From a virus, in IMG/VR virus record IMGVR_UViG_3300009093_000060, positions 1 through 48,967 of that record: a stretch of DNA of 48,967 bases; one strand, given 5' to 3'. Below are positions 1 to 48,967 of the stretch, one piece after another; positions within the stretch are counted from its first letter, which is position 1; each line of letters opens with the position of its first letter. The translations under genes were made by a program, and so were the position numbers. Below the pieces are notes generated by a model, which saw nothing but the letters and a program-made list of their open reading frames with translations, made no database searches and was not told where the DNA came from.

Positions 1-2
1 AC

Positions 3-269
3 TACCGGACCAATGGGGAGCTAAAGCCCGGAGCGGCGCGCGTGCCCGCTGCCGGGCGCGACATTGACAAAGTGGCACGGGCTATTCTTGATGCAGGTCA
101 GATCGCCTGCTGGTGGGTGAATGATGCGAGAGTGAGTGATCTTCGACTCAGGCGGCGCTACGACGACGGAATCGGGGAACGCACGTGGGTATTTGCATGG
201 GCCGTGAGTGAGCCGGATCAACCGCAGCCTGAACTGCCGGAAGTGATTGATGTCGGGGAGGAGAGATGA
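3..269 (+). CDS. Hypothetical protein, 5' end cut by window edge
   Basis: The frame is open from the left edge with no stop, and the residues before the first possible start (GTG at 42) read as ordinary protein, so the gene probably begins outside the window. At least 88 residues are visible. I recognise no family. The middle part (KVARAILDAGQIACWWV) is amphipathic and the C-terminus is Pro/Glu rich. Its stop overlaps the next start (ATGA type), so it belongs to the small-gene operon that runs to 7424. Confidence 0.6.
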   Translation, partial: YRTNGELKPGAARVPAAGRDIDKVARAILDAGQIACWWVNDARVSDLRLRRRYDDGIGERTWVFAWAVSEPDQPQPELPEVIDVGEER

Positions 270-553
270 TGGGAATCATATTAACCGAAGACGAGTGGCG
301 CGTGACAGGTAACGAGCAGGACGAAAGCATCGCTCGCCGTGATGAGACGTGTCAGTTACGTGAGCGCGTGGGACAATTGGAACGGTTGAATGCGAGTCTG
401 GCCGCGCAGGTGGACCGGCAAGCGCTGGTTGTTGACGCTGCTATCGAATGGAAAAAGTACTGGCTGGCCGAGTCGGACAACGACGAGCTATTGGAGGCGA
501 TCGATGATTACGAGCGCGCGATGGCAGCGCTGGCAAAAGGCGGTGATGAATAA
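266..553 (+). CDS. Hypothetical coiled-coil protein
   Basis: A 95-residue protein whose start overlaps the upstream stop and is preceded by a strong GGGGAGGAGAG ribosome site. Residues about 29-50 (LRERVGQLERLNASLAAQV) form a leucine heptad pattern typical of a short coiled coil, followed by a charged helix. It resembles many small phage early proteins, but no function can be assigned. Confidence 0.7.
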   Translation: MMGIILTEDEWRVTGNEQDESIARRDETCQLRERVGQLERLNASLAAQVDRQALVVDAAIEWKKYWLAESDNDELLEAIDDYERAMAALAKGGDE

Positions 554-747
554 TGGCGCTGGTAGTTGAAATTCATTGCTCTAATCATCAACGGACAACT
601 GAACCGAAGGTCGAAGAGTTCACGTTGCGAACCGTGGACGATGACACTCGTAAGCAGTTGCAAAGCTATCTCGAATTCAAGGGCTGGGTAGTGCAATACG
701 ACGGCGAGCATACGGACACTTACTGCTCAAGGAAATGTGCGGAGTAG
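553..747 (+). CDS. Hypothetical small protein with C-terminal Cys pair
   Basis: A 64-residue protein translationally coupled to the previous gene (TAATG junction). It ends with the segment TYCSRKCAE and has an N-terminal IHCSNH segment, so two Cys-containing ends could together bind a metal ion. This is inferred from composition only. No family is recognised. Confidence 0.65.
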   Translation: MALVVEIHCSNHQRTTEPKVEEFTLRTVDDDTRKQLQSYLEFKGWVVQYDGEHTDTYCSRKCAE

Positions 748-750
748 CTC

Positions 751-999
751 ATGGACAAAGCTGAACGAACCAGACTCAAACAACTGGCAAACGACGCGGT
801 GATTGCGACGTTTGGGAGCGATAGTCGAGAGTCGCGGTTAGCGGTAGCGCTAGAGCAATGCGTGGACGAACTGGAATATATCGGGGACAAGTGTCCGACC
901 TGTTGCGTGTGCGACATGCATGGAGATTGGGAAGCTGAGGACTACGACGAAAGTTATAATATGAACGATGAGGACGACGAAGACGAGGACGACGAATGA
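751..999 (+). CDS. Hypothetical acidic-tailed protein
   Basis: An 82-residue protein with a helical N-terminal half, a CPTCCVCD cysteine cluster at about residues 49-56, and a very acidic C-terminal tail made almost only of Asp and Glu. Acidic tails of this kind occur in DNA mimics and in phage inhibitors of host DNA-binding proteins, but nothing here proves such a role. The ATGA overlap with the next gene indicates co-translation. Confidence 0.65.
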   Translation: MDKAERTRLKQLANDAVIATFGSDSRESRLAVALEQCVDELEYIGDKCPTCCVCDMHGDWEAEDYDESYNMNDEDDEDEDDE

Positions 1000-1340
1000 C
1001 CAAGCGCCTCAACTGGTCCAAGCGTCAAGGCCCACAGGACTTCGACGATACCGCGCCCGAGGTGGTCCACTACGACTTCGACCACCGTCGCAATACCACA
1101 CCGGGGAGCGCCAGTTGGCCCGAGAAGTTCGGCCCGGCGAGTATCCGCAAGGCGTGGGCAGCAGGACTGGTGGTGTATGCCGAGATTGAAAGTTGGCCGC
1201 ATCCAGTGGCGATAAAGGAGGCACGATGGTGCAATCAGGTGCTGGAGGTGATGACGGTGGATGGGCCGAGGATCGCGGATCGCCTGTTCACGAGGGACTC
1301 GGTGAAGGGGTTAACCAGCAGTGGACTACTGATCGAATAG
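996..1340 (+). CDS. Hypothetical protein
   Basis: A 114-residue protein starting inside the previous stop (ATGA). The N-terminal half is basic and aromatic (NWSKRQGPQDF), and the centre contains a PEKFGPASIRKAWAAG helix. The C-terminal third (residues about 75-114) looks like a small beta-rich fold. I recognise no domain. Its confidence rests on operon position and the overlapping start. Confidence 0.6.
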   Translation: MTKRLNWSKRQGPQDFDDTAPEVVHYDFDHRRNTTPGSASWPEKFGPASIRKAWAAGLVVYAEIESWPHPVAIKEARWCNQVLEVMTVDGPRIADRLFTRDSVKGLTSSGLLIE

Positions 1341-1372
1341 CGGCGCTGAAGTGCGAGAGAGGACGATAATGA

Positions 1373-1855
1373 ATGGTAATCGTGGCAGTAGACTTTGATG
1401 GCACGCTTGTGGACCACGTCTATCCTGAGATCGGCAAACCAGTGGAAGGTGCGTTTGACTGGCTACGGCGGTTCAAGGAAGCGGGTGCGTTCCTGATTCT
1501 CTACACCATGCGTGCAGATGAACGCGGCAGTAAGTCGATTGCGATGTTCCCCGGTGAGCGCAAGTTTCTCTCCGAGGCCGTGGAGTTCTGCCGTGAACAG
1601 GGAATTGAGTTCGACGCGCTTAATCGTAATCCAACTCAGGACGAGTGGACTTCGTCACCGAAAGCTTACGCGCATATTTACCTCGACGACGCCGCGTTCG
1701 GCTGTCCGCTTACCCCGCCACGCAACGGAGGACGACCAACAGTGGACTGGAGCGTGGTTGGGCCAGCGGTGCTGGAGATGATTCACCGTAAGGATGTTGA
1801 GGCTATCGTAACCAGAGAGACATCGGCGATAGATGTGAACAGGATGGCCGAATGA
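1373..1855 (+). CDS. HAD-like phosphatase / hydrolase
   Basis: A 160-residue protein with the haloacid dehalogenase motif I, DFDGTL, at residues 7-12. D7 is the expected nucleophile and D9 the acid/base. A motif II-like segment (FLILYTMR) follows, and a late YLDDAAFG segment supplies the acidic motif IV. It is shorter than HAD enzymes with a cap domain, fitting the minimal capless type common in phages, often annotated as 5'-nucleotidase or polynucleotide-phosphatase-like. The substrate cannot be read from sequence. It lies in the same operon as the thymidylate synthase and the MazG-like gene, so nucleotide metabolism is plausible. Confidence 0.75.
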   Translation: MVIVAVDFDGTLVDHVYPEIGKPVEGAFDWLRRFKEAGAFLILYTMRADERGSKSIAMFPGERKFLSEAVEFCREQGIEFDALNRNPTQDEWTSSPKAYAHIYLDDAAFGCPLTPPRNGGRPTVDWSVVGPAVLEMIHRKDVEAIVTRETSAIDVNRMAE

Positions 1856-1992
1856 ACCAAGCAAAAGTAGAACAAGCCATCGATAAACTCGCCCAACTAA
1901 CCGACGAGGAGCGCAGGGAAGTGTTCGCGGCCTTCTGCACGGACTGCGGTAGTGACGATCCTGATTGCGATTGTATGAACGACGAGATTTGA
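1852..1992 (+). CDS. Tiny Cys-rich protein (46 aa)
   Basis: This short frame starts in an ATGA overlap with the upstream stop and ends at TGA 1990-1992. The product has a helical start (KVEQAIDKLAQLTDEER) followed by a Cys cluster, FCTDCGSDDPDCDC, that could bind zinc. The coupling to its neighbour and clean composition support a real gene. Function is unknown. Confidence 0.55.
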   Translation: MNQAKVEQAIDKLAQLTDEERREVFAAFCTDCGSDDPDCDCMNDEI

Positions 1993-2017
1993 ACGCTTAC
2001 CGGGATATGGAGTTGAG

Positions 2018-2572
2018 ATGAGTGCGACGGTTATGGCAAAACGCATCGTGTTTCACGTTGGCGACAAGGTTCGCGTTATCGAGCCATTACAGGTTATTCG
2101 CGTTGGTTATCCACTTACAAAGACTGACGCGCTCGATGCCGTTGAGAAAGAGTACGGTGATGAGATTCGTAACTTCATGTGCAGTGTCGGTGCGGCGCAA
2201 GCAGATGATACGTTCTTTAGTTCCCCTGAATACGACCCGCGACTCTATGGTGACTTACTGAACGCAATGGCGAGTCGGTATTTGCGGGTGAAGGGATATG
2301 GCGGGAAGGAGCGAAAGGTCTACACCGAAGTCAATGAGCGACTTCGAGCAACGTCAGGATGGACAGTGATTAGTAAGCGTCACGTGAAAACGGGAATCTA
2401 TTGCAGCGGTAGTTACTCAGGCGGTTACGATGGAGAGCCGGACTACGATCCACCTTATCTTAGCAATGAACAAACACACACGCTTTTGACGATCGAGCCG
2501 CCTGACTGGAAACTAAGTCTGACCGCGATTGAGATTGAGGCCATGAACGTTGCCAAGATGGAGACGCAATGA
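2018..2572 (+). CDS. Hypothetical protein
   Basis: A 184-residue protein preceded by a GGAG ribosome site. The N-terminus has a beta-strand pattern with a VGDKVRVIEP segment, the kind of turn found in SH3-like or KOW-like barrels. The C-terminal half is rich in Tyr, Gly and Ser (about residues 125-150). Its stop overlaps the next gene's start. No function is assigned. Confidence 0.65.
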   Translation: MSATVMAKRIVFHVGDKVRVIEPLQVIRVGYPLTKTDALDAVEKEYGDEIRNFMCSVGAAQADDTFFSSPEYDPRLYGDLLNAMASRYLRVKGYGGKERKVYTEVNERLRATSGWTVISKRHVKTGIYCSGSYSGGYDGEPDYDPPYLSNEQTHTLLTIEPPDWKLSLTAIEIEAMNVAKMETQ

Positions 2573-2757
2573 CCCCTCCCAAGCTCGCCATCGCCATCAA
2601 TCTCAACCAGCTTGAGGAGTTGATGAGGAAGTACGTTGCAGAGGAGATCCCAGGCGATAAGTTTGTAAATGAACAACTACGACTCGGGCACTTCCTGCTC
2701 TGGTTGTATAAGAGACGACAGGAGGAGATGAATGGCAACGCAGCAAATCGGTCCTAA
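2569..2757 (+). CDS. Hypothetical helical protein
   Basis: A 62-residue protein, mostly helical (LNQLEELMRKYVAEEIP...). Its start is in an ATGA overlap with the upstream stop and its 3' end overlaps the next gene by 26 bases. No family is recognised. Confidence 0.55.
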   Translation: MTPPKLAIAINLNQLEELMRKYVAEEIPGDKFVNEQLRLGHFLLWLYKRRQEEMNGNAANRS

Positions 2758-3019
2758 CGTGCGTCGTTTAATTGCGCGCAAGATGGCCTTGCTTGCAATT
2801 CCTGTTGGTAGTGGCAAGGAGTCGTTCGCACGCGGACTGGACGTGATTACCAATCGTGGCAAGTTCTCGTCCGTTGCGTCTGAAGCAAGCGACTGGGTGC
2901 GACGTGCGATCGCAACGATGAAGACCGCTCCCGACAATCCCTACGGTGACGATGATGAGGCTATCGCAGGAGCGATCCTTAAAGGAATTGAGCAACGAGA
3001 GAAGGAGATGAACAAGTGA
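2732..3019 (+). CDS. Hypothetical basic helical protein
   Basis: A 95-residue protein with a very strong AGGAGGAGA ribosome site just before its ATG, which lies inside the preceding gene. The N-terminal half is basic (VRRLIARK) and the middle reads as amphipathic helices. It is coupled to the following GTG-started gene. Function is unknown. Confidence 0.65.
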   Translation: MATQQIGPNVRRLIARKMALLAIPVGSGKESFARGLDVITNRGKFSSVASEASDWVRRAIATMKTAPDNPYGDDDEAIAGAILKGIEQREKEMNK

Positions 3020-3543
3020 ACTTTAAGCAAGTACTAAAAGCGTATGCAATCCTGCGCAATTTAACTGACGACGAATCCGCGCTCCTCGAAACCCTACGCG
3101 GTCTGAGTGAGAGTGATCGGGAACAACTGGTGGAGTCGTTGAGTCCGGGCGGTGCGGGGAAGAAGAAAGCCGCGACAGTCGAGAAGAAGGGCCAGTGCGC
3201 CGCCTGCGATCATGTTAAGACGCATCCGGTCCATACGCAGAGTAATCGTGTCGGCTACCATGTCTACCAGCCGACCAGATCAAGACGTGCGACTTCGTTG
3301 GCGGAGCAGATCAAGTCCACTGGTAAGCCGCATCTAGGTGAAGGGCCAGTCTGTACGATCTGCTCACATACCGAAGATTATGAGGACCACTCGGAGCCGT
3401 CGCCGCACTATCACCCTTTTCAACCACCTGTTCGCAATGCGGCAGGGGAATCGTCAACGAATGGCGCGGGAGCGTCTACTACAGCGAGCACCGGGGACGA
3501 GAAGGTGAGTGCTGGCGCTGTAGCGGGAGGTTCAAGTGAATAG
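3016..3543 (+). CDS. Protein with two C-x2-C-x-H zinc-finger-like modules
   Basis: A 175-residue protein with a GTG start behind an AAGGAGA site. Residues about 5-45 are helical. Two similar metal-site modules follow: CAACDHVKTHPVH ending in YHVYQP, and CTICSHTEDYEDH ending in YHPFQP. The duplicated spacing and the shared YHxxQP ending show internal duplication. The last 40 residues are a Ser/Thr/Gly/Ala-rich disordered tail. The truncated gene at the right edge of the window (48893) begins with the same type of module. A nucleic acid or protein binding role is plausible but unproven. Confidence 0.65.
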   Translation: MNFKQVLKAYAILRNLTDDESALLETLRGLSESDREQLVESLSPGGAGKKKAATVEKKGQCAACDHVKTHPVHTQSNRVGYHVYQPTRSRRATSLAEQIKSTGKPHLGEGPVCTICSHTEDYEDHSEPSPHYHPFQPPVRNAAGESSTNGAGASTTASTGDEKVSAGAVAGGSSE

Positions 3544-3769
3544 GACGATAAGAGAGTTTGAGGGCAAGGCTGGAAATATATGCATCACCCGAGAGAGCGA
3601 CATCTGTCCGTTTGAGGTCTGGTTTGAGGACTTCTGTATTCTTGGCGACGGTAACTCGGAACTTGAAGCACTGAATAATGCATGGTCCTACACCGGAGAC
3701 ATCATGGCGTTAATCTCTGAGGCGAGGCTCAAGATTATCAACGCAACCCCCGCCCCGAGTGGAGAGTGA
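3536..3769 (+). CDS. Hypothetical small protein, HicB-like in outline
   Basis: A 77-residue protein with a GTG start after GGGAGG, overlapping the previous gene by 8 bases. The pattern of short strands followed by a helix (VWFEDFCILGDGNSELEALNNA) recalls the HicB/ferredoxin-like half-fold. The similarity is weak, and I would not assign an antitoxin role. No toxin partner lies next to it. Confidence 0.55.
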   Translation: MNRTIREFEGKAGNICITRESDICPFEVWFEDFCILGDGNSELEALNNAWSYTGDIMALISEARLKIINATPAPSGE

Positions 3770-3772
3770 GAG

Positions 3773-4081
3773 ATGAGCGTTACGCAATTCCAAGACGACT
3801 TCCAATTAGTGGCTGACGCAGTACTCGAAGCTCGCCATATTCAAGAATTCATCTGGGCTGATGAGTCGCTATCGCGAAAGCCTTACAATCCCGAGGCGTG
3901 GCGAGTCGTATTTCAGAAGCGGGTGGACGCGATTGCGGTAATCGAGCCGTCATCGAAGTCGGCGCTGGTTGAACTTCGTAAACGACTGCTTCAACAGGCC
4001 GCGTTATCAATTAAGGCACTTGTAGTGCTTCGAGGTTATACCTTGAAGACTTCTGACGACAGCTCCAACGACATCAGCTAA
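3773..4081 (+). CDS. Hypothetical helical protein
   Basis: A 102-residue, almost entirely alpha-helical protein, starting three bases after the previous stop with a GAGTGGAGAGTGAGAG purine tract as ribosome site. Charged and hydrophobic residues alternate regularly. No known domain is seen. Confidence 0.6.
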   Translation: MSVTQFQDDFQLVADAVLEARHIQEFIWADESLSRKPYNPEAWRVVFQKRVDAIAVIEPSSKSALVELRKRLLQQAALSIKALVVLRGYTLKTSDDSSNDIS

Positions 4082-4093
4082 CGAGGAGGGGAG

Positions 4094-4243
4094 ATGAACG
4101 AGATTTGCGATCATTGCGCTGGAACGATTCCGTACCATCGCGGACGGAAGGTGACGATCTGTACGCGTTGTCGTCTTGAGGGCCACACGTCGCCGCAAGC
4201 GGAATGCGAGGTCTGTCGTAGATTGGACGAGGACGATAACTGA
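4094..4243 (+). CDS. Tiny zinc-ribbon protein (49 aa)
   Basis: The frame starts after a GAGGAGGGGAG ribosome site and ends in a TGATG overlap with the next start. The product carries three C-x2-C pairs: CDHC near the N-terminus, CTRC in the middle and CEVC near the C-terminus. These are typical of small treble-clef or zinc-ribbon proteins that bind nucleic acid or RNA polymerase. The tail is acidic. A metal-binding fold is well supported, but the role is not known. Confidence 0.65.
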   Translation: MNEICDHCAGTIPYHRGRKVTICTRCRLEGHTSPQAECEVCRRLDEDDN

Positions 4244-4443
4244 TGCCGTCGTGTTCCGAGTGCTCAACCGACTTTACTCCCTGTGACTATCTCCACTCGT
4301 GCGACGAGTGCGGCGAGCAGCTACAACGCTCCTACGATCAGTTGCAGGAGTTTCGGGCGGGGGTGCTGGGATTCGAGGTGATTAGTGGACGAGTGATGTT
4401 CGGGGAGAGTGAGACGAAGGAGAGGGTTTGGAGGGTGGGATGA
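4243..4443 (+). CDS. Small Cys-rich zinc-binding protein
   Basis: A 66-residue protein with CSEC near the start and CDEC at about residues 20-23, giving a likely four-Cys zinc site, followed by a helix and a short beta hairpin. It is coupled to the previous zinc-ribbon gene. It is the second of two adjacent Cys-rich small proteins and could have arisen with its neighbour, although the two are not clearly homologous. Confidence 0.6.
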   Translation: MPSCSECSTDFTPCDYLHSCDECGEQLQRSYDQLQEFRAGVLGFEVISGRVMFGESETKERVWRVG

Positions 4444-4664
4444 TCAACGAGCCGCAACCAGCACCGACAACGAACGACTCTCAACCGATCTGGGAACTGG
4501 TTATTGCTGACATGAAAGAGCGTGATCAGGTGGGCCGAGAGCGCTACGGTACGCCGTTACAGGCGAACAATGGCAGGGACGCGCTCGTGGACGCGTATCA
4601 AGAGGCATTAGACCTCGTGGTCTACTTACGACAGGCGATTGAGGAGCGAACATGCAAATCTTAG
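4440..4664 (+). CDS. MazG-like nucleotide pyrophosphohydrolase-type protein
   Basis: ATG at 4440 is chosen because it overlaps the upstream stop (ATGA) and follows GGAGGGTGGG. A TTG at 4428 is less likely. The 74-residue product has a segment KERDQVGRERYGTPLQ, then NGRDALVDAYQEALDLVVYL. That layout, with acidic residues on one helix, is shared by small phage proteins usually called MazG-like or dATP/dGTP pyrophosphohydrolases, which would remove unwanted dNTPs. It lies directly before thyX, with a 13-base overlap. The assignment is by pattern, and catalysis by such a short version is uncertain. Confidence 0.55.
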   Translation: MINEPQPAPTTNDSQPIWELVIADMKERDQVGRERYGTPLQANNGRDALVDAYQEALDLVVYLRQAIEERTCKS

Positions 4665-5341
4665 ATAATGGCTATGTCGAATTGGTTGAAGCATGGGGCA
4701 GTGATGAGCGAATTATTGAAGCCGCTCGCATGAGTACGCAACAGGGGTTCAAGGGATGGGGCACGTTGGAGCAGCCCGGTGACGAGAAGCTCCTACGTTA
4801 TCTTTGGACACATAAACACGCGACGCCGTTTGAAATGGCTGGAATGACCATTGAGGTCAAGGCTCCGATCTTTGTGTTCCGCGAGTGGCATCGACATCGC
4901 ACGCAGTCGTATAACGAAATGAGCGCGCGGTACGCGCCACTGCCAAACGAAAACTACCTACCGTCATGGAGACGAATCGTGGACGGTGCTGCGCTGGCGG
5001 GTAAAAATAAGCAGGCGTCGGCGTTGAAGGACGACATCAACGAGACGGGCGCAGGACTGTGGTTAGAAGAGTTGCGTAAGCTGTACGAACATGCGCAGCG
5101 AGTTTACGAAATGGGATTGGAAGCGGGAGTACCGAAAGAGATCGCACGTCTTCCTTGTCCGGTAGCGCGGTACAGTAAAATGCGCGCGAGTGCGAACCTG
5201 CGCAATTGGCTACAGTTTCTCTCGCTTCGCATGGACATTGCCGCGCAATGGGAGATTCGCCAGTATGCCAACGCTGTCGGAGAACTGGTTAGACTGAACT
5301 TTCCTCGAACGTGGGAGCTATTTACGGAGGGTCGTCAATGA
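4652..5341 (+). CDS. thyX: Flavin-dependent thymidylate synthase ThyX
   Basis: A 229-residue protein of normal ThyX length. The diagnostic ThyX signature RHRTQSYNEMSAR is at residues 81-93, and a conserved arginine-rich segment (ARYSKMRASANLRNW) lies near residue 175, matching the FAD/dUMP site region. The enzyme makes dTMP from dUMP using FAD, NADPH and methylene-tetrahydrofolate, supplying dTTP for phage replication. Its 5' end overlaps the MazG-like gene and its stop overlaps the next start, so all are co-translated. I see no missing key residue. Confidence 0.95.
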   Translation: MQILDNGYVELVEAWGSDERIIEAARMSTQQGFKGWGTLEQPGDEKLLRYLWTHKHATPFEMAGMTIEVKAPIFVFREWHRHRTQSYNEMSARYAPLPNENYLPSWRRIVDGAALAGKNKQASALKDDINETGAGLWLEELRKLYEHAQRVYEMGLEAGVPKEIARLPCPVARYSKMRASANLRNWLQFLSLRMDIAAQWEIRQYANAVGELVRLNFPRTWELFTEGRQ

Positions 5342-5691
5342 CGGTTCCTCCCACCCGCAAAGAAATCAACGACGTGCTGGAGCGCAATTTGACGATACCT
5401 CTCAACTTCTGGCACTTGCGTGTTTTGATTTGGAAAGACGATAGCGCCTTCGTGGGCCAGTGCTTGCAAACGGGCAGTATTGCAACTGCCGACGACTTTC
5501 ACGAGTTGCGCAATACGCTATACAGTCTACTGGTTGAGGAGGTAGACTTTAACACTAAAGGCGAAGGTAGTCTGCGAAACCTCTTTGATACTCCGGCTCC
5601 GCCGGCAATCTGGTGGCGCTATTACGATCTCTCGTTGAGCCGCACTCCTGACTTCGTAAGCGGAATTCTAATGCTAGATGGATCTTTCTGA
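5338..5691 (+). CDS. Hypothetical protein
   Basis: The start at ATG 5338 overlaps the thyX stop and is preceded by GGAGGG. An upstream GTG at 5311 is possible but lacks that site. The 117-residue product has a strand-strand-helix pattern around LRVLIWKDDSAFVGQCLQTG, faintly like HicB-type proteins, then an aromatic C-terminal part. Function is unknown. Confidence 0.6.
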   Translation: MTVPPTRKEINDVLERNLTIPLNFWHLRVLIWKDDSAFVGQCLQTGSIATADDFHELRNTLYSLLVEEVDFNTKGEGSLRNLFDTPAPPAIWWRYYDLSLSRTPDFVSGILMLDGSF

Positions 5692-5885
5692 TGAACACAG
5701 CTAAGCCGCGCTTGAAATCCGTGCCCGCCGCGTCTGAAGTCCAAGTATTGGACCAGTCGAAGTGGGTGTCTGATGCTGAGCGGCTCAATCTCCCGACGAC
5801 GAATGTCCACGATAGCGGAGCGCCGCGACTGGATGTGGATGCGGTACTGAGACGAACTGAACCTGATCACGCGAAGGAGAAATGA
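5691..5885 (+). CDS. Hypothetical small protein
   Basis: A 64-residue protein, largely polar and probably disordered, with an ATGA-type overlap to the upstream stop. No domain is visible. It is supported only by coupling to its neighbours. Confidence 0.5.
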   Translation: MNTAKPRLKSVPAASEVQVLDQSKWVSDAERLNLPTTNVHDSGAPRLDVDAVLRRTEPDHAKEK

Positions 5886-5886
5886 C

Positions 5887-6339
5887 ATGGGATACGCACT
5901 ACAGCAAGAAGTGCAGTTGGAAACCCACGAATGCGGAGAGTGCGGGATAGTATTTGCCGCACCTAAATCATTCTGGTCCGAACGGCGTCGTACCGGAAAA
6001 GGCTGGACTTGCCCTAATGGACATGAACGCATCTTCACGGAGACCGACGTGCAAAAACTCCAGAAGCAACTGGACGCCGAGAAGCAGCGGGTGGAGTTCT
6101 TAAAGCGTGAGATCGATACTCAGCGCGGTCAGCTGGTCGCGGCTAAGGGACAGGTGACGAAGGCGCGAAACAAGTTGAAACGCGTCAGCCACGGCGTCTG
6201 TCCTGAGTGTCATCGGTCATTTAGTAATGTCGCGCGACATATGCAATCGAAGCACGGTGTTACCTGTAACCAGCCACCGGAAGGGGCAGTGTTAAGCAAC
6301 GACACGCGCACGCAGCCGGATTACGGGAAGGAGAAATGA
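5887..6339 (+). CDS. Coiled-coil protein with two zinc fingers, one C2H2
   Basis: A 150-residue protein in three parts. An N-terminal Cys pair (CGEC, residues 17-20) plus CPNGH near residue 42 forms one zinc site. A long coiled coil spans about residues 55-105 (LQKQLDAEKQRVEFLKREI). A C-terminal classical C2H2 finger, CPECHRSF...HMQSKH, spans about residues 115-133. The architecture is known from small phage proteins of unknown role, and DNA binding is a fair guess. It is coupled to the SLOG gene. Confidence 0.7.
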   Translation: MGYALQQEVQLETHECGECGIVFAAPKSFWSERRRTGKGWTCPNGHERIFTETDVQKLQKQLDAEKQRVEFLKREIDTQRGQLVAAKGQVTKARNKLKRVSHGVCPECHRSFSNVARHMQSKHGVTCNQPPEGAVLSNDTRTQPDYGKEK

Positions 6340-6677
6340 TGCGAGTGATTATTGCGGGCTCACGGGAGATTAAGGATGCGTCCCTTGTCGAGCGCGCGAT
6401 TGCAGAGTCGGGATTCGTTATTACCGAAGTAGTGGAAGGCGGTGCGCGTGGTGTCGATACTCTCGCGTTCGACTGGGCGCATCGACGGGGTATTCCAGTG
6501 AAGGTATTTGTACCTGATTGGAGCATTGGTAGACAGGCGGGAATTCTGCGTAACGTGGAAATGGCCGATTACGCGGATGCGGTTATTGCTATTTGGAACG
6601 GTAAATCACGCGGTACTGAGCACATGATCAATGTAGCCCACAAGCGACAGATGCCGCTGTACGTACTCAAGGTTTGA
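6336..6677 (+). CDS. SLOG / DUF2493 nucleotide-sensor-like protein
   Basis: A 113-residue Rossmann-like protein with the DUF2493 (YspA-like) features: an N-terminal strand then GSREI (residues 8-12), GGARGVDTLAF at about residues 36-46, and MADYADAVIAIWNGKSRGTEHMI near residues 72-94. SLOG proteins bind nucleotides or nucleotide-derived ligands. Phage versions have no agreed role, with proposals including nucleotide sensing or DprA-like DNA binding. It is the last gene of the tightly coupled left operon. Confidence 0.8.
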   Translation: MMRVIIAGSREIKDASLVERAIAESGFVITEVVEGGARGVDTLAFDWAHRRGIPVKVFVPDWSIGRQAGILRNVEMADYADAVIAIWNGKSRGTEHMINVAHKRQMPLYVLKV

Positions 6678-6857
6678 ACGAAGCTCTACCATTTCAAACA
6701 AAGGAGGAGAAAGGAAACCACGTAGAAAAGGTTAATGATTCCCTAATCTTCAGTTAACGGATAACTAACTGGATATTAGCGTTCATTTGAGAAAGAGAAC
6801 AGGAGAGGCGTCGAGGTGATGAGCCGAGGCGTCTTTCTTGTCAGTCGTGGAGAGTGT
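6678..6857 (+). other. Intergenic region with orphan ribosome site and leader
   Basis: About 180 bases between the SLOG gene and the HNH gene. A strong AAAGGAGGAGAAAGG Shine-Dalgarno-like tract near 6700-6715 has no proper reading frame behind it (the nearest ATG, near 6734, stops after three codons). This suggests a lost gene or a leader. The AT-rich stretch 6730-6790 could hold a promoter, but I see no convincing -35/-10 pair. The first of two HNH-flanking repeats lies at 6802-6834. Confidence 0.4.
6802..6834 (+). repeat. HNH-flanking repeat, copy 1
   Basis: GGAGAGGCGTCG (6802-6813) followed by GAGGCGTCT (6826-6834). The same two blocks in the same order recur just after the HNH gene at 7428-7449, with a shorter gap between them. 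Confidence 0.65.
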
Positions 6858-7424
6858 ATGACATGGATTGATAATAATGGAGAAGTTCGACCGCAATCAT
6901 GGGAGGAGTATCTGCGCATGAAGCAGACAGTTACGATTGACGTGGACATGCTGGATCGAATCATTGCGGAGGATGAAGTTCGATTCGCGGAGTCTCGGGT
7001 TCGACGTTCACTGAAACCAATTCCCCGGATGCGTCCACGACTGTATCTAGCAGACCCGCACTGTTTCTGGTGTGGAATCAGGGTTTACCTGAATGTCTCT
7101 TCGTCGCAGCCGGACTTCGCTACGGTGGACCATCTTTATTCTCGGTTTCACCCTGAACGCGAAGGCCGTCACAAACAAGGGGGCACGCTACATGTTTTAG
7201 CTTGTCGAACCTGTAATCAAGAGCGGGCCACGGCAGAGACACGCCAACAAATCTTTATTCCGAAGCTGAAAGAGAGGGAAGAATTCGCACGCCGGGCTGA
7301 TGCAACGATGGCGCGCAAACTGCACGCTGAACGAGTTGAGGTGAGCGCTGAAAAACCTAAGCTACGAATTATTCAAACGATCCAAGAAGCGATTAATTAT
7401 GCAAGGGAACATCCGGGAAGGTAA
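6858..7424 (+). CDS. HNH endonuclease
   Basis: A 188-residue protein with an HNH-type metal finger: CFWCG, then VDHLYSR carrying the catalytic DH pair, then CRTCNQER. This is the McrA-like C-x2-C...DH...C-x2-C-N layout. ATG 6858 is preferred because GGAGAG lies six bases upstream and because the first 14 codons of the longer frame run through the flanking repeat. HNH proteins in phages act as homing nucleases or in DNA packaging. This one is distant from the terminase genes and bracketed by repeats, so a homing or mobile role is more likely. It is the last + strand gene before the convergent junction. Confidence 0.8.
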   Translation: MTWIDNNGEVRPQSWEEYLRMKQTVTIDVDMLDRIIAEDEVRFAESRVRRSLKPIPRMRPRLYLADPHCFWCGIRVYLNVSSSQPDFATVDHLYSRFHPEREGRHKQGGTLHVLACRTCNQERATAETRQQIFIPKLKEREEFARRADATMARKLHAERVEVSAEKPKLRIIQTIQEAINYAREHPGR

Positions 7425-7427
7425 TTT

Positions 7428-7449
7428 GGAGAGGCGTCGTGAGGCGTCT
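7428..7449 (+). repeat. HNH-flanking repeat, copy 2, at convergent gene junction
   Basis: GGAGAGGCGTCG (7428-7439), one base, then GAGGCGTCT (7441-7449), followed by a CTTTTG tract. It sits between the end of the + strand operon and the end of the - strand late operon, where a terminator would be expected. The two arms are direct rather than inverted, so the region does not fold as a simple hairpin. Confidence 0.6.
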
Positions 7450-7455
7450 CTTTTG

Positions 7456-7866
7456 CTACTCGGAATTGCGTGGCTTATCAGTCTCGCTGTAACTAATCTC
7501 ATGCGCATCCAACAATCCCTTCAACCGCTTCATCTGATGCTCGTGCAAGGTTAGTCTCGTCGCCTGCTGCGCGCTCAGTCTCCGCTCGTCCTCAAGGTCC
7601 AGCATGAGATCTGTGGCCTTTCGCTCCCAGTGGTCCCGCTCACTGCGAAGACGTTCAGCTCCCGCAATAGCCTGTGTAGCAGCCTGAATCAATGACACGT
7701 CTGTATTGATGGAGATCTGACGAGTTTCAGCGTTGATCTTCGCAATCTCAACAGGCTCGCGTTTACGTCGCGTCAGCCATCCACCTACCCATCCAAGGGA
7801 CGATGCAAGCAGTAAGCCGAGAATCTGCATTAGGCCGTGAGGGATGGTCGAGGTGTCTAGCTGCAT
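7456..7866 (-). CDS. Membrane-anchored coiled-coil protein (spanin- or holin-like candidate)
   Basis: A 136-residue protein with one membrane segment at about residues 11-30 (LMQILGLLLASSLGWVGGWL), then RRKR as a cytoplasmic stop, then a long coiled coil to about residue 120. An N-terminal anchor followed by a coiled coil is the layout of phage i-spanins (Rz type), but small holins and tail-associated proteins can look alike. It is the last gene of the late operon, a common place for lysis genes. No matching outer-membrane partner is obvious, so the lysis role is only a suggestion. Confidence 0.5.
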   Translation of the reverse strand: MQLDTSTIPHGLMQILGLLLASSLGWVGGWLTRRKREPVEIAKINAETRQISINTDVSLIQAATQAIAGAERLRSERDHWERKATDLMLDLEDERRLSAQQATRLTLHEHQMKRLKGLLDAHEISYSETDKPRNSE

Positions 7867-7869
7867 GAT

Positions 7870-8361
7870 TCATCGACGATCTAAGACCTGATTTAGTCGA
7901 GCGAGAGTGGCGGCTAAGGTTTGTTGGTGCTGTTCTTCCTGTTTGCGATCTTTGATGACCAGCGAGAGCGTTGGCTTGGCCCATTTGTTCGGGTTCTTCT
8001 TGCGTGGAAAGATCGTGCCTGCATACTGCGCGGAATCGGATGGCATCAATCGGCCCAGCGGGAGACGACAGTAGCCCCAGTGTTCAGCTAAGCAGCCAGC
8101 GTCGGCCTGATCTGCGTCTTCAAAGATTCCCTCGTCTTCAAACCAGCGATAGGTTTTGCGAGTGTTACCCTGCTTGTCGGATTCAATCACCGCTTCCTTC
8201 GGGGTGGGAATACCGAGACTGAAGGAGAAATTGAGAAACGGCAAGAAGATCCAGTTGAAGAATACCCTGCGCCAGCGCGGCGCACTGCCGTCCAGATTCC
8301 ATTTCCATTGCGACACTTTGTAAACATCGCGAGGTTGCTCGATGGACGGTTCTGGCCGCAT
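7870..8361 (-). CDS. Hypothetical protein with hydrophobic segment
   Basis: A 163-residue protein. A strongly hydrophobic aromatic stretch lies at about residues 34-50 (FFNWIFLPFLNFSFSLGI), followed by a mixed charged region with WGYCRLPLG. A C-terminal coil-like part begins near residue 140. I do not recognise it. Its position next to a membrane protein at the operon end is compatible with a membrane or lysis-related function, without proof. Confidence 0.55.
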   Translation of the reverse strand: MRPEPSIEQPRDVYKVSQWKWNLDGSAPRWRRVFFNWIFLPFLNFSFSLGIPTPKEAVIESDKQGNTRKTYRWFEDEGIFEDADQADAGCLAEHWGYCRLPLGRLMPSDSAQYAGTIFPRKKNPNKWAKPTLSLVIKDRKQEEQHQQTLAATLARLNQVLDRR

Positions 8362-8364
8362 GGG

Positions 8365-8517
8365 CTAACCTCCCTTCCCCGGAGGATCGACGTGACCCGG
8401 ATTCGGATCATCCTGCGGTCTAACTGGCGGTCCTTGTGGATCAGGTGTCTGTGGTTGCGCCGGAGTCTCACTCGGCGGCGCATCAACTGGTTTCTGGTCT
8501 GGGCGATTACTGGACAT
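8365..8517 (-). CDS. Small proline-rich protein
   Basis: The ATG at 8517 is chosen because AGGAG lies seven bases upstream. A longer frame from 8571 lacks a site. The 50-residue product is very rich in Pro, Asp and Gln (PPSETPAQPQTPDPQGPP) and is probably disordered. It may be a linker-type accessory or a small virion component. Confidence is limited because of low complexity. Confidence 0.5.
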   Translation of the reverse strand: MSSNRPDQKPVDAPPSETPAQPQTPDPQGPPVRPQDDPNPGHVDPPGKGG

Positions 8518-8620
8518 TTTTACTCCTGTCTCCCTTTTAATTAGATCATAGTACGCTCTCCCTTGTAACACCGGGATCTCACTAACTTATCACGGTTGCG
8601 ATTCATGTGGGGGTGTGTCG

Positions 8621-9208
8621 TTATCTCCTTATTGCGAACGCGATTGCTATTACTACTGAACCGATCGTGATCAGCGATACTAACAAGCCAACTGCGATGA
8701 TGGCGTAGGTAACGGTGTTCTTGGCTCCAGTCCCTTTGCCCGCGCCTTCATAACTCGACTTCTCCAGTGCGGCTAATCTGCGATTTACTTCCACGTTGTT
8801 CTCGGCGTTCTGACTGGCGAGTGCAGTTGCGGTCGAATTCAACGTGCGCTCAACTACTTGAATCGCCGCAAGGCTTCGATTCGCCTCGGTAATCCTTGCC
8901 ATTTCATCACTGGCCCGAAAAGCTGCCAGCTTGTCCTGCTCCATCTTGTGGATTTCGCGGTCATGTGACTGGTGGACAATACCGATTTCACGAGCGAATT
9001 CCGCTCTCAGTTCCGATGTTTCCTCAACCCGCTTAACCTGTTCTTCCAGTCTCCTGAACTCTGCTTCGAGATACCGATTGTGCATCTCGCGCAAGTCGTC
9101 CTGACGCTTGTTTGCCGCAGCGGTTAGATCCAGTACGTTCTTCGTCGGGTCTATCACTGCGTTGCCTTGCGCGTCTACGCCGATGCCTTGTCTGGTTTCC
9201 TGAGCCAT
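8621..9208 (-). CDS. Coiled-coil protein with C-terminal membrane anchor
   Basis: A 195-residue protein. An N-terminal 30 residues precede a long coiled coil (about residues 35-150), ending in a 25-residue hydrophobic segment (TYAIIAVGLLVSLITIGSVV) with a short basic tail (AIRR). This tail-anchored layout is found in XhlA-type membrane proteins and in some late phage proteins near lysis genes. Exact role unknown. Confidence 0.6.
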   Translation of the reverse strand: MAQETRQGIGVDAQGNAVIDPTKNVLDLTAAANKRQDDLREMHNRYLEAEFRRLEEQVKRVEETSELRAEFAREIGIVHQSHDREIHKMEQDKLAAFRASDEMARITEANRSLAAIQVVERTLNSTATALASQNAENNVEVNRRLAALEKSSYEGAGKGTGAKNTVTYAIIAVGLLVSLITIGSVVIAIAFAIRR

Positions 9209-9240
9209 TCACTACATGCACAGCTTTCTTACTTGTGTTA

Positions 9241-9588
9241 CTAGCCCTCGACAGGAGGGGCGGGTACTACGCCATTGATGTCGTCGGCAATTCCCTTCAC
9301 CGTGGACTCAATCGCGGAGATCTCGTCGTCGAGCGCTGGGTTATTCGCCTTCAAGTCGGCAATCTGTTGCTGTAGTGTGTTGACGCCATCCGCTACTCCG
9401 GTGAGCGCGGTCTGAATACTTTGCAGTCTTTCTTCCTGTGTTGTCATGAATTGATCTACCTTTCTCTCAAGATTGTGAATTGCGTTAAGAACTTCGTTAT
9501 CGGTGACTGATTTGAATCCTTCAGCCAGAGTGCGGACAAGGGCTGAGAATTGCGTGGGATCGATGGTAATCAGTTCGCGGTCGCTCAT
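9241..9588 (-). CDS. Hypothetical coiled-coil protein
   Basis: A 115-residue protein with continuous heptad-like patterning (IHNLERKVDQFMTTQEERLQ and LQQQIADLKANN) and a short Pro/Val tail (VVPAPPVEG). Such proteins near tail-tip genes often form trimeric fibre parts, chaperones or bacteriocin-like structures. No specific family is recognised. Confidence 0.6.
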   Translation of the reverse strand: MSDRELITIDPTQFSALVRTLAEGFKSVTDNEVLNAIHNLERKVDQFMTTQEERLQSIQTALTGVADGVNTLQQQIADLKANNPALDDEISAIESTVKGIADDINGVVPAPPVEG

Positions 9589-9591
9589 TGT

Positions 9592-9759
9592 TTAACCAAC
9601 CCCGCGCATGATCGCGCTCAGTAACTCACTCTTCTGCTCATCGGTGAGATCTTTGTGATCACGCAGGTTCCGACCAATGTCCACGAGCATTTGCGTTGGG
9701 AGAATGATTTGCGAGTAACCTACGCCTTCAGTGTTGGGGTCAGGGGATTCGTCGGTCAT
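9592..9759 (-). CDS. Small protein (55 aa)
   Basis: A short frame with ATG at 9757-9759, a GAGGAG ribosome site upstream and TAA at 9592-9594. The product begins MTDESPDPNTEGVGYSQI and ends in a helix (LTDEQKSELLSAIMRG). It fits exactly between two late genes in the same direction, with normal codon composition. Function is unknown. Confidence 0.55.
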   Translation of the reverse strand: MTDESPDPNTEGVGYSQIILPTQMLVDIGRNLRDHKDLTDEQKSELLSAIMRGVG

Positions 9760-9785
9760 GCAAGTTACTCCTCAGTTGGAAGTTC

Positions 9786-9862
9786 TGCGGCATCGAAGTC
9801 CCCCGAACAATCCCTGCCCATTCCAGTTGGGTAGGCAGGCGATCCCTCGAATCGATGCCGCA
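9786..9862 (-). ncRNA. Structured element with 11-bp closing stem
   Basis: Positions 9786-9796 (TGCGGCATCGA) and 9852-9862 (TCGATGCCGCA) are perfect inverted repeats. Inside, CCTGCCCA (9813-9820) can pair with TGGGTAGG (9828-9835), or its CCTGCC part with GGCAGG (9834-9839). This makes a nested, switchable hairpin of about 77 nt in the gap between two late genes. There is no U tract after it in either direction, so it is not a plain intrinsic terminator. It may be a processing, stability or small-RNA element. Confidence 0.45.
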
Positions 9863-9881
9863 TTGTCAAAGGGTACTTCGC

Positions 9882-10496
9882 CTAATTCCGTGACGCCTTG
9901 AATATCGCGTCAATGTCCTGCTCGTTCGCCAGCGACTCAATCAAGTTGCGCTTACGCATGTCTTCCGCACTGGTTCGCGACTTCACCGCCGCTGTTACTG
10001 TCGGGTCGCTCGCTTGCTGGACCAGCAGCACTGCAATCAGTCTCACTGTTGAGTTGACGATTGCCAGCGCAACCTTCACCTGCGCGCTGAGATCTACTCC
10101 GAGATTGGTAATCAGCACGTTGATATTTCCTGACAGTGATTCAAGGAATGTAGTCGTGCTGTCGAAGTCTCCGCGTCGATAGGCTGAGTCCAAGTTGCCC
10201 GCAATCCCGATAATCTTGTTGATGAACGCAGCCTGAGCAGGGATAAGACTACCAACCTCGCGCAGGAAGCTGGTAATTGTTTGAACGTAGATCGTCACCT
10301 TCTCACTGCTACATTTGAAAGCTGAGCCAGTGAGCCCGGCTACGGCGAGGGTAAGTAATCCACGAAAGGTGAATTGGCGTCGGTTCATGCCTGTACACAC
10401 TTCGGGTAGGCGTTCCCGCTGAAACCGTTGGTCCGCAGCGTCCTGCTCGCTGATTGACCTCGTGGCAAGTATTCGTTGTTGAGTGGTAGGTATCAC
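9882..10496 (-). CDS. Exported protein with twin-arginine-like signal
   Basis: A 204-residue frame with a GTG start at 10496 behind a strong GGAGGAGAG site. An internal ATG (10388, residue 37) begins a classic Tat-like signal, MNRRQFTFRG, followed by a hydrophobic stretch LLTLAVAGLTGSAF and a Cys. The first 36 residues would be an extended n-region. After the signal the protein is helical with hydrophobic patches (ALAIVNSTVRLIAVLLV). It may be a periplasmic or membrane-bound phage product, for example for exclusion or lysis control, but I recognise no family. The internal start has no good ribosome site. Confidence 0.6.
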   Translation of the reverse strand: MIPTTQQRILATRSISEQDAADQRFQRERLPEVCTGMNRRQFTFRGLLTLAVAGLTGSAFKCSSEKVTIYVQTITSFLREVGSLIPAQAAFINKIIGIAGNLDSAYRRGDFDSTTTFLESLSGNINVLITNLGVDLSAQVKVALAIVNSTVRLIAVLLVQQASDPTVTAAVKSRTSAEDMRKRNLIESLANEQDIDAIFKASRN

Positions 10497-10560
10497 GCTC
10501 TCTCCTCCATTGATTGCAGTCTACCCCTACTGGGCCAGTTTGTCACGTTTTTCTCACGGT

Positions 10561-12537
10561 TTAACGACACTTGCCTGAGTTTCCGAGCATTCCATTCCTG
10601 CACCTACACGTTGGCGGATTCCCCGGTCGCTGGCCTGACGCACAGAACGGTAGCGGAGTCGTTGACGGGCTGGGCCGAGGCGTCGGAGTTGGCGTCGGCG
10701 GAATAGGGGTGGCAGTAGGAGTCGGAGTCGCAGGAGTCGGCGTACTCGACGGCGCAACTGTTGGAGTCGGCGTTGCGTTCAATACGCGCAGGAACTGTAT
10801 TACCACGAATCCATTCGACGAATCTGTGAACAACACCGGACAGTAGATGTTCACGCTCGCGGTATCCTGCTGGCATCCACCTGTCGTCGTACCACGTGCT
10901 CCGGTCTGCGCGATGAACTTCTCAGGTGAATTGATCGACGGCCCACTGCGCACGTTGGCTGGGCTGATCACCTCCACGTTACTCCCGCTCGGAATTCCAT
11001 TCGGCACAGTGGCGCTTGGAGATGCTGACGGACTCACACTCGGACTAACCGTGGCAGTCGCAGTTGGACTTGGTTGAGATGGCCCACTACCCGCCTGCGC
11101 AGCGAGGAGTTTATCGATATCCGCTCCAGCCCCAGCGTAGGGTGTCCGGTAGTCACTTGTGATCGTCAACGTATCTACTGCTGTATTCCCGCTCGGCCAC
11201 GGGGAGTAAGGATGCGCGATCACGTTCCCTGTCACCACTGCTCCCGGCGCATACTTATCGAGCGCGGCTTGTCCATTCGTCCCGCCATCTCCAAATAATC
11301 CATACTGTTTCTCGTCGTTCACGTTGTTGCGATAGATGAAGTTGGCCGATTGCTCGCCGTACAATGTCATCGTATTGCAACAGGATTGGATATCCGTGTT
11401 GTTCTCGAAGGTGACGCTCAGGAATCCGTTCATCGTGATGAATGGTCCATTGATCTTGTCAAATACATTGTTCGCAATGAGCGCCCCACTCGCGCGCTGC
11501 GACGGCTTCTCGTTGTCACTCCCGAGAAAATTGAACACGCCATCGCAATTCTTGACGAAGTTATTCGTGACGACGTAGTTCTGAATGGTTGAGTAGGGCG
11601 CAGTGCCATCCTGATTCCTCACCGTAGCGAGTAGACACGGTCCACCCTGACCCTCTCCGGCCCAACTATTCTCCATCACATTCCCGTCGATCGTGAATCC
11701 GATGACATTCTTCGCTTCGACGAGATTCTTGATCGTATACCCTTGTCCTTTCCATTCCATTGGACGACGGATCGTGTTTCGCCTCACTTCGACCAGTCGC
11801 GGAATCATCGACTCTTGCGCTGGATCTGACCCACCCATCATCACGATCTCGGCCCCAGCTTCGAGGTAGTTGTTCGTGATATACGCACGGAGAGTTCCAT
11901 TCCACCCACACACAGCCTGCGTGTCCATGCCACGAGCTTTGATATTGTTCACAACCGAGTTAGTCACACCACAATCTGCACAGTTCAACGTCACGCCGCG
12001 CTGCGTCTCCTGATTGCCGTTCCCTTCTACCCAGCTTCGATCGAGCACGAGATGATGCGCCGTGAGATCGGGACTGGTCTGTACGTCTCGCCCACTACCG
12101 AACCTGACTAAGTCATAGACAAACACCGACTCACTCTGCGTCTTGATATGTAACCCAATCAACTTGTAATGATGCGCAGTGAGAGCAGTTTTGATCACCT
12201 GCTCAGCATTCACCGTGGACTGGAGTGTAGCGAGCAGTGGGGCTTGCGTTGCGGGATCGATGCGCACTCCTTCAGGCAGCTCACTTGCACGCGACGACTG
12301 GATAATCGTATAACCCGTGCAGTCCTTCTTTGGTAGTGTGAGATTCGTGTTGTACACCTGCCCAGCCTCAACCTCGATTACGCTTTCGCATGGAGCAGAG
12401 TTAAGCGCAGCTTGCAAGTCTTCTCCCGGCGCAACGTGGATCACGCTCGACGACAAGAACATGAAAGCGGCTAATGATGCAGCAGCTACTACTCCCGCTC
12501 CACCTGCGATGATTCCAGTTTGTTTAGAGATTGCCAT
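10561..12537 (-). CDS. Right-handed beta-helix protein with SH3-like domain and TP-rich linkers
   Basis: A 658-residue protein. Residues about 8-32 form a signal or membrane anchor (IIAGGAGVVAAASLAAFMFL). Residues about 35-480 show repeated short beta-strand coils with Asn ladders (VTNSVVNNI, YITNNYLEAG, VVTNNFVKNCDG), as in pectate-lyase-like parallel beta-helices that bind or cleave polysaccharide. A Ser/Pro linker (VSPSVSPSASPSAT) follows. A bacterial SH3-like module begins VEVISPANVRSGPS. A TPTP-rich linker then leads to a small Cys-rich end (CASGQRPGNPPTCRCRNG). It lies just after the tail-tip genes, so it could be a tailspike or depolymerase. However, the signal peptide and TP linkers look like a secreted host-type protein. 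No catalytic residues could be fixed. Confidence 0.7.
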   Translation of the reverse strand: MAISKQTGIIAGGAGVVAAASLAAFMFLSSSVIHVAPGEDLQAALNSAPCESVIEVEAGQVYNTNLTLPKKDCTGYTIIQSSRASELPEGVRIDPATQAPLLATLQSTVNAEQVIKTALTAHHYKLIGLHIKTQSESVFVYDLVRFGSGRDVQTSPDLTAHHLVLDRSWVEGNGNQETQRGVTLNCADCGVTNSVVNNIKARGMDTQAVCGWNGTLRAYITNNYLEAGAEIVMMGGSDPAQESMIPRLVEVRRNTIRRPMEWKGQGYTIKNLVEAKNVIGFTIDGNVMENSWAGEGQGGPCLLATVRNQDGTAPYSTIQNYVVTNNFVKNCDGVFNFLGSDNEKPSQRASGALIANNVFDKINGPFITMNGFLSVTFENNTDIQSCCNTMTLYGEQSANFIYRNNVNDEKQYGLFGDGGTNGQAALDKYAPGAVVTGNVIAHPYSPWPSGNTAVDTLTITSDYRTPYAGAGADIDKLLAAQAGSGPSQPSPTATATVSPSVSPSASPSATVPNGIPSGSNVEVISPANVRSGPSINSPEKFIAQTGARGTTTGGCQQDTASVNIYCPVLFTDSSNGFVVIQFLRVLNATPTPTVAPSSTPTPATPTPTATPIPPTPTPTPRPSPSTTPLPFCASGQRPGNPPTCRCRNGMLGNSGKCR

Positions 12538-12556
12538 TAGGGGGATTCCTTTCGTA

Positions 12557-12775
12557 TCAAGTTGAAGGAGAAGCGCTGTGACTGGGCGACACAGACGCAG
12601 AAGGGGAGGGTGAATGGGATGACGAGTGAGAGGGCGAAGTGCTACTGCTCGGACTCACAGACGATGATGGAGAAATTGACAGCGACGCACTCAAGCTCAG
12701 CGAGACACTCGTTGAGGGAGACGCACTCCCGCTTGGACTAACTGACCCCGACAACGACGCACTCGGCGAGAGTGA
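12557..12775 (-). repeat. Ser-X/Ser-Pro repeat coding DNA (C-terminal tail)
   Basis: Low-complexity DNA coding for about 73 residues in which nearly every second residue is Ser. It forms the C-terminus of the tail tip gene and ends in the shared tag SPSHSASPST. Confidence 0.8.
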
Positions 12776-14731
12776 CGACACTCCCACTCCTTCAGGTGTC
12801 ATCAGTGGCTCTCTGAATCGCCACGCGACTTGGATCTTGTTATCTGTCTGCCATGCAAGTTCGAGTTGGTCCGCGTCTAAGCGACAGTACCTGAGCAGGG
12901 AGATGAAGCGGAGATTAGTTGTCATTGGTGCGTCTGCGTCTAGGGTCAGCGTCTCATTCGCACCTGCGAGAGAGAACGCCGCCACTCGTCTTAACACCAC
13001 CGTTCCATTCCGGTAAACGAACGCGAGATCTCTCCTCGGTTCAGCGAGGGCAAACGCATCTGAGTAGTTCGTATCTCTCACTGTAATCTCGTCATCGCTC
13101 ACTGAGAGTAGCTCAAAATCCTCCTGCATCGTCGGCACCCAGAGGTAGTTGAGTGCTCCCACTCGCTCATAATACCACCCGAGGAACTGCGCTATGCGAT
13201 CTATTCCTTCGATCACCATGCGATAGCTGAATGTCTCACTCGCACCAGCAGTGTCAGAGTCGAAGGAGATCAGCCCAGTGCGGAAATCTACCTCACTGCC
13301 ACTTCGCTCCACCTCGTACTCGCGATTCTCACTCCAGTCGTTAGACTGCCAGATGCGCCCGTCGAACACTTCGACATCGCGATACTTGATTGTTGGGGAG
13401 AAGGGAACGATGCGGTTTGGAATGACGTGCTCGTCTTCCGGCATCAGTCGCGCAGTGATCGTCAACTCCTCAACTGCGTCCGTATGCCCGGTAATGCCCT
13501 GCTGGACTCGGAGCAATGCCCGTCGCACTGGGTAGACAATTGAGCGAAACGCAGCGTAGTTGTTGACGAGAGGCTCGTGTGTGAGTGGAATGAGCGAGGT
13601 AATCAATCTCTCCTCCCAGTGCTCGATCTCCCCGCTTGCGCTCAGTTGTCTGAACCCGATCCATGAGTCAACTTCGTAATCCTTGTAGGTGGTTGAGATC
13701 GGAGTCGTCGTTGCCCCTGAACTCAACCCCACCTGCAACTGTTCAGCGTACTGGCGAATTGGAATGAACCACTTGGCGTGCTGGTTCGCCCAGAGGAGGG
13801 CGCGCAACTTGCGTCTCTCTCGGTTGTCTCGTAGCAACTGTGTCCACTCGAATTCCCTTCTCGGTGCTTCAATCTCACTCACCGATTCCTCGTCTCCTGC
13901 CACGGCCTGAGAGATTGCTGACGAGAAGGAGATTCGCTCAACCAATGTCTCTGTCCAGTTGTGGCGGAACGGGAAGGAGATCGGGTCAGGCTCAAAGGTT
14001 GAGCGAAGGACGCCAGTTGGATTCGCGTCTGCTCTCCCGTGGAGGAACGTCGCACCAATCCCCGCTTCGTAAATCGCGAGCAGTTGCGCCTCAGTAAGCG
14101 CGTAGTCAAACACAAACGGCTCATCCACTCCACCTGCCGCCCAGACATTTCCACTCCCACTCACTCCGATGAACCACGGCGAATCCACAGTATTACGTTG
14201 TCTCAGTGCGTACTCGAAACTGTCGTTGTTGATGCCGAGGATATGACGCGGGTATTCGTCGCTGACGTTGACGGTTTCCTCCATTGCGAGTACGGCATTC
14301 ACGTACAGTCGGGCTACTGCACCATTCCTCACCCCGGCGAGGAAGTACCAAGTGTTATGCACGGGCGTCTCAGGTGCAACCAGCTCGACAAACCCTCCCA
14401 GCACCCCCCACTGCGCCTCCCTTGCCATGAGTGTCGCCGTTCCTGCGAGGAAGTCATTGCGATAGAGAATCCAGCCGCCAATTGTTGAGCCTGTCGAGGC
14501 GTCGAGTGGGCTGGAGTCTAACGCTGGAGCTTGCCCTACGCGCCCGCCGATCGCAGACGATCCTGCGTCAGTGAGAATCGGTGAAGGCCGTCCAAACACA
14601 CAATCGTTAAAGAACGTCCCGTCATGCGCGTTCCCTGACGAATCACTCATCACCGTGCCGCCAACTTCATCCAGTCGCCAGAAGGCAACGGGAAGGAGGG
14701 CGAGGACGGTATCGAGGTAGGAGAGCGGCAT
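12557..14731 (-). CDS. Tail tip protein: N-terminal LamG-like domain, Ser/Pro C-terminal tail
   Basis: A 724-residue protein. The first ~235 residues are a concanavalin A/LamG-like lectin domain (AFWRLDE, DSSGNAHDG, VDEPFVFDYALTEAQL). The next ~410 residues are a beta-rich tail domain containing REFEWTQLLRD and, near its end, WRFREPL, and are likely the structural part of the tip. The last ~75 residues are a Ser-X repeat ending SPSHSASPST. Its ATG follows the upstream stop directly (TAAATG). It probably binds host surface sugars at the distal tail. The terminal tag is shared with the tail tube protein and a head-neck gene. Confidence 0.7.
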   Translation of the reverse strand: MPLSYLDTVLALLPVAFWRLDEVGGTVMSDSSGNAHDGTFFNDCVFGRPSPILTDAGSSAIGGRVGQAPALDSSPLDASTGSTIGGWILYRNDFLAGTATLMAREAQWGVLGGFVELVAPETPVHNTWYFLAGVRNGAVARLYVNAVLAMEETVNVSDEYPRHILGINNDSFEYALRQRNTVDSPWFIGVSGSGNVWAAGGVDEPFVFDYALTEAQLLAIYEAGIGATFLHGRADANPTGVLRSTFEPDPISFPFRHNWTETLVERISFSSAISQAVAGDEESVSEIEAPRREFEWTQLLRDNRERRKLRALLWANQHAKWFIPIRQYAEQLQVGLSSGATTTPISTTYKDYEVDSWIGFRQLSASGEIEHWEERLITSLIPLTHEPLVNNYAAFRSIVYPVRRALLRVQQGITGHTDAVEELTITARLMPEDEHVIPNRIVPFSPTIKYRDVEVFDGRIWQSNDWSENREYEVERSGSEVDFRTGLISFDSDTAGASETFSYRMVIEGIDRIAQFLGWYYERVGALNYLWVPTMQEDFELLSVSDDEITVRDTNYSDAFALAEPRRDLAFVYRNGTVVLRRVAAFSLAGANETLTLDADAPMTTNLRFISLLRYCRLDADQLELAWQTDNKIQVAWRFREPLMTPEGVGVSSLSPSASLSGSVSPSGSASPSTSVSLSLSASLSISPSSSVSPSSSTSPSHSSSHSPSPSASVSPSHSASPST

Positions 14732-17563
14732 TTAGCTCATACTCAAGGCGAAGCGATCATTGATGTACGCAACCATCGTGGCGCGATCCGTGGTTAGCTT
14801 AGCTGAGAAGATGTAGAACCCTGCCAAGTAGCCCTTTAGTGCGTCATTACCATGATTATGCATCAGAAGTGGATTCGAGCGTCCCGCAACAGTGTTCGTT
14901 CCGGTGGTGAACAACTGTGTCCCATCGAGCTTGTAGGTCCACTCTGAACTCGTCGAGATCACTTCAACCACCCGCCACGAGGTCAGCGCGGCATGTGTCC
15001 CAACAGTCTTTCGTGCGTTGCTCAAACTACCGTCATAGATATTATTATCACTCCACGGATAGTAGTCGGTGTTGCCTGAGTCTGTACCGAGATCCCAGAG
15101 GCCGTTATCAACTGTCCCGACCCCTTCCGTATCACACTTCACTACGATGAAGATATGCGCCGCTGTGAGTGAGGCTAAGCTCGGCCCGTCCCAGAACTGT
15201 GCAACACCTGCGTGGAATCCTTCCCCACGAGCGCAAGCCAGTCCGTTGAGAATACTTACCTTATTGATCGGCTTGAAGCTCGCAGTTGCCTGTGTCCATG
15301 CGCGCGAGTTACCCGACTGATCACTCAACTGCGGCATTGGGTCGCCGTCCGACAGTCCCGTCTCACGCGACGGCTCGCCCCACATCCACACGCTGGCAAT
15401 AGTGTTCGGATCAGCCGGAGCGGACGGGCTCACCGAGGAGCTTGGGCTTGTTGAGGGAGAGGGCGAGACTGATGCCGAAGCAGAAGATGACGGAGATCCA
15501 CTCGAACTCGGCGACACCGAGGCCGAAGCTGATGAACTCGGGCTTTGCGACGCTGACGGTGAGAGGGATGAACTCGTGCTAGACGATGCACTTGCGCTAA
15601 CTGAAGACGATGGTGACACGCTTGGACTTACAGACGAACTTACACTCGACGACGGACTGATCGACGGAGAAGTCGAAGGACTCACTGACGCACTTGGACT
15701 TATGCTCGGCGATCCAACCGCACTCACATCAATCGTCGCACAAACTTTCATTCCATTCGTCACACCGCGCGTACTGAACGTCTGCACGCAGAACTCGTAC
15801 TCACCCACCGCAAACGCAGGCCACTGGAAGATCGCCTCGTTATTCTCATCCGGCACGAGATGCATCGGCGAGAGAGTTTGTGCGCCGCCGGGTTCGGTGA
15901 CGTAGATGCGCGTGTACTGTCCCCCTGCCGTGTACTCGTCGAAGACGATCCCACCTTCGATCATTGGCTGGAACTGGTTCGTGTTAGTGAGAGTCAACGT
16001 CAACTTCAACCCGTCCGGCGGCAATTCAACACTATTCCAACTCGCGCTCGGCGGCGCGACATCCAACCCTGCGCCCGGATCTTCATGTAACGTCGGCCCC
16101 GGCTCACCAAAGGTACGCAGTCCCGTGGAGAACTGATCCTCGATCAACTCCAAGTGGAAGTCCTTCTCGTCCGGCCCGTTCGGAGTCACCTTCAATACAC
16201 GCATGACGATTGAGAAGGTTGGGGATTCCCATTGGAACAGGACGACTTCTCCTCGATAGGTGAGCCTGCCCCACGACGGGAAGACGAAACAGTCGAGGGG
16301 GGCACGCGGGAGTGAGATTGCGCGGCCATCGCGGGTGTCGATGACGTTCGCCTGCTCAAAGTCAGCCACGCCAAGAAATGTCTCACTCTGCGGCACGACT
16401 CGCCCGCCTTGAATGAGTTGATTCGCCGGGTCGATATAGAGCGCTTTCCTCCCTTTGAAGTTGTTATCCTGATCAGGGAACTCCACCTGTACCTTGTTCT
16501 TCGTGTCCTCATACGTCCCCGGAGTGAAGCGTTCAACGCGCGTAATGTTGTCGCGATTTAGGATGCGCAGTGAGCCAATCGAGTAAGTCCGACGAATCAG
16601 TCGAATCGTCAGCCCGAGCGATGGACTGGGTTCGTCCACTGCGTCGATCTGTGCGAGGATGTCCTTGACCACCGCGATCGGTGAAGTCTGATTCTCGATT
16701 CGCCCACTCCAGCCAGTTCCTTCGTCGTAGAGAGCTTGCGCAACCGATCTCCAGTTATCCAGATTGAGATATTGCAGTGGAATCTTCGCGCCGTACTCCA
16801 GCGACGTACTCCACTCGTAGATCACCTCCATCGGATTCATGTGACGACCTATGCGATTGAACCCAGTGGCGAGGTTATCCGGCTGGCGACGAATCACCAC
16901 TTTCCATAACTTCAACTTCGGCGTCACTCCTACTCCACCAGCGGCGAAGTAACCGGACTCTCTGAACCCGCTCGGACCACGTTTGACGAGACATGAGATG
17001 CCGTGCAGGGCTGGAGTGCGATTCGGCGGCGTCGTAAGTAACGACTCAAGATACGCATTCGTAGGCTCAGTGTAATTCCCACGCGTCACGTCGCACCACG
17101 CATACTCCCCACCTTCACCGGGGGGTTGATCCCCGCCCCATGCCTGCGGGTCGTCGATGAGAAATCCGCCGCCTGCGTTATCCGTGCTGACTACTGCCGC
17201 GAATACCGGACGATCGTTGATAGTAATCCGCTCGACGTGCGTATCCGGTCCCCAGCACAGCGGGAACATCTCGCCGATGTAGGAGCGGTACGCGACTGTG
17301 ATCGTATCCAGTAGCGCCGCACTCAACCCCGCCCAGAGATAGTCAGTCCAGTGTGAGTCTCTCTCAACTGCGCGTTGCAGGAAGTCCCCGAACCATGCGC
17401 GTGATGGAGTGAGTTCAATCGTTCCACCTGCGTAGGGAATTGGACGAATCTCACTCGGCGCGTTGTCCTTGATGAAATCCTCAAACTTGGTACGCTTCGG
17501 ACGTTGGCGGGTCAGTTCGCCGAGCCACATTTCACCGACGAGGAGGAGGGCTTGGAGGAACAC
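14732..17563 (-). CDS. Tail hub / tip attachment protein with Ser/Pro linker and C-terminal lectin-like domain
   Basis: A 943-residue protein. Residues 1-~500 resemble the central tail-tip protein of siphophages (J-like or GTA tip type), starting with a hydrophobic helix and containing IPYAGGTIEL and long beta-rich stretches. A fibronectin III-like segment spans about residues 520-615 (ending GMKVCATIDV). A ~100-residue Ser-X linker (15416-15717) separates this from a C-terminal concanavalin-like domain (LSDQSGNSRAWTQATASF, YLAGFYIF) of ~225 residues. It lies directly after the DUF2163-like hub gene and overlaps it by one base. It is the likely core of the adsorption apparatus. Confidence 0.75.
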   Translation of the reverse strand: MFLQALLLVGEMWLGELTRQRPKRTKFEDFIKDNAPSEIRPIPYAGGTIELTPSRAWFGDFLQRAVERDSHWTDYLWAGLSAALLDTITVAYRSYIGEMFPLCWGPDTHVERITINDRPVFAAVVSTDNAGGGFLIDDPQAWGGDQPPGEGGEYAWCDVTRGNYTEPTNAYLESLLTTPPNRTPALHGISCLVKRGPSGFRESGYFAAGGVGVTPKLKLWKVVIRRQPDNLATGFNRIGRHMNPMEVIYEWSTSLEYGAKIPLQYLNLDNWRSVAQALYDEGTGWSGRIENQTSPIAVVKDILAQIDAVDEPSPSLGLTIRLIRRTYSIGSLRILNRDNITRVERFTPGTYEDTKNKVQVEFPDQDNNFKGRKALYIDPANQLIQGGRVVPQSETFLGVADFEQANVIDTRDGRAISLPRAPLDCFVFPSWGRLTYRGEVVLFQWESPTFSIVMRVLKVTPNGPDEKDFHLELIEDQFSTGLRTFGEPGPTLHEDPGAGLDVAPPSASWNSVELPPDGLKLTLTLTNTNQFQPMIEGGIVFDEYTAGGQYTRIYVTEPGGAQTLSPMHLVPDENNEAIFQWPAFAVGEYEFCVQTFSTRGVTNGMKVCATIDVSAVGSPSISPSASVSPSTSPSISPSSSVSSSVSPSVSPSSSVSASASSSTSSSLSPSASQSPSSSASASVSPSSSGSPSSSASASVSPSPSTSPSSSVSPSAPADPNTIASVWMWGEPSRETGLSDGDPMPQLSDQSGNSRAWTQATASFKPINKVSILNGLACARGEGFHAGVAQFWDGPSLASLTAAHIFIVVKCDTEGVGTVDNGLWDLGTDSGNTDYYPWSDNNIYDGSLSNARKTVGTHAALTSWRVVEVISTSSEWTYKLDGTQLFTTGTNTVAGRSNPLLMHNHGNDALKGYLAGFYIFSAKLTTDRATMVAYINDRFALSMS
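15416..15717 (-). repeat. Ser-X/Ser-Pro repeat coding DNA (internal linker)
   Basis: About 100 residues of Ser-X repeat joining the structural part and the lectin-like end of the tail hub protein. The opposite strand is open too, as an acidic shadow frame, which is a by-product of the repeat. Confidence 0.8.
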
Positions 17564-18354
17564 TAGCTTACTCCTCTCACGGCGGGATCAACGCTGGGGG
17601 TGTATTGCCAGCCGCCCCAGTTAGCCCCGTTGTTAGTGAGGGACGAGAACTTGTTGGCCCATGTATCGTAGGTTAGATCGTCGCCGGGGTAGATCGATGC
17701 GGGGAAGCCCGTATCGAGAGTGAATCTCGGGAAGCCACCGTTGAGAGTGAGTTTGCGATCTGAGCCGACAATTTCATCCTCCAAGATCGTGCGCTTGTCG
17801 AGATTCGGCGCTTCGACAAACCCTCCCTTGTAGTAGGGTGGAATTTGCGGCGCACCCGTTACCGTGAGCACGTCGCGCAGATCGTTGAATCCGGCGACAG
17901 TGACGACATCGGCGAGGGCTGAGATGTCCGCGCCGCTGCGTTCGTCGTAGATCGAGAAGCGAGATAGGGACGAGAGCGAATCCGTCAAACTCTCGCGCTC
18001 ATAGAAGTGCCAGAGCGTCTTGAGATGTAGGACGAAGATCGACTCAGTTAATTTGAACTGGCACCGCACCACCCAGCCGAGATAGTAGGGATTCACGTCA
18101 TCACCTAGCACCTCGTAGATCGTGAGGATGATCGGGAAAGGTGGAGGGGTGAGCAGCGTCTCCGTTAACTCACTCGTCTCAATGATCGTTACGTCGATCT
18201 CGGCATCCTGTGCGTCGTCTGAGTAAGTGGGTGCGGTGTGGGTGATCTGAAGCGGCTCATACGTCTCCCCGTCGAACTCCTTACTGTGCGCAATCTTCGC
18301 ATATCGAGGAGTTGCCGACCCTGCGTTGAACTTGTAGAGGAATGTGTTGAGCAT
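17563..18354 (-). CDS. Tail hub protein of the DUF2163 / BR0599 type
   Basis: A 263-residue protein placed right between the tape measure module and the tip attachment gene, as in GTA-like and many siphophage tails. The C-terminal segment PGDDLTYDTWANKF...NWGGWQYTP matches the conserved end of this family. The Cys residues that usually coordinate an iron-sulfur cluster in the L-like version (CDK..C) are replaced here, so no cluster is expected. It would form the distal ring connecting tube and tip. Confidence 0.65.
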   Translation of the reverse strand: MLNTFLYKFNAGSATPRYAKIAHSKEFDGETYEPLQITHTAPTYSDDAQDAEIDVTIIETSELTETLLTPPPFPIILTIYEVLGDDVNPYYLGWVVRCQFKLTESIFVLHLKTLWHFYERESLTDSLSSLSRFSIYDERSGADISALADVVTVAGFNDLRDVLTVTGAPQIPPYYKGGFVEAPNLDKRTILEDEIVGSDRKLTLNGGFPRFTLDTGFPASIYPGDDLTYDTWANKFSSLTNNGANWGGWQYTPSVDPAVRGVS

Positions 18355-18355
18355 C

Positions 18356-18772
18356 TCAGATCGTCAGGATTAGAGATCCAGCCGGAAATCTCAATGGTCT
18401 ACCTACTTCAACTGTACGCGCTGGGGAGATCGGCCCACCGTGATAGAGCTTAGTGAATACACCTGATGACGTATCCACGAAGTCGAACCACACGAGTTGC
18501 CCACTCCCCGCTGAACCCGGATTGCCGAAGTCGAGGGTGACGCCAATGACGAGCTTGCCTGCGTTCAACGAAGCTGAAGTAAACAGCGTGCCATCGCGTG
18601 GAAACTGTTTGCGCGCATAGCCTGAGAAATCAGTCTCAGTTCCTCCGCCTGCGCGAGACGACGGCGCGATGAGTAGACGCATCCACAACGAGCCGGGAAT
18701 GGAAATCGCCGTCCCTCGATAGAGGAAGTTGATTACATCATCCGCGCCACTGAATCCCATCCACCCACTCAT
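18356..18772 (-). CDS. Minor tail protein
   Basis: A 138-residue protein. The segment APSSRAGGGTETDFSGYARKQ is typical of a widespread small phage tail protein (often annotated as tail fibre protein) with the GGGTExxxxGYAR pattern and a jelly-roll-like beta fold. Its start overlaps the tape measure stop. Probably part of the distal tail. Confidence 0.6.
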   Translation of the reverse strand: MSGWMGFSGADDVINFLYRGTAISIPGSLWMRLLIAPSSRAGGGTETDFSGYARKQFPRDGTLFTSASLNAGKLVIGVTLDFGNPGSAGSGQLVWFDFVDTSSGVFTKLYHGGPISPARTVEVGRPLRFPAGSLILTI

Positions 18773-21700
18773 TTCCCACCTCCGCTGATCTTGCGGATCA
18801 CATGCTGCTTTTTGTAGAGAAAGTCTACGAGCACCTGTTCTCCTTCCGGGGAGTTGATTTCATTCCGCCAGTCACGCTGGTCCACAAGGACTTGCCTCAA
18901 TCTCATCGTCGAGGGCGCACCTGCAACCGCTAACTCACCAATCCCCGCATTCGACACCTGCACGCTCGGCGCGGAGATGTCGATACGATCGGTGAATCCA
19001 CCCATTGCGAGTCCGCGAATCCGTCCACCCAGCCCGCGTGTCTCATGCAGGAATGCTTTAAGAATCTGCAACTGTCGTGCTGCATGGCGTGGGTCGGTAG
19101 TGAGTACCGCCTCCGGGAACCCGCCTTCAACAATATGGACCAATCCACCTTCCACTGCTGGAAATATGCCAGTGGCTGCGCCGATGGCTGAGCCAAGTCC
19201 GCCGATCCCCTGAGTGAATCCCTGCGCGACGCTGGAGGCTGCGACAGTCGCTGCGAACGCTGCTCCGGCTGCGACGATGGAGGCTGCGGCTGCTGTCGCG
19301 CCTGTGACGAGCGCCGTGCCTGCGCTAACCCCACCTGTCGTGAGTGCTGCTGAAGCTGCGGTTGCACCTGTTGTGAGGGTCGTAGCTGCTGCGGTAGCTT
19401 GAGCTGCACCCACGCCACCAGTTGAGCCCTTGCTGCCGATGCCGAATAGTCCTGCAATCGAGGCGAGAATTCCTCCACCTTCCGTCCCGTCACCGAACAG
19501 CGACTCAACTAACTTCTTCGACAAGTTCTCCGCAATCACCTGCTCGATTCGATTCGCGACCGAGTTGACCAGATCCAGCAACTTCTCCTTCGCGGTCTTG
19601 GTGTTATCTCGAAGTGACGTGAAGAAGTTTGTGAGACTTTCCTGTAATGCGTCAATCGAAGCCGATCTCAGTTGTCGATCAAAACTCGCCAGTTGCTCGT
19701 TTGCATCTTTAACCGTCTCCTCTGCCTGCTGTGCCTGACGTTGCAAGCTCACGTCGTTTGACTGCGCGGCGATTTGTTTGAGCAGAACCAGTTGCTGTTC
19801 GAGATCAGCCGAATACTGCCCATTGATACGGCGAATCAGCAGTAGCCCTTCAGCCTCGGCAATATCCCGCTCCCGCACTGCGCGCTCGATGTCAGCGATC
19901 TTCTGCAATCGCTCATCATTGAGTCGATCAAACTCCTTTTGCGCGAGTCGGAACTGTTCGCTGAAGGAGAGTTCACCAAGTCCGCGCACTGCGCCTTGAA
20001 TCTCTTTGAGGAAGTCCAGCAGCGCACGCGGCGGCTCGATCCCCCGCGCTTGTAACGCAGCCACAATCTGACGAATCGTCTCATGCGCAACTGTGAGTGA
20101 GTTGTTTAGCCTATTCTCACCAGCAAGACGTTGCTTGATTGCGTCTTCTTCTCTCAATCCTCGGAACTGGATTTGGAACGCGAGATCTTCCTCAAGCTGC
20201 TGCTGCTTCAACTTCGCCTGACGAACCAGTTCCTCAGCCGCAGCCAGCGCACCTAATGCATCCTTCTGCTGGATGATGAGATTGATTGCGTCGATCTGTT
20301 CCTTGTTCAGTCGCTGTTCCCGCGTGAGACGTTCAACTAGATCGACATCCCCTTGCTTCCTCGCATCCTTCAGTAGTTTCGCGATGAACTCCTGTGCCTT
20401 GCCGAGATCGATCAACTTCTCCCTGAACCTGTCCACCGTCTCCGCGTTAAACGCGTCCTCAACATGGCCTTGCAATTGCGCGAGTTCGATGTCGAGTTGT
20501 CGAACGTCGTTGACTTGTTCGTGCTGGGAGAGCGCAAGTTCCTGTCGTAGATCTACCTGCAACTGGTTCCGTTGCGCTGTGAGTTGACTCAACTTCCCTT
20601 CGGCTTTGATCGCTTCCTCGTTTGCTTTCGCAGCCTGCGCCTGTCGTCGTACTCGCTCAGCGGCGGGAATTCCTCCGACCTCGGCAGCAGCAAGCAGGCG
20701 AATCTGCAAATCTCTCGCTGCTTTGGCAACTCGGACCTGCTGGGTGATTTCTTTATCCACGCTCGCAGTAGTCAGTGCCGCTTTCGACTCAAGGAATTCC
20801 CGATAGGAGAGAAGTTGAATCCGCTGGGCCACCTCGATTGCCCGCAATCTCCGCTCATTCGTCTCCTTTTCGATTCGCACCTGTTCCTCGCCGGATGCGA
20901 GGGCGACTTCAGCGAGAGCTTTAGCCAGTTCCTGTTGAGCGTTGCGAAGAGAAGTGCCAACCTTGTCCTTCTCCCGACCAAAGGCGCGTTCAAGCGATTG
21001 TTGGACCACTTCGTCAAACGACTTGCCAGTGATCTGAGACTCGCGTTCCAGTGCTCGTTTCAGTTCAGGTTGAGCCTTGATGAACGCTCGAAAGAACTGT
21101 AACGCTTCCTGAAACGAGAGCGATGCTTCTCTCGCGGTGGCGGCATTAGCTTCAATGAGTGCCTTACGGTCCTTGGCGAACCTGTCAGCTTCTTCCCCTG
21201 CTTTCAGCGCATCGGAAACGCCCTTTCTCAGCACTTGATTAAACAGGCTGGTGGATCGGGTAGCTTCGTCAGTTAACTTGATGTAGCTCTCAAGGGTGAC
21301 CAGAGTCTGTTCAATATCGCCTTTGAACACGCCCATGTTCTTGGCGGCGGTGAGGAGTTCACGGGAACTGAGCCCAGTCTGACGTTCCAGCACGCGGAGA
21401 GTCTCAGCTTGTTCCTTCGCTGTGCCGTTGAGTTGGATCGTGTTCTCACGGAGAGCTTTCTGCGTCTCTAGCAAACTCTCTGACTCAGCCTGCAACGCTC
21501 CGAGCGCTTGCTGAACATCGCCACCTGCAATAATCCCCTGACGAGCTAATTGCTTGGAGTTCTCATCTGAAATCTTCCCCGACGCACGTAAGCTCTCAGC
21601 GAGACGATTGTTCGCCTGAATCCGCTCCGTGATCGAGTCGATCTCCTTCTCGTTCGCCGCGATGGATTGCAGAGTATTAGCAAGTTGTCCGGCGATATTG

Positions 21701-23400
21701 CCCGCCTGTTGCGTGCGCTCCTCATTACGCAAGTTGATAAGCTTCTGCAATTCCTCGCGCAGTGCTCCCAGTCGCTTCTCCTCATCTGTAACCCCCGCCA
21801 CTCGCAACTGCGCAGTTGAGTTGAGCTTGTTGTAGATTTCGAGTAACCGCTCCTGCTCATCCCCGGTGCGCTTCACGCCTACCTTGAGCCCGTCGAGGAA
21901 CTTAGTCTGATCTTTGAGTTGATCGATCTCCGCCGTGAGTGCGTCCGCCCGCTCCTTGCTGAGCGTGACCGCATCTTTCTGGAAGGCGTTATAGGTAACG
22001 TAAGCTGCGATAACCGTGCCGAGAACAGCCGCGATCCCGCCGACAATCCCGCCGAGGGCGATGGACGAGATGCCGAGCGTGCGTTGCGCGGCGGCGGCGC
22101 TTAGTGAAGCCGCTGTGAGTCCACGCAAGCTCACAATCGTCGGAAGAATGCCTGCGGCGTTGAGTTCGACAAATCCTACTAGCAGTCGTCCGATGCCGAG
22201 GGTGAGTTGACCGACGACAAATAGCACTGGTCCAGCAGCGGCGAGGAGAGCGAGCAGTCCAACTCCCACTAGCTGTACTGGACGCGGTAGTTTCGCGAAC
22301 ACGTCCGCCAGCTTTGTCACTACTGGGCCGACAATTTCAGTAAGCTGGATCAACGCAGGTAGCAGTGCCTCTCCGACAGCAGCAGCCGCACGGAAGATCT
22401 CATCCCTGAAATTCTCAAACGAGTTCTTCGCCCCAGCGGCTGCGCGCGGGAGCCGCTCCAGTTCATCGACCAGCGTGTTGAGAAATTCCTTAGACGACAG
22501 GCCCAATTCTTGTATATCAGCCGCATTCACTGTGCCAAACGCCTGTAACAACGCCCGTCCCACCGCTGGAGCAGCTTCGATGATCGGACGCAGATCCTGA
22601 CTCAGCACCTTGCCCTTTGCAGCAAGTTGGCCGAGTTGGATCGTAACGCGCGCCAGTTCGTCTCGACCTCCACCTGTGAGTGCGACCGCGTTACTGAACT
22701 CGCGGAGATCCCGTTCTGCCTCCTTTGCGCTGAATCCAACAGCCTGTAAGCGTATCGAGCCTTGAATCGCTTCCTCGAACCCGATGCCGGGGAGTTTCGC
22801 AATCACCGTGAGTCGTTGCAGTTGTCGTCCAGCCTCGTCCGCCGAACCAACGATTGCCGTCAGTCCGCGCTTGAGCGAGTCAAGTTCGACTGCTGCGTTC
22901 ACTGAGGTTATGCCCAGTGCGGTAAGCGGGGCCGTGACTGCGACAGTGAGGGTTGCGCCGATCGATGCTAGTCCCTGTCCGACGCTGCGCAGTGCGTTAC
23001 CCGTTGTCGCCACCCTGTCATTGAGCGCTTTCGTTGCCGCTTCAGCTTTCTTAAACTCCTGCACATGTGCATCCATCTGTGGGCCAAGGTTGGCACGTGC
23101 GGCGCGTTGCTGGGCAGCGGTGAGTCGATCGTGCGAGAGGGCGAGTCGTTCAGTGGATTGGCGCGCGCGTTCCTGCCGATTGGCGAGTTCCTGTGACTGG
23201 ATCGCTAGCTTCTGTTGCTGGTTAGTGAGACGTTGAGTTGCAGCAGCAGCACGATCTAACCCCGCGCTGGATTGCTGGCCCAGCTTGACCGACGCCACCG
23301 ACTCAAGCTTCTTCTTGATCTGATCCAATCCGCGCAGAGTCTCGTTCAACCCGCGCAGGATTGTTTGCAATTCGATGATTAATCGAGTCGTGTCAGCCAT
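18769..23400 (-). CDS. Tape measure protein
   Basis: A 1543-residue protein, mostly coiled coil. The N-terminal ~130 residues form a heptad coil. The TP901-type tape-measure domain follows (about residues 150-360, with GSADEAGRQLQRL, GFEEAIQGSIRLQAVGF and RVTIQLGQLAAKGKVLSQDL). Hydrophobic Ala/Gly/Val-rich segments near residues 365-470 and 1370-1430 are candidate membrane-inserting parts. At roughly 1.5 angstrom per residue, the tail would be near 230 nm. The last 45 residues (from MRLRQVLVDQRDW) are homologous to the small protein at 26732-26965. It is translationally coupled to the next gene. Confidence 0.93.
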   Translation of the reverse strand: MADTTRLIIELQTILRGLNETLRGLDQIKKKLESVASVKLGQQSSAGLDRAAAATQRLTNQQQKLAIQSQELANRQERARQSTERLALSHDRLTAAQQRAARANLGPQMDAHVQEFKKAEAATKALNDRVATTGNALRSVGQGLASIGATLTVAVTAPLTALGITSVNAAVELDSLKRGLTAIVGSADEAGRQLQRLTVIAKLPGIGFEEAIQGSIRLQAVGFSAKEAERDLREFSNAVALTGGGRDELARVTIQLGQLAAKGKVLSQDLRPIIEAAPAVGRALLQAFGTVNAADIQELGLSSKEFLNTLVDELERLPRAAAGAKNSFENFRDEIFRAAAAVGEALLPALIQLTEIVGPVVTKLADVFAKLPRPVQLVGVGLLALLAAAGPVLFVVGQLTLGIGRLLVGFVELNAAGILPTIVSLRGLTAASLSAAAAQRTLGISSIALGGIVGGIAAVLGTVIAAYVTYNAFQKDAVTLSKERADALTAEIDQLKDQTKFLDGLKVGVKRTGDEQERLLEIYNKLNSTAQLRVAGVTDEEKRLGALREELQKLINLRNEERTQQAGNIAGQLANTLQSIAANEKEIDSITERIQANNRLAESLRASGKISDENSKQLARQGIIAGGDVQQALGALQAESESLLETQKALRENTIQLNGTAKEQAETLRVLERQTGLSSRELLTAAKNMGVFKGDIEQTLVTLESYIKLTDEATRSTSLFNQVLRKGVSDALKAGEEADRFAKDRKALIEANAATAREASLSFQEALQFFRAFIKAQPELKRALERESQITGKSFDEVVQQSLERAFGREKDKVGTSLRNAQQELAKALAEVALASGEEQVRIEKETNERRLRAIEVAQRIQLLSYREFLESKAALTTASVDKEITQQVRVAKAARDLQIRLLAAAEVGGIPAAERVRRQAQAAKANEEAIKAEGKLSQLTAQRNQLQVDLRQELALSQHEQVNDVRQLDIELAQLQGHVEDAFNAETVDRFREKLIDLGKAQEFIAKLLKDARKQGDVDLVERLTREQRLNKEQIDAINLIIQQKDALGALAAAEELVRQAKLKQQQLEEDLAFQIQFRGLREEDAIKQRLAGENRLNNSLTVAHETIRQIVAALQARGIEPPRALLDFLKEIQGAVRGLGELSFSEQFRLAQKEFDRLNDERLQKIADIERAVRERDIAEAEGLLLIRRINGQYSADLEQQLVLLKQIAAQSNDVSLQRQAQQAEETVKDANEQLASFDRQLRSASIDALQESLTNFFTSLRDNTKTAKEKLLDLVNSVANRIEQVIAENLSKKLVESLFGDGTEGGGILASIAGLFGIGSKGSTGGVGAAQATAAATTLTTGATAASAALTTGGVSAGTALVTGATAAAASIVAAGAAFAATVAASSVAQGFTQGIGGLGSAIGAATGIFPAVEGGLVHIVEGGFPEAVLTTDPRHAARQLQILKAFLHETRGLGGRIRGLAMGGFTDRIDISAPSVQVSNAGIGELAVAGAPSTMRLRQVLVDQRDWRNEINSPEGEQVLVDFLYKKQHVIRKISGGGK

Positions 23401-23401
23401 C

Positions 23402-24204
23402 TCAGTTCACGCCCGCTAGCCTTCTCGCCTTCTCCTGCAAGTGCGCCGGGATCTGTTCCCACATCAAATCAATCTCGCCCTTTAACTTCACTCGCTCTCC
23501 TTCGCTCAACTCGTCAAACCCCACATGTTGCTGCTTGTCGAACAAGGCCTGCTCCTGCGGGGTGAGGAGATTGCGCGCTCCCCTGCGCAGCAGTTGATTC
23601 AACGCGAAGGCAAACTTATTGATCTGGGACTGGAATTTACGCCCATCGGCAATCTGGGCGATGCGGTAGTTTTGAATCTCCACGATTCGATCTCGCAACT
23701 CCTGCACGCGAATCTCGAACAGGAACCGCTCCACGTGATCGATCGTGTACTCGTAGACTACGTCTCGATAGGAGTGTTTGTGTTCGATGAGTTCGTTGAC
23801 GTAGCCCCACCAAATGTCTCGATGGCGTGCTGAATTCTTGCGCCTGCTGCTTTCAGCCTCGTCGCGTTCGCTGAATCGAAAAAATAGCGGGCATTCACCT
23901 CTACGATCGCAGCGAGGAGTTCGAGTCCTTCGATTGGATCTTTATCCTCCAGCCACTCGGGAGGTTCGTCGGTTTGCACGGAGAGGAGCCCGATTGCAGG
24001 AGTGCCACCGATGGCGAGGGCTTGGACCAATGTCTCGACGACATCTCCCTTCTCAGCGGAACGCATGAGATAGCCGAGTGGAGCGATGTATTCGAGCGCC
24101 CGCTGCATCTTGCCGAGGGGGAAGCGTCGTACTTCATGCTCACAACCAAAGGCTTTCACTTTGACTGGAGTGTTAAGGATGTCGGATAGTTCACTCTGAG
24201 GCAT
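23402..24204 (-). CDS. Tail assembly chaperone G-T fusion made by -1 ribosomal frameshift
   Basis: The upstream frame starts at 24204. At 23884-23878 the message reads U UUU UUC in exactly the right phase (codons TAT TTT TTC), a canonical -1 slippery heptamer. Moving back one base opens a second frame that runs without a stop to 23402. It encodes a plausible, tryptophan- and tyrosine-rich chaperone segment (HRDIWWGYVNELIEHKHSY) well before the first conventional start (GTG at 23734). The fusion has about 108 residues from the first frame and ~158 from the second. This is the classic G/G-T organisation just upstream of a tape measure gene. The T part may also be made separately from GTG 23734. 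Confidence 0.85.
23758..24204 (-). CDS. Tail assembly chaperone G (unshifted product)
   Basis: The 148-residue product made without frameshifting. Its N-terminal part (VKAFGCEHEVRRFPLGKMQRALEYI) and length match gpG-type chaperones that bind the tape measure during tail assembly. It is preceded by AGGAG. After the slippery site the last ~40 residues become Ser/Thr/Asn rich (ATSTNSSNTNTPIET), as if only the shifted frame is constrained there. Confidence 0.75.
   Translation of the reverse strand: MPQSELSDILNTPVKVKAFGCEHEVRRFPLGKMQRALEYIAPLGYLMRSAEKGDVVETLVQALAIGGTPAIGLLSVQTDEPPEWLEDKDPIEGLELLAAIVEVNARYFFDSANATRLKAAGARIQHAIETFGGATSTNSSNTNTPIET
23878..23884 (-). promoter_or_regulatory. Programmed -1 frameshift heptamer U UUU UUC
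   Basis: The run of six A's plus the following G on the + strand reads TTTTTTC on the - strand, in phase with the chaperone frame. X XXY YYZ with X=Y=U and Z=C is a well-known slippery site. I did not find a strong downstream pseudoknot by eye. Confidence 0.8.
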
Positions 24205-24309
24205 TGAATTCTCCTGTTAGACCAGCAGCAGGCAGTGTCCTACGGGGTTGTCAAGTCCCGCCGTTTTATATCGGTACGACATCCGAAACGCTGCCCGCAA
24301 AACTCGCGC

Positions 24310-24384
24310 CTACGTCGAAGGCGACGCTGAATGACTCGGGCTCGTTGACGCGCTCGGCGACGGCGACGGTGAACCTGAAGCCGA
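24310..24384 (-). repeat. Ser/Pro repeat tag coding DNA (tail tube)
   Basis: The last ~23 codons of the tail tube gene, encoding the short Ser/Pro tail with the shared tag SPSHSASPST. Confidence 0.8.
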
Positions 24385-25161
24385 TGGCACCGCCGCGCCC
24401 GGATCGAGATAGATGAAGCGTGCGAACTGGCCCTCGGGATCGGATTGCGACCGAGTCGGGTCAGCCAACGCGGAGCCGTTAAAGGTAAACTGATTGAACT
24501 CATCGCTAATCATGCTGATCGATTCTGCTGGACTCAGCCTGACCTTAAATGCGTCCACGATCATTCGCTCGAAGTCAGAGCCGGAGTTCACCGCCGTGTT
24601 CTTGCCGATCATGCGAATCCAGATCTCAGGCGCAGCGGTCTTGAACACCCCAACCTGACGACTGGCTGCGTTGGTGTAAGTTGCGGCGATCGGCCCAGTC
24701 ATGCCCGCGACATCGCTGAACTGAAACACGCCGGACGCATCCCATGAGTACTTGGTGGTGGCGATCGGTGTGCCATTGTCAGTGAGCAAAAGCCCGGTGA
24801 CACGTCCAGTTGCACCTGTCACGGCATAGAGCGTATTGAGCGACGGCGCGCCAGCGAGCACTTGTTCTGCCGTGACCGTGCCACCAGCCAGCGCCGATCC
24901 CTCGCCACGGGTCGCAAGCTCCATGTTGGATTCGAGGAAGTAATCGACTATTAGCGTAACGCTGGAATTCAACTCCGCGTCAATGCGCGCATCTATAGCA
25001 CGTAGACCGGAATAGCTTTCCTTATGCGTTAGCTCCTCTACTGCGAGCCCGAACTCAAAGGACGGGGCATTGCCAAACCATTTCATTGGTGCGATAGGAT
25101 CGCCGTTGGCGTCTCGATTAGCCCAAAACACTGGGCCTTGACCACTCCACAATCCGGGCAT
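24310..25161 (-). CDS. Major tail (tube) protein with Ser/Pro C-terminal tag
   Basis: ATG 25161 is chosen for its GGAGGT ribosome site. A longer frame to 25233 has none. The 283-residue product sits at the tube position, directly upstream of the chaperones. Its beta-rich core has segments GLRAIDARIDAELNSSVTL and FERMIVDAFKVRLSPAE that fit a tail-tube fold. The final ~23 residues (from SGSPSPSPSAS) are the Ser/Pro repeat ending in SPSHSASPST. If this is the tube protein, every ring of the tail would display the tag many times, so the tail surface would be coated. Confidence 0.75.
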   Translation of the reverse strand: MPGLWSGQGPVFWANRDANGDPIAPMKWFGNAPSFEFGLAVEELTHKESYSGLRAIDARIDAELNSSVTLIVDYFLESNMELATRGEGSALAGGTVTAEQVLAGAPSLNTLYAVTGATGRVTGLLLTDNGTPIATTKYSWDASGVFQFSDVAGMTGPIAATYTNAASRQVGVFKTAAPEIWIRMIGKNTAVNSGSDFERMIVDAFKVRLSPAESISMISDEFNQFTFNGSALADPTRSQSDPEGQFARFIYLDPGAAVPSASGSPSPSPSASTSPSHSASPST

Positions 25162-25165
25162 GGGT

Positions 25166-25723
25166 TTACCTCCAGTTAGGTGCGTAGTGCATAAAGTTGC
25201 GATTGACTGCAATCTGCCGCGCGCTTTGAGCACAGGCGTTTTCGTATTCCTCGACGCAGTCGGCGATCTTCTCAGCTAACATGCGATGCTTATGGTAGAG
25301 ATGGTCCACCATGCCTGCGAGATGTTCCACCTTTGGGCATTCGGTTGTGATGCCGCCAACGTTCTCGATGCGCATGTAGTCATCGTAAGTCTTCAGTTCG
25401 TCTTCCTTACCGAAGCGTTTAATCAACCTGCCGCCCACCTTAGCGATGTTCTGACGGAAGCCGGGACAGCGCAATGGCATTTGAAAATACGGAGCGAAGT
25501 ACTGAAGCTGAATTGCGTTAAAAGCATCCATTGAGCGAATAAAGGCAACGCTATTCGGGTTGGACCAGTTAAAGTTAGCCACTGCTGGCTGAACTGCTTC
25601 AACCGCCGCGCCCCACACATCCGAACATAGACCACGCCCTTTGACATAAGAGAAGCGCTCCCCGAGTACGCCCACTCGTGGCCTAAGTTTGCAGCCTTCG
25701 CGAATCGCTTCTGATAGCTTCAT
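25166..25723 (-). CDS. Conserved phage protein of unknown function
   Basis: ATG 25723 is preferred because it overlaps the upstream stop, with a GAGG upstream. The longer frame runs through the neighbouring gene. The 185-residue product starts MKLSEAIREGCKLRP, a motif typical of a widespread small phage protein in neck-tail regions, and contains several Cys and His residues (CPGFRQN, TTECPKVEHL, HLYHKHR) that might bind metal. The role is not known. Confidence 0.6.
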   Translation of the reverse strand: MKLSEAIREGCKLRPRVGVLGERFSYVKGRGLCSDVWGAAVEAVQPAVANFNWSNPNSVAFIRSMDAFNAIQLQYFAPYFQMPLRCPGFRQNIAKVGGRLIKRFGKEDELKTYDDYMRIENVGGITTECPKVEHLAGMVDHLYHKHRMLAEKIADCVEEYENACAQSARQIAVNRNFMHYAPNWR

Positions 25724-26283
25724 CCAAGTGCCTCGATTAGTCTCACTGTTAGTAATCCAAATCCCACATGCACCCCTGTCGTTCCAAAGTTGTCCGGGTC
25801 CATTGCTGGCATTTGTAGTTCGTCGTGTCCTTCCACCCACTCACCTGCGCCGGGAATTGCGAACCCGAGTTTCTGATTAGCGTTCAACGTCGCGCGAATG
25901 AGTTCGACGTTTGTTGAGAACGTGTTCTCACTGGAATCGCCGAACTGGTAGAAGTAGGTCAGGCGAAACTGGCGACTGATGATGTTCTTTCCGCGTGGTT
26001 GCGTAATCAGTCGAGTTGAGTCCTCCTTCGCGGGGACCTTCGCCTGCCCGAGTGATGCCTCACTAATCATCAGGCAATTCACGCGCTGAACCGTCCCACC
26101 ACCGGAGAGAGTTGCGATGTCCAGAGGCGATCTCAGTATCGCTACCTCCGTTCCCTCTTCCGATTTGAACGCCAGTGCTAAGTAGTCAAAGATCTTTACT
26201 TTCTTCGTGTTGCTCGTACCGATAACCGGGCTCAGGAGCATCTTGAGCTGCGTCTTGATCTGATTTGCGGTTGGTGCTGGCAC
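25720..26283 (-). CDS. Probable tail terminator or tail completion protein
   Basis: A 187-residue alpha/beta protein located between the HK97 gp10-like gene and the tail tube, the normal place for the tail terminator. No diagnostic motif is visible (central SRQFRLTYFYQFGDSSENTF, C-terminal GVHVGFGLLTVRLIEAL). The assignment is mainly by gene order. Confidence 0.5.
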   Translation of the reverse strand: MPAPTANQIKTQLKMLLSPVIGTSNTKKVKIFDYLALAFKSEEGTEVAILRSPLDIATLSGGGTVQRVNCLMISEASLGQAKVPAKEDSTRLITQPRGKNIISRQFRLTYFYQFGDSSENTFSTNVELIRATLNANQKLGFAIPGAGEWVEGHDELQMPAMDPDNFGTTGVHVGFGLLTVRLIEALG

Positions 26284-26284
26284 A

Positions 26285-26728
26285 TCAGTTCGTCGTAAAG
26301 TTTCGGATTAACTCACTAGCCTTCGCCGCTACCTTCGGCCTCGCCTGTGTCACTGCAATGCGACTGAATCGCCGCGCTCGCATTCCCTTTGAGTCACCGT
26401 AGACGTAGCCCGCTGGGGCTGGCCCACCTGTACGTGCTCCTTCTCGTCCTGTGCCGTACTCGCCAAAGAATGGATAGGGAGCGCCACGCTTGCTCACCGC
26501 TGTCGGGAAGAGGCGATAGATACGCGTCTGTCCTTCGGTGACGAATTCTTCCTGCAAAGATCGAAGCGTGACACCCTTGTCAAACCAGCGGAGACGGATG
26601 CTGGACTCTTCTTCCTGTCGGAGGATCTTTGCACCCCGTGCGACAACCTCATCTCGCAGCGACTCCACACGCGACTGGAAGTTGTGAAAGATCGGGCCGA
26701 GTTGGACTGTTACCAATTCGTCTGCCAC
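26285..26728 (-). CDS. Tail completion / neck protein, HK97 gp10-like
   Basis: A 147-residue protein. An N-terminal helix (FHNFQSRVESLRDEVVARGA) leads to a C-terminal part with the YPFFGEYGTG pattern and a basic ARRF...A motif seen in the HK97 gp10 family of neck proteins that join head and tail. Position between connector and tail genes agrees. Confidence 0.65.
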   Translation of the reverse strand: MADELVTVQLGPIFHNFQSRVESLRDEVVARGAKILRQEEESSIRLRWFDKGVTLRSLQEEFVTEGQTRIYRLFPTAVSKRGAPYPFFGEYGTGREGARTGGPAPAGYVYGDSKGMRARRFSRIAVTQARPKVAAKASELIRNFTTN

Positions 26729-26731
26729 GTC

Positions 26732-26965
26732 TTAGTTTCTCACTATCCTTTTGAGAAGTGCGGTGTTGCGTCGCAAGCAGTCAATGAAAATCTGTTCACC
26801 CCTTTGAGGGCTGATCCAATCAGAAGATTGGCGATAGTCAACGATTACCTGACGTAATCTCATTGGTCTGGGTGCAGGCTGAACATTCTTGACGCTGACA
26901 GTCTTTGCTGCCACCGCTCCCGCAGTTAGCCCAACAAGCCCACCAATAAATCCACGTCGATTCAT
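26732..26965 (-). CDS. Small Tat-signal protein homologous to tape measure C-terminus
   Basis: A 77-residue protein. Residues 1-21 form a twin-arginine-like signal (MNRRGFIGGLVGLTAGAVAA). Residues 35-77 (starting MRLRQVIVDYRQ) align with the last 45 residues of the tape measure (MRLRQVLVDQRD). The shared pattern is MRLRQV-[IL]-VD...SP..GEQ...D.L...[IR]. It begins in an ATGA overlap with the preceding gene. It appears to be a duplicated tape-measure end fused to an export or membrane signal. Function is unknown, but a role at the tail end or membrane is suggested. Confidence 0.7.
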   Translation of the reverse strand: MNRRGFIGGLVGLTAGAVAAKTVSVKNVQPAPRPMRLRQVIVDYRQSSDWISPQRGEQIFIDCLRRNTALLKRIVRN

Positions 26966-27324
26966 ATCCTCACTCCCGCATGGACCACTTTGAACTCGTA
27001 AACTGGCACTGCGCCGACGAATGAATCCTTGCCGTGGAAGGTGTAGATGTCATCTCCAATCTGCACCGCTGTCATCGCTCTCAACTTGCTCAACCTGCAA
27101 CCCTCCACGTCATCAATGATCAATCGCTTGTAACGCTTCCCCGCGCTCACATCTAAATACTCGCGCTTGTCGAGATACCAATGGGAGTCGTAAGCTGCGA
27201 TTGGCGTCCCCCAGTTGTTCTGATCTCCGCTGAGGAGCTTCAAGCACTGCTCCTGCACGAAGATCGGTCTGAGCCTGTCGTGCGCTCGGCCTATCGCTCT
27301 CGCTATGCGTGTGCTGCGATTCAT
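26962..27324 (-). CDS. Head-tail connector / head closure protein
   Basis: A 120-residue beta-rich protein at the place of the head closure (gp16/gpFII-like) protein, between the adaptor and the neck protein. A basic N-terminal helix (RSTRIARAIGRAHDRL) is followed by strands. There is no specific motif, so the call is positional. Confidence 0.5.
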   Translation of the reverse strand: MNRSTRIARAIGRAHDRLRPIFVQEQCLKLLSGDQNNWGTPIAAYDSHWYLDKREYLDVSAGKRYKRLIIDDVEGCRLSKLRAMTAVQIGDDIYTFHGKDSFVGAVPVYEFKVVHAGVRI

Positions 27325-27327
27325 TCA

Positions 27328-27663
27328 TCACCATACCCAGAGAACGGGGACTGAAGTCGAACCAAACAGTCCTGTCAAACTCGCGTCTCTCACCTCGGGC
27401 AGTCCAAGGAGGAGTCGCAACCTGCGTCGAATATCCTCCAGCGCATCCTGATCCTTCTCGTTCACGCCTTCCCTGCCACCGTTCACTAGCTCCATAACAC
27501 TGCCCGGAGCGTATTCGTTCCAAGCTGAGACGAGATCCAGCGCCCGACTCCACTGCGCGTCGTTCAAATTGTCAATGAGCGTAGAAACAAACTCGAAACT
27601 CGCCTCGCCTGCGACCTCGCGCACGAAGTCAATATCCTCATCTGTCGGCGTTGGTAGCGGCAT
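27328..27663 (-). CDS. Head-tail adaptor protein
   Basis: A 111-residue protein, helical and acidic (TDEDIDFVREVAGEASFEF, LEDIRRRLRLLLGLP). The all-helical fold, size and position after the capsid gene are those of gp6/gp15-type adaptors that dock on the portal. Positional call with moderate support. Confidence 0.55.
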   Translation of the reverse strand: MPLPTPTDEDIDFVREVAGEASFEFVSTLIDNLNDAQWSRALDLVSAWNEYAPGSVMELVNGGREGVNEKDQDALEDIRRRLRLLLGLPEVRDASLTGLFGSTSVPVLWVW

Positions 27664-27669
27664 CTCTCA

Positions 27670-27815
27670 TTAAGTTGACGGACTGGCTGAATGACTTGGA
27701 CTGACTGAAGCGCTCGGGGAAACACTGGTGCTCGGAGAAGCCGAGCGAGACGCCGATGAACTTGGACTGCCTGACGAGCTGGGCGAAACCGAACTGCTCG
27801 GTGATGCGCTCTGAC
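27670..27815 (-). repeat. Ser-X/Ser-Pro repeat coding DNA
   Basis: About 48 codons of repeat at the 3' end of the minor virion protein gene, ending in the shared tag and TAA. Confidence 0.8.
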
Positions 27816-28077
27816 TTACTGTGGTCAACGTCGCAGATTGCCACAATCCGTCTGCGTCAACCACGAAGAATCCCCCCGCAGGATTCATCGCAATCGATCC
27901 TTTGCCATAGGCTGACAGTTTCCCGTTTTGGATGTTGCTATCCAGTACGAGATCCGTAGTCGTCCCAATGACGATGTACTTGCCAGTTGAATCCTGACCG
28001 AGTGCGAACGCGCCAAACGTCCTTCCACTGTTCGAGTAGGTACGAGAGAGACGATTGTTGATCTTCTTGAAATTCAC
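27670..28077 (-). CDS. Minor virion protein with Ser/Pro C-terminal tail
   Basis: A 135-residue protein. A folded N-terminal ~85 residues contain a short beta-rich module (GRTFGAFALGQDSTGKYIV, FFVVDADGLWQS). The last ~50 residues are Ser-X repeat ending SPSHSASPST. Because it is in the head operon next to the capsid genes, it is a probable capsid decoration or fibre protein. The folded part matches no family I know. Confidence 0.6.
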   Translation of the reverse strand: MNFKKINNRLSRTYSNSGRTFGAFALGQDSTGKYIVIGTTTDLVLDSNIQNGKLSAYGKGSIAMNPAGGFFVVDADGLWQSATLTTVSQSASPSSSVSPSSSGSPSSSASRSASPSTSVSPSASVSPSHSASPST

Positions 28078-28112
28078 CGTAGCCTCCTTTGACGGGTCAA
28101 TGCCCTACTCAG

Positions 28113-28331
28113 CTACTTCTCTACCGCTGTAAACTTGCCCTTCGTCGATTTCCAGTCACCGGTGATGTCGCCGCGAGACTTCATCGCGTCCAGTTCCCTT
28201 TGCGTGAACGCAGCGGCAAGTTCGTCCTCCATACCATCGGAGAGAGTTTTGGACTGCGGTAACTTCTTGCCTTCCGCTGCTGGAACCATGACGCGAATGC
28301 CATGAATGATTTTGCGATTGTCCTTAGCCAT
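28113..28331 (-). CDS. Small head-region protein
   Basis: A 72-residue basic protein (GIRVMVPAAEGKKLPQSKT, then a helix DELAAAFTQRELDAMKSRG). It follows the major capsid gene and could be a cement or connector component. Not recognised. Confidence 0.55.
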   Translation of the reverse strand: MAKDNRKIIHGIRVMVPAAEGKKLPQSKTLSDGMEDELAAAFTQRELDAMKSRGDITGDWKSTKGKFTAVEK

Positions 28332-28342
28332 CGATTCGACTC

Positions 28343-29392
28343 CTAAGTTACCAGCGTGTTCTCAACGCGCAGTTTCTGCTCATTCGGGATCGTGAATGGA
28401 TTAACCTGTACCTCAACGGTGAGATCCCGGCCCATCACTGACTCCTCGTAGTACACGGTCTGGCCCCTCGTATCGATACCGGGATTACCGGACGCGCGCG
28501 CGATTTCCATTGCTCTCACGACTGGCGCAAACACTGTGCGTCCAACTTGACCACCTGATGGCACTGCGGCGATGTAGCCAGCAGGCCATACGTTGGTCGG
28601 CGTGGTCGTGATGCCGCCATCAACGAACACGTCTACGGTATCGTCGAACAGGAAGAAGTTGAACGGAATGCCAAGTTCTTCTGTGACGGCCTCAGCCAGT
28701 CGTCCGCGTGGAATAATCGTACCGAGAGTGGTATTGGGAGCGTCGGCATGGATCGCGCGATGCAGCGCCGTGCGCAACACTACTCCCTGCACCGGACCGA
28801 TCTTGTCCTGTGCGTCTTCAAGGAAGGAAATAAGGAGATCCCATGCATTGACCGAGTTGTCGTCCCATGCCGTGCCTGCGGTGGTTAGGCGATCGGATGC
28901 GAAGTCGTAGCTGACCGTGTGGGTCGTACCTGTTTGGGGGTTCTTGGCAACATTGGTACCAGTGGCCCATGCGGTAAAGGCGTCAACCTCAATTCGTCGA
29001 TCATTCGCCTGTACGATCTGCGCCACTTTACCGGGGATAGAGCGACCGAGGATCTGGTTGATTACCTCGGAGTTTGCGTTTGCACGCTCGCTGAGTTTCT
29101 GGATCTCGTACTCATCCCACTTGTAGTAGCCCTCAACCGGGATCATCGACAATTCGCGCAAGGGCGGGGTGATGTCAGGAATGAGACGGCCTCTGGAGTT
29201 CCACTCGCGTCTATCCGACACGGGCCGGAAGTCGATAGTGGTAACTTCCTTCAGGTCGATGGAATCCACGTCCTGACGCGGGAAGAAGATCGGCCAGCGC
29301 AGCCGTCCGGTGTTATTACGGGAGATCGTTTGCGCAACTACGGTTAGAGACGCAGGCGATAACTCCTCAACCAGTGGAATAAGTGATCTCAT
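28343..29392 (-). CDS. Major capsid protein, lambda gpE-like HK97 fold
   Basis: A 349-residue protein. The E-loop/spine pattern (LRWPIFFPRQDVDSIDLKEV, GYYKWDEYEIQKLSERAN), an A-domain with IPFNFFLFDDTVDVFVDGG, and the C-terminal YEESVMGRDLTVEVQVNPF match the E-type capsid family rather than HK97 gp5. Neighbours are the decoration protein upstream and the scaffold before it, the usual order. There is no fused protease. Confidence 0.85.
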   Translation of the reverse strand: MRSLIPLVEELSPASLTVVAQTISRNNTGRLRWPIFFPRQDVDSIDLKEVTTIDFRPVSDRREWNSRGRLIPDITPPLRELSMIPVEGYYKWDEYEIQKLSERANANSEVINQILGRSIPGKVAQIVQANDRRIEVDAFTAWATGTNVAKNPQTGTTHTVSYDFASDRLTTAGTAWDDNSVNAWDLLISFLEDAQDKIGPVQGVVLRTALHRAIHADAPNTTLGTIIPRGRLAEAVTEELGIPFNFFLFDDTVDVFVDGGITTTPTNVWPAGYIAAVPSGGQVGRTVFAPVVRAMEIARASGNPGIDTRGQTVYYEESVMGRDLTVEVQVNPFTIPNEQKLRVENTLVT

Positions 29393-29401
29393 TATCGCCT
29401 C

Positions 29402-29815
29402 CTAAGTGAGCGTCAGGTTGATTTTGCAGGGTGCGGTAGCGAAAGCGGTCAACTCATTCGCCGTTAGCGCGCGTCCGAGGTTGTCCTCAATGACATCGCG
29501 ATTCACCGTGCCCATCGTAGCCATGCCGAGCGGGTAGGTCTTAGTGTCGTTCCCTAGCGACGTGTTCGTCGGCGGAATTGTAGAGAGGTGCAGATTCTGC
29601 GGCTCGGGATTGACGGCGTAAACGCAGCCGCTCCCGTCGCAAAGCGTGCCGTCCTGCTTGAATGGAACGCCGGGTTTCAACCAGCCATCCGCATCCACTT
29701 CATCAGTCGTCAACTCGCTCACGTCCACCAGTACCTGTTCCATCGCGAGAATTTCTCCCACGAATACAGGACTGTAAACGGAAGGGGCAGCGGTTTTCTT
29801 AACATGCATTGGCAT
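29402..29815 (-). CDS. Head decoration protein candidate
   Basis: A 137-residue beta-rich protein directly upstream of the capsid gene, the place of gpD-like decoration proteins. It contains LTTDEVDADGWLKPGVPF, as in gpD-type trimer proteins, and CDGSGCVYAV with a Cys pair. Assignment is by order and beta-tulip-like pattern. Confidence 0.6.
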   Translation of the reverse strand: MPMHVKKTAAPSVYSPVFVGEILAMEQVLVDVSELTTDEVDADGWLKPGVPFKQDGTLCDGSGCVYAVNPEPQNLHLSTIPPTNTSLGNDTKTYPLGMATMGTVNRDVIEDNLGRALTANELTAFATAPCKINLTLT

Positions 29816-29827
29816 GGATCAAATCTC

Positions 29828-30565
29828 CTATGCTGACTGTCTCTCGTTAAACGCCTTGAACGGATCGGCGATGGGCTGCGTCTGTTCGACGTAGGTCTTG
29901 GCGTAGTTCTTGGCCCATGCGTACTGGTCGGTTTGGAGAGGCTGCGTAGACATTTGCCCACCGGGCAACTCAACCTGTTTCTGCGTCGCCTGCAACGACG
30001 GCAGGAACGGGGCGATGTCGGCGGAGGACTCGATGAATTCCTTCGCGGGTTTCTCTGTGATTACACCTTTGTCATCTTTGATTTGCGCGAACCACTCAGG
30101 CTTACCGTCCTTGCCGGGCTTCGAGATGAACTCGGGCTGGTTCGGGAGCCGGATGAATGCTTCCTCGTTGAAGCCGAGGGCTTTCGAGACTTGGCGCAGT
30201 GAGTCATCACGTTTGCGCTTGTCCAAGTCCGACTTCAGCGTGCCATGTTCGGTCAATTTGGCAGTAACTTCGTCCACTGTCCCCAGTGCTTTATAGCCAG
30301 TCAACGCTTCTGCGTCAGCTTTTGCTACCAGCGCCTGACCACGCGGGACGCCGCTCGTCTTGGCCGCTTCGAGCGCGTCGTCAAGGTCGCTGCGGAGTTT
30401 CTTCACTTTCGCTTCCTCGACTTCCTTCTCTTGCTTGAGAGTTTTGCTAAGCACGAGAACCGGATGGTCTTCTGACAAATCCGGTACCCACTTCGTCCCC
30501 GATTGCTTGTACTCGGGACGCAGCCCTTCTGGGATGTCGTCCTGTTTGTCGTAGATTTTTAGCAT
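29828..30565 (-). CDS. Scaffold protein
   Basis: A 245-residue highly charged, coiled-coil protein (KTLKQEKEVEEAKVKKLRSDL) ending in a basic/aromatic helix (KNYAKTYVEQT...). Size, charge and position between portal and capsid genes match phage scaffold proteins. A hairpin terminator-like element lies directly upstream (30593-30640). Confidence 0.8.
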   Translation of the reverse strand: MLKIYDKQDDIPEGLRPEYKQSGTKWVPDLSEDHPVLVLSKTLKQEKEVEEAKVKKLRSDLDDALEAAKTSGVPRGQALVAKADAEALTGYKALGTVDEVTAKLTEHGTLKSDLDKRKRDDSLRQVSKALGFNEEAFIRLPNQPEFISKPGKDGKPEWFAQIKDDKGVITEKPAKEFIESSADIAPFLPSLQATQKQVELPGGQMSTQPLQTDQYAWAKNYAKTYVEQTQPIADPFKAFNERQSA

Positions 30566-30592
30566 CGTCTTTCTGACTCAGCAGTTGAAATG

Positions 30593-30640
30593 AAAAAGCC
30601 TGTCAATAAGACTGCCTTAGCAACCTCACCAACAGGCTTT
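30593..30640 (-). terminator. Hairpin terminator or attenuator before the scaffold gene
   Basis: AAAGCCTGT (30595-30603) and ACAGGCTTT (30632-30640) pair perfectly over nine bases around a ~28-nt loop. On the - strand the stem is followed by TTTTTCATTT. It sits between the 30661-30888 gene and scaffold, so it would partly end transcripts from upstream or protect the 5' end of the capsid transcript. Confidence 0.65.
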
Positions 30641-30660
30641 AACTCGAAAGGAAAGAGTCT

Positions 30661-30888
30661 CTACCGGGAATCGGATTCAATCCGACTCTTGCATACTCGA
30701 CATCTTTGGGTGAAAAGACCTAAGCGACGTTCGATTGAAGCGAGTTGCATAAGTAAAGCGTGACGCTGCTCGATCCAAAACTCCCGGTCGCTCGTCGCGG
30801 GGATAATAGCACTATTTTCGGACGGCGCAACTTTTTTTAACACGCGCACGGTGGCTGAGTCTCCGTTGTTAGTCTCTGAAGGATACAT
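30661..30888 (-). CDS. Small protein with C-terminal Cys pair
   Basis: A 75-residue protein with a helical middle (EFWIEQRHALLMQLASIERRL) and a CRVCKSRI zinc-knuckle-like end. It lies between portal and scaffold genes. There is no strong ribosome site, so it is probably coupled to the portal stop four bases upstream. No known function. Confidence 0.5.
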   Translation of the reverse strand: MYPSETNNGDSATVRVLKKVAPSENSAIIPATSDREFWIEQRHALLMQLASIERRLGLFTQRCRVCKSRIESDSR

Positions 30889-30892
30889 AAGA

Positions 30893-32599
30893 TCAGTTAA
30901 CTGCGTTACTTACGGGTTTAGGAGTTTGCTGGCCTTCGATGGGCTTAAGTCCTTCGGGTAGTTCAGCCGGAGGAAGTTTTGATTCCTTGTCGATACGTGC
31001 CTCCTCGGCTGCGTTGTCCTCCACTCCGCTTAGCCCTCGCGCTGTCTCGTCACTCACCAGTGGTCGATTCTTCATCCCACCCGGCTGGCGCATGAGCAGA
31101 GAGGTTTTGATCATCTCGGGATCAGGCGCACCTGCATCGATGAGCGTGTTGAAATCTGCCCTCAGTGGCAAGTAGCGCGAAGACTGGTTGATGATGAATG
31201 CAGCGAGGCGGAGCGTCGTCTCTAATTGCCACCTACCACACGCATCCAACTCAGTCTTCGACTCCTTGAGACTCCGCTCGTACTCACGACGCGCAACCTC
31301 CCTTGCTCGCCCACTTGTATCTGCCTTATCCACAATGAGCACGTGACGTTGATGCGCCTGTGCATAGATCGCGGCTTTCTCCTTGTCGATCGTGCGCTCA
31401 AACGTCTCAACTGAGACTGGATCGCTGATGTTGATGCCGGGATCGGTGTAGCCGACGACAATCCCGTCCTCGTTGTAAATCGGCATTCCCATGAGGAAAT
31501 TGACTGCGCCTGCACCTGTTTTGAACGTGCCGGGGAATTTCTTGGTCGAAGGATTCGTCACAGTTGGAGCTGAACTCACTCGCGTCGTGTCGTCAGTGAT
31601 TGTCGGCTTCTCGTTCGTCGCGCCGGGCGGGACGGCGTTCGTGATCGTCTGCTGGCGATGTCCCGCGAGATTCACATTGCGAATCATCTGCGTGTGCGCG
31701 AGATTGACGGCGCGCTGATTGGACTGGATCTGCTCGGTGATGAGGGCATCGCGTGTCATCTCGTAGACGAGGAGACGACCGCCGAGGGGGTAGGGGGTGT
31801 AGGTGGTTGGATCTCCCTTGTCGCGCACGATCTTACACACTGTCTCACCTGCGTCGTTCAGGAAGCTGAGTTCAGCACAATTCGTGACAACGTCCCCATT
31901 CGCATCCAACTCGTCGAACAGGAATATTCCCAGATCCATCATCGTCTCAGGATCGGTGTAAACCATGCCACGATCAGCGTACACCGTCTCGAAGAAGATG
32001 AAATCGAGTGCGTCGAGGAGGGAGGAGGCGCGAGGATTGCGACCATTGCTGAGCCGTCCGCGCGGAAACACCAGCCGTCGCACCACTACTCCCTCACACA
32101 CCAGAATCCGTGCTGCTTTCTGCAAGTCCTTCAGCGCCAGTCGATCATTCCACCAACGCGTGAGAGTATTGCCTGTTTCCTTTGAGAATTCCTTTTGCTG
32201 GCCTTCAGGATCATCCTGCTCGGTGACGAGGAATGACCACGAAGGTTCGCGTCCGAGGATGCCGCCGACGTGAGTCTTCACCACTTCCTTGATGACGTTC
32301 TCAGAGACGAATCCTTTGCGAATTGCGTTCTTCATCGACCCTGCGCCGGGGAGGGAGGCTGGAGGAAGTTGGCCGATGAAGCCATGACCCCATTGCCAAT
32401 GATTACCACGATAGAATTCACTCGCGCGAATCGCAGTCTCAGTGCGACGCGTTGCGGGGCGATGATCGTTGATGCCGACGAGATCTTCTAGGATTGAGGG
32501 AAGACGAAATTCGCGTGTCCCTTCAGTCGGCAGTTGGAATCGCGCGCCGACTTGGTTCGAGGCGTCGTCGTAGTCCCAGAGGTTGAAGGGTTTACCCAT
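30893..32599 (-). CDS. Portal protein
   Basis: A 568-residue protein upstream of scaffold and capsid and downstream of TerL, as expected. It has an N-terminal wing (ASEFYRGNHWQWGHG), a segment SENVIKEVVKTHVGGILGRE typical of portal stems, and a C-terminal acidic/Pro-rich end after a helical barrel-like part. Length fits SPP1/HK97-type portals. It forms the dodecameric DNA gate at one capsid vertex. Confidence 0.8.
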   Translation of the reverse strand: MGKPFNLWDYDDASNQVGARFQLPTEGTREFRLPSILEDLVGINDHRPATRRTETAIRASEFYRGNHWQWGHGFIGQLPPASLPGAGSMKNAIRKGFVSENVIKEVVKTHVGGILGREPSWSFLVTEQDDPEGQQKEFSKETGNTLTRWWNDRLALKDLQKAARILVCEGVVVRRLVFPRGRLSNGRNPRASSLLDALDFIFFETVYADRGMVYTDPETMMDLGIFLFDELDANGDVVTNCAELSFLNDAGETVCKIVRDKGDPTTYTPYPLGGRLLVYEMTRDALITEQIQSNQRAVNLAHTQMIRNVNLAGHRQQTITNAVPPGATNEKPTITDDTTRVSSAPTVTNPSTKKFPGTFKTGAGAVNFLMGMPIYNEDGIVVGYTDPGINISDPVSVETFERTIDKEKAAIYAQAHQRHVLIVDKADTSGRAREVARREYERSLKESKTELDACGRWQLETTLRLAAFIINQSSRYLPLRADFNTLIDAGAPDPEMIKTSLLMRQPGGMKNRPLVSDETARGLSGVEDNAAEEARIDKESKLPPAELPEGLKPIEGQQTPKPVSNAVN

Positions 32600-32602
32600 T
32601 GA

Positions 32603-32938
32603 TTACGCGGTGACTACTTCCTTGTCCAGTCGCAATAAGTCGATGCGGGCCAGTTCGCTTGCGGCGCATTGAAGGAACTTATTCGTACTATGATTGCCGA
32701 CGAAGCCGCCGCAGTTCGCACACCTATCCGTGCGGTGATACTTCATGTAACGCTCGATTCGCATTCGCTTCGGCAGTGTTTCAAACTCAGCAGCTTCCTC
32801 CTCGGTAAGCGATAGCCAGCCTTCGGGAACCTCGCTCGGCGGTGGCGGAGCCTTAAACGGAAACTGGCTTTCCCTCACGGGGATTTTGCTTAGTATTTCT
32901 CGTGGAAATTGCTCGATGTCACCTGAATACGGATTCAT
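32603..32938 (-). CDS. Small zinc-finger protein
   Basis: A 111-residue protein with a CANCGG...H pattern (from C73) and a further Cys (LQCAAS) that together form a likely zinc site, plus a Pro-rich N-terminal half. It lies just upstream of the portal. Role unknown. Confidence 0.55.
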   Translation of the reverse strand: MNPYSGDIEQFPREILSKIPVRESQFPFKAPPPPSEVPEGWLSLTEEEAAEFETLPKRMRIERYMKYHRTDRCANCGGFVGNHSTNKFLQCAASELARIDLLRLDKEVVTA

Positions 32939-32954
32939 TCACTTATCTCCTTTA

Positions 32955-33347
32955 CTATACACTCGGACTCTGACTGCTGCTCGGCGACAAACTCGCACTG
33001 GGCACATCCACCACGCCGTAGAGATTCGTCACCTTGTACTTGTACTGCGCCGTTGCTGGCGTTGGGCCATTCTCGGACTCGTAGACATATTGCACCGTCA
33101 CTGTGCGAATCTCAAACTTGCTGCGAGGCTTCACGATGAAGTTCTGATCAGAGGTGATCCATAGGTCTACCGATGTCGAGAGCGTCGGGAAATCAGTTAC
33201 GGGAAGAATCGCAGTCTTGCTCGCTTCATCGTCGATGCGATAGGTGGCTGAGTCAGGCGTCACTGGATCGTTGTTCTCATCGAAGAACGCCACCGCGAGC
33301 GGGAACTCGGTGCGTTCGTTTACGGAGATGAGACATTCGTTAGCCAT
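32955..33347 (-). CDS. Ig-like/beta-sandwich virion protein with short Ser/Pro tail
   Basis: A 130-residue protein with an Ig-like beta-sandwich pattern (strands VNERTEFPLAVAFFD, SATYRIDD, TVTVQYVYES) and a C-terminal Ser/Pro tail of about 15 residues (VPSASLSPSSSQSPSV). Small Ig-like proteins in phage head operons bind carbohydrate or decorate the capsid. This is the shortest member of the Ser/Pro-tail group and lacks the SPSHSASPST ending. Confidence 0.6.
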   Translation of the reverse strand: MANECLISVNERTEFPLAVAFFDENNDPVTPDSATYRIDDEASKTAILPVTDFPTLSTSVDLWITSDQNFIVKPRSKFEIRTVTVQYVYESENGPTPATAQYKYKVTNLYGVVDVPSASLSPSSSQSPSV

Positions 33348-33522
33348 TGTGCTCCAATGCCTCGGTGAACTCCTGAGTGTCGTACTCGCGCTCAGCCAAT
33401 GCTAAACAGGCCCAAAAAGGCAAACGAGAAAGCTCTTCACCGATCTCCAACGCACGCGGAAGATAATGCTGTCCACGTTCGGTTAGTTCGATCTTGATAT
33501 TAAGCGATTCAGGGTCAGCCAC
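33340..33522 (-). CDS. Hypothetical helical protein
   Basis: A 60-residue protein overlapping the Ig-like gene's start by 8 bases, so co-translated. Predominantly helical (RALEIGEELSRLPFWACLAL). No family. Confidence 0.55.
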   Translation of the reverse strand: MADPESLNIKIELTERGQHYLPRALEIGEELSRLPFWACLALAEREYDTQEFTEALEHNG

Positions 33523-33561
33523 GCGCCAACTCCTCCAACCATTCCTGTACTTGCCCTGTAA

Positions 33562-33810
33562 TCAATTAACTCGGTTTTCCACGTCCTCAAGTATGTCCGC
33601 GACGTACCATAAAAGCTGACCTAGCTCTTTGGAGGTTACTATCCCACCCTGAAGGACCATAACGATAGTACCGGCGATTTCTTTGGTGGGAGGCGGACTA
33701 AAGATAACTCTTCCCTGCGTCTTCTCTAACACCTGCGCCACCCCTGTCAATACTTCGTAGTCCCCGTCTTCACTAATCGCCGCTGAAATCAACGAGTCAC
33801 TTACCGCCAT
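33562..33810 (-). CDS. Hypothetical protein
   Basis: An 82-residue protein starting inside the 3' end of the glycosyltransferase gene (14-base overlap, with AAAGGAGAT within the upstream frame as ribosome site). Two helices flank a Pro-rich turn (VIFSPPPTKEI). No known function, but the overlap links its expression to the enzyme. Confidence 0.55.
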   Translation of the reverse strand: MAVSDSLISAAISEDGDYEVLTGVAQVLEKTQGRVIFSPPPTKEIAGTIVMVLQGGIVTSKELGQLLWYVADILEDVENRVN

Positions 33811-35596
33811 TTGCCATCTCCTTTAGAAATTCTTGCACTCGCCCGTAGATTAACGGCCAACCCGCAATCTGTCCATCAAATTCCTCCCAGCCAATCGCGT
33901 TCTTCTTGTTTCTGAAGCTCTCGACTGAGAAATGCGGCACTGTCAGCGTCTGCCCGTGTCCGGTGATGTCGATGTTGGGAAACTCCGACTGCCAGTTGGC
34001 GATCTTCTCGTCGCCGAACTTCCCGCGCGTACCCGGTTCGTAGGCCATGCGCTTCACGTCGAACACGCCGTCATTCGCCTCAATCAACTCGACCCGACGC
34101 TTGTAGTGAGCAAGGAGGAGGAGTCGATTCGCGCAGATGCCAGAGACTTGCTGGAGATTCGCCGTACGAACTGCGTGGCCGTCGGAGTAACGGACCCTCC
34201 AGACGTTGGTGTTATAGAAAATTGTCTGATCGTCAGGTGGAACGAACTCGAAGTGCGACGGATGATACAGGACATCCGACTCACACAGGAACACGTAGTC
34301 AGCCGTCGATCGCTCCAGTCCAGCGAGAATCTGGTAGTGCATCGTCCCGCCGGACTTCTCTCGATCCAGCACCAGCGTCCAGTCGCCGAAGTCGGTACGT
34401 TGCAGGGAGACGCAGCCGAGCTCGTGGCCGTTGGTGGCTGATTTGAGGTTGTTGCGCGCAGCGAGTTCCAGTGTCTGATCATGCGAGCCGCACGTGTAAT
34501 AAAGCGCCAGACCGCGTTGCTTGCGTTGAATTGCAGGAGCGTAAGGGATGGACTTTCCTTGACGACGATAGAACTCGTCTCCTGCTTGCTTCACCTGTTG
34601 ATAGACCGGGTTGTCGTCACTCCAGTCCGGCACGGGCGTATACTTCTCTATAAGCCAACTAAGAGGATGCATCTGCTTGGGCCATAGGTTCTTCAGCCAT
34701 AGCTCTCTGCCACGCGCCTTAGCTCGTTCCTTTCTGCCCCCGTCAGCATACGGAAACCCAATACCTCCCACTCTAAAGAAATGCGCAAACCATGTCCCTT
34801 GATTTACCTTCAACTCCCCGCCCGACAGCCAAGTCTTGCAGGCGATCTCCGTTCCCATATCGCCCCACGAGCCAAAAGAAGTATCACACGGCTCAATCTC
34901 AAAATATCTATCTCGTCTCATAGCCCAACAAGCACCGAGAAGGCTCATGGTGTCATGGATCTGGCCTTGCGTTTCAGGTCGAAACGGAACGTCATGCTTC
35001 TTGCAGTAGTTCTCATCTGACGTGTAAGCACCCCAGTAGGCAAAGTCGAGGTTGGTATCAAACCTCCACGAGTGCGTATAGGCCCGTCGCCTTCCTTCCT
35101 GTCCGTCGCGCGGCTTCCAGATCTTCACTTGTTTGAGATAGCGCGAGTTACATTTCTCGCAGCGTGCGGGTTTCGGAGACTGATCCTTCGTCCAGTCGCA
35201 GCGCTTGCACTTCCACTCGAATACTTGCAAATTGAACTGACCGGGGACCACTGTCCAATGCGGCTCAAAAGTGGCGAGGAGTTTCTCGTCGAAGTTGGCG
35301 TCCAATGCGCAATGTGCGTCTAACTTGCAGACGAATTCCCCGCGCGCAACTCTCGCTGCTTCATTCGTCGCCGCACGTTGACCAATGGATTTACGATGCT
35401 GAATGACGGTGAGCCGGGGATCGATCGGGAGGGGCTGGTTGGGCCATTGGTTGTCATACCCGTCCAAAACTACGACGCATTCAGTCTTCTTGGACGTGTT
35501 CGCGAGGACGTTGACAACTGTTTCGTGGAGAAGATCGATGTCGTAGTAGAATTCATTGCGAGCGGGGATAAGAACCGACAAGTGGTAGCGTGTCAT
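33797..35596 (-). CDS. Two-domain glycosyltransferase, GT-A fold, polypeptide GalNAc-transferase-like
   Basis: A 599-residue protein. Residues 1-~280 form a GT-A domain: SVLIPARNE at the N-terminus, then LDAHC at 92-96 in the metal-site position. A zinc ribbon with Cys 130, 133, 146 and 149 is inserted in the domain. WGDMGTE at 244-250 and HFFR at 272-275 lie where GT27 enzymes have W-G-x-E-N-x-E and H-x-F-R. A motif WPKQ..P..WLIE (from 305) is shared with the GT-methyltransferase protein. Residues ~360-599 are a second GT-like domain with SDVLYHP (440-446) as a possible metal site. No signal peptide is seen, so it acts in the host cytoplasm on sugar-nucleotide substrates. The proposed acceptors are the Ser repeats of virion proteins in the same operon. 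Sugar and acceptor are inferred, not shown. Confidence 0.75.
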   Translation of the reverse strand: MTRYHLSVLIPARNEFYYDIDLLHETVVNVLANTSKKTECVVVLDGYDNQWPNQPLPIDPRLTVIQHRKSIGQRAATNEAARVARGEFVCKLDAHCALDANFDEKLLATFEPHWTVVPGQFNLQVFEWKCKRCDWTKDQSPKPARCEKCNSRYLKQVKIWKPRDGQEGRRRAYTHSWRFDTNLDFAYWGAYTSDENYCKKHDVPFRPETQGQIHDTMSLLGACWAMRRDRYFEIEPCDTSFGSWGDMGTEIACKTWLSGGELKVNQGTWFAHFFRVGGIGFPYADGGRKERAKARGRELWLKNLWPKQMHPLSWLIEKYTPVPDWSDDNPVYQQVKQAGDEFYRRQGKSIPYAPAIQRKQRGLALYYTCGSHDQTLELAARNNLKSATNGHELGCVSLQRTDFGDWTLVLDREKSGGTMHYQILAGLERSTADYVFLCESDVLYHPSHFEFVPPDDQTIFYNTNVWRVRYSDGHAVRTANLQQVSGICANRLLLLAHYKRRVELIEANDGVFDVKRMAYEPGTRGKFGDEKIANWQSEFPNIDITGHGQTLTVPHFSVESFRNKKNAIGWEEFDGQIAGWPLIYGRVQEFLKEMANGGK

Positions 35597-35626
35597 CGGG
35601 AGAGGATTGTAGCATGAAGGTCAACC

Positions 35627-35845
35627 TTAGTCGCGCCTAAGCTTATCTACGATTCCGTAAGTGCGAACTTCCGCAATTCCGATCTGCGTTCCATCTCGGA
35701 GACGTGTCAAGTAATCCATTGCCAACTCCTCGGCAAGCTCTTTCTGATCTGGATCGAATCCGCGAATAACATGCCAGTCAGTTGCGTCCACGTCGCATAT
35801 TAACAAGACAAACATGGGATAATCGGTAGTCTTTAACTCGCTCAC
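35627..35845 (-). CDS. Hypothetical small alpha/beta protein
   Basis: The GTG at 35845 is preferred because GGGAGG lies just upstream. A TTG at 35860 overlaps that site. The 72-residue product has strands and a helix (FVLLICDVDATDWHVIRG, ELAEELAMDYL). No family known. It is located between the two glycosyltransferase genes. Confidence 0.5.
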   Translation of the reverse strand: MSELKTTDYPMFVLLICDVDATDWHVIRGFDPDQKELAEELAMDYLTRLRDGTQIGIAEVRTYGIVDKLRRD

Positions 35846-35860
35846 TCCACCACCTCCCAA

Positions 35861-36085
35861 TCACCACCGCTCATCGTAATCCCCGATACGCTTTCCCTTA
35901 CGACTCTCAGCACGTTGATCACAGGAGGTCGTATGCCGAAGCAGGGGATGCACATCTGGGTTGTCGTCCAGTTCAAACTTGTCCGGTCCTTCATCGGCTC
36001 CGCGACAGTTACCACAGCAGTACATCGTCCCTTCGTGCGTGAGACGCTGGCAGTCCGGCTTGTCGCACTTCTTAAACCTATGCAT
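35861..36085 (-). CDS. Small Cys-rich zinc-binding protein
   Basis: The ATG at 36085 follows GGGAGGT, with a spacing of seven. The 74-residue product has a zinc-finger-like N-terminus (CDKPDCQRLTHEGTMYCCGNC), resembling MYND/zinc-knuckle spacing. It lies between the two glycosyltransferases; function unknown. Confidence 0.5.
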   Translation of the reverse strand: MHRFKKCDKPDCQRLTHEGTMYCCGNCRGADEGPDKFELDDNPDVHPLLRHTTSCDQRAESRKGKRIGDYDERW

Positions 36086-36290
36086 CAATTACCTCCCAAT
36101 CACTCGCAAAGTAATCCTCCTCCGTAATCACCCACGGATGCCACTTGCCGTCGTCTGGGCCGGAAGACGAGTAACCCTTGATGCAGAGTCGTCCTTCTTC
36201 CAGTCCGACATGGATGCGCGTGGACCAGAGGCGGCGACGAGCGTGCTGGTTGAGATCGAAGATGGCGTGCAGGGTTTCAGTGAAGGTCAT
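36078..36290 (-). CDS. DUF2829 / Tad2-like protein (possible anti-Thoeris)
   Basis: A 70-residue protein whose layout follows DUF2829: a start FTETLHAIFDLNQ, then R..LW, then short strands with a Gly-rich loop, and the closing TEEDYFASDWEVID, the position of the usual DWE-V end. Tad2 proteins bind the signalling molecules of the Thoeris defence system and block it. The conserved end is clear, but the middle differs, so this is a candidate only. Overlaps its neighbours. Confidence 0.5.
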   Translation of the reverse strand: MTFTETLHAIFDLNQHARRRLWSTRIHVGLEEGRLCIKGYSSSGPDDGKWHPWVITEEDYFASDWEVIDA

Positions 36291-36490
36291 TTGCGCTCCT
36301 TATTGGCTACGTCAATTTCAACTCCCCAATACCTGCAAAGATTTTTCAGAATCCTTTCTGCGCGTCTTTCAGGGTTGACGATAGCCAAGTCGTTAATCAT
36401 TGCCTCTAGGTACACTTTGCGGCACTCGTCCATATTCTCAGGAGTCCAGCGATGGTTTGGGTTAGGTTCGATTGGGTCTGACGACATCAT
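36287..36490 (-). CDS. Hypothetical small protein
   Basis: ATG at 36490 (or the adjacent ATG 36487) overlaps the GT-methyltransferase stop and begins MMSSDPIEPNPNHRW. The 67-residue product is helical with several Arg and Cys. Longer frames starting in the enzyme gene are unlikely. No family. Confidence 0.5.
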   Translation of the reverse strand: MMSSDPIEPNPNHRWTPENMDECRKVYLEAMINDLAIVNPERRAERILKNLCRYWGVEIDVANKERK

Positions 36491-38478
36491 GGCTTCACCC
36501 ACATGAAATCTGTTGATTTGTGACCTTGAAAGATGTACCAGATCGGAATCCGGTGTGCGTTCGTGTACGCCTGCACCGCTTCGACTACACCGCCGCCAAC
36601 CCAACGCTTCTGGTCAAGTGCGTAGTAGTCATCACCGGAGACGATGCCGCCTGAGCGTACTCGTTTGGACCACTCGATGAGATCCATGATGCAGTAATCA
36701 AAAAGGTGATTCGCGTCCACGTAGACATAATCAAGATAATCGTAATCAACTGTCTCAACTGCGGCCATTGAAGTGTCGTCGTAGACCCTGACGTTGGGAT
36801 AAGGAGCGGTCTTACGAAGAGTTTCCTGACGCGCAAAGCCGTGCTTCTCCTCGGTCTTATTCTGTGGATTTCCTGAATACCTCTCCCACGGGTCAACGAG
36901 TAAGAGTTCGCACTCGGGATTTGCCTTCAGCAGCACCTCGGAATACTTTCCTTCTGCCACCCCAATCTCCGCGCCGCGCTTGAATCCCAACTCGGCAAAC
37001 AGTTGCGCCAGATCATTCCGATGAAAGTCACGTAGCTCAATCGGCATCGGCCCGCGCAGACGCTGCGGGGAGATGGAGAATTTGCGGATGAGGTAGTCGT
37101 TGAGGGCGGGAGCGGTCATTGGTGATTGCTTTAGTGATTCAACTTCTTCGATAACCTTCTCAACCTTAGACCATGCAGCCTCTGATTCTGGCGTGCGTGG
37201 CACTTGCGCCTGCCCGATGATGAGCCAGTCTTTCTCGATTCGCTCTATCGTTACTTCGTCGCCACCGTAGGAGTAAGTCAGCAACAGCACCTTCTTCTTG
37301 CCTCGGAACGGATTCTGATTAGGGCAGAGAGTGGAGTTGTTGACAACGATGTCAAGCGAGTCGTTCTGGACCAGCGACTGCAACCGTTCTCTTACGTCGA
37401 TTGAATGATCGGCGAAGGGCGGCATACTGCCGAGGATGCCGTAGCGTGCGGAGTAAATCACTAGCGACATACTGGCGCTAACAGCATCGCCAACGCCGCT
37501 CCGATCATCATTCCTACCAAGATCCATATCAGCAGTCCCGACAGAGATAAGACGTGGCCTGCGTTCCGCATACAGCACCTCCTCCCAGTTCTCCGGCCAG
37601 CTTGGCACGGGCCAGAAGTGTTCGATGAGCCACTTAAACGGCTTCGCTTGCTTGGGCCATGCGTCGTTGTAGATCCAGTTCTTTGTGAAAGTTGCGCCTT
37701 GCGTGAGCCATGCTTCAGGGAGGTGGTAGCCGCGCCCGCCCTTGCCGTCCTCGCCTTTGTATTCCTTGCCTTTATGGAGGTGGGCGTACCATGTTTTCTT
37801 ATTGATAACTCCGCGTCCGCCGCTGAGCCAACACTTCAGAAAAAGTTCCTGCGCTTCATTCCAGAATGGCCCGTAGCCCACTTCGTCCATCAGTTCCAGT
37901 TCCTGAAAGTAGCTCGCGGCCATGAACCATGATGACCCCTGACTCGACATTTCATCATCCAGATCGTACTCCGGCTTACCCGATCTCTCCCTGATGCGCT
38001 CATACCACACTTTCCCATTCAATCCTTTCCCGCCGAAGTCGTTTGGGTCATCCGGGAAGCTCAGGTAATGGTAATCAACGTCAGGCTTGCCCACATCCTG
38101 CACGGTCCAGCTCTCGGCGTTGAGCCGCTTGCGACGCGGGACGACTATCCAGTTCGGCTCCATGTCGGCCTGCAACTTAGTATCGTAGGCTTCGTCCAAC
38201 ATGCAGTGCGCGTCGAGCTTGAGCAGGTACTTTGCGCCACGAGAGATCGCGGAACCTGCGGCTGAGTTGATCGCTGCGCGAAGTCCTCTCGGCTCGCCGT
38301 GGTGGATCGTGTGCAGGTTGGGGAACTGGTCGGTGATCTCTTTCCACTTGTCCGGCCAGTAGCCTTCGAGTACCGCGATCACCTCAACTTCATCCTCGGC
38401 CTTCGTGAAGCACTCATGGATCGTTGGAAAGAGATAGGTTTCGTTACGGGAGGGAATTAAAATTGCGAGTTTAGCCAT
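36487..38478 (-). CDS. Glycosyltransferase-methyltransferase fusion
   Basis: A 663-residue protein. The N-terminal ~300 residues are a GT-A domain paralogous to the 33797-35596 protein: ILIPSRNE near the start, LDAHC at 88-92, a SSQGSSWFMAASYF acceptor-side segment at 178-191, WLSGG (217-221), YAHLHK near 231-236, and WPKQ..P..WLIE at 274-286. Residues ~300-450 are a linker or accessory domain. The C-terminal ~170 residues (from GAEIGVAEG at 502-510) are a class I SAM-dependent methyltransferase of the methyltransferase-24 type, with LLLVDPW (526-531), YVYVDANH and GGIVSGDDY. The likely product is a sugar added and then methylated, or two separate steps of one glycan pathway. It lies between the giant Ser-repeat fibre and the head genes. 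Confidence 0.8.
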   Translation of the reverse strand: MAKLAILIPSRNETYLFPTIHECFTKAEDEVEVIAVLEGYWPDKWKEITDQFPNLHTIHHGEPRGLRAAINSAAGSAISRGAKYLLKLDAHCMLDEAYDTKLQADMEPNWIVVPRRKRLNAESWTVQDVGKPDVDYHYLSFPDDPNDFGGKGLNGKVWYERIRERSGKPEYDLDDEMSSQGSSWFMAASYFQELELMDEVGYGPFWNEAQELFLKCWLSGGRGVINKKTWYAHLHKGKEYKGEDGKGGRGYHLPEAWLTQGATFTKNWIYNDAWPKQAKPFKWLIEHFWPVPSWPENWEEVLYAERRPRLISVGTADMDLGRNDDRSGVGDAVSASMSLVIYSARYGILGSMPPFADHSIDVRERLQSLVQNDSLDIVVNNSTLCPNQNPFRGKKKVLLLTYSYGGDEVTIERIEKDWLIIGQAQVPRTPESEAAWSKVEKVIEEVESLKQSPMTAPALNDYLIRKFSISPQRLRGPMPIELRDFHRNDLAQLFAELGFKRGAEIGVAEGKYSEVLLKANPECELLLVDPWERYSGNPQNKTEEKHGFARQETLRKTAPYPNVRVYDDTSMAAVETVDYDYLDYVYVDANHLFDYCIMDLIEWSKRVRSGGIVSGDDYYALDQKRWVGGGVVEAVQAYTNAHRIPIWYIFQGHKSTDFMWVKP

Positions 38479-38665
38479 CGCGCTGTCCTAAGTATTCAAT
38501 AACTGCACCAAATAACAGGTTGGTACGAAGCCAAACAGCGAACACGGCAACGGACAGGGCGACTACAGCCGCTGTCATATGCCCGGTAATCGCCATCGAT
38601 ATACCAAGTCCGGTTCCGAGGCCGCTAACCGCGCTTGCGATAAAGAACAAAGATCGACTCTTCAT
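38471..38665 (-). CDS. Small two-segment membrane protein
   Basis: A 64-residue protein with two hydrophobic segments (residues about 5-27 and 31-52). Size and topology are compatible with small holins or inner-membrane accessory proteins. It overlaps the GT-methyltransferase start by 8 bases. Function unproven. Confidence 0.6.
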   Translation of the reverse strand: MKSRSLFFIASAVSGLGTGLGISMAITGHMTAAVVALSVAVFAVWLRTNLLFGAVIEYLGQRDG

Positions 38666-38853
38666 CTCGACCGCTCCTTCTTCCGCGTGCCGTTCGTCTG
38701 CGGTTCGTTCACGTATCGATCTTTTATGTAGTCCTCTACCGCAATGACAATCTCCGCTGAGACACTCCGCCTGTTCACTGCCGCTAATTTCTTCAGTTCA
38801 GCCAGCACTTTTACAGGGAAGTAAATATGAGTATCCTTTACTCCTCGTTTCAT
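38662..38853 (-). CDS. Ribbon-helix-helix (Arc-like) regulator
   Basis: A 63-residue protein with the Arc/MetJ-type RHH pattern: a short basic strand (HIYFPVKVLAELKKLA) followed by a helix (RRSVSAEIVIAVEDYIKDRY) and a basic tail. RHH proteins dimerise and bind operators with the beta strand. It may regulate this late segment, but no operator can be assigned. Confidence 0.65.
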   Translation of the reverse strand: MKRGVKDTHIYFPVKVLAELKKLAAVNRRSVSAEIVIAVEDYIKDRYVNEPQTNGTRKKERSR

Positions 38854-38879
38854 AGGAATACAACGTACTACGATAGGAG

Positions 38880-41800
38880 TCAGTTGTCAACTGCGAATTG
38901 TACGGATGCCACTCGCGCCGCAAACACGGCTCCGGGCTTGCGTGGCACGAACGCAACCGACGACTGACGCGGCATGAAGTGAGCATGGACAACTCGTGGC
39001 AATGGACCACTCGGGCTGGCGGAATGCGAGGGGCTGAGCGACGGGCTGATGCTGAGCGAAGTGGAAGCTGAGGAAGACGACGAAGGCGAGAGACTGGGCG
39101 ACTCGCTGACGGAGATTGATGAACTAGGAGAGATACTCTGAGATTGCGACGCGCTGGGCGATTGCGAGGCTGAGACTGACTCGCTCGGGGAAGTTGAAGG
39201 AGACTCACTGGACGACGGACTCGCTGAACTGGATGCGCTACTGGATGGCGAAGGAGATCTCGACTCACTTCCGCTCGGACTGGTAGACGCGCTCGCACTC
39301 GCGCTTTCCGAGTGGCTGGGAGAGAGTGATGGCGAGGCACTTGAACTTGGACTGACACTGGCCGAAGGTGAAACCGAGAGAGACTCGCTGCTGCTCGGGC
39401 TGACGCTCGCACTCGGAGACTGACTACTACTCGCACTTGCAGATGGACTGAGAGACGGTGAAGGGCTGACTGAAGGTGAAGTTGACGAGCTTGGCGAGAG
39501 GCTTGGGCTCACGCTTGGAGAGACTGAAGACGATCCTGCACTCGGGCTCGGGCTCTCACTTGAGCTAGGGGAGGTTGAAGCTGAACTGGAACTAGACGGA
39601 CTTTGACTGGCGCTCGGACTGATTGAGGGACTTTCGCTGGCTGAAGGTGAGATCGACGAGCTGGGACTTTGACTCAACGACTCACTACTACTAGGTGAGG
39701 TGCTCGCACTCGGACTCACGCTCGGGCTCTCGGAGGATGACGGGCTGGGGGAACTGCTGGGGGATTGCGAAGCGGATTCTGATGATGATGGTGAGGTCGA
39801 AGCAGAAGGAGAGACCGAACGTGACTCACTACTGGACGGGGAGAGTGAGGGGCTGGGTGAGACAGATGGTGAGGTAGACGAACTTGGGCTTTGACTGGGA
39901 GATGGGCTCACACTCGCAGACGCACTCGAACTTGGTGATTGTGACGATGAGGGAGATTGACTAGGCGACTCACTCGTACTCGGACTCAGTGATGACGACG
40001 GACTAATCGAAAGCGACTCGCTACTCGATGGAGAAGTGGAGCTGCTCGGTGAAACGCTGGGCGACTCTGACGACGACGGACTCTGCGACGGTGAAGGACT
40101 GACGCTGGGACTCGTTGAGCTCGATGGCGAGACTGACGCAGACGGAGACACCGATAGGCTCTCACTTGAGGATGGTGAAGTCGATGCGCTCGGACTCACC
40201 GAGGGAGAAGCTGAACTGGACGGGCTCTGAGACGGGCTCGGGGAAACTGACGGGCTAATTGAACTCGAAGGTGATTGACTCGGAGAGGGCGAAACACTCG
40301 CACTCTCACTTGCAGATGGGCTTTGGGATGCACTGGGAGAGACGGAGGGGCTCGCTGACGATGAAGGTGATTCGCTTGCACTCGGGCTAATGCTGGGAGA
40401 TTCGCTCGACGAAGGGCTGGCAGAACTTGAGGGAGAGATCGAGGGCGATTCCGACGAGCTAGGCGATGCGCTGCTACTTGGTGAGATCGAAAGCGATTCC
40501 GATGAGCTGGGAGACGCAGAGCTACTTGGACTAACGCTTGCCGACGCCGACGAACTGGGAGATTGACTCGCGCTGGGGGAAACACTTTGAGACTCGCTTG
40601 TACTAGGCGACTGAGACGCAGATGGGCTCGTACTCGCACTTGCGGACGACGACGGAGACGCACTGCTACTAGGCGAAACTGATGGTGACTCCGACGATGA
40701 CGGGCTGACACTCGGGCTGGGGCTGACTGAAGGTGAGGTGCTACTACTCGGGGATGCGCTACTCGACGGAGAAACTGAGCCACTAGGTGAGACGCTCGGA
40801 CTAACCGATGAAGACGGAGAACCCGGAACCGCATCCCCGCCCCCGAAGTTGTCAAGCTTTGCCCCGCCCGCTGTTCCCATGCCGATCACGCCACCGGAGG
40901 TGTAGGTGGAGTCGGTGACGGAATCGACCAGTGCCCAGTCGTTCCCGGTGCGTTTGATGTAGACGGTAATTGTGGAGCCGACCATGCTCGCGCCGAACTG
41001 GTCGTTGTTCAGTAAGTTAGAGCCGATGCCGAAGGCGGCGATCGTTGTCGCCACGCCCGCGTCGTAGCGGATAACTGTCAAGTTAGCTCCAAAGGCGCGA
41101 ACTCCATATGCGTTGACGCTCGCCCCTAAACTGGATGCGCGGAGATATAGTTGACAGGAGCGCGTGATGCCGCTGATGTTAATCGCCGCCTGTGCGTAGA
41201 CCTCGCAGTCGGCTGCTGTCGTCGTGCCCCATGCCGCAGTTCCAGTTCCACTGGCCGAGGCAAACTGGTTGCTTACAACTACCATCCCGCCATCGCTGAA
41301 CACTGCACCGCTCCAGCCTGCAGACGGCGGCGGGCCTTCGTCAGAGCGATTCGCGTCGTCGAGAATCGGCGTAGTGGGGAAGTTAGGCGGAGGCGGAGAG
41401 GGGCTCGCGCTGGAACTAGGAGAAGTGGATGCACTCGGGGAGAGGCTGGAACTTGGACTCGGACTGCTACTGGGAGAGAGCGACGGAGAGACTGAAGCAC
41501 TCGCACTAGGACTGTCGGAGGCTGACGGAGACGCGGAGGCGCTGGGGCTAACTGAGGGAGAACCGATGATCGCGACACCACCGCCGAAGTCGTCTGCTTC
41601 GATCAGTGCGTTGCCAGCAATGATCTGGAGCTGTAAGCCAATCTGTCCGGGAGCGCCGTAAGTAGAATCCGTGATCGTCGTCTGTTTCGTCCACGCGCCT
41701 GCGCCCTGCCTGGTCCAGAGTTCGAGTTGATCCCCTGTAATACGCGCACCGATCTTGTCGCCGTCGGTGAGAGTTATTGCAACAGAGCCAATTTCAGCGT

Positions 41801-43271
41801 TGACCCCAGCGCCGGAAAACGTATACGCAATCAGATCTCCCGTGTTCCGGTAGCCGACTCCATAGCCGCTTACGTCCCCCGTCATCAGCCCGTTCATGCG
41901 CAATAACACGCGCACTTCGTCAAATACCCCAACATCAGCGTTTCTCAGGGTGACGTAAGCTTCCTGATCGGCGCTGATCGGAGCTGCGTCAAATACCCCG
42001 CTGAGAGTATTGCCGCCACCGGCCAGGCTGTCGTCTATGAAGGCAGCGTTACTACTAACCGCGAATACCCGCAGCTCACCTGCGAAGACTCGCGACCAGC
42101 CCGTCGCCGGGTCTTCATCAGCGCGGTTGAAGTTGTCAAGGATGGGCGTGGTGGGAAAGTTAGCCGGTCCAAATGAGGGAGAGGCACTACTACTCGGACT
42201 CGTAGATGCGCTAGGGCTGACTGAGAGAGAGGTACTGGATGAAGGACTGGTACTGGAACTCGGGGAGATACTGGGGCTGACACTGGAACTCGGACTAGCC
42301 GAAGACGATGGAGAGATACTTGGAGAAACACTCGCCGAAGGACTCTGACTACTACTCGGTGAGAGACTGGGTGAAGTTGAGCTGCTCGGGCTGACACTCG
42401 GGCTCGGCGAGACACTGGGACTGACACTGCTACTCGGAGAGACACTCGGACTGGGCGAGATCGAAGGAGAGACGGAACTCGATGGTGATGGGCTACTTGA
42501 GGGAGAGAGACTTGGACTGTTCGAGCTTGACGGGGAAACTGAAGGTGAAGGACTGACTGACGCACTCGCACTTGAGGATGGACTCACACTGGCCGATGGG
42601 CTAGCTGACGCTGACGGACTAAGGCTAGGGGAAGGACTGACACTCGAACTCGCGCTTGTCGTATTGAACGTGAGCGTATCGGTGAGGATGAGATTCGGGT
42701 TGTTCGCAGTGGTGACACCATCCGTGATCGCAAGGTCGGTAGCTGAGTCAGAGCCGATACTAATGGATCCACCATGCGTGTTCGTCCCACCCGGATCGCC
42801 GTTGAGTCCCACTTCGACGACGATGCGATCTCCTGCAACCGTCGTGTAATTCCCCGCCACACTCGCCACGGTCGCGCTTCTGGTCGTGAGGGAGCTGGAG
42901 GTTTGCTCGGTCCCGTCCTGACGTTTCGCAATCAGGGTCTTCTGTAACGTCGAACCATTGAAGATATAGACCGCCCACGTGAAGAAGAGATTGTTTGCCG
43001 CTGCGGTCTCGGCTTCGCGCATGACGATCGAGATGTTCTGCCCACCCGTGATAGTCTGGCCTGCGTCAAGGGGATGCGAGATGAACTGGGCGAGGATGAT
43101 GTCGAGTTGCGTGGAGACGGCGGAGGTGCAGTTCCGCGTGGTCATGGTGGAGGAGAGTTTGGTGGTGCCGGCAGCGAAGCGCGCAAATTGCGTCTGGTCC
43201 GTCCAACCCGCGTTGGGAGTGGGGGTGATCGGACTGAAGGCAGTCGATTCGAGATAGAGTTTCGTTGCCAG
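38880..43271 (-). CDS. Giant Ser-X repeat fibre protein
   Basis: A 1463-residue protein read from CTG 43269-43271. The start is chosen because GAGGAGG lies about nine bases upstream, the peptide then reads (M)ATKLYLESTAFSP as in other phage fibres, and the only ATG (43145) has no ribosome site. N-terminal domain: residues 1-~205. Repeats: ~205-365, ~569-627 and ~815-1420. Two homologous jelly-roll/LamG-like domains lie between them (~366-568 and ~628-814). Both start NFPTTPILD and contain TDSTY; they end DDFGGG and DNFGGG respectively. A short hydrophobic C-terminal part (HAHFMPRQSSVAF...) follows. In the third repeat 25 consecutive 16-residue units can be counted. It lies directly after TerL. 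Likely a surface or side fibre, displaying a Ser-rich, probably glycosylated rod. The opposite strand encodes acidic shadow frames. Confidence 0.8.
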   Translation of the reverse strand: MATKLYLESTAFSPITPTPNAGWTDQTQFARFAAGTTKLSSTMTTRNCTSAVSTQLDIILAQFISHPLDAGQTITGGQNISIVMREAETAAANNLFFTWAVYIFNGSTLQKTLIAKRQDGTEQTSSSLTTRSATVASVAGNYTTVAGDRIVVEVGLNGDPGGTNTHGGSISIGSDSATDLAITDGVTTANNPNLILTDTLTFNTTSASSSVSPSPSLSPSASASPSASVSPSSSASASVSPSPSVSPSSSNSPSLSPSSSPSPSSSVSPSISPSPSVSPSSSVSPSVSPSPSVSPSSSTSPSLSPSSSQSPSASVSPSISPSSSASPSSSVSPSISPSSSTSPSSSTSLSVSPSASTSPSSSASPSFGPANFPTTPILDNFNRADEDPATGWSRVFAGELRVFAVSSNAAFIDDSLAGGGNTLSGVFDAAPISADQEAYVTLRNADVGVFDEVRVLLRMNGLMTGDVSGYGVGYRNTGDLIAYTFSGAGVNAEIGSVAITLTDGDKIGARITGDQLELWTRQGAGAWTKQTTITDSTYGAPGQIGLQLQIIAGNALIEADDFGGGVAIIGSPSVSPSASASPSASDSPSASASVSPSLSPSSSPSPSSSLSPSASTSPSSSASPSPPPPNFPTTPILDDANRSDEGPPPSAGWSGAVFSDGGMVVVSNQFASASGTGTAAWGTTTAADCEVYAQAAINISGITRSCQLYLRASSLGASVNAYGVRAFGANLTVIRYDAGVATTIAAFGIGSNLLNNDQFGASMVGSTITVYIKRTGNDWALVDSVTDSTYTSGGVIGMGTAGGAKLDNFGGGDAVPGSPSSSVSPSVSPSGSVSPSSSASPSSSTSPSVSPSPSVSPSSSESPSVSPSSSASPSSSASASTSPSASQSPSTSESQSVSPSASQSPSSSASASVSPSSSASPSSSESLSISPSSSASPSSSESPSISPSSSASPSSSESPSISPSASESPSSSASPSVSPSASQSPSASESASVSPSPSQSPSSSISPSVSPSPSQSPSSSASPSVSPSASTSPSSSESLSVSPSASVSPSSSTSPSVSPSPSQSPSSSESPSVSPSSSTSPSSSESLSISPSSSLSPSTSESPSQSPSSSQSPSSSASASVSPSPSQSPSSSTSPSVSPSPSLSPSSSESRSVSPSASTSPSSSESASQSPSSSPSPSSSESPSVSPSASTSPSSSESLSQSPSSSISPSASESPSISPSASQSPSSSSSASTSPSSSESPSPSAGSSSVSPSVSPSLSPSSSTSPSVSPSPSLSPSASASSSQSPSASVSPSSSESLSVSPSASVSPSSSASPSLSPSHSESASASASTSPSGSESRSPSPSSSASSSASPSSSESPSTSPSESVSASQSPSASQSQSISPSSSISVSESPSLSPSSSSSASTSLSISPSLSPSHSASPSGPLPRVVHAHFMPRQSSVAFVPRKPGAVFAARVASVQFAVDN
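39010..40828 (-). repeat. Long Ser-X repeat (includes 25 units of 48 bp)
   Basis: The third and longest repeat block. From about 40765 down to about 39566 it consists of 25 consecutive units of 16 codons with the pattern S-x-S-P-S-S-S-x-S-x-S-x-S-P-S-x (the sixth residue varies in a few units). Positions 8 and 16 vary most, and Glu appears often at position 8. The rest is irregular Ser-X repeat. Confidence 0.85.
41390..41566 (-). repeat. Short Ser-X repeat (linker)
   Basis: About 59 codons of Ser/Pro repeat joining the two jelly-roll-like domains of the giant fibre protein. Confidence 0.75.
42175..42660 (-). repeat. Ser-X/Ser-Pro repeat (first block)
   Basis: About 160 codons of Ser/Pro-rich repeat after the N-terminal domain of the giant fibre protein. 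Confidence 0.8.
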
Positions 43272-43414
43272 CGGGGGATTCCTCCTCGCTGGACTTTAGC
43301 ATGGAACTACGAGATGAGTTGAGGTATAATGCGCGGCATCTTCCACCCTATGGTAAGACGCAACTGAGGCTGGCTTGATTTTCCGAGAGGTTAACAGGCT
43401 GGCCTTGGTTGTGT
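43272..43414 (-). promoter_or_regulatory. Leader of the giant fibre gene
   Basis: A 143-base gap between the TerL stop and the CTG start of the fibre. It contains the GAGGAGG ribosome site about nine bases before the start. A TTATACC box near 43325-43331 on the - strand could be a -10 element, but no matching -35 is seen. CCAGCCT occurs twice. It may be the leader of a separate fibre transcript. Confidence 0.4.
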
Positions 43415-45019
43415 TTAGACGTATTCCATGTAGGAGTAGGATTCGATTTCAACTTGCTCAACTTGCTTCTTGCGCGGGAAGAACGACTGGACGGTGGCGT
43501 CACCGTCGTCGGTTGATCTCCCCAGTCGTCCCGGCTTGCGTAAGTCGTCCTTTGATTCGATCCGCAGTTTGCCTGAGCCCGTCATCCGTCCACGCTTTGG
43601 CGCTGAGAGATCTCCAGTGAGCACGTCGCAGGGAGGGAGAGCCACGTCGGAGTCGTAGGCTGGATCCAGCAACTCGCGCATATACCACCAAGCCGCTGAG
43701 CGCTTGTCTGCAAACTCCAGCTCCTTCGATCGGTCCCTCATACTCGTGCTCTCGCCTGCGTTGAAGGGGACTGCGCGACTCCCGAATCGTTCTCTGAGCT
43801 GATCGAACGGCCCAGCGCCGATGCCGATCACGTCTACCATTGCGTAAGCTGAGATCCAGCGCTCAAGGAGATTGGATGCGTAGCCGACAACGGGTTGAGT
43901 ATCCGCAATCGCGTACCTGTCCAGTTGCGTCACCGTCATTCCCTGACGACGCGCGATCACGGTCTTGTCACCCTTGTCACTACGAGCAATGTCCACCCCC
44001 AGTCCATCCACCGGATAAGCCTCGTTGCGCCACCTCCACCTCGGCCACGTCCCTTGTTTCGCGCCTTCGATCCAGTTCCAGTTGCGATCCAGCAACTCGA
44101 TCCGCTCGTGCCAACGCCGATTCGCAGCTTCAATCCACGCGAGGGGAATGACGCAGTCTTCGGACGATTCGCAGAACTCACCTAGTACGCGATTCTTGAA
44201 CACGGCTGAGTTCTCACCCCACTGGCGTGCGAGTTGATTAACCTTCTCTCGCGTAATCCGCCCTGCAAGGATCATCTCCTCCACGGTCACATGCCGCGTC
44301 CACCAGTCCTCATAACCCGGCTTGCGTGTGTGAATGTCGTAGAAGCGACCAGAAGGCTCGCCGGGAGTGGAGATCGCAAGCGCGTAAGTGTCGCCTGTCA
44401 TCAGCGCGCCTTCAGCAGCATCCCACCTGCCCGGAGCGATCGCTTTCGCCTCGTCGAACACGTACAGCAGATGATCCGCGTGCGCTCCTTCCGTCATCTC
44501 ATCATCTGACGCCGCCATTGCAAACCCGCGCCCGGTGGAAAGCTTGAGGAGCATTGTTTGCAACTCGTACTGCGTAAACGCTGGCCGTCCCACCTTCTCC
44601 CACTTGATCCTCATGGCCCACTTGTGGACCTCGGGCCAAAAGAATTCGCTCAGTTGTCGCCAAGCGGATGCGGTCGTGGGGATTTTCCAGTCGTCGCCGT
44701 CGAAGGTGGTAGAGAAACAGAGGAGAGAGATTGCAGCGAGACAGGTCTTACCTAGTCCGTGAGGGCCGCGCACAGCGACGCGATGTTTGCGAGGCAGCGC
44801 GTCCCAGATCTCGTCCTGATATCGGGTCGGCCCCTGTCCATCCGGCCAGTTGACGCAGTCATGGGCGAATCCGACGTAGTTGTTGCGATAAGTGCGCTTG
44901 AATTGCTCGCCCGGCTTGTCGAGGGCTCGGAGTTCCTCTAGTAGCACCAACTGCGCCTCAATGGGCCAAGTCTCCCAGTTGGGGCCGAGTTGCTGTTGGG
45001 TGCGGGAGCGACGGGGCAT
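43415..45019 (-). CDS. terL: Terminase large subunit
   Basis: A 534-residue protein. Walker A GPHGLGKT is at 85-92. Walker B LLYVFDE is at 184-190, with the catalytic Glu. The coupling segment ISTPGEPSGRF begins near residue 216. The RNase H-like nuclease has GVDIARSDKGDKT at 341-353, with D343 as a metal ligand. It is the ATPase motor that packs the genome and cuts it. Its C-terminus (IESYSYMEYV) is ordinary. Confidence 0.95.
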   Translation of the reverse strand: MPRRSRTQQQLGPNWETWPIEAQLVLLEELRALDKPGEQFKRTYRNNYVGFAHDCVNWPDGQGPTRYQDEIWDALPRKHRVAVRGPHGLGKTCLAAISLLCFSTTFDGDDWKIPTTASAWRQLSEFFWPEVHKWAMRIKWEKVGRPAFTQYELQTMLLKLSTGRGFAMAASDDEMTEGAHADHLLYVFDEAKAIAPGRWDAAEGALMTGDTYALAISTPGEPSGRFYDIHTRKPGYEDWWTRHVTVEEMILAGRITREKVNQLARQWGENSAVFKNRVLGEFCESSEDCVIPLAWIEAANRRWHERIELLDRNWNWIEGAKQGTWPRWRWRNEAYPVDGLGVDIARSDKGDKTVIARRQGMTVTQLDRYAIADTQPVVGYASNLLERWISAYAMVDVIGIGAGPFDQLRERFGSRAVPFNAGESTSMRDRSKELEFADKRSAAWWYMRELLDPAYDSDVALPPCDVLTGDLSAPKRGRMTGSGKLRIESKDDLRKPGRLGRSTDDGDATVQSFFPRKKQVEQVEIESYSYMEYV

Positions 45020-45201
45020 CAGTTAAGTTCTCGGTGGTCGTAGGAGTTGTGGACGATAATCTCGCGAATTGAGTTCTCTACCCTTTGACATTCAGGGCCA
45101 CAATCGCAGTTCGCGGTCGGATCATGCGATTGCAGGTCGTCCAGCGGAATCACGTGGACGTTGTCGTCGTCCTGAAATTCAGCTAGCCATTCGCGGGGCA
45201 T
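45019..45201 (-). CDS. Conserved small phage protein upstream of terL
   Basis: A 60-residue protein with the pattern HVIPLDDLQSHDPTANCDCGPEC and a closing IVHNSYDHREL, found in a widespread small phage protein near terminase genes. Cys residues in CDCGPEC may bind metal. Its stop overlaps the TerL start. No known function. Confidence 0.7.
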   Translation of the reverse strand: MPREWLAEFQDDDNVHVIPLDDLQSHDPTANCDCGPECQRVENSIREIIVHNSYDHRELN

Positions 45202-45253
45202 CGGTCAGGATGATACGACATTGCGGTGAGTTTTGGTGGTAGAATTGTTGGCT

Positions 45254-45490
45254 ATGTGTAAATCGGAAAGAATCATCGAACAGTTCAAGAACGGCTCGCG
45301 GTTTATCGACGCACGGGGTCGTCATGTTTTAGCCGTCGCGAGATACGAAGTTGGCCCAGCGTTGATCGTAGGGGAGGAAGAAGACGAGATAGGAGTTAAG
45401 CTCGAAGGCGTCGATTACTATAGTCCTAAAGATAAGTCAGACGACTTCTGGGACGTGGTACTAGTAAGTAGTTTGAGCGAGGTTCAATGA
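45254..45490 (+). CDS. Hypothetical protein, first gene of inserted cassette
   Basis: A 78-residue protein from ATG 45254. GTG at 45236 or TTG at 45233 would give a longer form. An extended -10 sequence TGGTAGAAT (45237-45245) lies so close to this ATG that the message could be nearly leaderless. The product has alternating strands (LIVGEEEDEIGVKLEGV) and an acidic part. No family. It opens a + strand trio inside the - strand late region. Confidence 0.55.
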   Translation: MCKSERIIEQFKNGSRFIDARGRHVLAVARYEVGPALIVGEEEDEIGVKLEGVDYYSPKDKSDDFWDVVLVSSLSEVQ

Positions 45491-45675
45491 CCCCTGAGTC
45501 CACCAGTCCGTCCTCGTGGCCCCTTGTCATCATCATCGAAGACTGCTACGTGCCGGAATTCGCTGAATCGATCATCAAATTGACCGAACTCAGCACTGAG
45601 GAGCGGGATTATGCACAGATTAACGCCCTCGCGGTGTATGCGGAGTTGGGATTGAGAGGAGAGAGGTTGAATTGA
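45487..45675 (+). CDS. Hypothetical small protein
   Basis: A 62-residue protein in an ATGA overlap with the previous gene. Contains a central hydrophobic strand (PLVIIIEDCYVPEF) and a helical second half. Not recognised. Confidence 0.55.
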   Translation: MTPESTSPSSWPLVIIIEDCYVPEFAESIIKLTELSTEERDYAQINALAVYAELGLRGERLN

Positions 45676-45848
45676 GCGCAGAGAACTGTAAAAACTGTGG
45701 AATTGATCGCTCGTTAGACTCTCATGGTACCTACTGTGAAGACTGTCGCCGTATTGGCGGGCGGGGTATCATAGTGGGAGTGGTACTCGCAGAGGCCTTA
45801 ACAACCGTCGTTATCATTACCGCGCTACTGCTCGGTGTCTGTCGCTAA
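45672..45848 (+). CDS. Zinc-ribbon membrane protein (58 aa)
   Basis: A TTG start in a TTGA overlap with the previous stop, behind GGAGAGAGG. The product has a four-Cys zinc ribbon (CKNC...CEDC) at residues 6-25 and a C-terminal hydrophobic segment (IIVGVVLAEALTTVVIITAL). A zinc head with a membrane tail suggests a small membrane-attached regulator. The TAA at 45846-45848 closes the cassette. Confidence 0.6.
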   Translation: MSAENCKNCGIDRSLDSHGTYCEDCRRIGGRGIIVGVVLAEALTTVVIITALLLGVCR

Positions 45849-46218
45849 ACTCTTTTTGTATTTTCTAAATCTAATAATTTCCAAGTTAGTGTTTGCCAGT
45901 GATTAACAGTGGTGGGAAAATTGACGTGCGTAGGTTTACCGTTCCCCTACCTCTCCTCCACTCAATGATCGAACTCCCGGTGATGGGGGTGCGCAGGTGA
46001 GAGTAAAATTAGTAGTAGCTGTCGGTAGTCGTCATCGTCGCAATCCCTCAACGAATTCAGCGAATTAGACCACTACTCACAACTGTGAAGTTCGCAACTG
46101 CGTACACCTACAATTGACGGTGTTGGCCCACGACTATAACCACTACCCACAGTGGGACCGATAACACACAATATGTTCTGACTGTTAAGTCTAATGACGA
46201 GGTAGTATGACGATGAGG
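45849..46218. other. Non-coding region of ~370 bases, candidate packaging site
   Basis: I see no convincing gene. The region has several small symmetrical sequences: CCCACAGTGGG near 46148, TCACAACTGTGA near 46078, CGCAACTGCG near 46094. A hydrophobic - strand frame at 46073-46276 is likely a shadow of the TerS 3' end. Its place between TerS and TerL suggests a cos or pac site, but neither can be proved. Confidence 0.4.
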
Positions 46219-46788
46219 CTAGTCGTCGGCGGTAGTAGCAGTAGGAGTCGATGACGATGCCGGTTGAGTGTCGCACTCTTTTTGCAAATTCTCGGACTGA
46301 GGGGAGAATTGCTTTGATCCAGTACCTTGAACTCGACTAGCACTCACGTCAATAAACTCACTCGTCGTCATGGGTAGCTGCCGCAGTCCGAGCTGTTGAA
46401 TCCGCTCCTGAATCTCGTTCTTCACGACTTCTACGTCAATTGTTACCTTGTCACGGAACTTAGGTCGATGGGCTTTGAGGTAGAACATAGCGAGGAGGTT
46501 ATCAGTGAAAGCACGCTTGTACACTGAGGTTTCAAGGTCGTCTACGCTATCTTCCTTCGAGTCTGCTACAGCTTCAGCAAACTGCGCATCCTGTTCCATC
46601 CATCGATAAACAGTCTTACGAGATACCGGAGTCAACTTAGCCGCGTGGTAAATCGAGCCATGCTCACGGTACAGTGTAATAAATTCACACTTTCTTGTAA
46701 CTGTGTCATTGTCACCGTTAAACACATACCCGTCCATGCCTGCAAGTTCAATAGAATGAGTACTTTGCGGGTCAGGTGCGGTGCTCAT
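46219..46788 (-). CDS. Terminase small subunit
   Basis: A 189-residue protein with a helix-turn-helix near the N-terminus (FITLYREHGSIYHAAKLTPVSRKTVYRWMEQD), then an oligomerisation helix region (SVDDLETSVYKRAF) typical of TerS proteins, and a disordered Ser/Thr-rich C-terminal tail. It binds the packaging site and passes DNA to TerL. The + strand cassette separates it from TerL, which is unusual. Confidence 0.8.
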   Translation of the reverse strand: MSTAPDPQSTHSIELAGMDGYVFNGDNDTVTRKCEFITLYREHGSIYHAAKLTPVSRKTVYRWMEQDAQFAEAVADSKEDSVDDLETSVYKRAFTDNLLAMFYLKAHRPKFRDKVTIDVEVVKNEIQERIQQLGLRQLPMTTSEFIDVSASRVQGTGSKQFSPQSENLQKECDTQPASSSTPTATTADD

Positions 46789-46809
46789 GAGTGGGATTAT
46801 ACTACAAGG

Positions 46810-47016
46810 CTAGTCAGGATGGCTGAGTGTTTTGAATTCAAACTCTTCATTCGCAATCGCTTCATTAAACGCTTTCTCAGCCGCGAAGTAGCGATCCCGA
46901 ACCTTTGCAGCGTTCGCGGTTAGTGTAGCAGTGGGTGACAACATGGCCGAAGAACGCGGCATGATGGCGTCGTATTCAGCCTTTGCATCAATGTATTCTT
47001 TAATAAGTTTGAGCAC
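46810..47016 (-). CDS. Hypothetical helical protein
   Basis: A 68-residue, GTG-started protein behind AGGAG. Mostly helical (LKLIKEYIDAKAEYDAIM, DRYFAAEKAFNEAIANEE). It overlaps the small membrane protein gene at 47000-47146. No family. Confidence 0.55.
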   Translation of the reverse strand: MLKLIKEYIDAKAEYDAIMPRSSAMLSPTATLTANAAKVRDRYFAAEKAFNEAIANEEFEFKTLSHPD

Positions 47017-47146
47017 TACTTATTCTCCTGTTCGTCTCACCACCCACCCTCGTCAACCACGATTGCAACCCGTAGTAGACGCCGAAGGAGAGTGCAAGAA
47101 CGAGGAGGATAGTTAAGGCGTAGTCGGATAGGGTTAGTTTGTGCAT
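47000..47146 (-). CDS. Small single-span membrane protein (48 aa)
   Basis: ATG at 47144-47146, TAA at 47000-47002. One membrane segment, residues about 8-27 (DYALTILLVLALSFGVYYGL). It starts five bases after the upstream gene ends, with no strong ribosome site, so translation is probably coupled. Role unknown. Confidence 0.5.
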   Translation of the reverse strand: MHKLTLSDYALTILLVLALSFGVYYGLQSWLTRVGGETNRRISSAQTY

Positions 47147-47151
47147 TGTTG

Positions 47152-47325
47152 TTAAAGTTTGCCCTCGTCGATTAGTTGTTGCTCCATCGCTTGATAATGG
47201 GCCATCTCCTCGTTTGCGGTAGGATCAAATACTCCCCAGTCAAGTGATCCATCACACTCGCATTCGCACCACGTTTGCATTCCGCAACGCCAATGCTCTT
47301 CAATCGTACAACCTTCGCACTTCAT
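47152..47325 (-). CDS. Small Cys-rich protein (57 aa)
   Basis: ATG 47325 follows GGGGG and lies just after the preceding stop. The longer frame to 47373 would overlap that gene. The product has six Cys in its first 25 residues (CEGC...CGMQTWCECEC), which is a strong metal-binding pattern. No function is known. Confidence 0.6.
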   Translation of the reverse strand: MKCEGCTIEEHWRCGMQTWCECECDGSLDWGVFDPTANEEMAHYQAMEQQLIDEGKL

Positions 47326-47329
47326 CGGG

Positions 47330-47554
47330 CTACCCCCAACATTCCAGTAACTTGTCAAGGTCCACGCGCGCACGGGTTACGTATTTCTTGACTTGCTCGA
47401 ATTCGCTGCGGTCTACGTAGACGAAATTGCCGCTAAAGCGAAACGAGTAGAGATACTGCGGCTTGCGACCTAAGAAGCTCTCAAAGTAATTACGCTTCCG
47501 GTGACTGCGCGGAATACGCACGCAAATGTTGTGATTCTCTGTTAGCTGTTGCAT
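47330..47554 (-). CDS. Hypothetical basic protein
   Basis: ATG 47554 with GGAG upstream. The 74-residue product is basic and aromatic (VRIPRSHRKRNYFESF, YLYSFRFSGNFVYVD), which may suit nucleic acid binding, but no known family is seen. Confidence 0.55.
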   Translation of the reverse strand: MQQLTENHNICVRIPRSHRKRNYFESFLGRKPQYLYSFRFSGNFVYVDRSEFEQVKKYVTRARVDLDKLLECWG

Positions 47555-47583
47555 CAACTCAACTCCGTGCTGGTGATTGCGTC

Positions 47584-47823
47584 CTAATTCTCACTACCTA
47601 AGAACTTGAAAGTACAAGTCGCGCTCAATTCGATGAGCTGCCGTTGCCGAGCAAGTGCAAGTTCAAGGGTTGGCTGTACGTCGTAAGCGCTGGTCCGATG
47701 CCGTGCTCCATTCCCCAGTAATACCTCCACAGTCGCAGTTTCCAGATCCTGTCCCACGACCCTGCAAGGGATCACTTTTTCGTAAAGCGCCCAGTACATA
47801 TTTCGATTCACTAACGTTGCCAT
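47584..47823 (-). CDS. Hypothetical protein
   Basis: A 79-residue protein with a possible small beta-barrel (VIPCRVVGQDLETATVEVLLG) followed by a helix (TLELALARQRQLIEL). It could be an SH3-like or OB-like small protein. Not recognised. Confidence 0.55.
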   Translation of the reverse strand: MATLVNRNMYWALYEKVIPCRVVGQDLETATVEVLLGNGARHRTSAYDVQPTLELALARQRQLIELSATCTFKFLGSEN

Positions 47824-47827
47824 TGCC

Positions 47828-48040
47828 TTAGACTTTCACCGTGACCACTTGCCAGCCTTCGCGAGCAAGTTTGTTAGGGATACGCATGGTAGCTACAGCG
47901 GAGGCCAGCCATTCGCCAGTGGCTGGGTTGAGTGCGCCATAGATGATCCGGTAAGGAAAATAACTTCTCAGTCTGCGTAGTTCGGTTATTTGCGCCTCGT
48001 TTAAAGTTGATTCCATAGTCTGTTTATCTGTCTCACTCAT
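47828..48040 (-). CDS. Hypothetical protein
   Basis: A 70-residue protein, helix followed by strands (ITELRRLRSYFPYRIIYGALN, GWQVVTVKV). It lies in the small-gene cluster upstream of TerS. No known family. Confidence 0.5.
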   Translation of the reverse strand: MSETDKQTMESTLNEAQITELRRLRSYFPYRIIYGALNPATGEWLASAVATMRIPNKLAREGWQVVTVKV

Positions 48041-48063
48041 ACTCCCTCCCGTGGGTTGGTTGG

Positions 48064-48249
48064 TTAGTCGCAGGATTGCAGTCTATTGCTTCCCTGCGCC
48101 TTTATAAAAGCCGTCACTTTTGACTTGTGCCAAGTCTCGCCGCCGTCAAAGGAATAATACTTCACGTTCCAACTAAACTTGACTTCGAGCCAGTACCAAA
48201 TTCCGGTTGGCTTGTGAACCACTCGCTTCATAATCGCCGTTGCACTCAT
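48064..48249 (-). CDS. Hypothetical beta-rich protein
   Basis: ATG 48249 is preferred; a GTG at 48258 overlaps the upstream stop. The 61-residue product has Trp/Tyr-rich strands (GIWYWLEVKFSWNVKYYSF) and ends with two Ser and a Cys. No family. Confidence 0.5.
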   Translation of the reverse strand: MSATAIMKRVVHKPTGIWYWLEVKFSWNVKYYSFDGGETWHKSKVTAFIKAQGSNRLQSCD

Positions 48250-48254
48250 CTCCC

Positions 48255-48500
48255 TCACCCCTTTCGCTTCGGTCTGCGTGCGTGCGGCTTACTGATACCT
48301 GAATCCAGTGGAATAGCCCCGATGATTTGCTGGCATTCCTCTTCGGTTAACAATGCTGTCTTGCGCGGACGCCCGCCTTTATGACCATTTGCGCGAGCTG
48401 CATCAGCTTTGCGCTTCGTGGTAGCCTTGCCGCCAACCTTGCCGCCCTTTGCGCCGATCCTTGCTAAATACTTACTTACCTCTTTAGGTACGGTTCCCAT
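48255..48500 (-). CDS. Small basic Gly/Lys/Arg-rich, probably DNA-binding protein
   Basis: An 81-residue protein with a repeated pattern GAKGGKVGGKAT then GHKGGRPRK, then an acidic helix and a basic end. Such Gly-Lys-Arg repeats occur in small nucleic acid binding phage and bacterial proteins. It is the first gene leftward from the divergent promoter region, and its start lies only ~3 bases from the predicted transcription start, so it may be leaderless. It could be the regulator of that region (inference). Confidence 0.65.
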   Translation of the reverse strand: MGTVPKEVSKYLARIGAKGGKVGGKATTKRKADAARANGHKGGRPRKTALLTEEECQQIIGAIPLDSGISKPHARRPKRKG

Positions 48501-48509
48501 AACGCGGCG

Positions 48510-48538
48510 AGACTAAACCTAAACCGGATTTCTGTCAA
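48510..48538 (-). promoter_or_regulatory. Leftward sigma70-type promoter
   Basis: -35 TTGACA (48533-48538) and -10 TAGTCT (48510-48515) are separated by exactly 17 bases on the - strand. The spacer carries CCGGTTTAGGTTT (as read on this strand), also present in the opposing promoter's spacer as the reverse complement with one change. Confidence 0.75.
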
Positions 48539-48584
48539 GAGGAAAAATAAGTTTACCTATTGAAAAATAATTTGATTTACCCTA

Positions 48585-48613
48585 TTGACAAGAAACCTAA
48601 AGCGGCTTATAGT
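48585..48613 (+). promoter_or_regulatory. Rightward sigma70-type promoter
   Basis: Perfect -35 TTGACA (48585-48590), 17-base spacer, and -10 TATAGT (48608-48613). Transcription would start near 48620, in front of the gene at 48645. Confidence 0.85.
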
Positions 48614-48644
48614 GGCGCTGCTTCGACGAAAGGGGCTTGAGACG

Positions 48645-48842
48645 ATGAACCACGATGACGAGAGAAACCACGAAGAGGAGTTAGCTGTGGCGCTGGAATA
48701 CGAGCGGGAGCAATGGGAAGAGTTAGGACAGGAACGCGCTGAGTCAGGGATGACCCGCTACGCTGCGAGTAAATGGCTGAAAGTGTCCGCTACAGTGAGT
48801 CAGGAACGAGCATTTTGGCGCGGGTTTCAACGTGCGGGGTAG
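48645..48842 (+). CDS. Hypothetical acidic protein
   Basis: ATG 48645 follows AAAGGGG. A longer frame would run through the promoter and is rejected. The 65-residue product is acidic and helical (ERNHEEELAVALEYEREQWEEL), with Met, Trp and Arg in the C-terminal half. First gene rightward of the divergent promoters, so an early regulator or host-inhibition protein is possible. No family is recognised. Confidence 0.6.
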   Translation: MNHDDERNHEEELAVALEYEREQWEELGQERAESGMTRYAASKWLKVSATVSQERAFWRGFQRAG

Positions 48843-48892
48843 GATGCACTCACCCTTGAACGAGATGGAGACGAGGGAGGAGATTGAGAGAG

Positions 48893-48967
48893 ATGACAAC
48901 TACAACCACTGACCAGTGCTGCGACATTTGCACTTTGAATCACACGACCGATGATCACTACAGTGCG
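48893..48967 (+). CDS. Zinc-finger-like protein, 3' end cut by window edge
   Basis: An ATG after GGGAGG opens a frame to the right edge. The 25 visible residues end with a CDICTLNHTTDDHYSA segment, closely like the C-x2-C-x-H...H modules of the protein at 3016-3543, so a family with dispersed copies is likely. Confidence 0.55.
   Translation, partial: MTTTTTDQCCDICTLNHTTDDHYSA

Follow-up and report, generated by a model that had tools for sequence, protein, structure and literature searches.

A phage neck-region protein that may be an exported mimic of the tape measure C-terminus

Phage-encoded proteins whose effects involve the tape measure protein (TMP) have been described in several systems. 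Ltp of phage TP-J34 is an exclusion lipoprotein for which the C-terminal end of the TMP has been proposed as the site of action (PMC3952083), and changes in the TMP overcome it (PMC10883804). HK97 gp15, a moron product for superinfection exclusion, imposes a block that hybrids escape when they carry HK022 genes for the tail tube and the TMP (PMC10883804), and Pseudomonas phage JBD26 encodes Tab, whose effect hinges on the C-terminal portion of the TMP (PMC10884400). In Sf11, T5, lambda, 80alpha, Chi and Bxb1, this end of the TMP lies embedded in the tail tip (PMC12724387), and in T1 it forms a trimeric coiled coil within the tip lumen (PMC11945409). With a TP901-1 TMP that lacks its last 30 residues, both plaques and tails are abolished (PMC5099701).

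The stretch of viral DNA analyzed here (the “window”) comprises 48,967 nucleotides, positions 1 to 48,967 of IMG/VR record IMGVR_UViG_3300009093_000060. It encodes a protein of 77 amino acids, designated P0001 (positions 26732..26965, minus strand), in which a Tat-like leader precedes a C-terminal segment resembling the end of a TMP. Judged by its description, Ltp is like the protein proposed below in being a small exported phage protein that acts at the TMP C-terminal end (PMC3952083); Ltp is a lipoprotein and TMP binder with repeat domains, whereas P0001 resembles the TMP end itself. HK97 gp15, also likened by description, is unlike P0001 in being a predicted inner membrane protein for which the cited account reports no TMP mimicry (PMC10883804). 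Tab differs in acting inside the cell, where it blocks the assembly of tails, and in being opposed by a dedicated counter-protein; the cited account describes no leader (PMC10884400). In phage Chi, residues 1391-1431 of the 1431-amino-acid tape measure (8vjh chain Q) are matched by a TMP-end profile that includes P0001 (E=2e-6); there the segment ends a long tape measure, whereas in P0001 a leader precedes it and its 43 residues stand apart as a module of their own. Our literature search found no description of a stand-alone exported TMP-end mimic, which should not be taken as proof of absence.

The P0001 open reading frame starts with an ATG that overlaps the stop codon of the upstream gene (ATGA), lies downstream of a purine-rich GGGAG/GAGG stretch, and ends a few bases before the start of the next gene; the surrounding open frame allows at most 105 amino acids. 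The slot that it occupies is bounded upstream by a gene kept in relatives (26962..27324, minus strand) and downstream by a gene for a tail completion or Neck1 protein (26285..26728, minus strand; phrog_5, 0.0013). A scan for sigma-70-type promoters gave no promoter-like site in 26000-28400, and the two terminator-like sites in this interval were both on the plus strand and at shuffle level. Because no promoter or terminator of its own was found, P0001 is probably made late, together with the virion genes. No PADLOC family was matched. Structure prediction for the protein was poor (mean pLDDT 56.7), with a low-confidence helix at residues 4-23 of the leader and helices at residues 53-66 and 68-76 (block pLDDT 66-77).

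A preliminary description of this locus had stated that residues 35-77 of P0001 can be aligned to the final 45 residues of this phage's TMP, and that a TMP-end segment had been joined to a twin-arginine-like leader in a gene among the neck genes; both statements are borne out. The TMP has 1543 amino acids (18769..23400, minus strand; Pfam TMP_3 PF20155, 3.1e-19; NCBIfam TIGR02675, 1.1e-9), and its last 45 residues are encoded by 18772..18906. Aligned to the full TMP by the Smith-Waterman method, P0001 residues 35-77 (the “core”; 26735..26863, minus strand) scored 79, far above 2,000 shuffles (mean 29.6, maximum 50; Gumbel p ~6e-8), and the whole protein scored 103 (maximum of 3,000 shuffles 57; p ~7e-10), so that the likeness is not at random level. 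When P0001 was compared with 64 translated open reading frames of the window, the next best score after the TMP was 34. A profile built from 12 TMP ends without P0001 recovers it with E=4e-8 (search space set to 1,000 sequences). P0001 is thus homologous to TMP ends, and with 77 amino acids it is not itself a long tape measure protein. Leader residues 1-34 showed no convincing likeness to the TMP in a shuffle test (p ~0.03-0.04), a value that leaves derivation of the leader from the TMP unsupported.

In a six-frame search of the collected loci, all matches with E<=1 were TMP C-termini, apart from P0001 and one 36-residue frame (E 0.95). Three TMP-end searches of cultured phages matched 178 records at 179 places (one record having two), 61 records at 61 places and 150 records at 150 places, as counted by place whatever the length of the open reading frame. 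Scans of prokaryote genomes with type A and type B ends (defined below) returned no stand-alone TMP-end copies. PHROG families 4460 and 4383 were weakly matched by a type B end. Family 4460 was rejected, a search of 7 records having found TMP ends only, in 2 of them; an Ackermannviridae protein of 53 amino acids, matched by a type B query, was judged by eye to be a chance match.

Three kinds of TMP end occur among the relatives fetched: type A (the window, G002, G004, G006, G007, G017 and G018), type B (G003, G005, G008, G013, G019 and G022 to G025) and a third group, group 2 (G014, G015 and G016). Three minus-strand genes beyond the TMP follow the TMP-end type among relatives, encoding a 138-amino-acid tail-tip-region protein (18356..18772; Pfam Gp80), a 263-amino-acid tail assembly protein (17563..18354; phrog_778, 7.7e-21) and a 943-amino-acid tail protein (14732..17563; phrog_1101, 1.3e-56). 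From their position after the TMP and their PHROG tail families, the latter two are probably tail-tip hubs 1 and 2, respectively. Identity over the last 46 TMP residues tracks identity of the 263-amino-acid protein (Spearman 0.79, Mantel p 0.0005, 2,000 permutations) and does not track identity over the part of the TMP lying 100-260 residues ahead of its end (Spearman -0.04, p 0.72). Both correlations used 15 records; of the 19 available (18 and the window), G024 and G025 were omitted because their figures resemble those of G019, and G015 and G016 because their loci end within the tip gene. Identity of the 263-amino-acid protein is 0.56-0.95 within type A, 0.65-0.80 within type B and 0.30-0.40 between A and B, and the corresponding mean values for the stretch 100-260 residues before the TMP end are 0.55, 0.54 and 0.53. 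The TMP-end type and the tail-tip proteins form one block, the border of which lies inside the TMP gene.

Other features of the structural region were noted in passing. Three of its proteins (12557-14731, 24310-25233 and 27670-28077, minus strand) share a nearly identical Ser-Pro-rich tail, and a protein of 1421 amino acids at 38880-43145 consists of 48% Ser plus Pro. Since two proteins with family-2 glycosyltransferase domains lie nearby on the same strand (33797-35596 and 36487-38478), glycosylated virion tails are a possibility.

The preliminary description had further held that the TMP end of this very phage was copied. That part has to be given up, because the core is closer to the TMP ends of other phages. 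The TMP end of G006 is letter-identical to that of the window and has 15 of 37 residues in common with the P0001 core; the ends of G004 and G007 have 19 and 18 of 37, respectively. The P0001 core scores higher with the ends of G002, G004, G007 and G017 than with its own, and a recent duplication of the phage's own TMP end was rejected on these grounds. Compared with six type A ends, the core keeps 15-19 of 37 residues, 7-13 of the codons concerned being synonymously changed, and nucleotide identity is 0.48-0.56. Such values suggest either an old gene under constraint or capture from an unsampled TMP.

The slot was defined as the interval between homologs of 26962-27324 and 26285-26728, and counting the window, 15 records allowed it to be read. 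It was unreadable in L091 and L092; L064 was omitted because its contig starts near the downstream gene, and G009, G011 and G012 because the neck homologs were not found there. Eleven of the 15 slots are empty (G002 to G008, G015, G019, G020 and G021), and the combination of an RR leader with a TMP-like end occurs in the window and in G016 only. The same pair, sought in related phages, is therefore present in one further lineage and absent from 12 of the 14 other readable slots (the 11 empty ones and that of G010, which holds an unrelated open reading frame). The remaining slot, in G014 (L066 9681-10004), holds a 107-amino-acid RR-leader protein with a different C-terminal part and no recognized TMP-like end; against the open reading frames of L066 and the window proteins it gave no convincing match (best score 48, without a shuffle test). 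When 27 records were searched with a profile of P0001 and the G016 protein, full-length matches were confined to the window and G016, the other 10 being TMP ends in open frames of 415-1689 amino acids. A second insertion point lies between homologs of 26285-26728 and 25720-26283, where L005, L006, L007 and L012 have short open reading frames unrelated to P0001. The P0001 gene is like a moron in being an extra gene between structural genes that most readable slots lack, and unlike one in that its own promoter and terminator were not found; it is best explained as a small optional cassette of the structural operon.

The G016 protein has 78 amino acids (L052 10357-10593, stop included) and lies in the same slot, its GTG start overlapping the preceding stop and its stop overlapping the next start. 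G020, a near neighbor of G016 (downstream, 96.0% across 1126 bases and 97.8% across 1687 bases; immediately upstream, 71.7% across 269 bases), is without the slot gene. Compared as whole proteins, P0001 and the G016 protein score 81 (shuffle maximum 52, p ~7e-8), which is driven by the leaders, where 13 of the first 21 residues are identical; the C-terminal parts are barely alike (score 27, p 0.045). Scores of the P0001 core are 77-109 with seven type A ends, 53-62 with three group 2 ends and 18-26 with six type B ends. For the G016 core they are 59-72 with the three group 2 ends (z 10-14), 22-43 with type A and 21-26 with type B (21-43 over the other 13 ends), and the TMPs of G014 and G015 are preferred to its own (72 and 69 versus 58). 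Taken alone, the G016 core has p ~1e-4 against its own TMP and 6e-6 and 1e-5 against those of G014 and G015. Because both cores score higher with TMPs of other members of their group than with their own, the cargo, as judged from these alignments, is group-matched and not self-matched in both proteins.

It is very unlikely, in our estimate, that the resemblance of the G016 protein is partly due to chance, the window gene then having arisen as a single event in which a common leader was fused to a captured TMP end. The weakness of the G016 core alone (domain E 0.018 in the TMP-end profile, with a set search space, and the core-to-core p value above) and the presence of RR leaders on other small phage proteins (G014, G001) would agree with such an origin. 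It is opposed by the shared slot, the similar leader and length, the C-terminal placement and the z values against group 2 ends. A further, independent argument against it is that the G016 protein weakly matched phages of Stenotrophomonas and Xanthomonas (E 0.03-0.04), in all 3 matched records at the TMP end. Passive insertion of a short gene with no or marginal function, into a slot that tolerates small genes, is a further reading to which we give a low probability. The slot and the next one do hold unrelated short open reading frames in other relatives, and GC3 of the P0001 gene is low (0.44, versus a mean of 0.58 and sd of 0.07 for minus-strand genes of <200 codons); against this, residues of the core are kept despite synonymous codon differences from all six type A ends, and the same design recurs in a second lineage with group-matched cargo.

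In Tat substrates an RR pair precedes a moderately hydrophobic stretch and an AxA site, and the P0001 leader, as read from the translation, fits this pattern. Its first 20 residues (26906..26965, minus strand) fall below the curated cut-offs, narrowly for NCBIfam TIGR01409 (16.1 versus 16.7 bits) and further for Pfam PF10518 (12.1 versus 22.7 bits); the G016 protein reaches 13.1 bits against the same TIGR01409 cut-off. We refer to the P0001 leader as Tat-like and to export by the Tat route as putative. Other Tat-like or RR leaders were seen elsewhere. In the window, the protein at 9882-10496 (minus strand) has an internal Met start with the sequence MNRRQFTFRGLLTLAVAGLTGSAFKC, Tat-like by eye and with no NCBIfam match. 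In G001, a phage whose neck genes are unrelated to those of the window, two adjacent small RR-leader open reading frames (L001 10001-10542) lie slightly upstream of terminase-like genes.

The main rival to an exported protein is a role in assembly inside the cell, which we consider unlikely. An unexported product would sit, while tails are assembled, at the place in the tip that belongs to the TMP end, holding that place or controlling stoichiometry, or it would become a minor tip component. The stop-start overlap with virion genes, the lack of a detected promoter, the docking of the TMP C-terminus in the tip (PMC11945409, PMC12724387, PMC5099701) and a cargo matched to the group whose tip proteins the phage shares would all suit such a factor. 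They have to be set against the Tat-like character of both leaders, in which 13 of 21 residues were kept while the cargo diverged, and against the empty slots in 11 of 15 readable records.

We tentatively favor, as a reading with a reasonable chance of being right though short of probable, that P0001 is exported and mimics the tip-docking end of the TMP in the version matched to the tip type, its most likely effect being to hinder the entry of related phages. The RR leader would send the protein through the Tat route, after which the C-terminal 43 residues would face the periplasm or sit there free. These residues would imitate the TMP end that is docked in the virion tail tip in solved relatives, the type imitated being the one found together with the tip proteins of the group to which the phage belongs. 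At a late stage of infection, the mimic would meet incoming virions of the same tip type in the envelope and interfere with them: it would join or cap their TMP end, a trimer, or else fill the pocket for that end in the opened tip. Release or docking of their TMP would be spoiled, and related phages would then inject poorly. A leader would further prevent the mimic from staying in the cytoplasm and competing there with the phage's own tail assembly, and late expression would suit protection of a cell that is already making virions. The below-cut-off Tat scores of both proteins count against this reading, as do the occurrence of the design in just 2 of 15 readable slots, the weakness of the G016 core taken alone, the slight likeness between the two cores and the lack of a PADLOC family match.

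The preliminary description had offered two roles for the protein. Anchoring of the tail end in the host membrane finds no support, and the idea of an exclusion or decoy protein acting on incoming phages fits, as far as the sequences go. Because the TMP-end type follows the tail-tip genes, the expected partner would be either the tail tip of an incoming virion or the TMP trimer located in it. This linkage also weighs against a decoy for the host, in which the exported mimic would occupy an inner-membrane or periplasmic host factor needed by the TMP end at DNA entry. Host inner-membrane proteins do associate with the TMP during entry (PMC13190303), and an exported form would reach them; in the same paper, on SNIPE, escape and ManYZ-related changes map elsewhere in the TMP (residues 100-150 and about 304), and we regard a host-factor decoy as rather improbable.

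The probable late production of P0001 together with virion genes also counts against an exported exclusion protein, as it is unusual for exclusion by a prophage. No Phage_integrase match was found in 13 records, some of them fragments, so that lysogeny is not indicated. The major capsid protein of the window had no match in 50,697 phage records.

A more general form of the proposal, which we hold possible but doubtful, is that phages carry swappable exported TMP-end mimics that fit the tail-tip type of the group concerned, and that these shut out incoming phages because they imitate a virion part and not because they bind it. To our knowledge, little is understood of the way in which the end of the tape measure gets out of the tail tip, or of its contacts in the envelope. 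If P0001 is a natural exported copy of the TMP end in minimal form, it would be a ready-made probe for this step, and from the linkage between TMP ends and tail-tip genes one can predict, by a simple rule, the phages on which a mimic of this kind should act. If the proposal is true, mimicry joins the known ways by which phages shut out competitors.

Follow-up and report, generated by a model that had tools for sequence, protein, structure and literature searches.

A phage glycosyltransferase-methyltransferase fusion beside serine-repeat genes, and a possible mucin-like O-glycosylation module in environmental tailed phages

Introduction

One of the closest described counterparts of the enzyme analysed here is A064R of the chlorovirus PBCV-1, a single protein made up of a Rha-transferase, a second Rha-transferase and a 2-O-methyltransferase, which builds and methyl-caps a virion-protein glycan (PMC9614988). 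A preliminary description of the present locus had held that methylation of a virion glycan by a fused glycosyltransferase (GT) and methyltransferase (MT) was undescribed; A064R does exactly this, and the claim fails. In phages, a passage in PMC11600133, citing Freeman 2023, describes cluster O mycobacteriophages in which glycosyltransferases lie beside an O-methyltransferase and are reported to modify the capsid and tail tube. The BFVD database also lists a protein with GT and methyltransferase domains in Catovirus. Both a GT-MT fusion for a virion glycan and phage loci that combine a GT with an O-methyltransferase are already known.

Two further systems are relevant. Bacterial serine-rich repeat glycoproteins have long Ser repeats and adjacent GT genes, with initiating enzymes of the GT-B type and a secretion system. 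The GT27 polypeptide GalNAc-transferases (GalNAc-Ts), best known from animals and apicomplexans, start mucin-type O-glycans by transferring GalNAc from UDP-GalNAc onto Ser/Thr with retention. They bind Mn2+ through a DxH motif and a later His, and a C-terminal ricin-type lectin domain is usual in the family, but not universal. In the open-access literature we found no report of phage-encoded mucin-type glycosylation, and no account of a phage GalNAc-T-like enzyme tied to alternating-Ser tracts of the virion.

The locus analysed here lies in a stretch of viral DNA of 48,967 bases (the window). As in A064R, one virus protein contains a GT and a C-terminal class I SAM-dependent MT. A064R, however, has two Rha-transferase domains, of which the first is GT34-like, and it acts on an N-glycan of an algal virus capsid, whereas the fusion protein has a single GT27-like GT (no second GT domain was found in it) and a DUF3395-like domain, and comes from a tailed phage with Ser tracts. 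The locus shares with the cluster O mycobacteriophages phage GTs adjoining an O-methyltransferase, but in the passage cited above their GT and MT are separate genes. Like the bacterial serine-rich repeat loci it has a gene for a long Ser-repeat protein beside GT genes, but here it is phage genes that encode the repeats, and in place of the unrelated GT-B enzymes of the bacteria there is a GalNAc-T-like GT. The features of the locus are listed in Table 1.

Table 1. Features of the fusion gene and its surroundings, in window coordinates.
Feature	Position	Strand	Basis
Fusion protein, 663 aa: GT27-like GT, DUF3395-like domain, Methyltransf_24	36487..38478	-	translation, Pfam, model
GT domain, aa 1-305, polypeptide GalNAc-T-like	37564..38478	-	profile, conservation, model fold
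Beta-rich middle domain, aa ~338-422, DnaJ-like_C11_C/DUF3395-like	37213..37467	-	Pfam, model, L016 homologue
Methyltransferase domain, aa 455-663, Methyltransf_24	36490..37116	-	Pfam, conservation, model
Second, longer GT, 599 aa: N-terminal GT27-like domain and ~250-aa C-terminal domain	33797..35596	-	
Ser-repeat protein (SPSxSx...), 1421 aa, proposed glycan acceptor	38880..43145	-	same adjacent gene type in L001-L004
SPSxS tail, C-terminus of major tail protein (phrog_807, ORF 24310-25233)	24313..24393	-	
SPSxS tail, C-terminus of tail assembly protein (phrog_1082, ORF 12557-14731)	12560..12785	-	
SPSxS tail, C-terminus of 135-aa protein in structural gene region (ORF 27670-28077)	27673..27810	-	
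Short SPSxS tail, 130-aa protein between long GT and portal-like gene (ORF 32955-33347)	32958..33005	-	

Results and discussion

The fusion gene and its conservation

The preliminary description reported a chain of 663 residues with a GT-A domain and a methyltransferase, and translation and Pfam confirm it. In the minus-strand translation the motifs LDAHC, GAEIGVAEG and LLLVDPW are at residues 88-92, 502-510 and 525-531, and the plus strand of 36487-38478 is crowded with stops. Pfam matches Glycos_transf_2 at residues 6-124 (E 6.7e-9, above the curated cut-off) and Methyltransf_24 at residues 504-618 (E 1.3e-11, 45.7 bits against a cut-off of 26.3). Both Pfam and the structural model place the GT at the N-terminus and the MT at the C-terminus.

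The complete GT-DUF3395-MT chain occurs in eight further IMG/VR contigs, and its identity to the IMG/VR counterparts is 58-86%. Comparison of the window protein with three relatives gives dN/dS values of 0.08-0.21 for both enzyme domains, a sign of purifying selection; among the closest relatives the middle domain shows faster amino-acid change than either. Because relatives keep the reading frame and it is under purifying selection, it is a genuine conserved gene and not a chance one.

Matching loci in IMG/VR number at least 508 for the GT and at least 553 for the MT. A tblastn search of the fusion against 50,697 annotated phage records found no relative of the GT in this cultured-phage collection. 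The only match was to MZ666939.1 (Lokiarchaeota virus WyrdV1) at 12746-13174, which is the O-methyltransferase of an Asgard archaeal virus, with 31% identity to the MT domain. Occurrences in genome contigs number two, one in a Planctomycetota MAG and one in an unclassified MAG, which are too few for naming a host.

The glycosyltransferase domain

A PDB search using the single fusion sequence gave no match. A profile of 33 GT homologues, however, matched polypeptide GalNAc-Ts with E 2.4e-13 across profile positions 3-258, whereas most other GT-A matches to it stop within the first 80-100 positions or so. When the structural model (mean pLDDT 88) is compared by fold with the PDB, every one of its 50 best matches is a GalNAc-T, at identities of about 14-20%, and the catalytic domain superimposes on GalNAc-T2 with a TM score of 0.67 and an rmsd of 3.4. 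A generic GT2 identity was therefore dropped, the profile and the fold both favouring a GT27-like enzyme. Taken by itself, the second half of the domain resembles GalNAc-Ts weakly (E 0.04), and for this reason the GT is called GT27-like rather than GT27, its activity being predicted from sequence.

D89 and H91 (the DxH motif) and H233 are invariant in the 33 homologues and align to the metal ligands of GalNAc-Ts, and are thus candidate metal ligands; E208 aligns to the Glu of the GalNAc-T WGGEN motif. The resemblance to GT27 therefore covers the catalytic fold, the DxH, the third His, the WGGEN-like Glu and Ser/Thr/Pro-rich candidate acceptors. The differences are that the enzyme is encoded by a phage, is fused to an MT and has no Pfam match to a ricin-type lectin domain anywhere in the fusion protein, the DUF3395-like domain occupying that place. 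Since the GalNAc-T matches span the catalytic domain, in both profile and model, the GT probably acts directly on Ser/Thr of proteins.

The methyltransferase domain

The hallmarks of a class I SAM-dependent MT are present, namely motif I (E504 and G506) and an acidic residue after strand 2 (D529). In the METHYLTRANSFERASE domain, E504xG506, D529, D583, D588, H591, D599, G615 and D617 are invariant in 31 homologues, and correspond to the SAM site together with candidate metal or catalytic residues of this class. The preliminary description had allowed that the domain might lack SAM-binding residues; motif I and the acidic and His residues are in fact retained throughout these homologues.

No curated function-specific NCBIfam family matched the domain. 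The nearest PHROGs family is phrog_2675, labelled 'DNA methyltransferase'. This identity was rejected for the MT, given that Pfam assigns Methyltransf_24 and the residues of that class are conserved. In phiAsp2, the protein Pas34 (L332:28936-30726) is recognised by its fold as a Methyltransf_24 protein, and its gene is directly downstream of a GT gene. The Pfam assignment and the position of Pas34 beside a GT gene make the PHROGs label doubtful, and it may be wrong.

The middle domain and the full-chain model

Between the GT and the MT there is a further domain, which the preliminary description overlooked. DnaJ-like_C11_C matches residues 339-415 of the window protein with E 7e-6 and 26.3 bits, just under the cut-off of 27.1, and the L016 homologue scores 32.3 bits, above it. 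The DUF3395-like domain changes partners: at L016:4670-6160 it is joined to an MT alone, the GT being free, and at L024:9001-10215 it is joined to a GT alone, in a chain without an MT.

An AlphaFold model built on 89 sequences has a mean pLDDT of 88, with the GT domain mostly above 90; an earlier model from five close sequences (pLDDT 45) was discarded. The middle domain is flanked by disordered linkers at residues 315-335 and 423-449, and the pTM of the full chain is 0.56. The model gives no support to the shared active-site channel that had been envisaged for the full chain. Because the linkers are disordered and the pTM is as given, it favours tethered but independent active sites.

Serine tracts and gene neighbourhood

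In the 1421-residue protein the longest run with Ser at every second residue is 214, whereas in 500 shuffles it never exceeded 17. The tract uses both TCN and AGY codons for Ser, which implies that selection keeps Ser at the protein level. A tract of this kind could possibly present a one-sided Ser face. An SPSxS-type tail is retained in five homologues of the major tail protein. Extreme alternating-Ser tracts are also seen in contigs L182 (up to 333), L173, L120 and L090; in these and in the window the residues between the Ser vary.

The window contains the genes of a tailed phage, including those for a major head protein, a tape measure and a major tail protein, and a terminase-like gene. 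The fusion and GT genes are positioned between the terminase-like and portal-like genes. The gene order GT, MT, long GT, Ser-repeat gene is conserved, with a median gap of 185 bp between the GT and the repeat gene.

Phages encode enzymes that modify surface glycans, and the GT-A fold by itself says nothing about the acceptor. It could therefore be argued that the GT/MT pair alters a host surface glycan, such as lipopolysaccharide or S-layer sugars, to block superinfection, the virion not being the target. This is very unlikely: no membrane anchor is evident in the fusion chain or its model, the closest GT matches are protein and not lipid glycosyltransferases, and the genes are strongly linked to Ser-repeat genes and structural-protein tails, in addition to their position between the terminase-like and portal-like genes.

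Two small reading frames separate the Ser-repeat gene from the fusion gene (about 38484-38853, minus strand); by eye, one resembles a short ribbon-helix-helix DNA-binding protein and the other a two-helix membrane protein. A reading of the window ORFs recognised no sugar-nucleotide pathway gene. A role of the GT/MT locus as a defence system was rejected, there being no PADLOC match.

Association of the enzymes with serine tracts

When loci of 18 kb or more are anchored on the GT, an alternating-Ser tract is present in 27/27 and an MT in 26/27. MT-anchored loci of at least 18 kb contain a GT in 33/33 and a tract in 32/33. These anchored loci partly overlap or share contigs, and the counts are thus not fully independent. 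In the reverse direction, contigs were retrieved using only DNA coding for SPSASVSPS, the working tract pattern, in which Ala and Val are fixed; 11 of the 17 carry a GT. In control contigs with simple Ser repeats a comparable GT match was found in 0/27 (P = 1.6e-6 for the difference between the two sets), with one partial match at E 1e-4. The control set was drawn with a degenerate AGY-based SPS pattern and consists mostly of simple repeats read in other frames.

The 6 tract contigs of the 17 that have no GT include several short fragments, but there are also long ones of 87 and 190 kb, and tract and GT are thus linked strongly but not absolutely. These six would also be expected if the tracts were flexible linkers or adhesins that bear no glycan and the GT served another site on the virion, such as the capsid or the body of the tail tube, the association then coming from a shared host range or lineage. 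All the contigs do belong to a single broad environmental set, and they may have a common ancestry. We nevertheless consider this improbable, since the module spans contigs of widely differing size, some above 100 kb, the tracts adjoin the GT, and the mixed codon usage indicates that Ser is maintained in the protein.

Proposed function

On balance we think it likely that the fusion is a virion-glycan enzyme, in which the GT glycosylates the Ser tracts and the MT caps the sugar by O-methylation. The GT27-like domain would act in the manner of a GalNAc-T, using Mn2+ and a nucleotide sugar of the host to place a sugar on Ser (or Thr) side chains. The acceptors would be the Ser-alternating tracts of the adjacent 1421-residue protein and those at the C-termini of the major tail protein and of other structural proteins, and the neighbouring long GT would probably modify more sites or extend the glycan. 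The flexibly tethered class I MT would then use SAM to methylate a sugar hydroxyl and so form the cap, the fusion serving to hold both enzymes at a fixed ratio and near a common acceptor. The fold and family of both domains, the conserved catalytic residues, the association of the genes with the tracts and the repeated occurrence of GT-MT fusion are observed; we infer the acceptor, the identity of the sugar, the placement of the methyl group on the sugar, its position there and the biological role, which may be shielding or adsorption. Sugar transfer followed by O-methyl capping had already been suggested for this protein, and it is still the best reading, in view of the GT-A and class I MT domains, the intact SAM-motif residues and the adjacent Ser-repeat proteins of virion type. 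The cooperation of the two active sites is the part that finds no support, given the disordered linkers and the pTM of the model. Other points that speak against the proposal are the weak GalNAc-T match of the second GT half, the missing ricin-type lectin domain, the breadth of the Methyltransf_24 family, the tract contigs that lack a GT, and the failure to recognise a sugar-nucleotide pathway gene on reading the window ORFs.

A broader proposal, to which we give an even chance, is that widespread undescribed environmental tailed phages carry a full mucin-like O-glycosylation module, consisting of GalNAc-T-like GTs, a glycan-capping MT and, as acceptors, virion proteins in which Ser alternates hundreds of times. 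If so, a bacterial virus would have a methyl-capped mucin-like coat, with densely O-glycosylated repeat tracts exposed on tail proteins and other proteins of the virion, and the GalNAc-T family would serve phages too. The methyl caps could hinder glycan-binding or glycan-cutting factors of the host. The number of matching GT loci, set beside the lack of a GT relative in the cultured-phage collection, would make this a common yet unstudied virion modification. Compact GalNAc-T-like enzymes, some of them already fused to an MT, could also be obtained from these phages.

Fused and separate genes

Separate GT and MT genes in relatives, for which a search had been suggested, were found, and most relatives have them as neighbouring genes. 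In most distant relatives the two are in the same direction with a median gap of 172 bp. GT-MT fusions without DUF3395 are found in L060, L112 and L163, and long GT-MT fusions without DUF3395 in L123, L129, L133, L135, L141 and L149, so the long type of GT is itself fused to an MT in other phages. In the GT tree, short and long GTs split with a support of 98, and fusions occur on both sides. At fewest, 6 label changes are needed on the GT tree and 4 on the MT tree, and support within both trees is moderate. Judged from these sequences, there are at least three fusion architectures, on two GT clades, and the fusion repackages a GT/MT module.

These observations bear on a further alternative, that the GT modifies the Ser tracts while the MT targets something other than a sugar, such as a protein side chain or a small molecule, the two being together simply in a shared virion-modification locus. 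Methyltransf_24 is a broad family in function, and the acceptor of the MT is not readable from its sequence; the nearest PHROGs family bears a DNA methyltransferase name, and the two domains are flexibly tethered. However, a GT accompanies every one of the long MT-anchored loci, the MT has been fused to both GT clades in several architectures, and the PHROGs label is itself doubtful, with the Methyltransf_24 protein Pas34 encoded next to a GT. We therefore regard this alternative as unlikely, and prefer an MT that caps the sugar.

Some phages have two MT genes, which recalls the two methyltransferases of PBCV-1 (PMC9614988). The C-terminal domain of the long GT (about 250 residues) contains a conserved 'E.DV.YHPSHF' motif and has no Pfam match; it is possibly a second transferase. 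On L043, a contig labelled as a bacterial MAG, an MT and a long GT form a cluster with three short GTs, and this contig is probably a provirus or a mis-binned phage.
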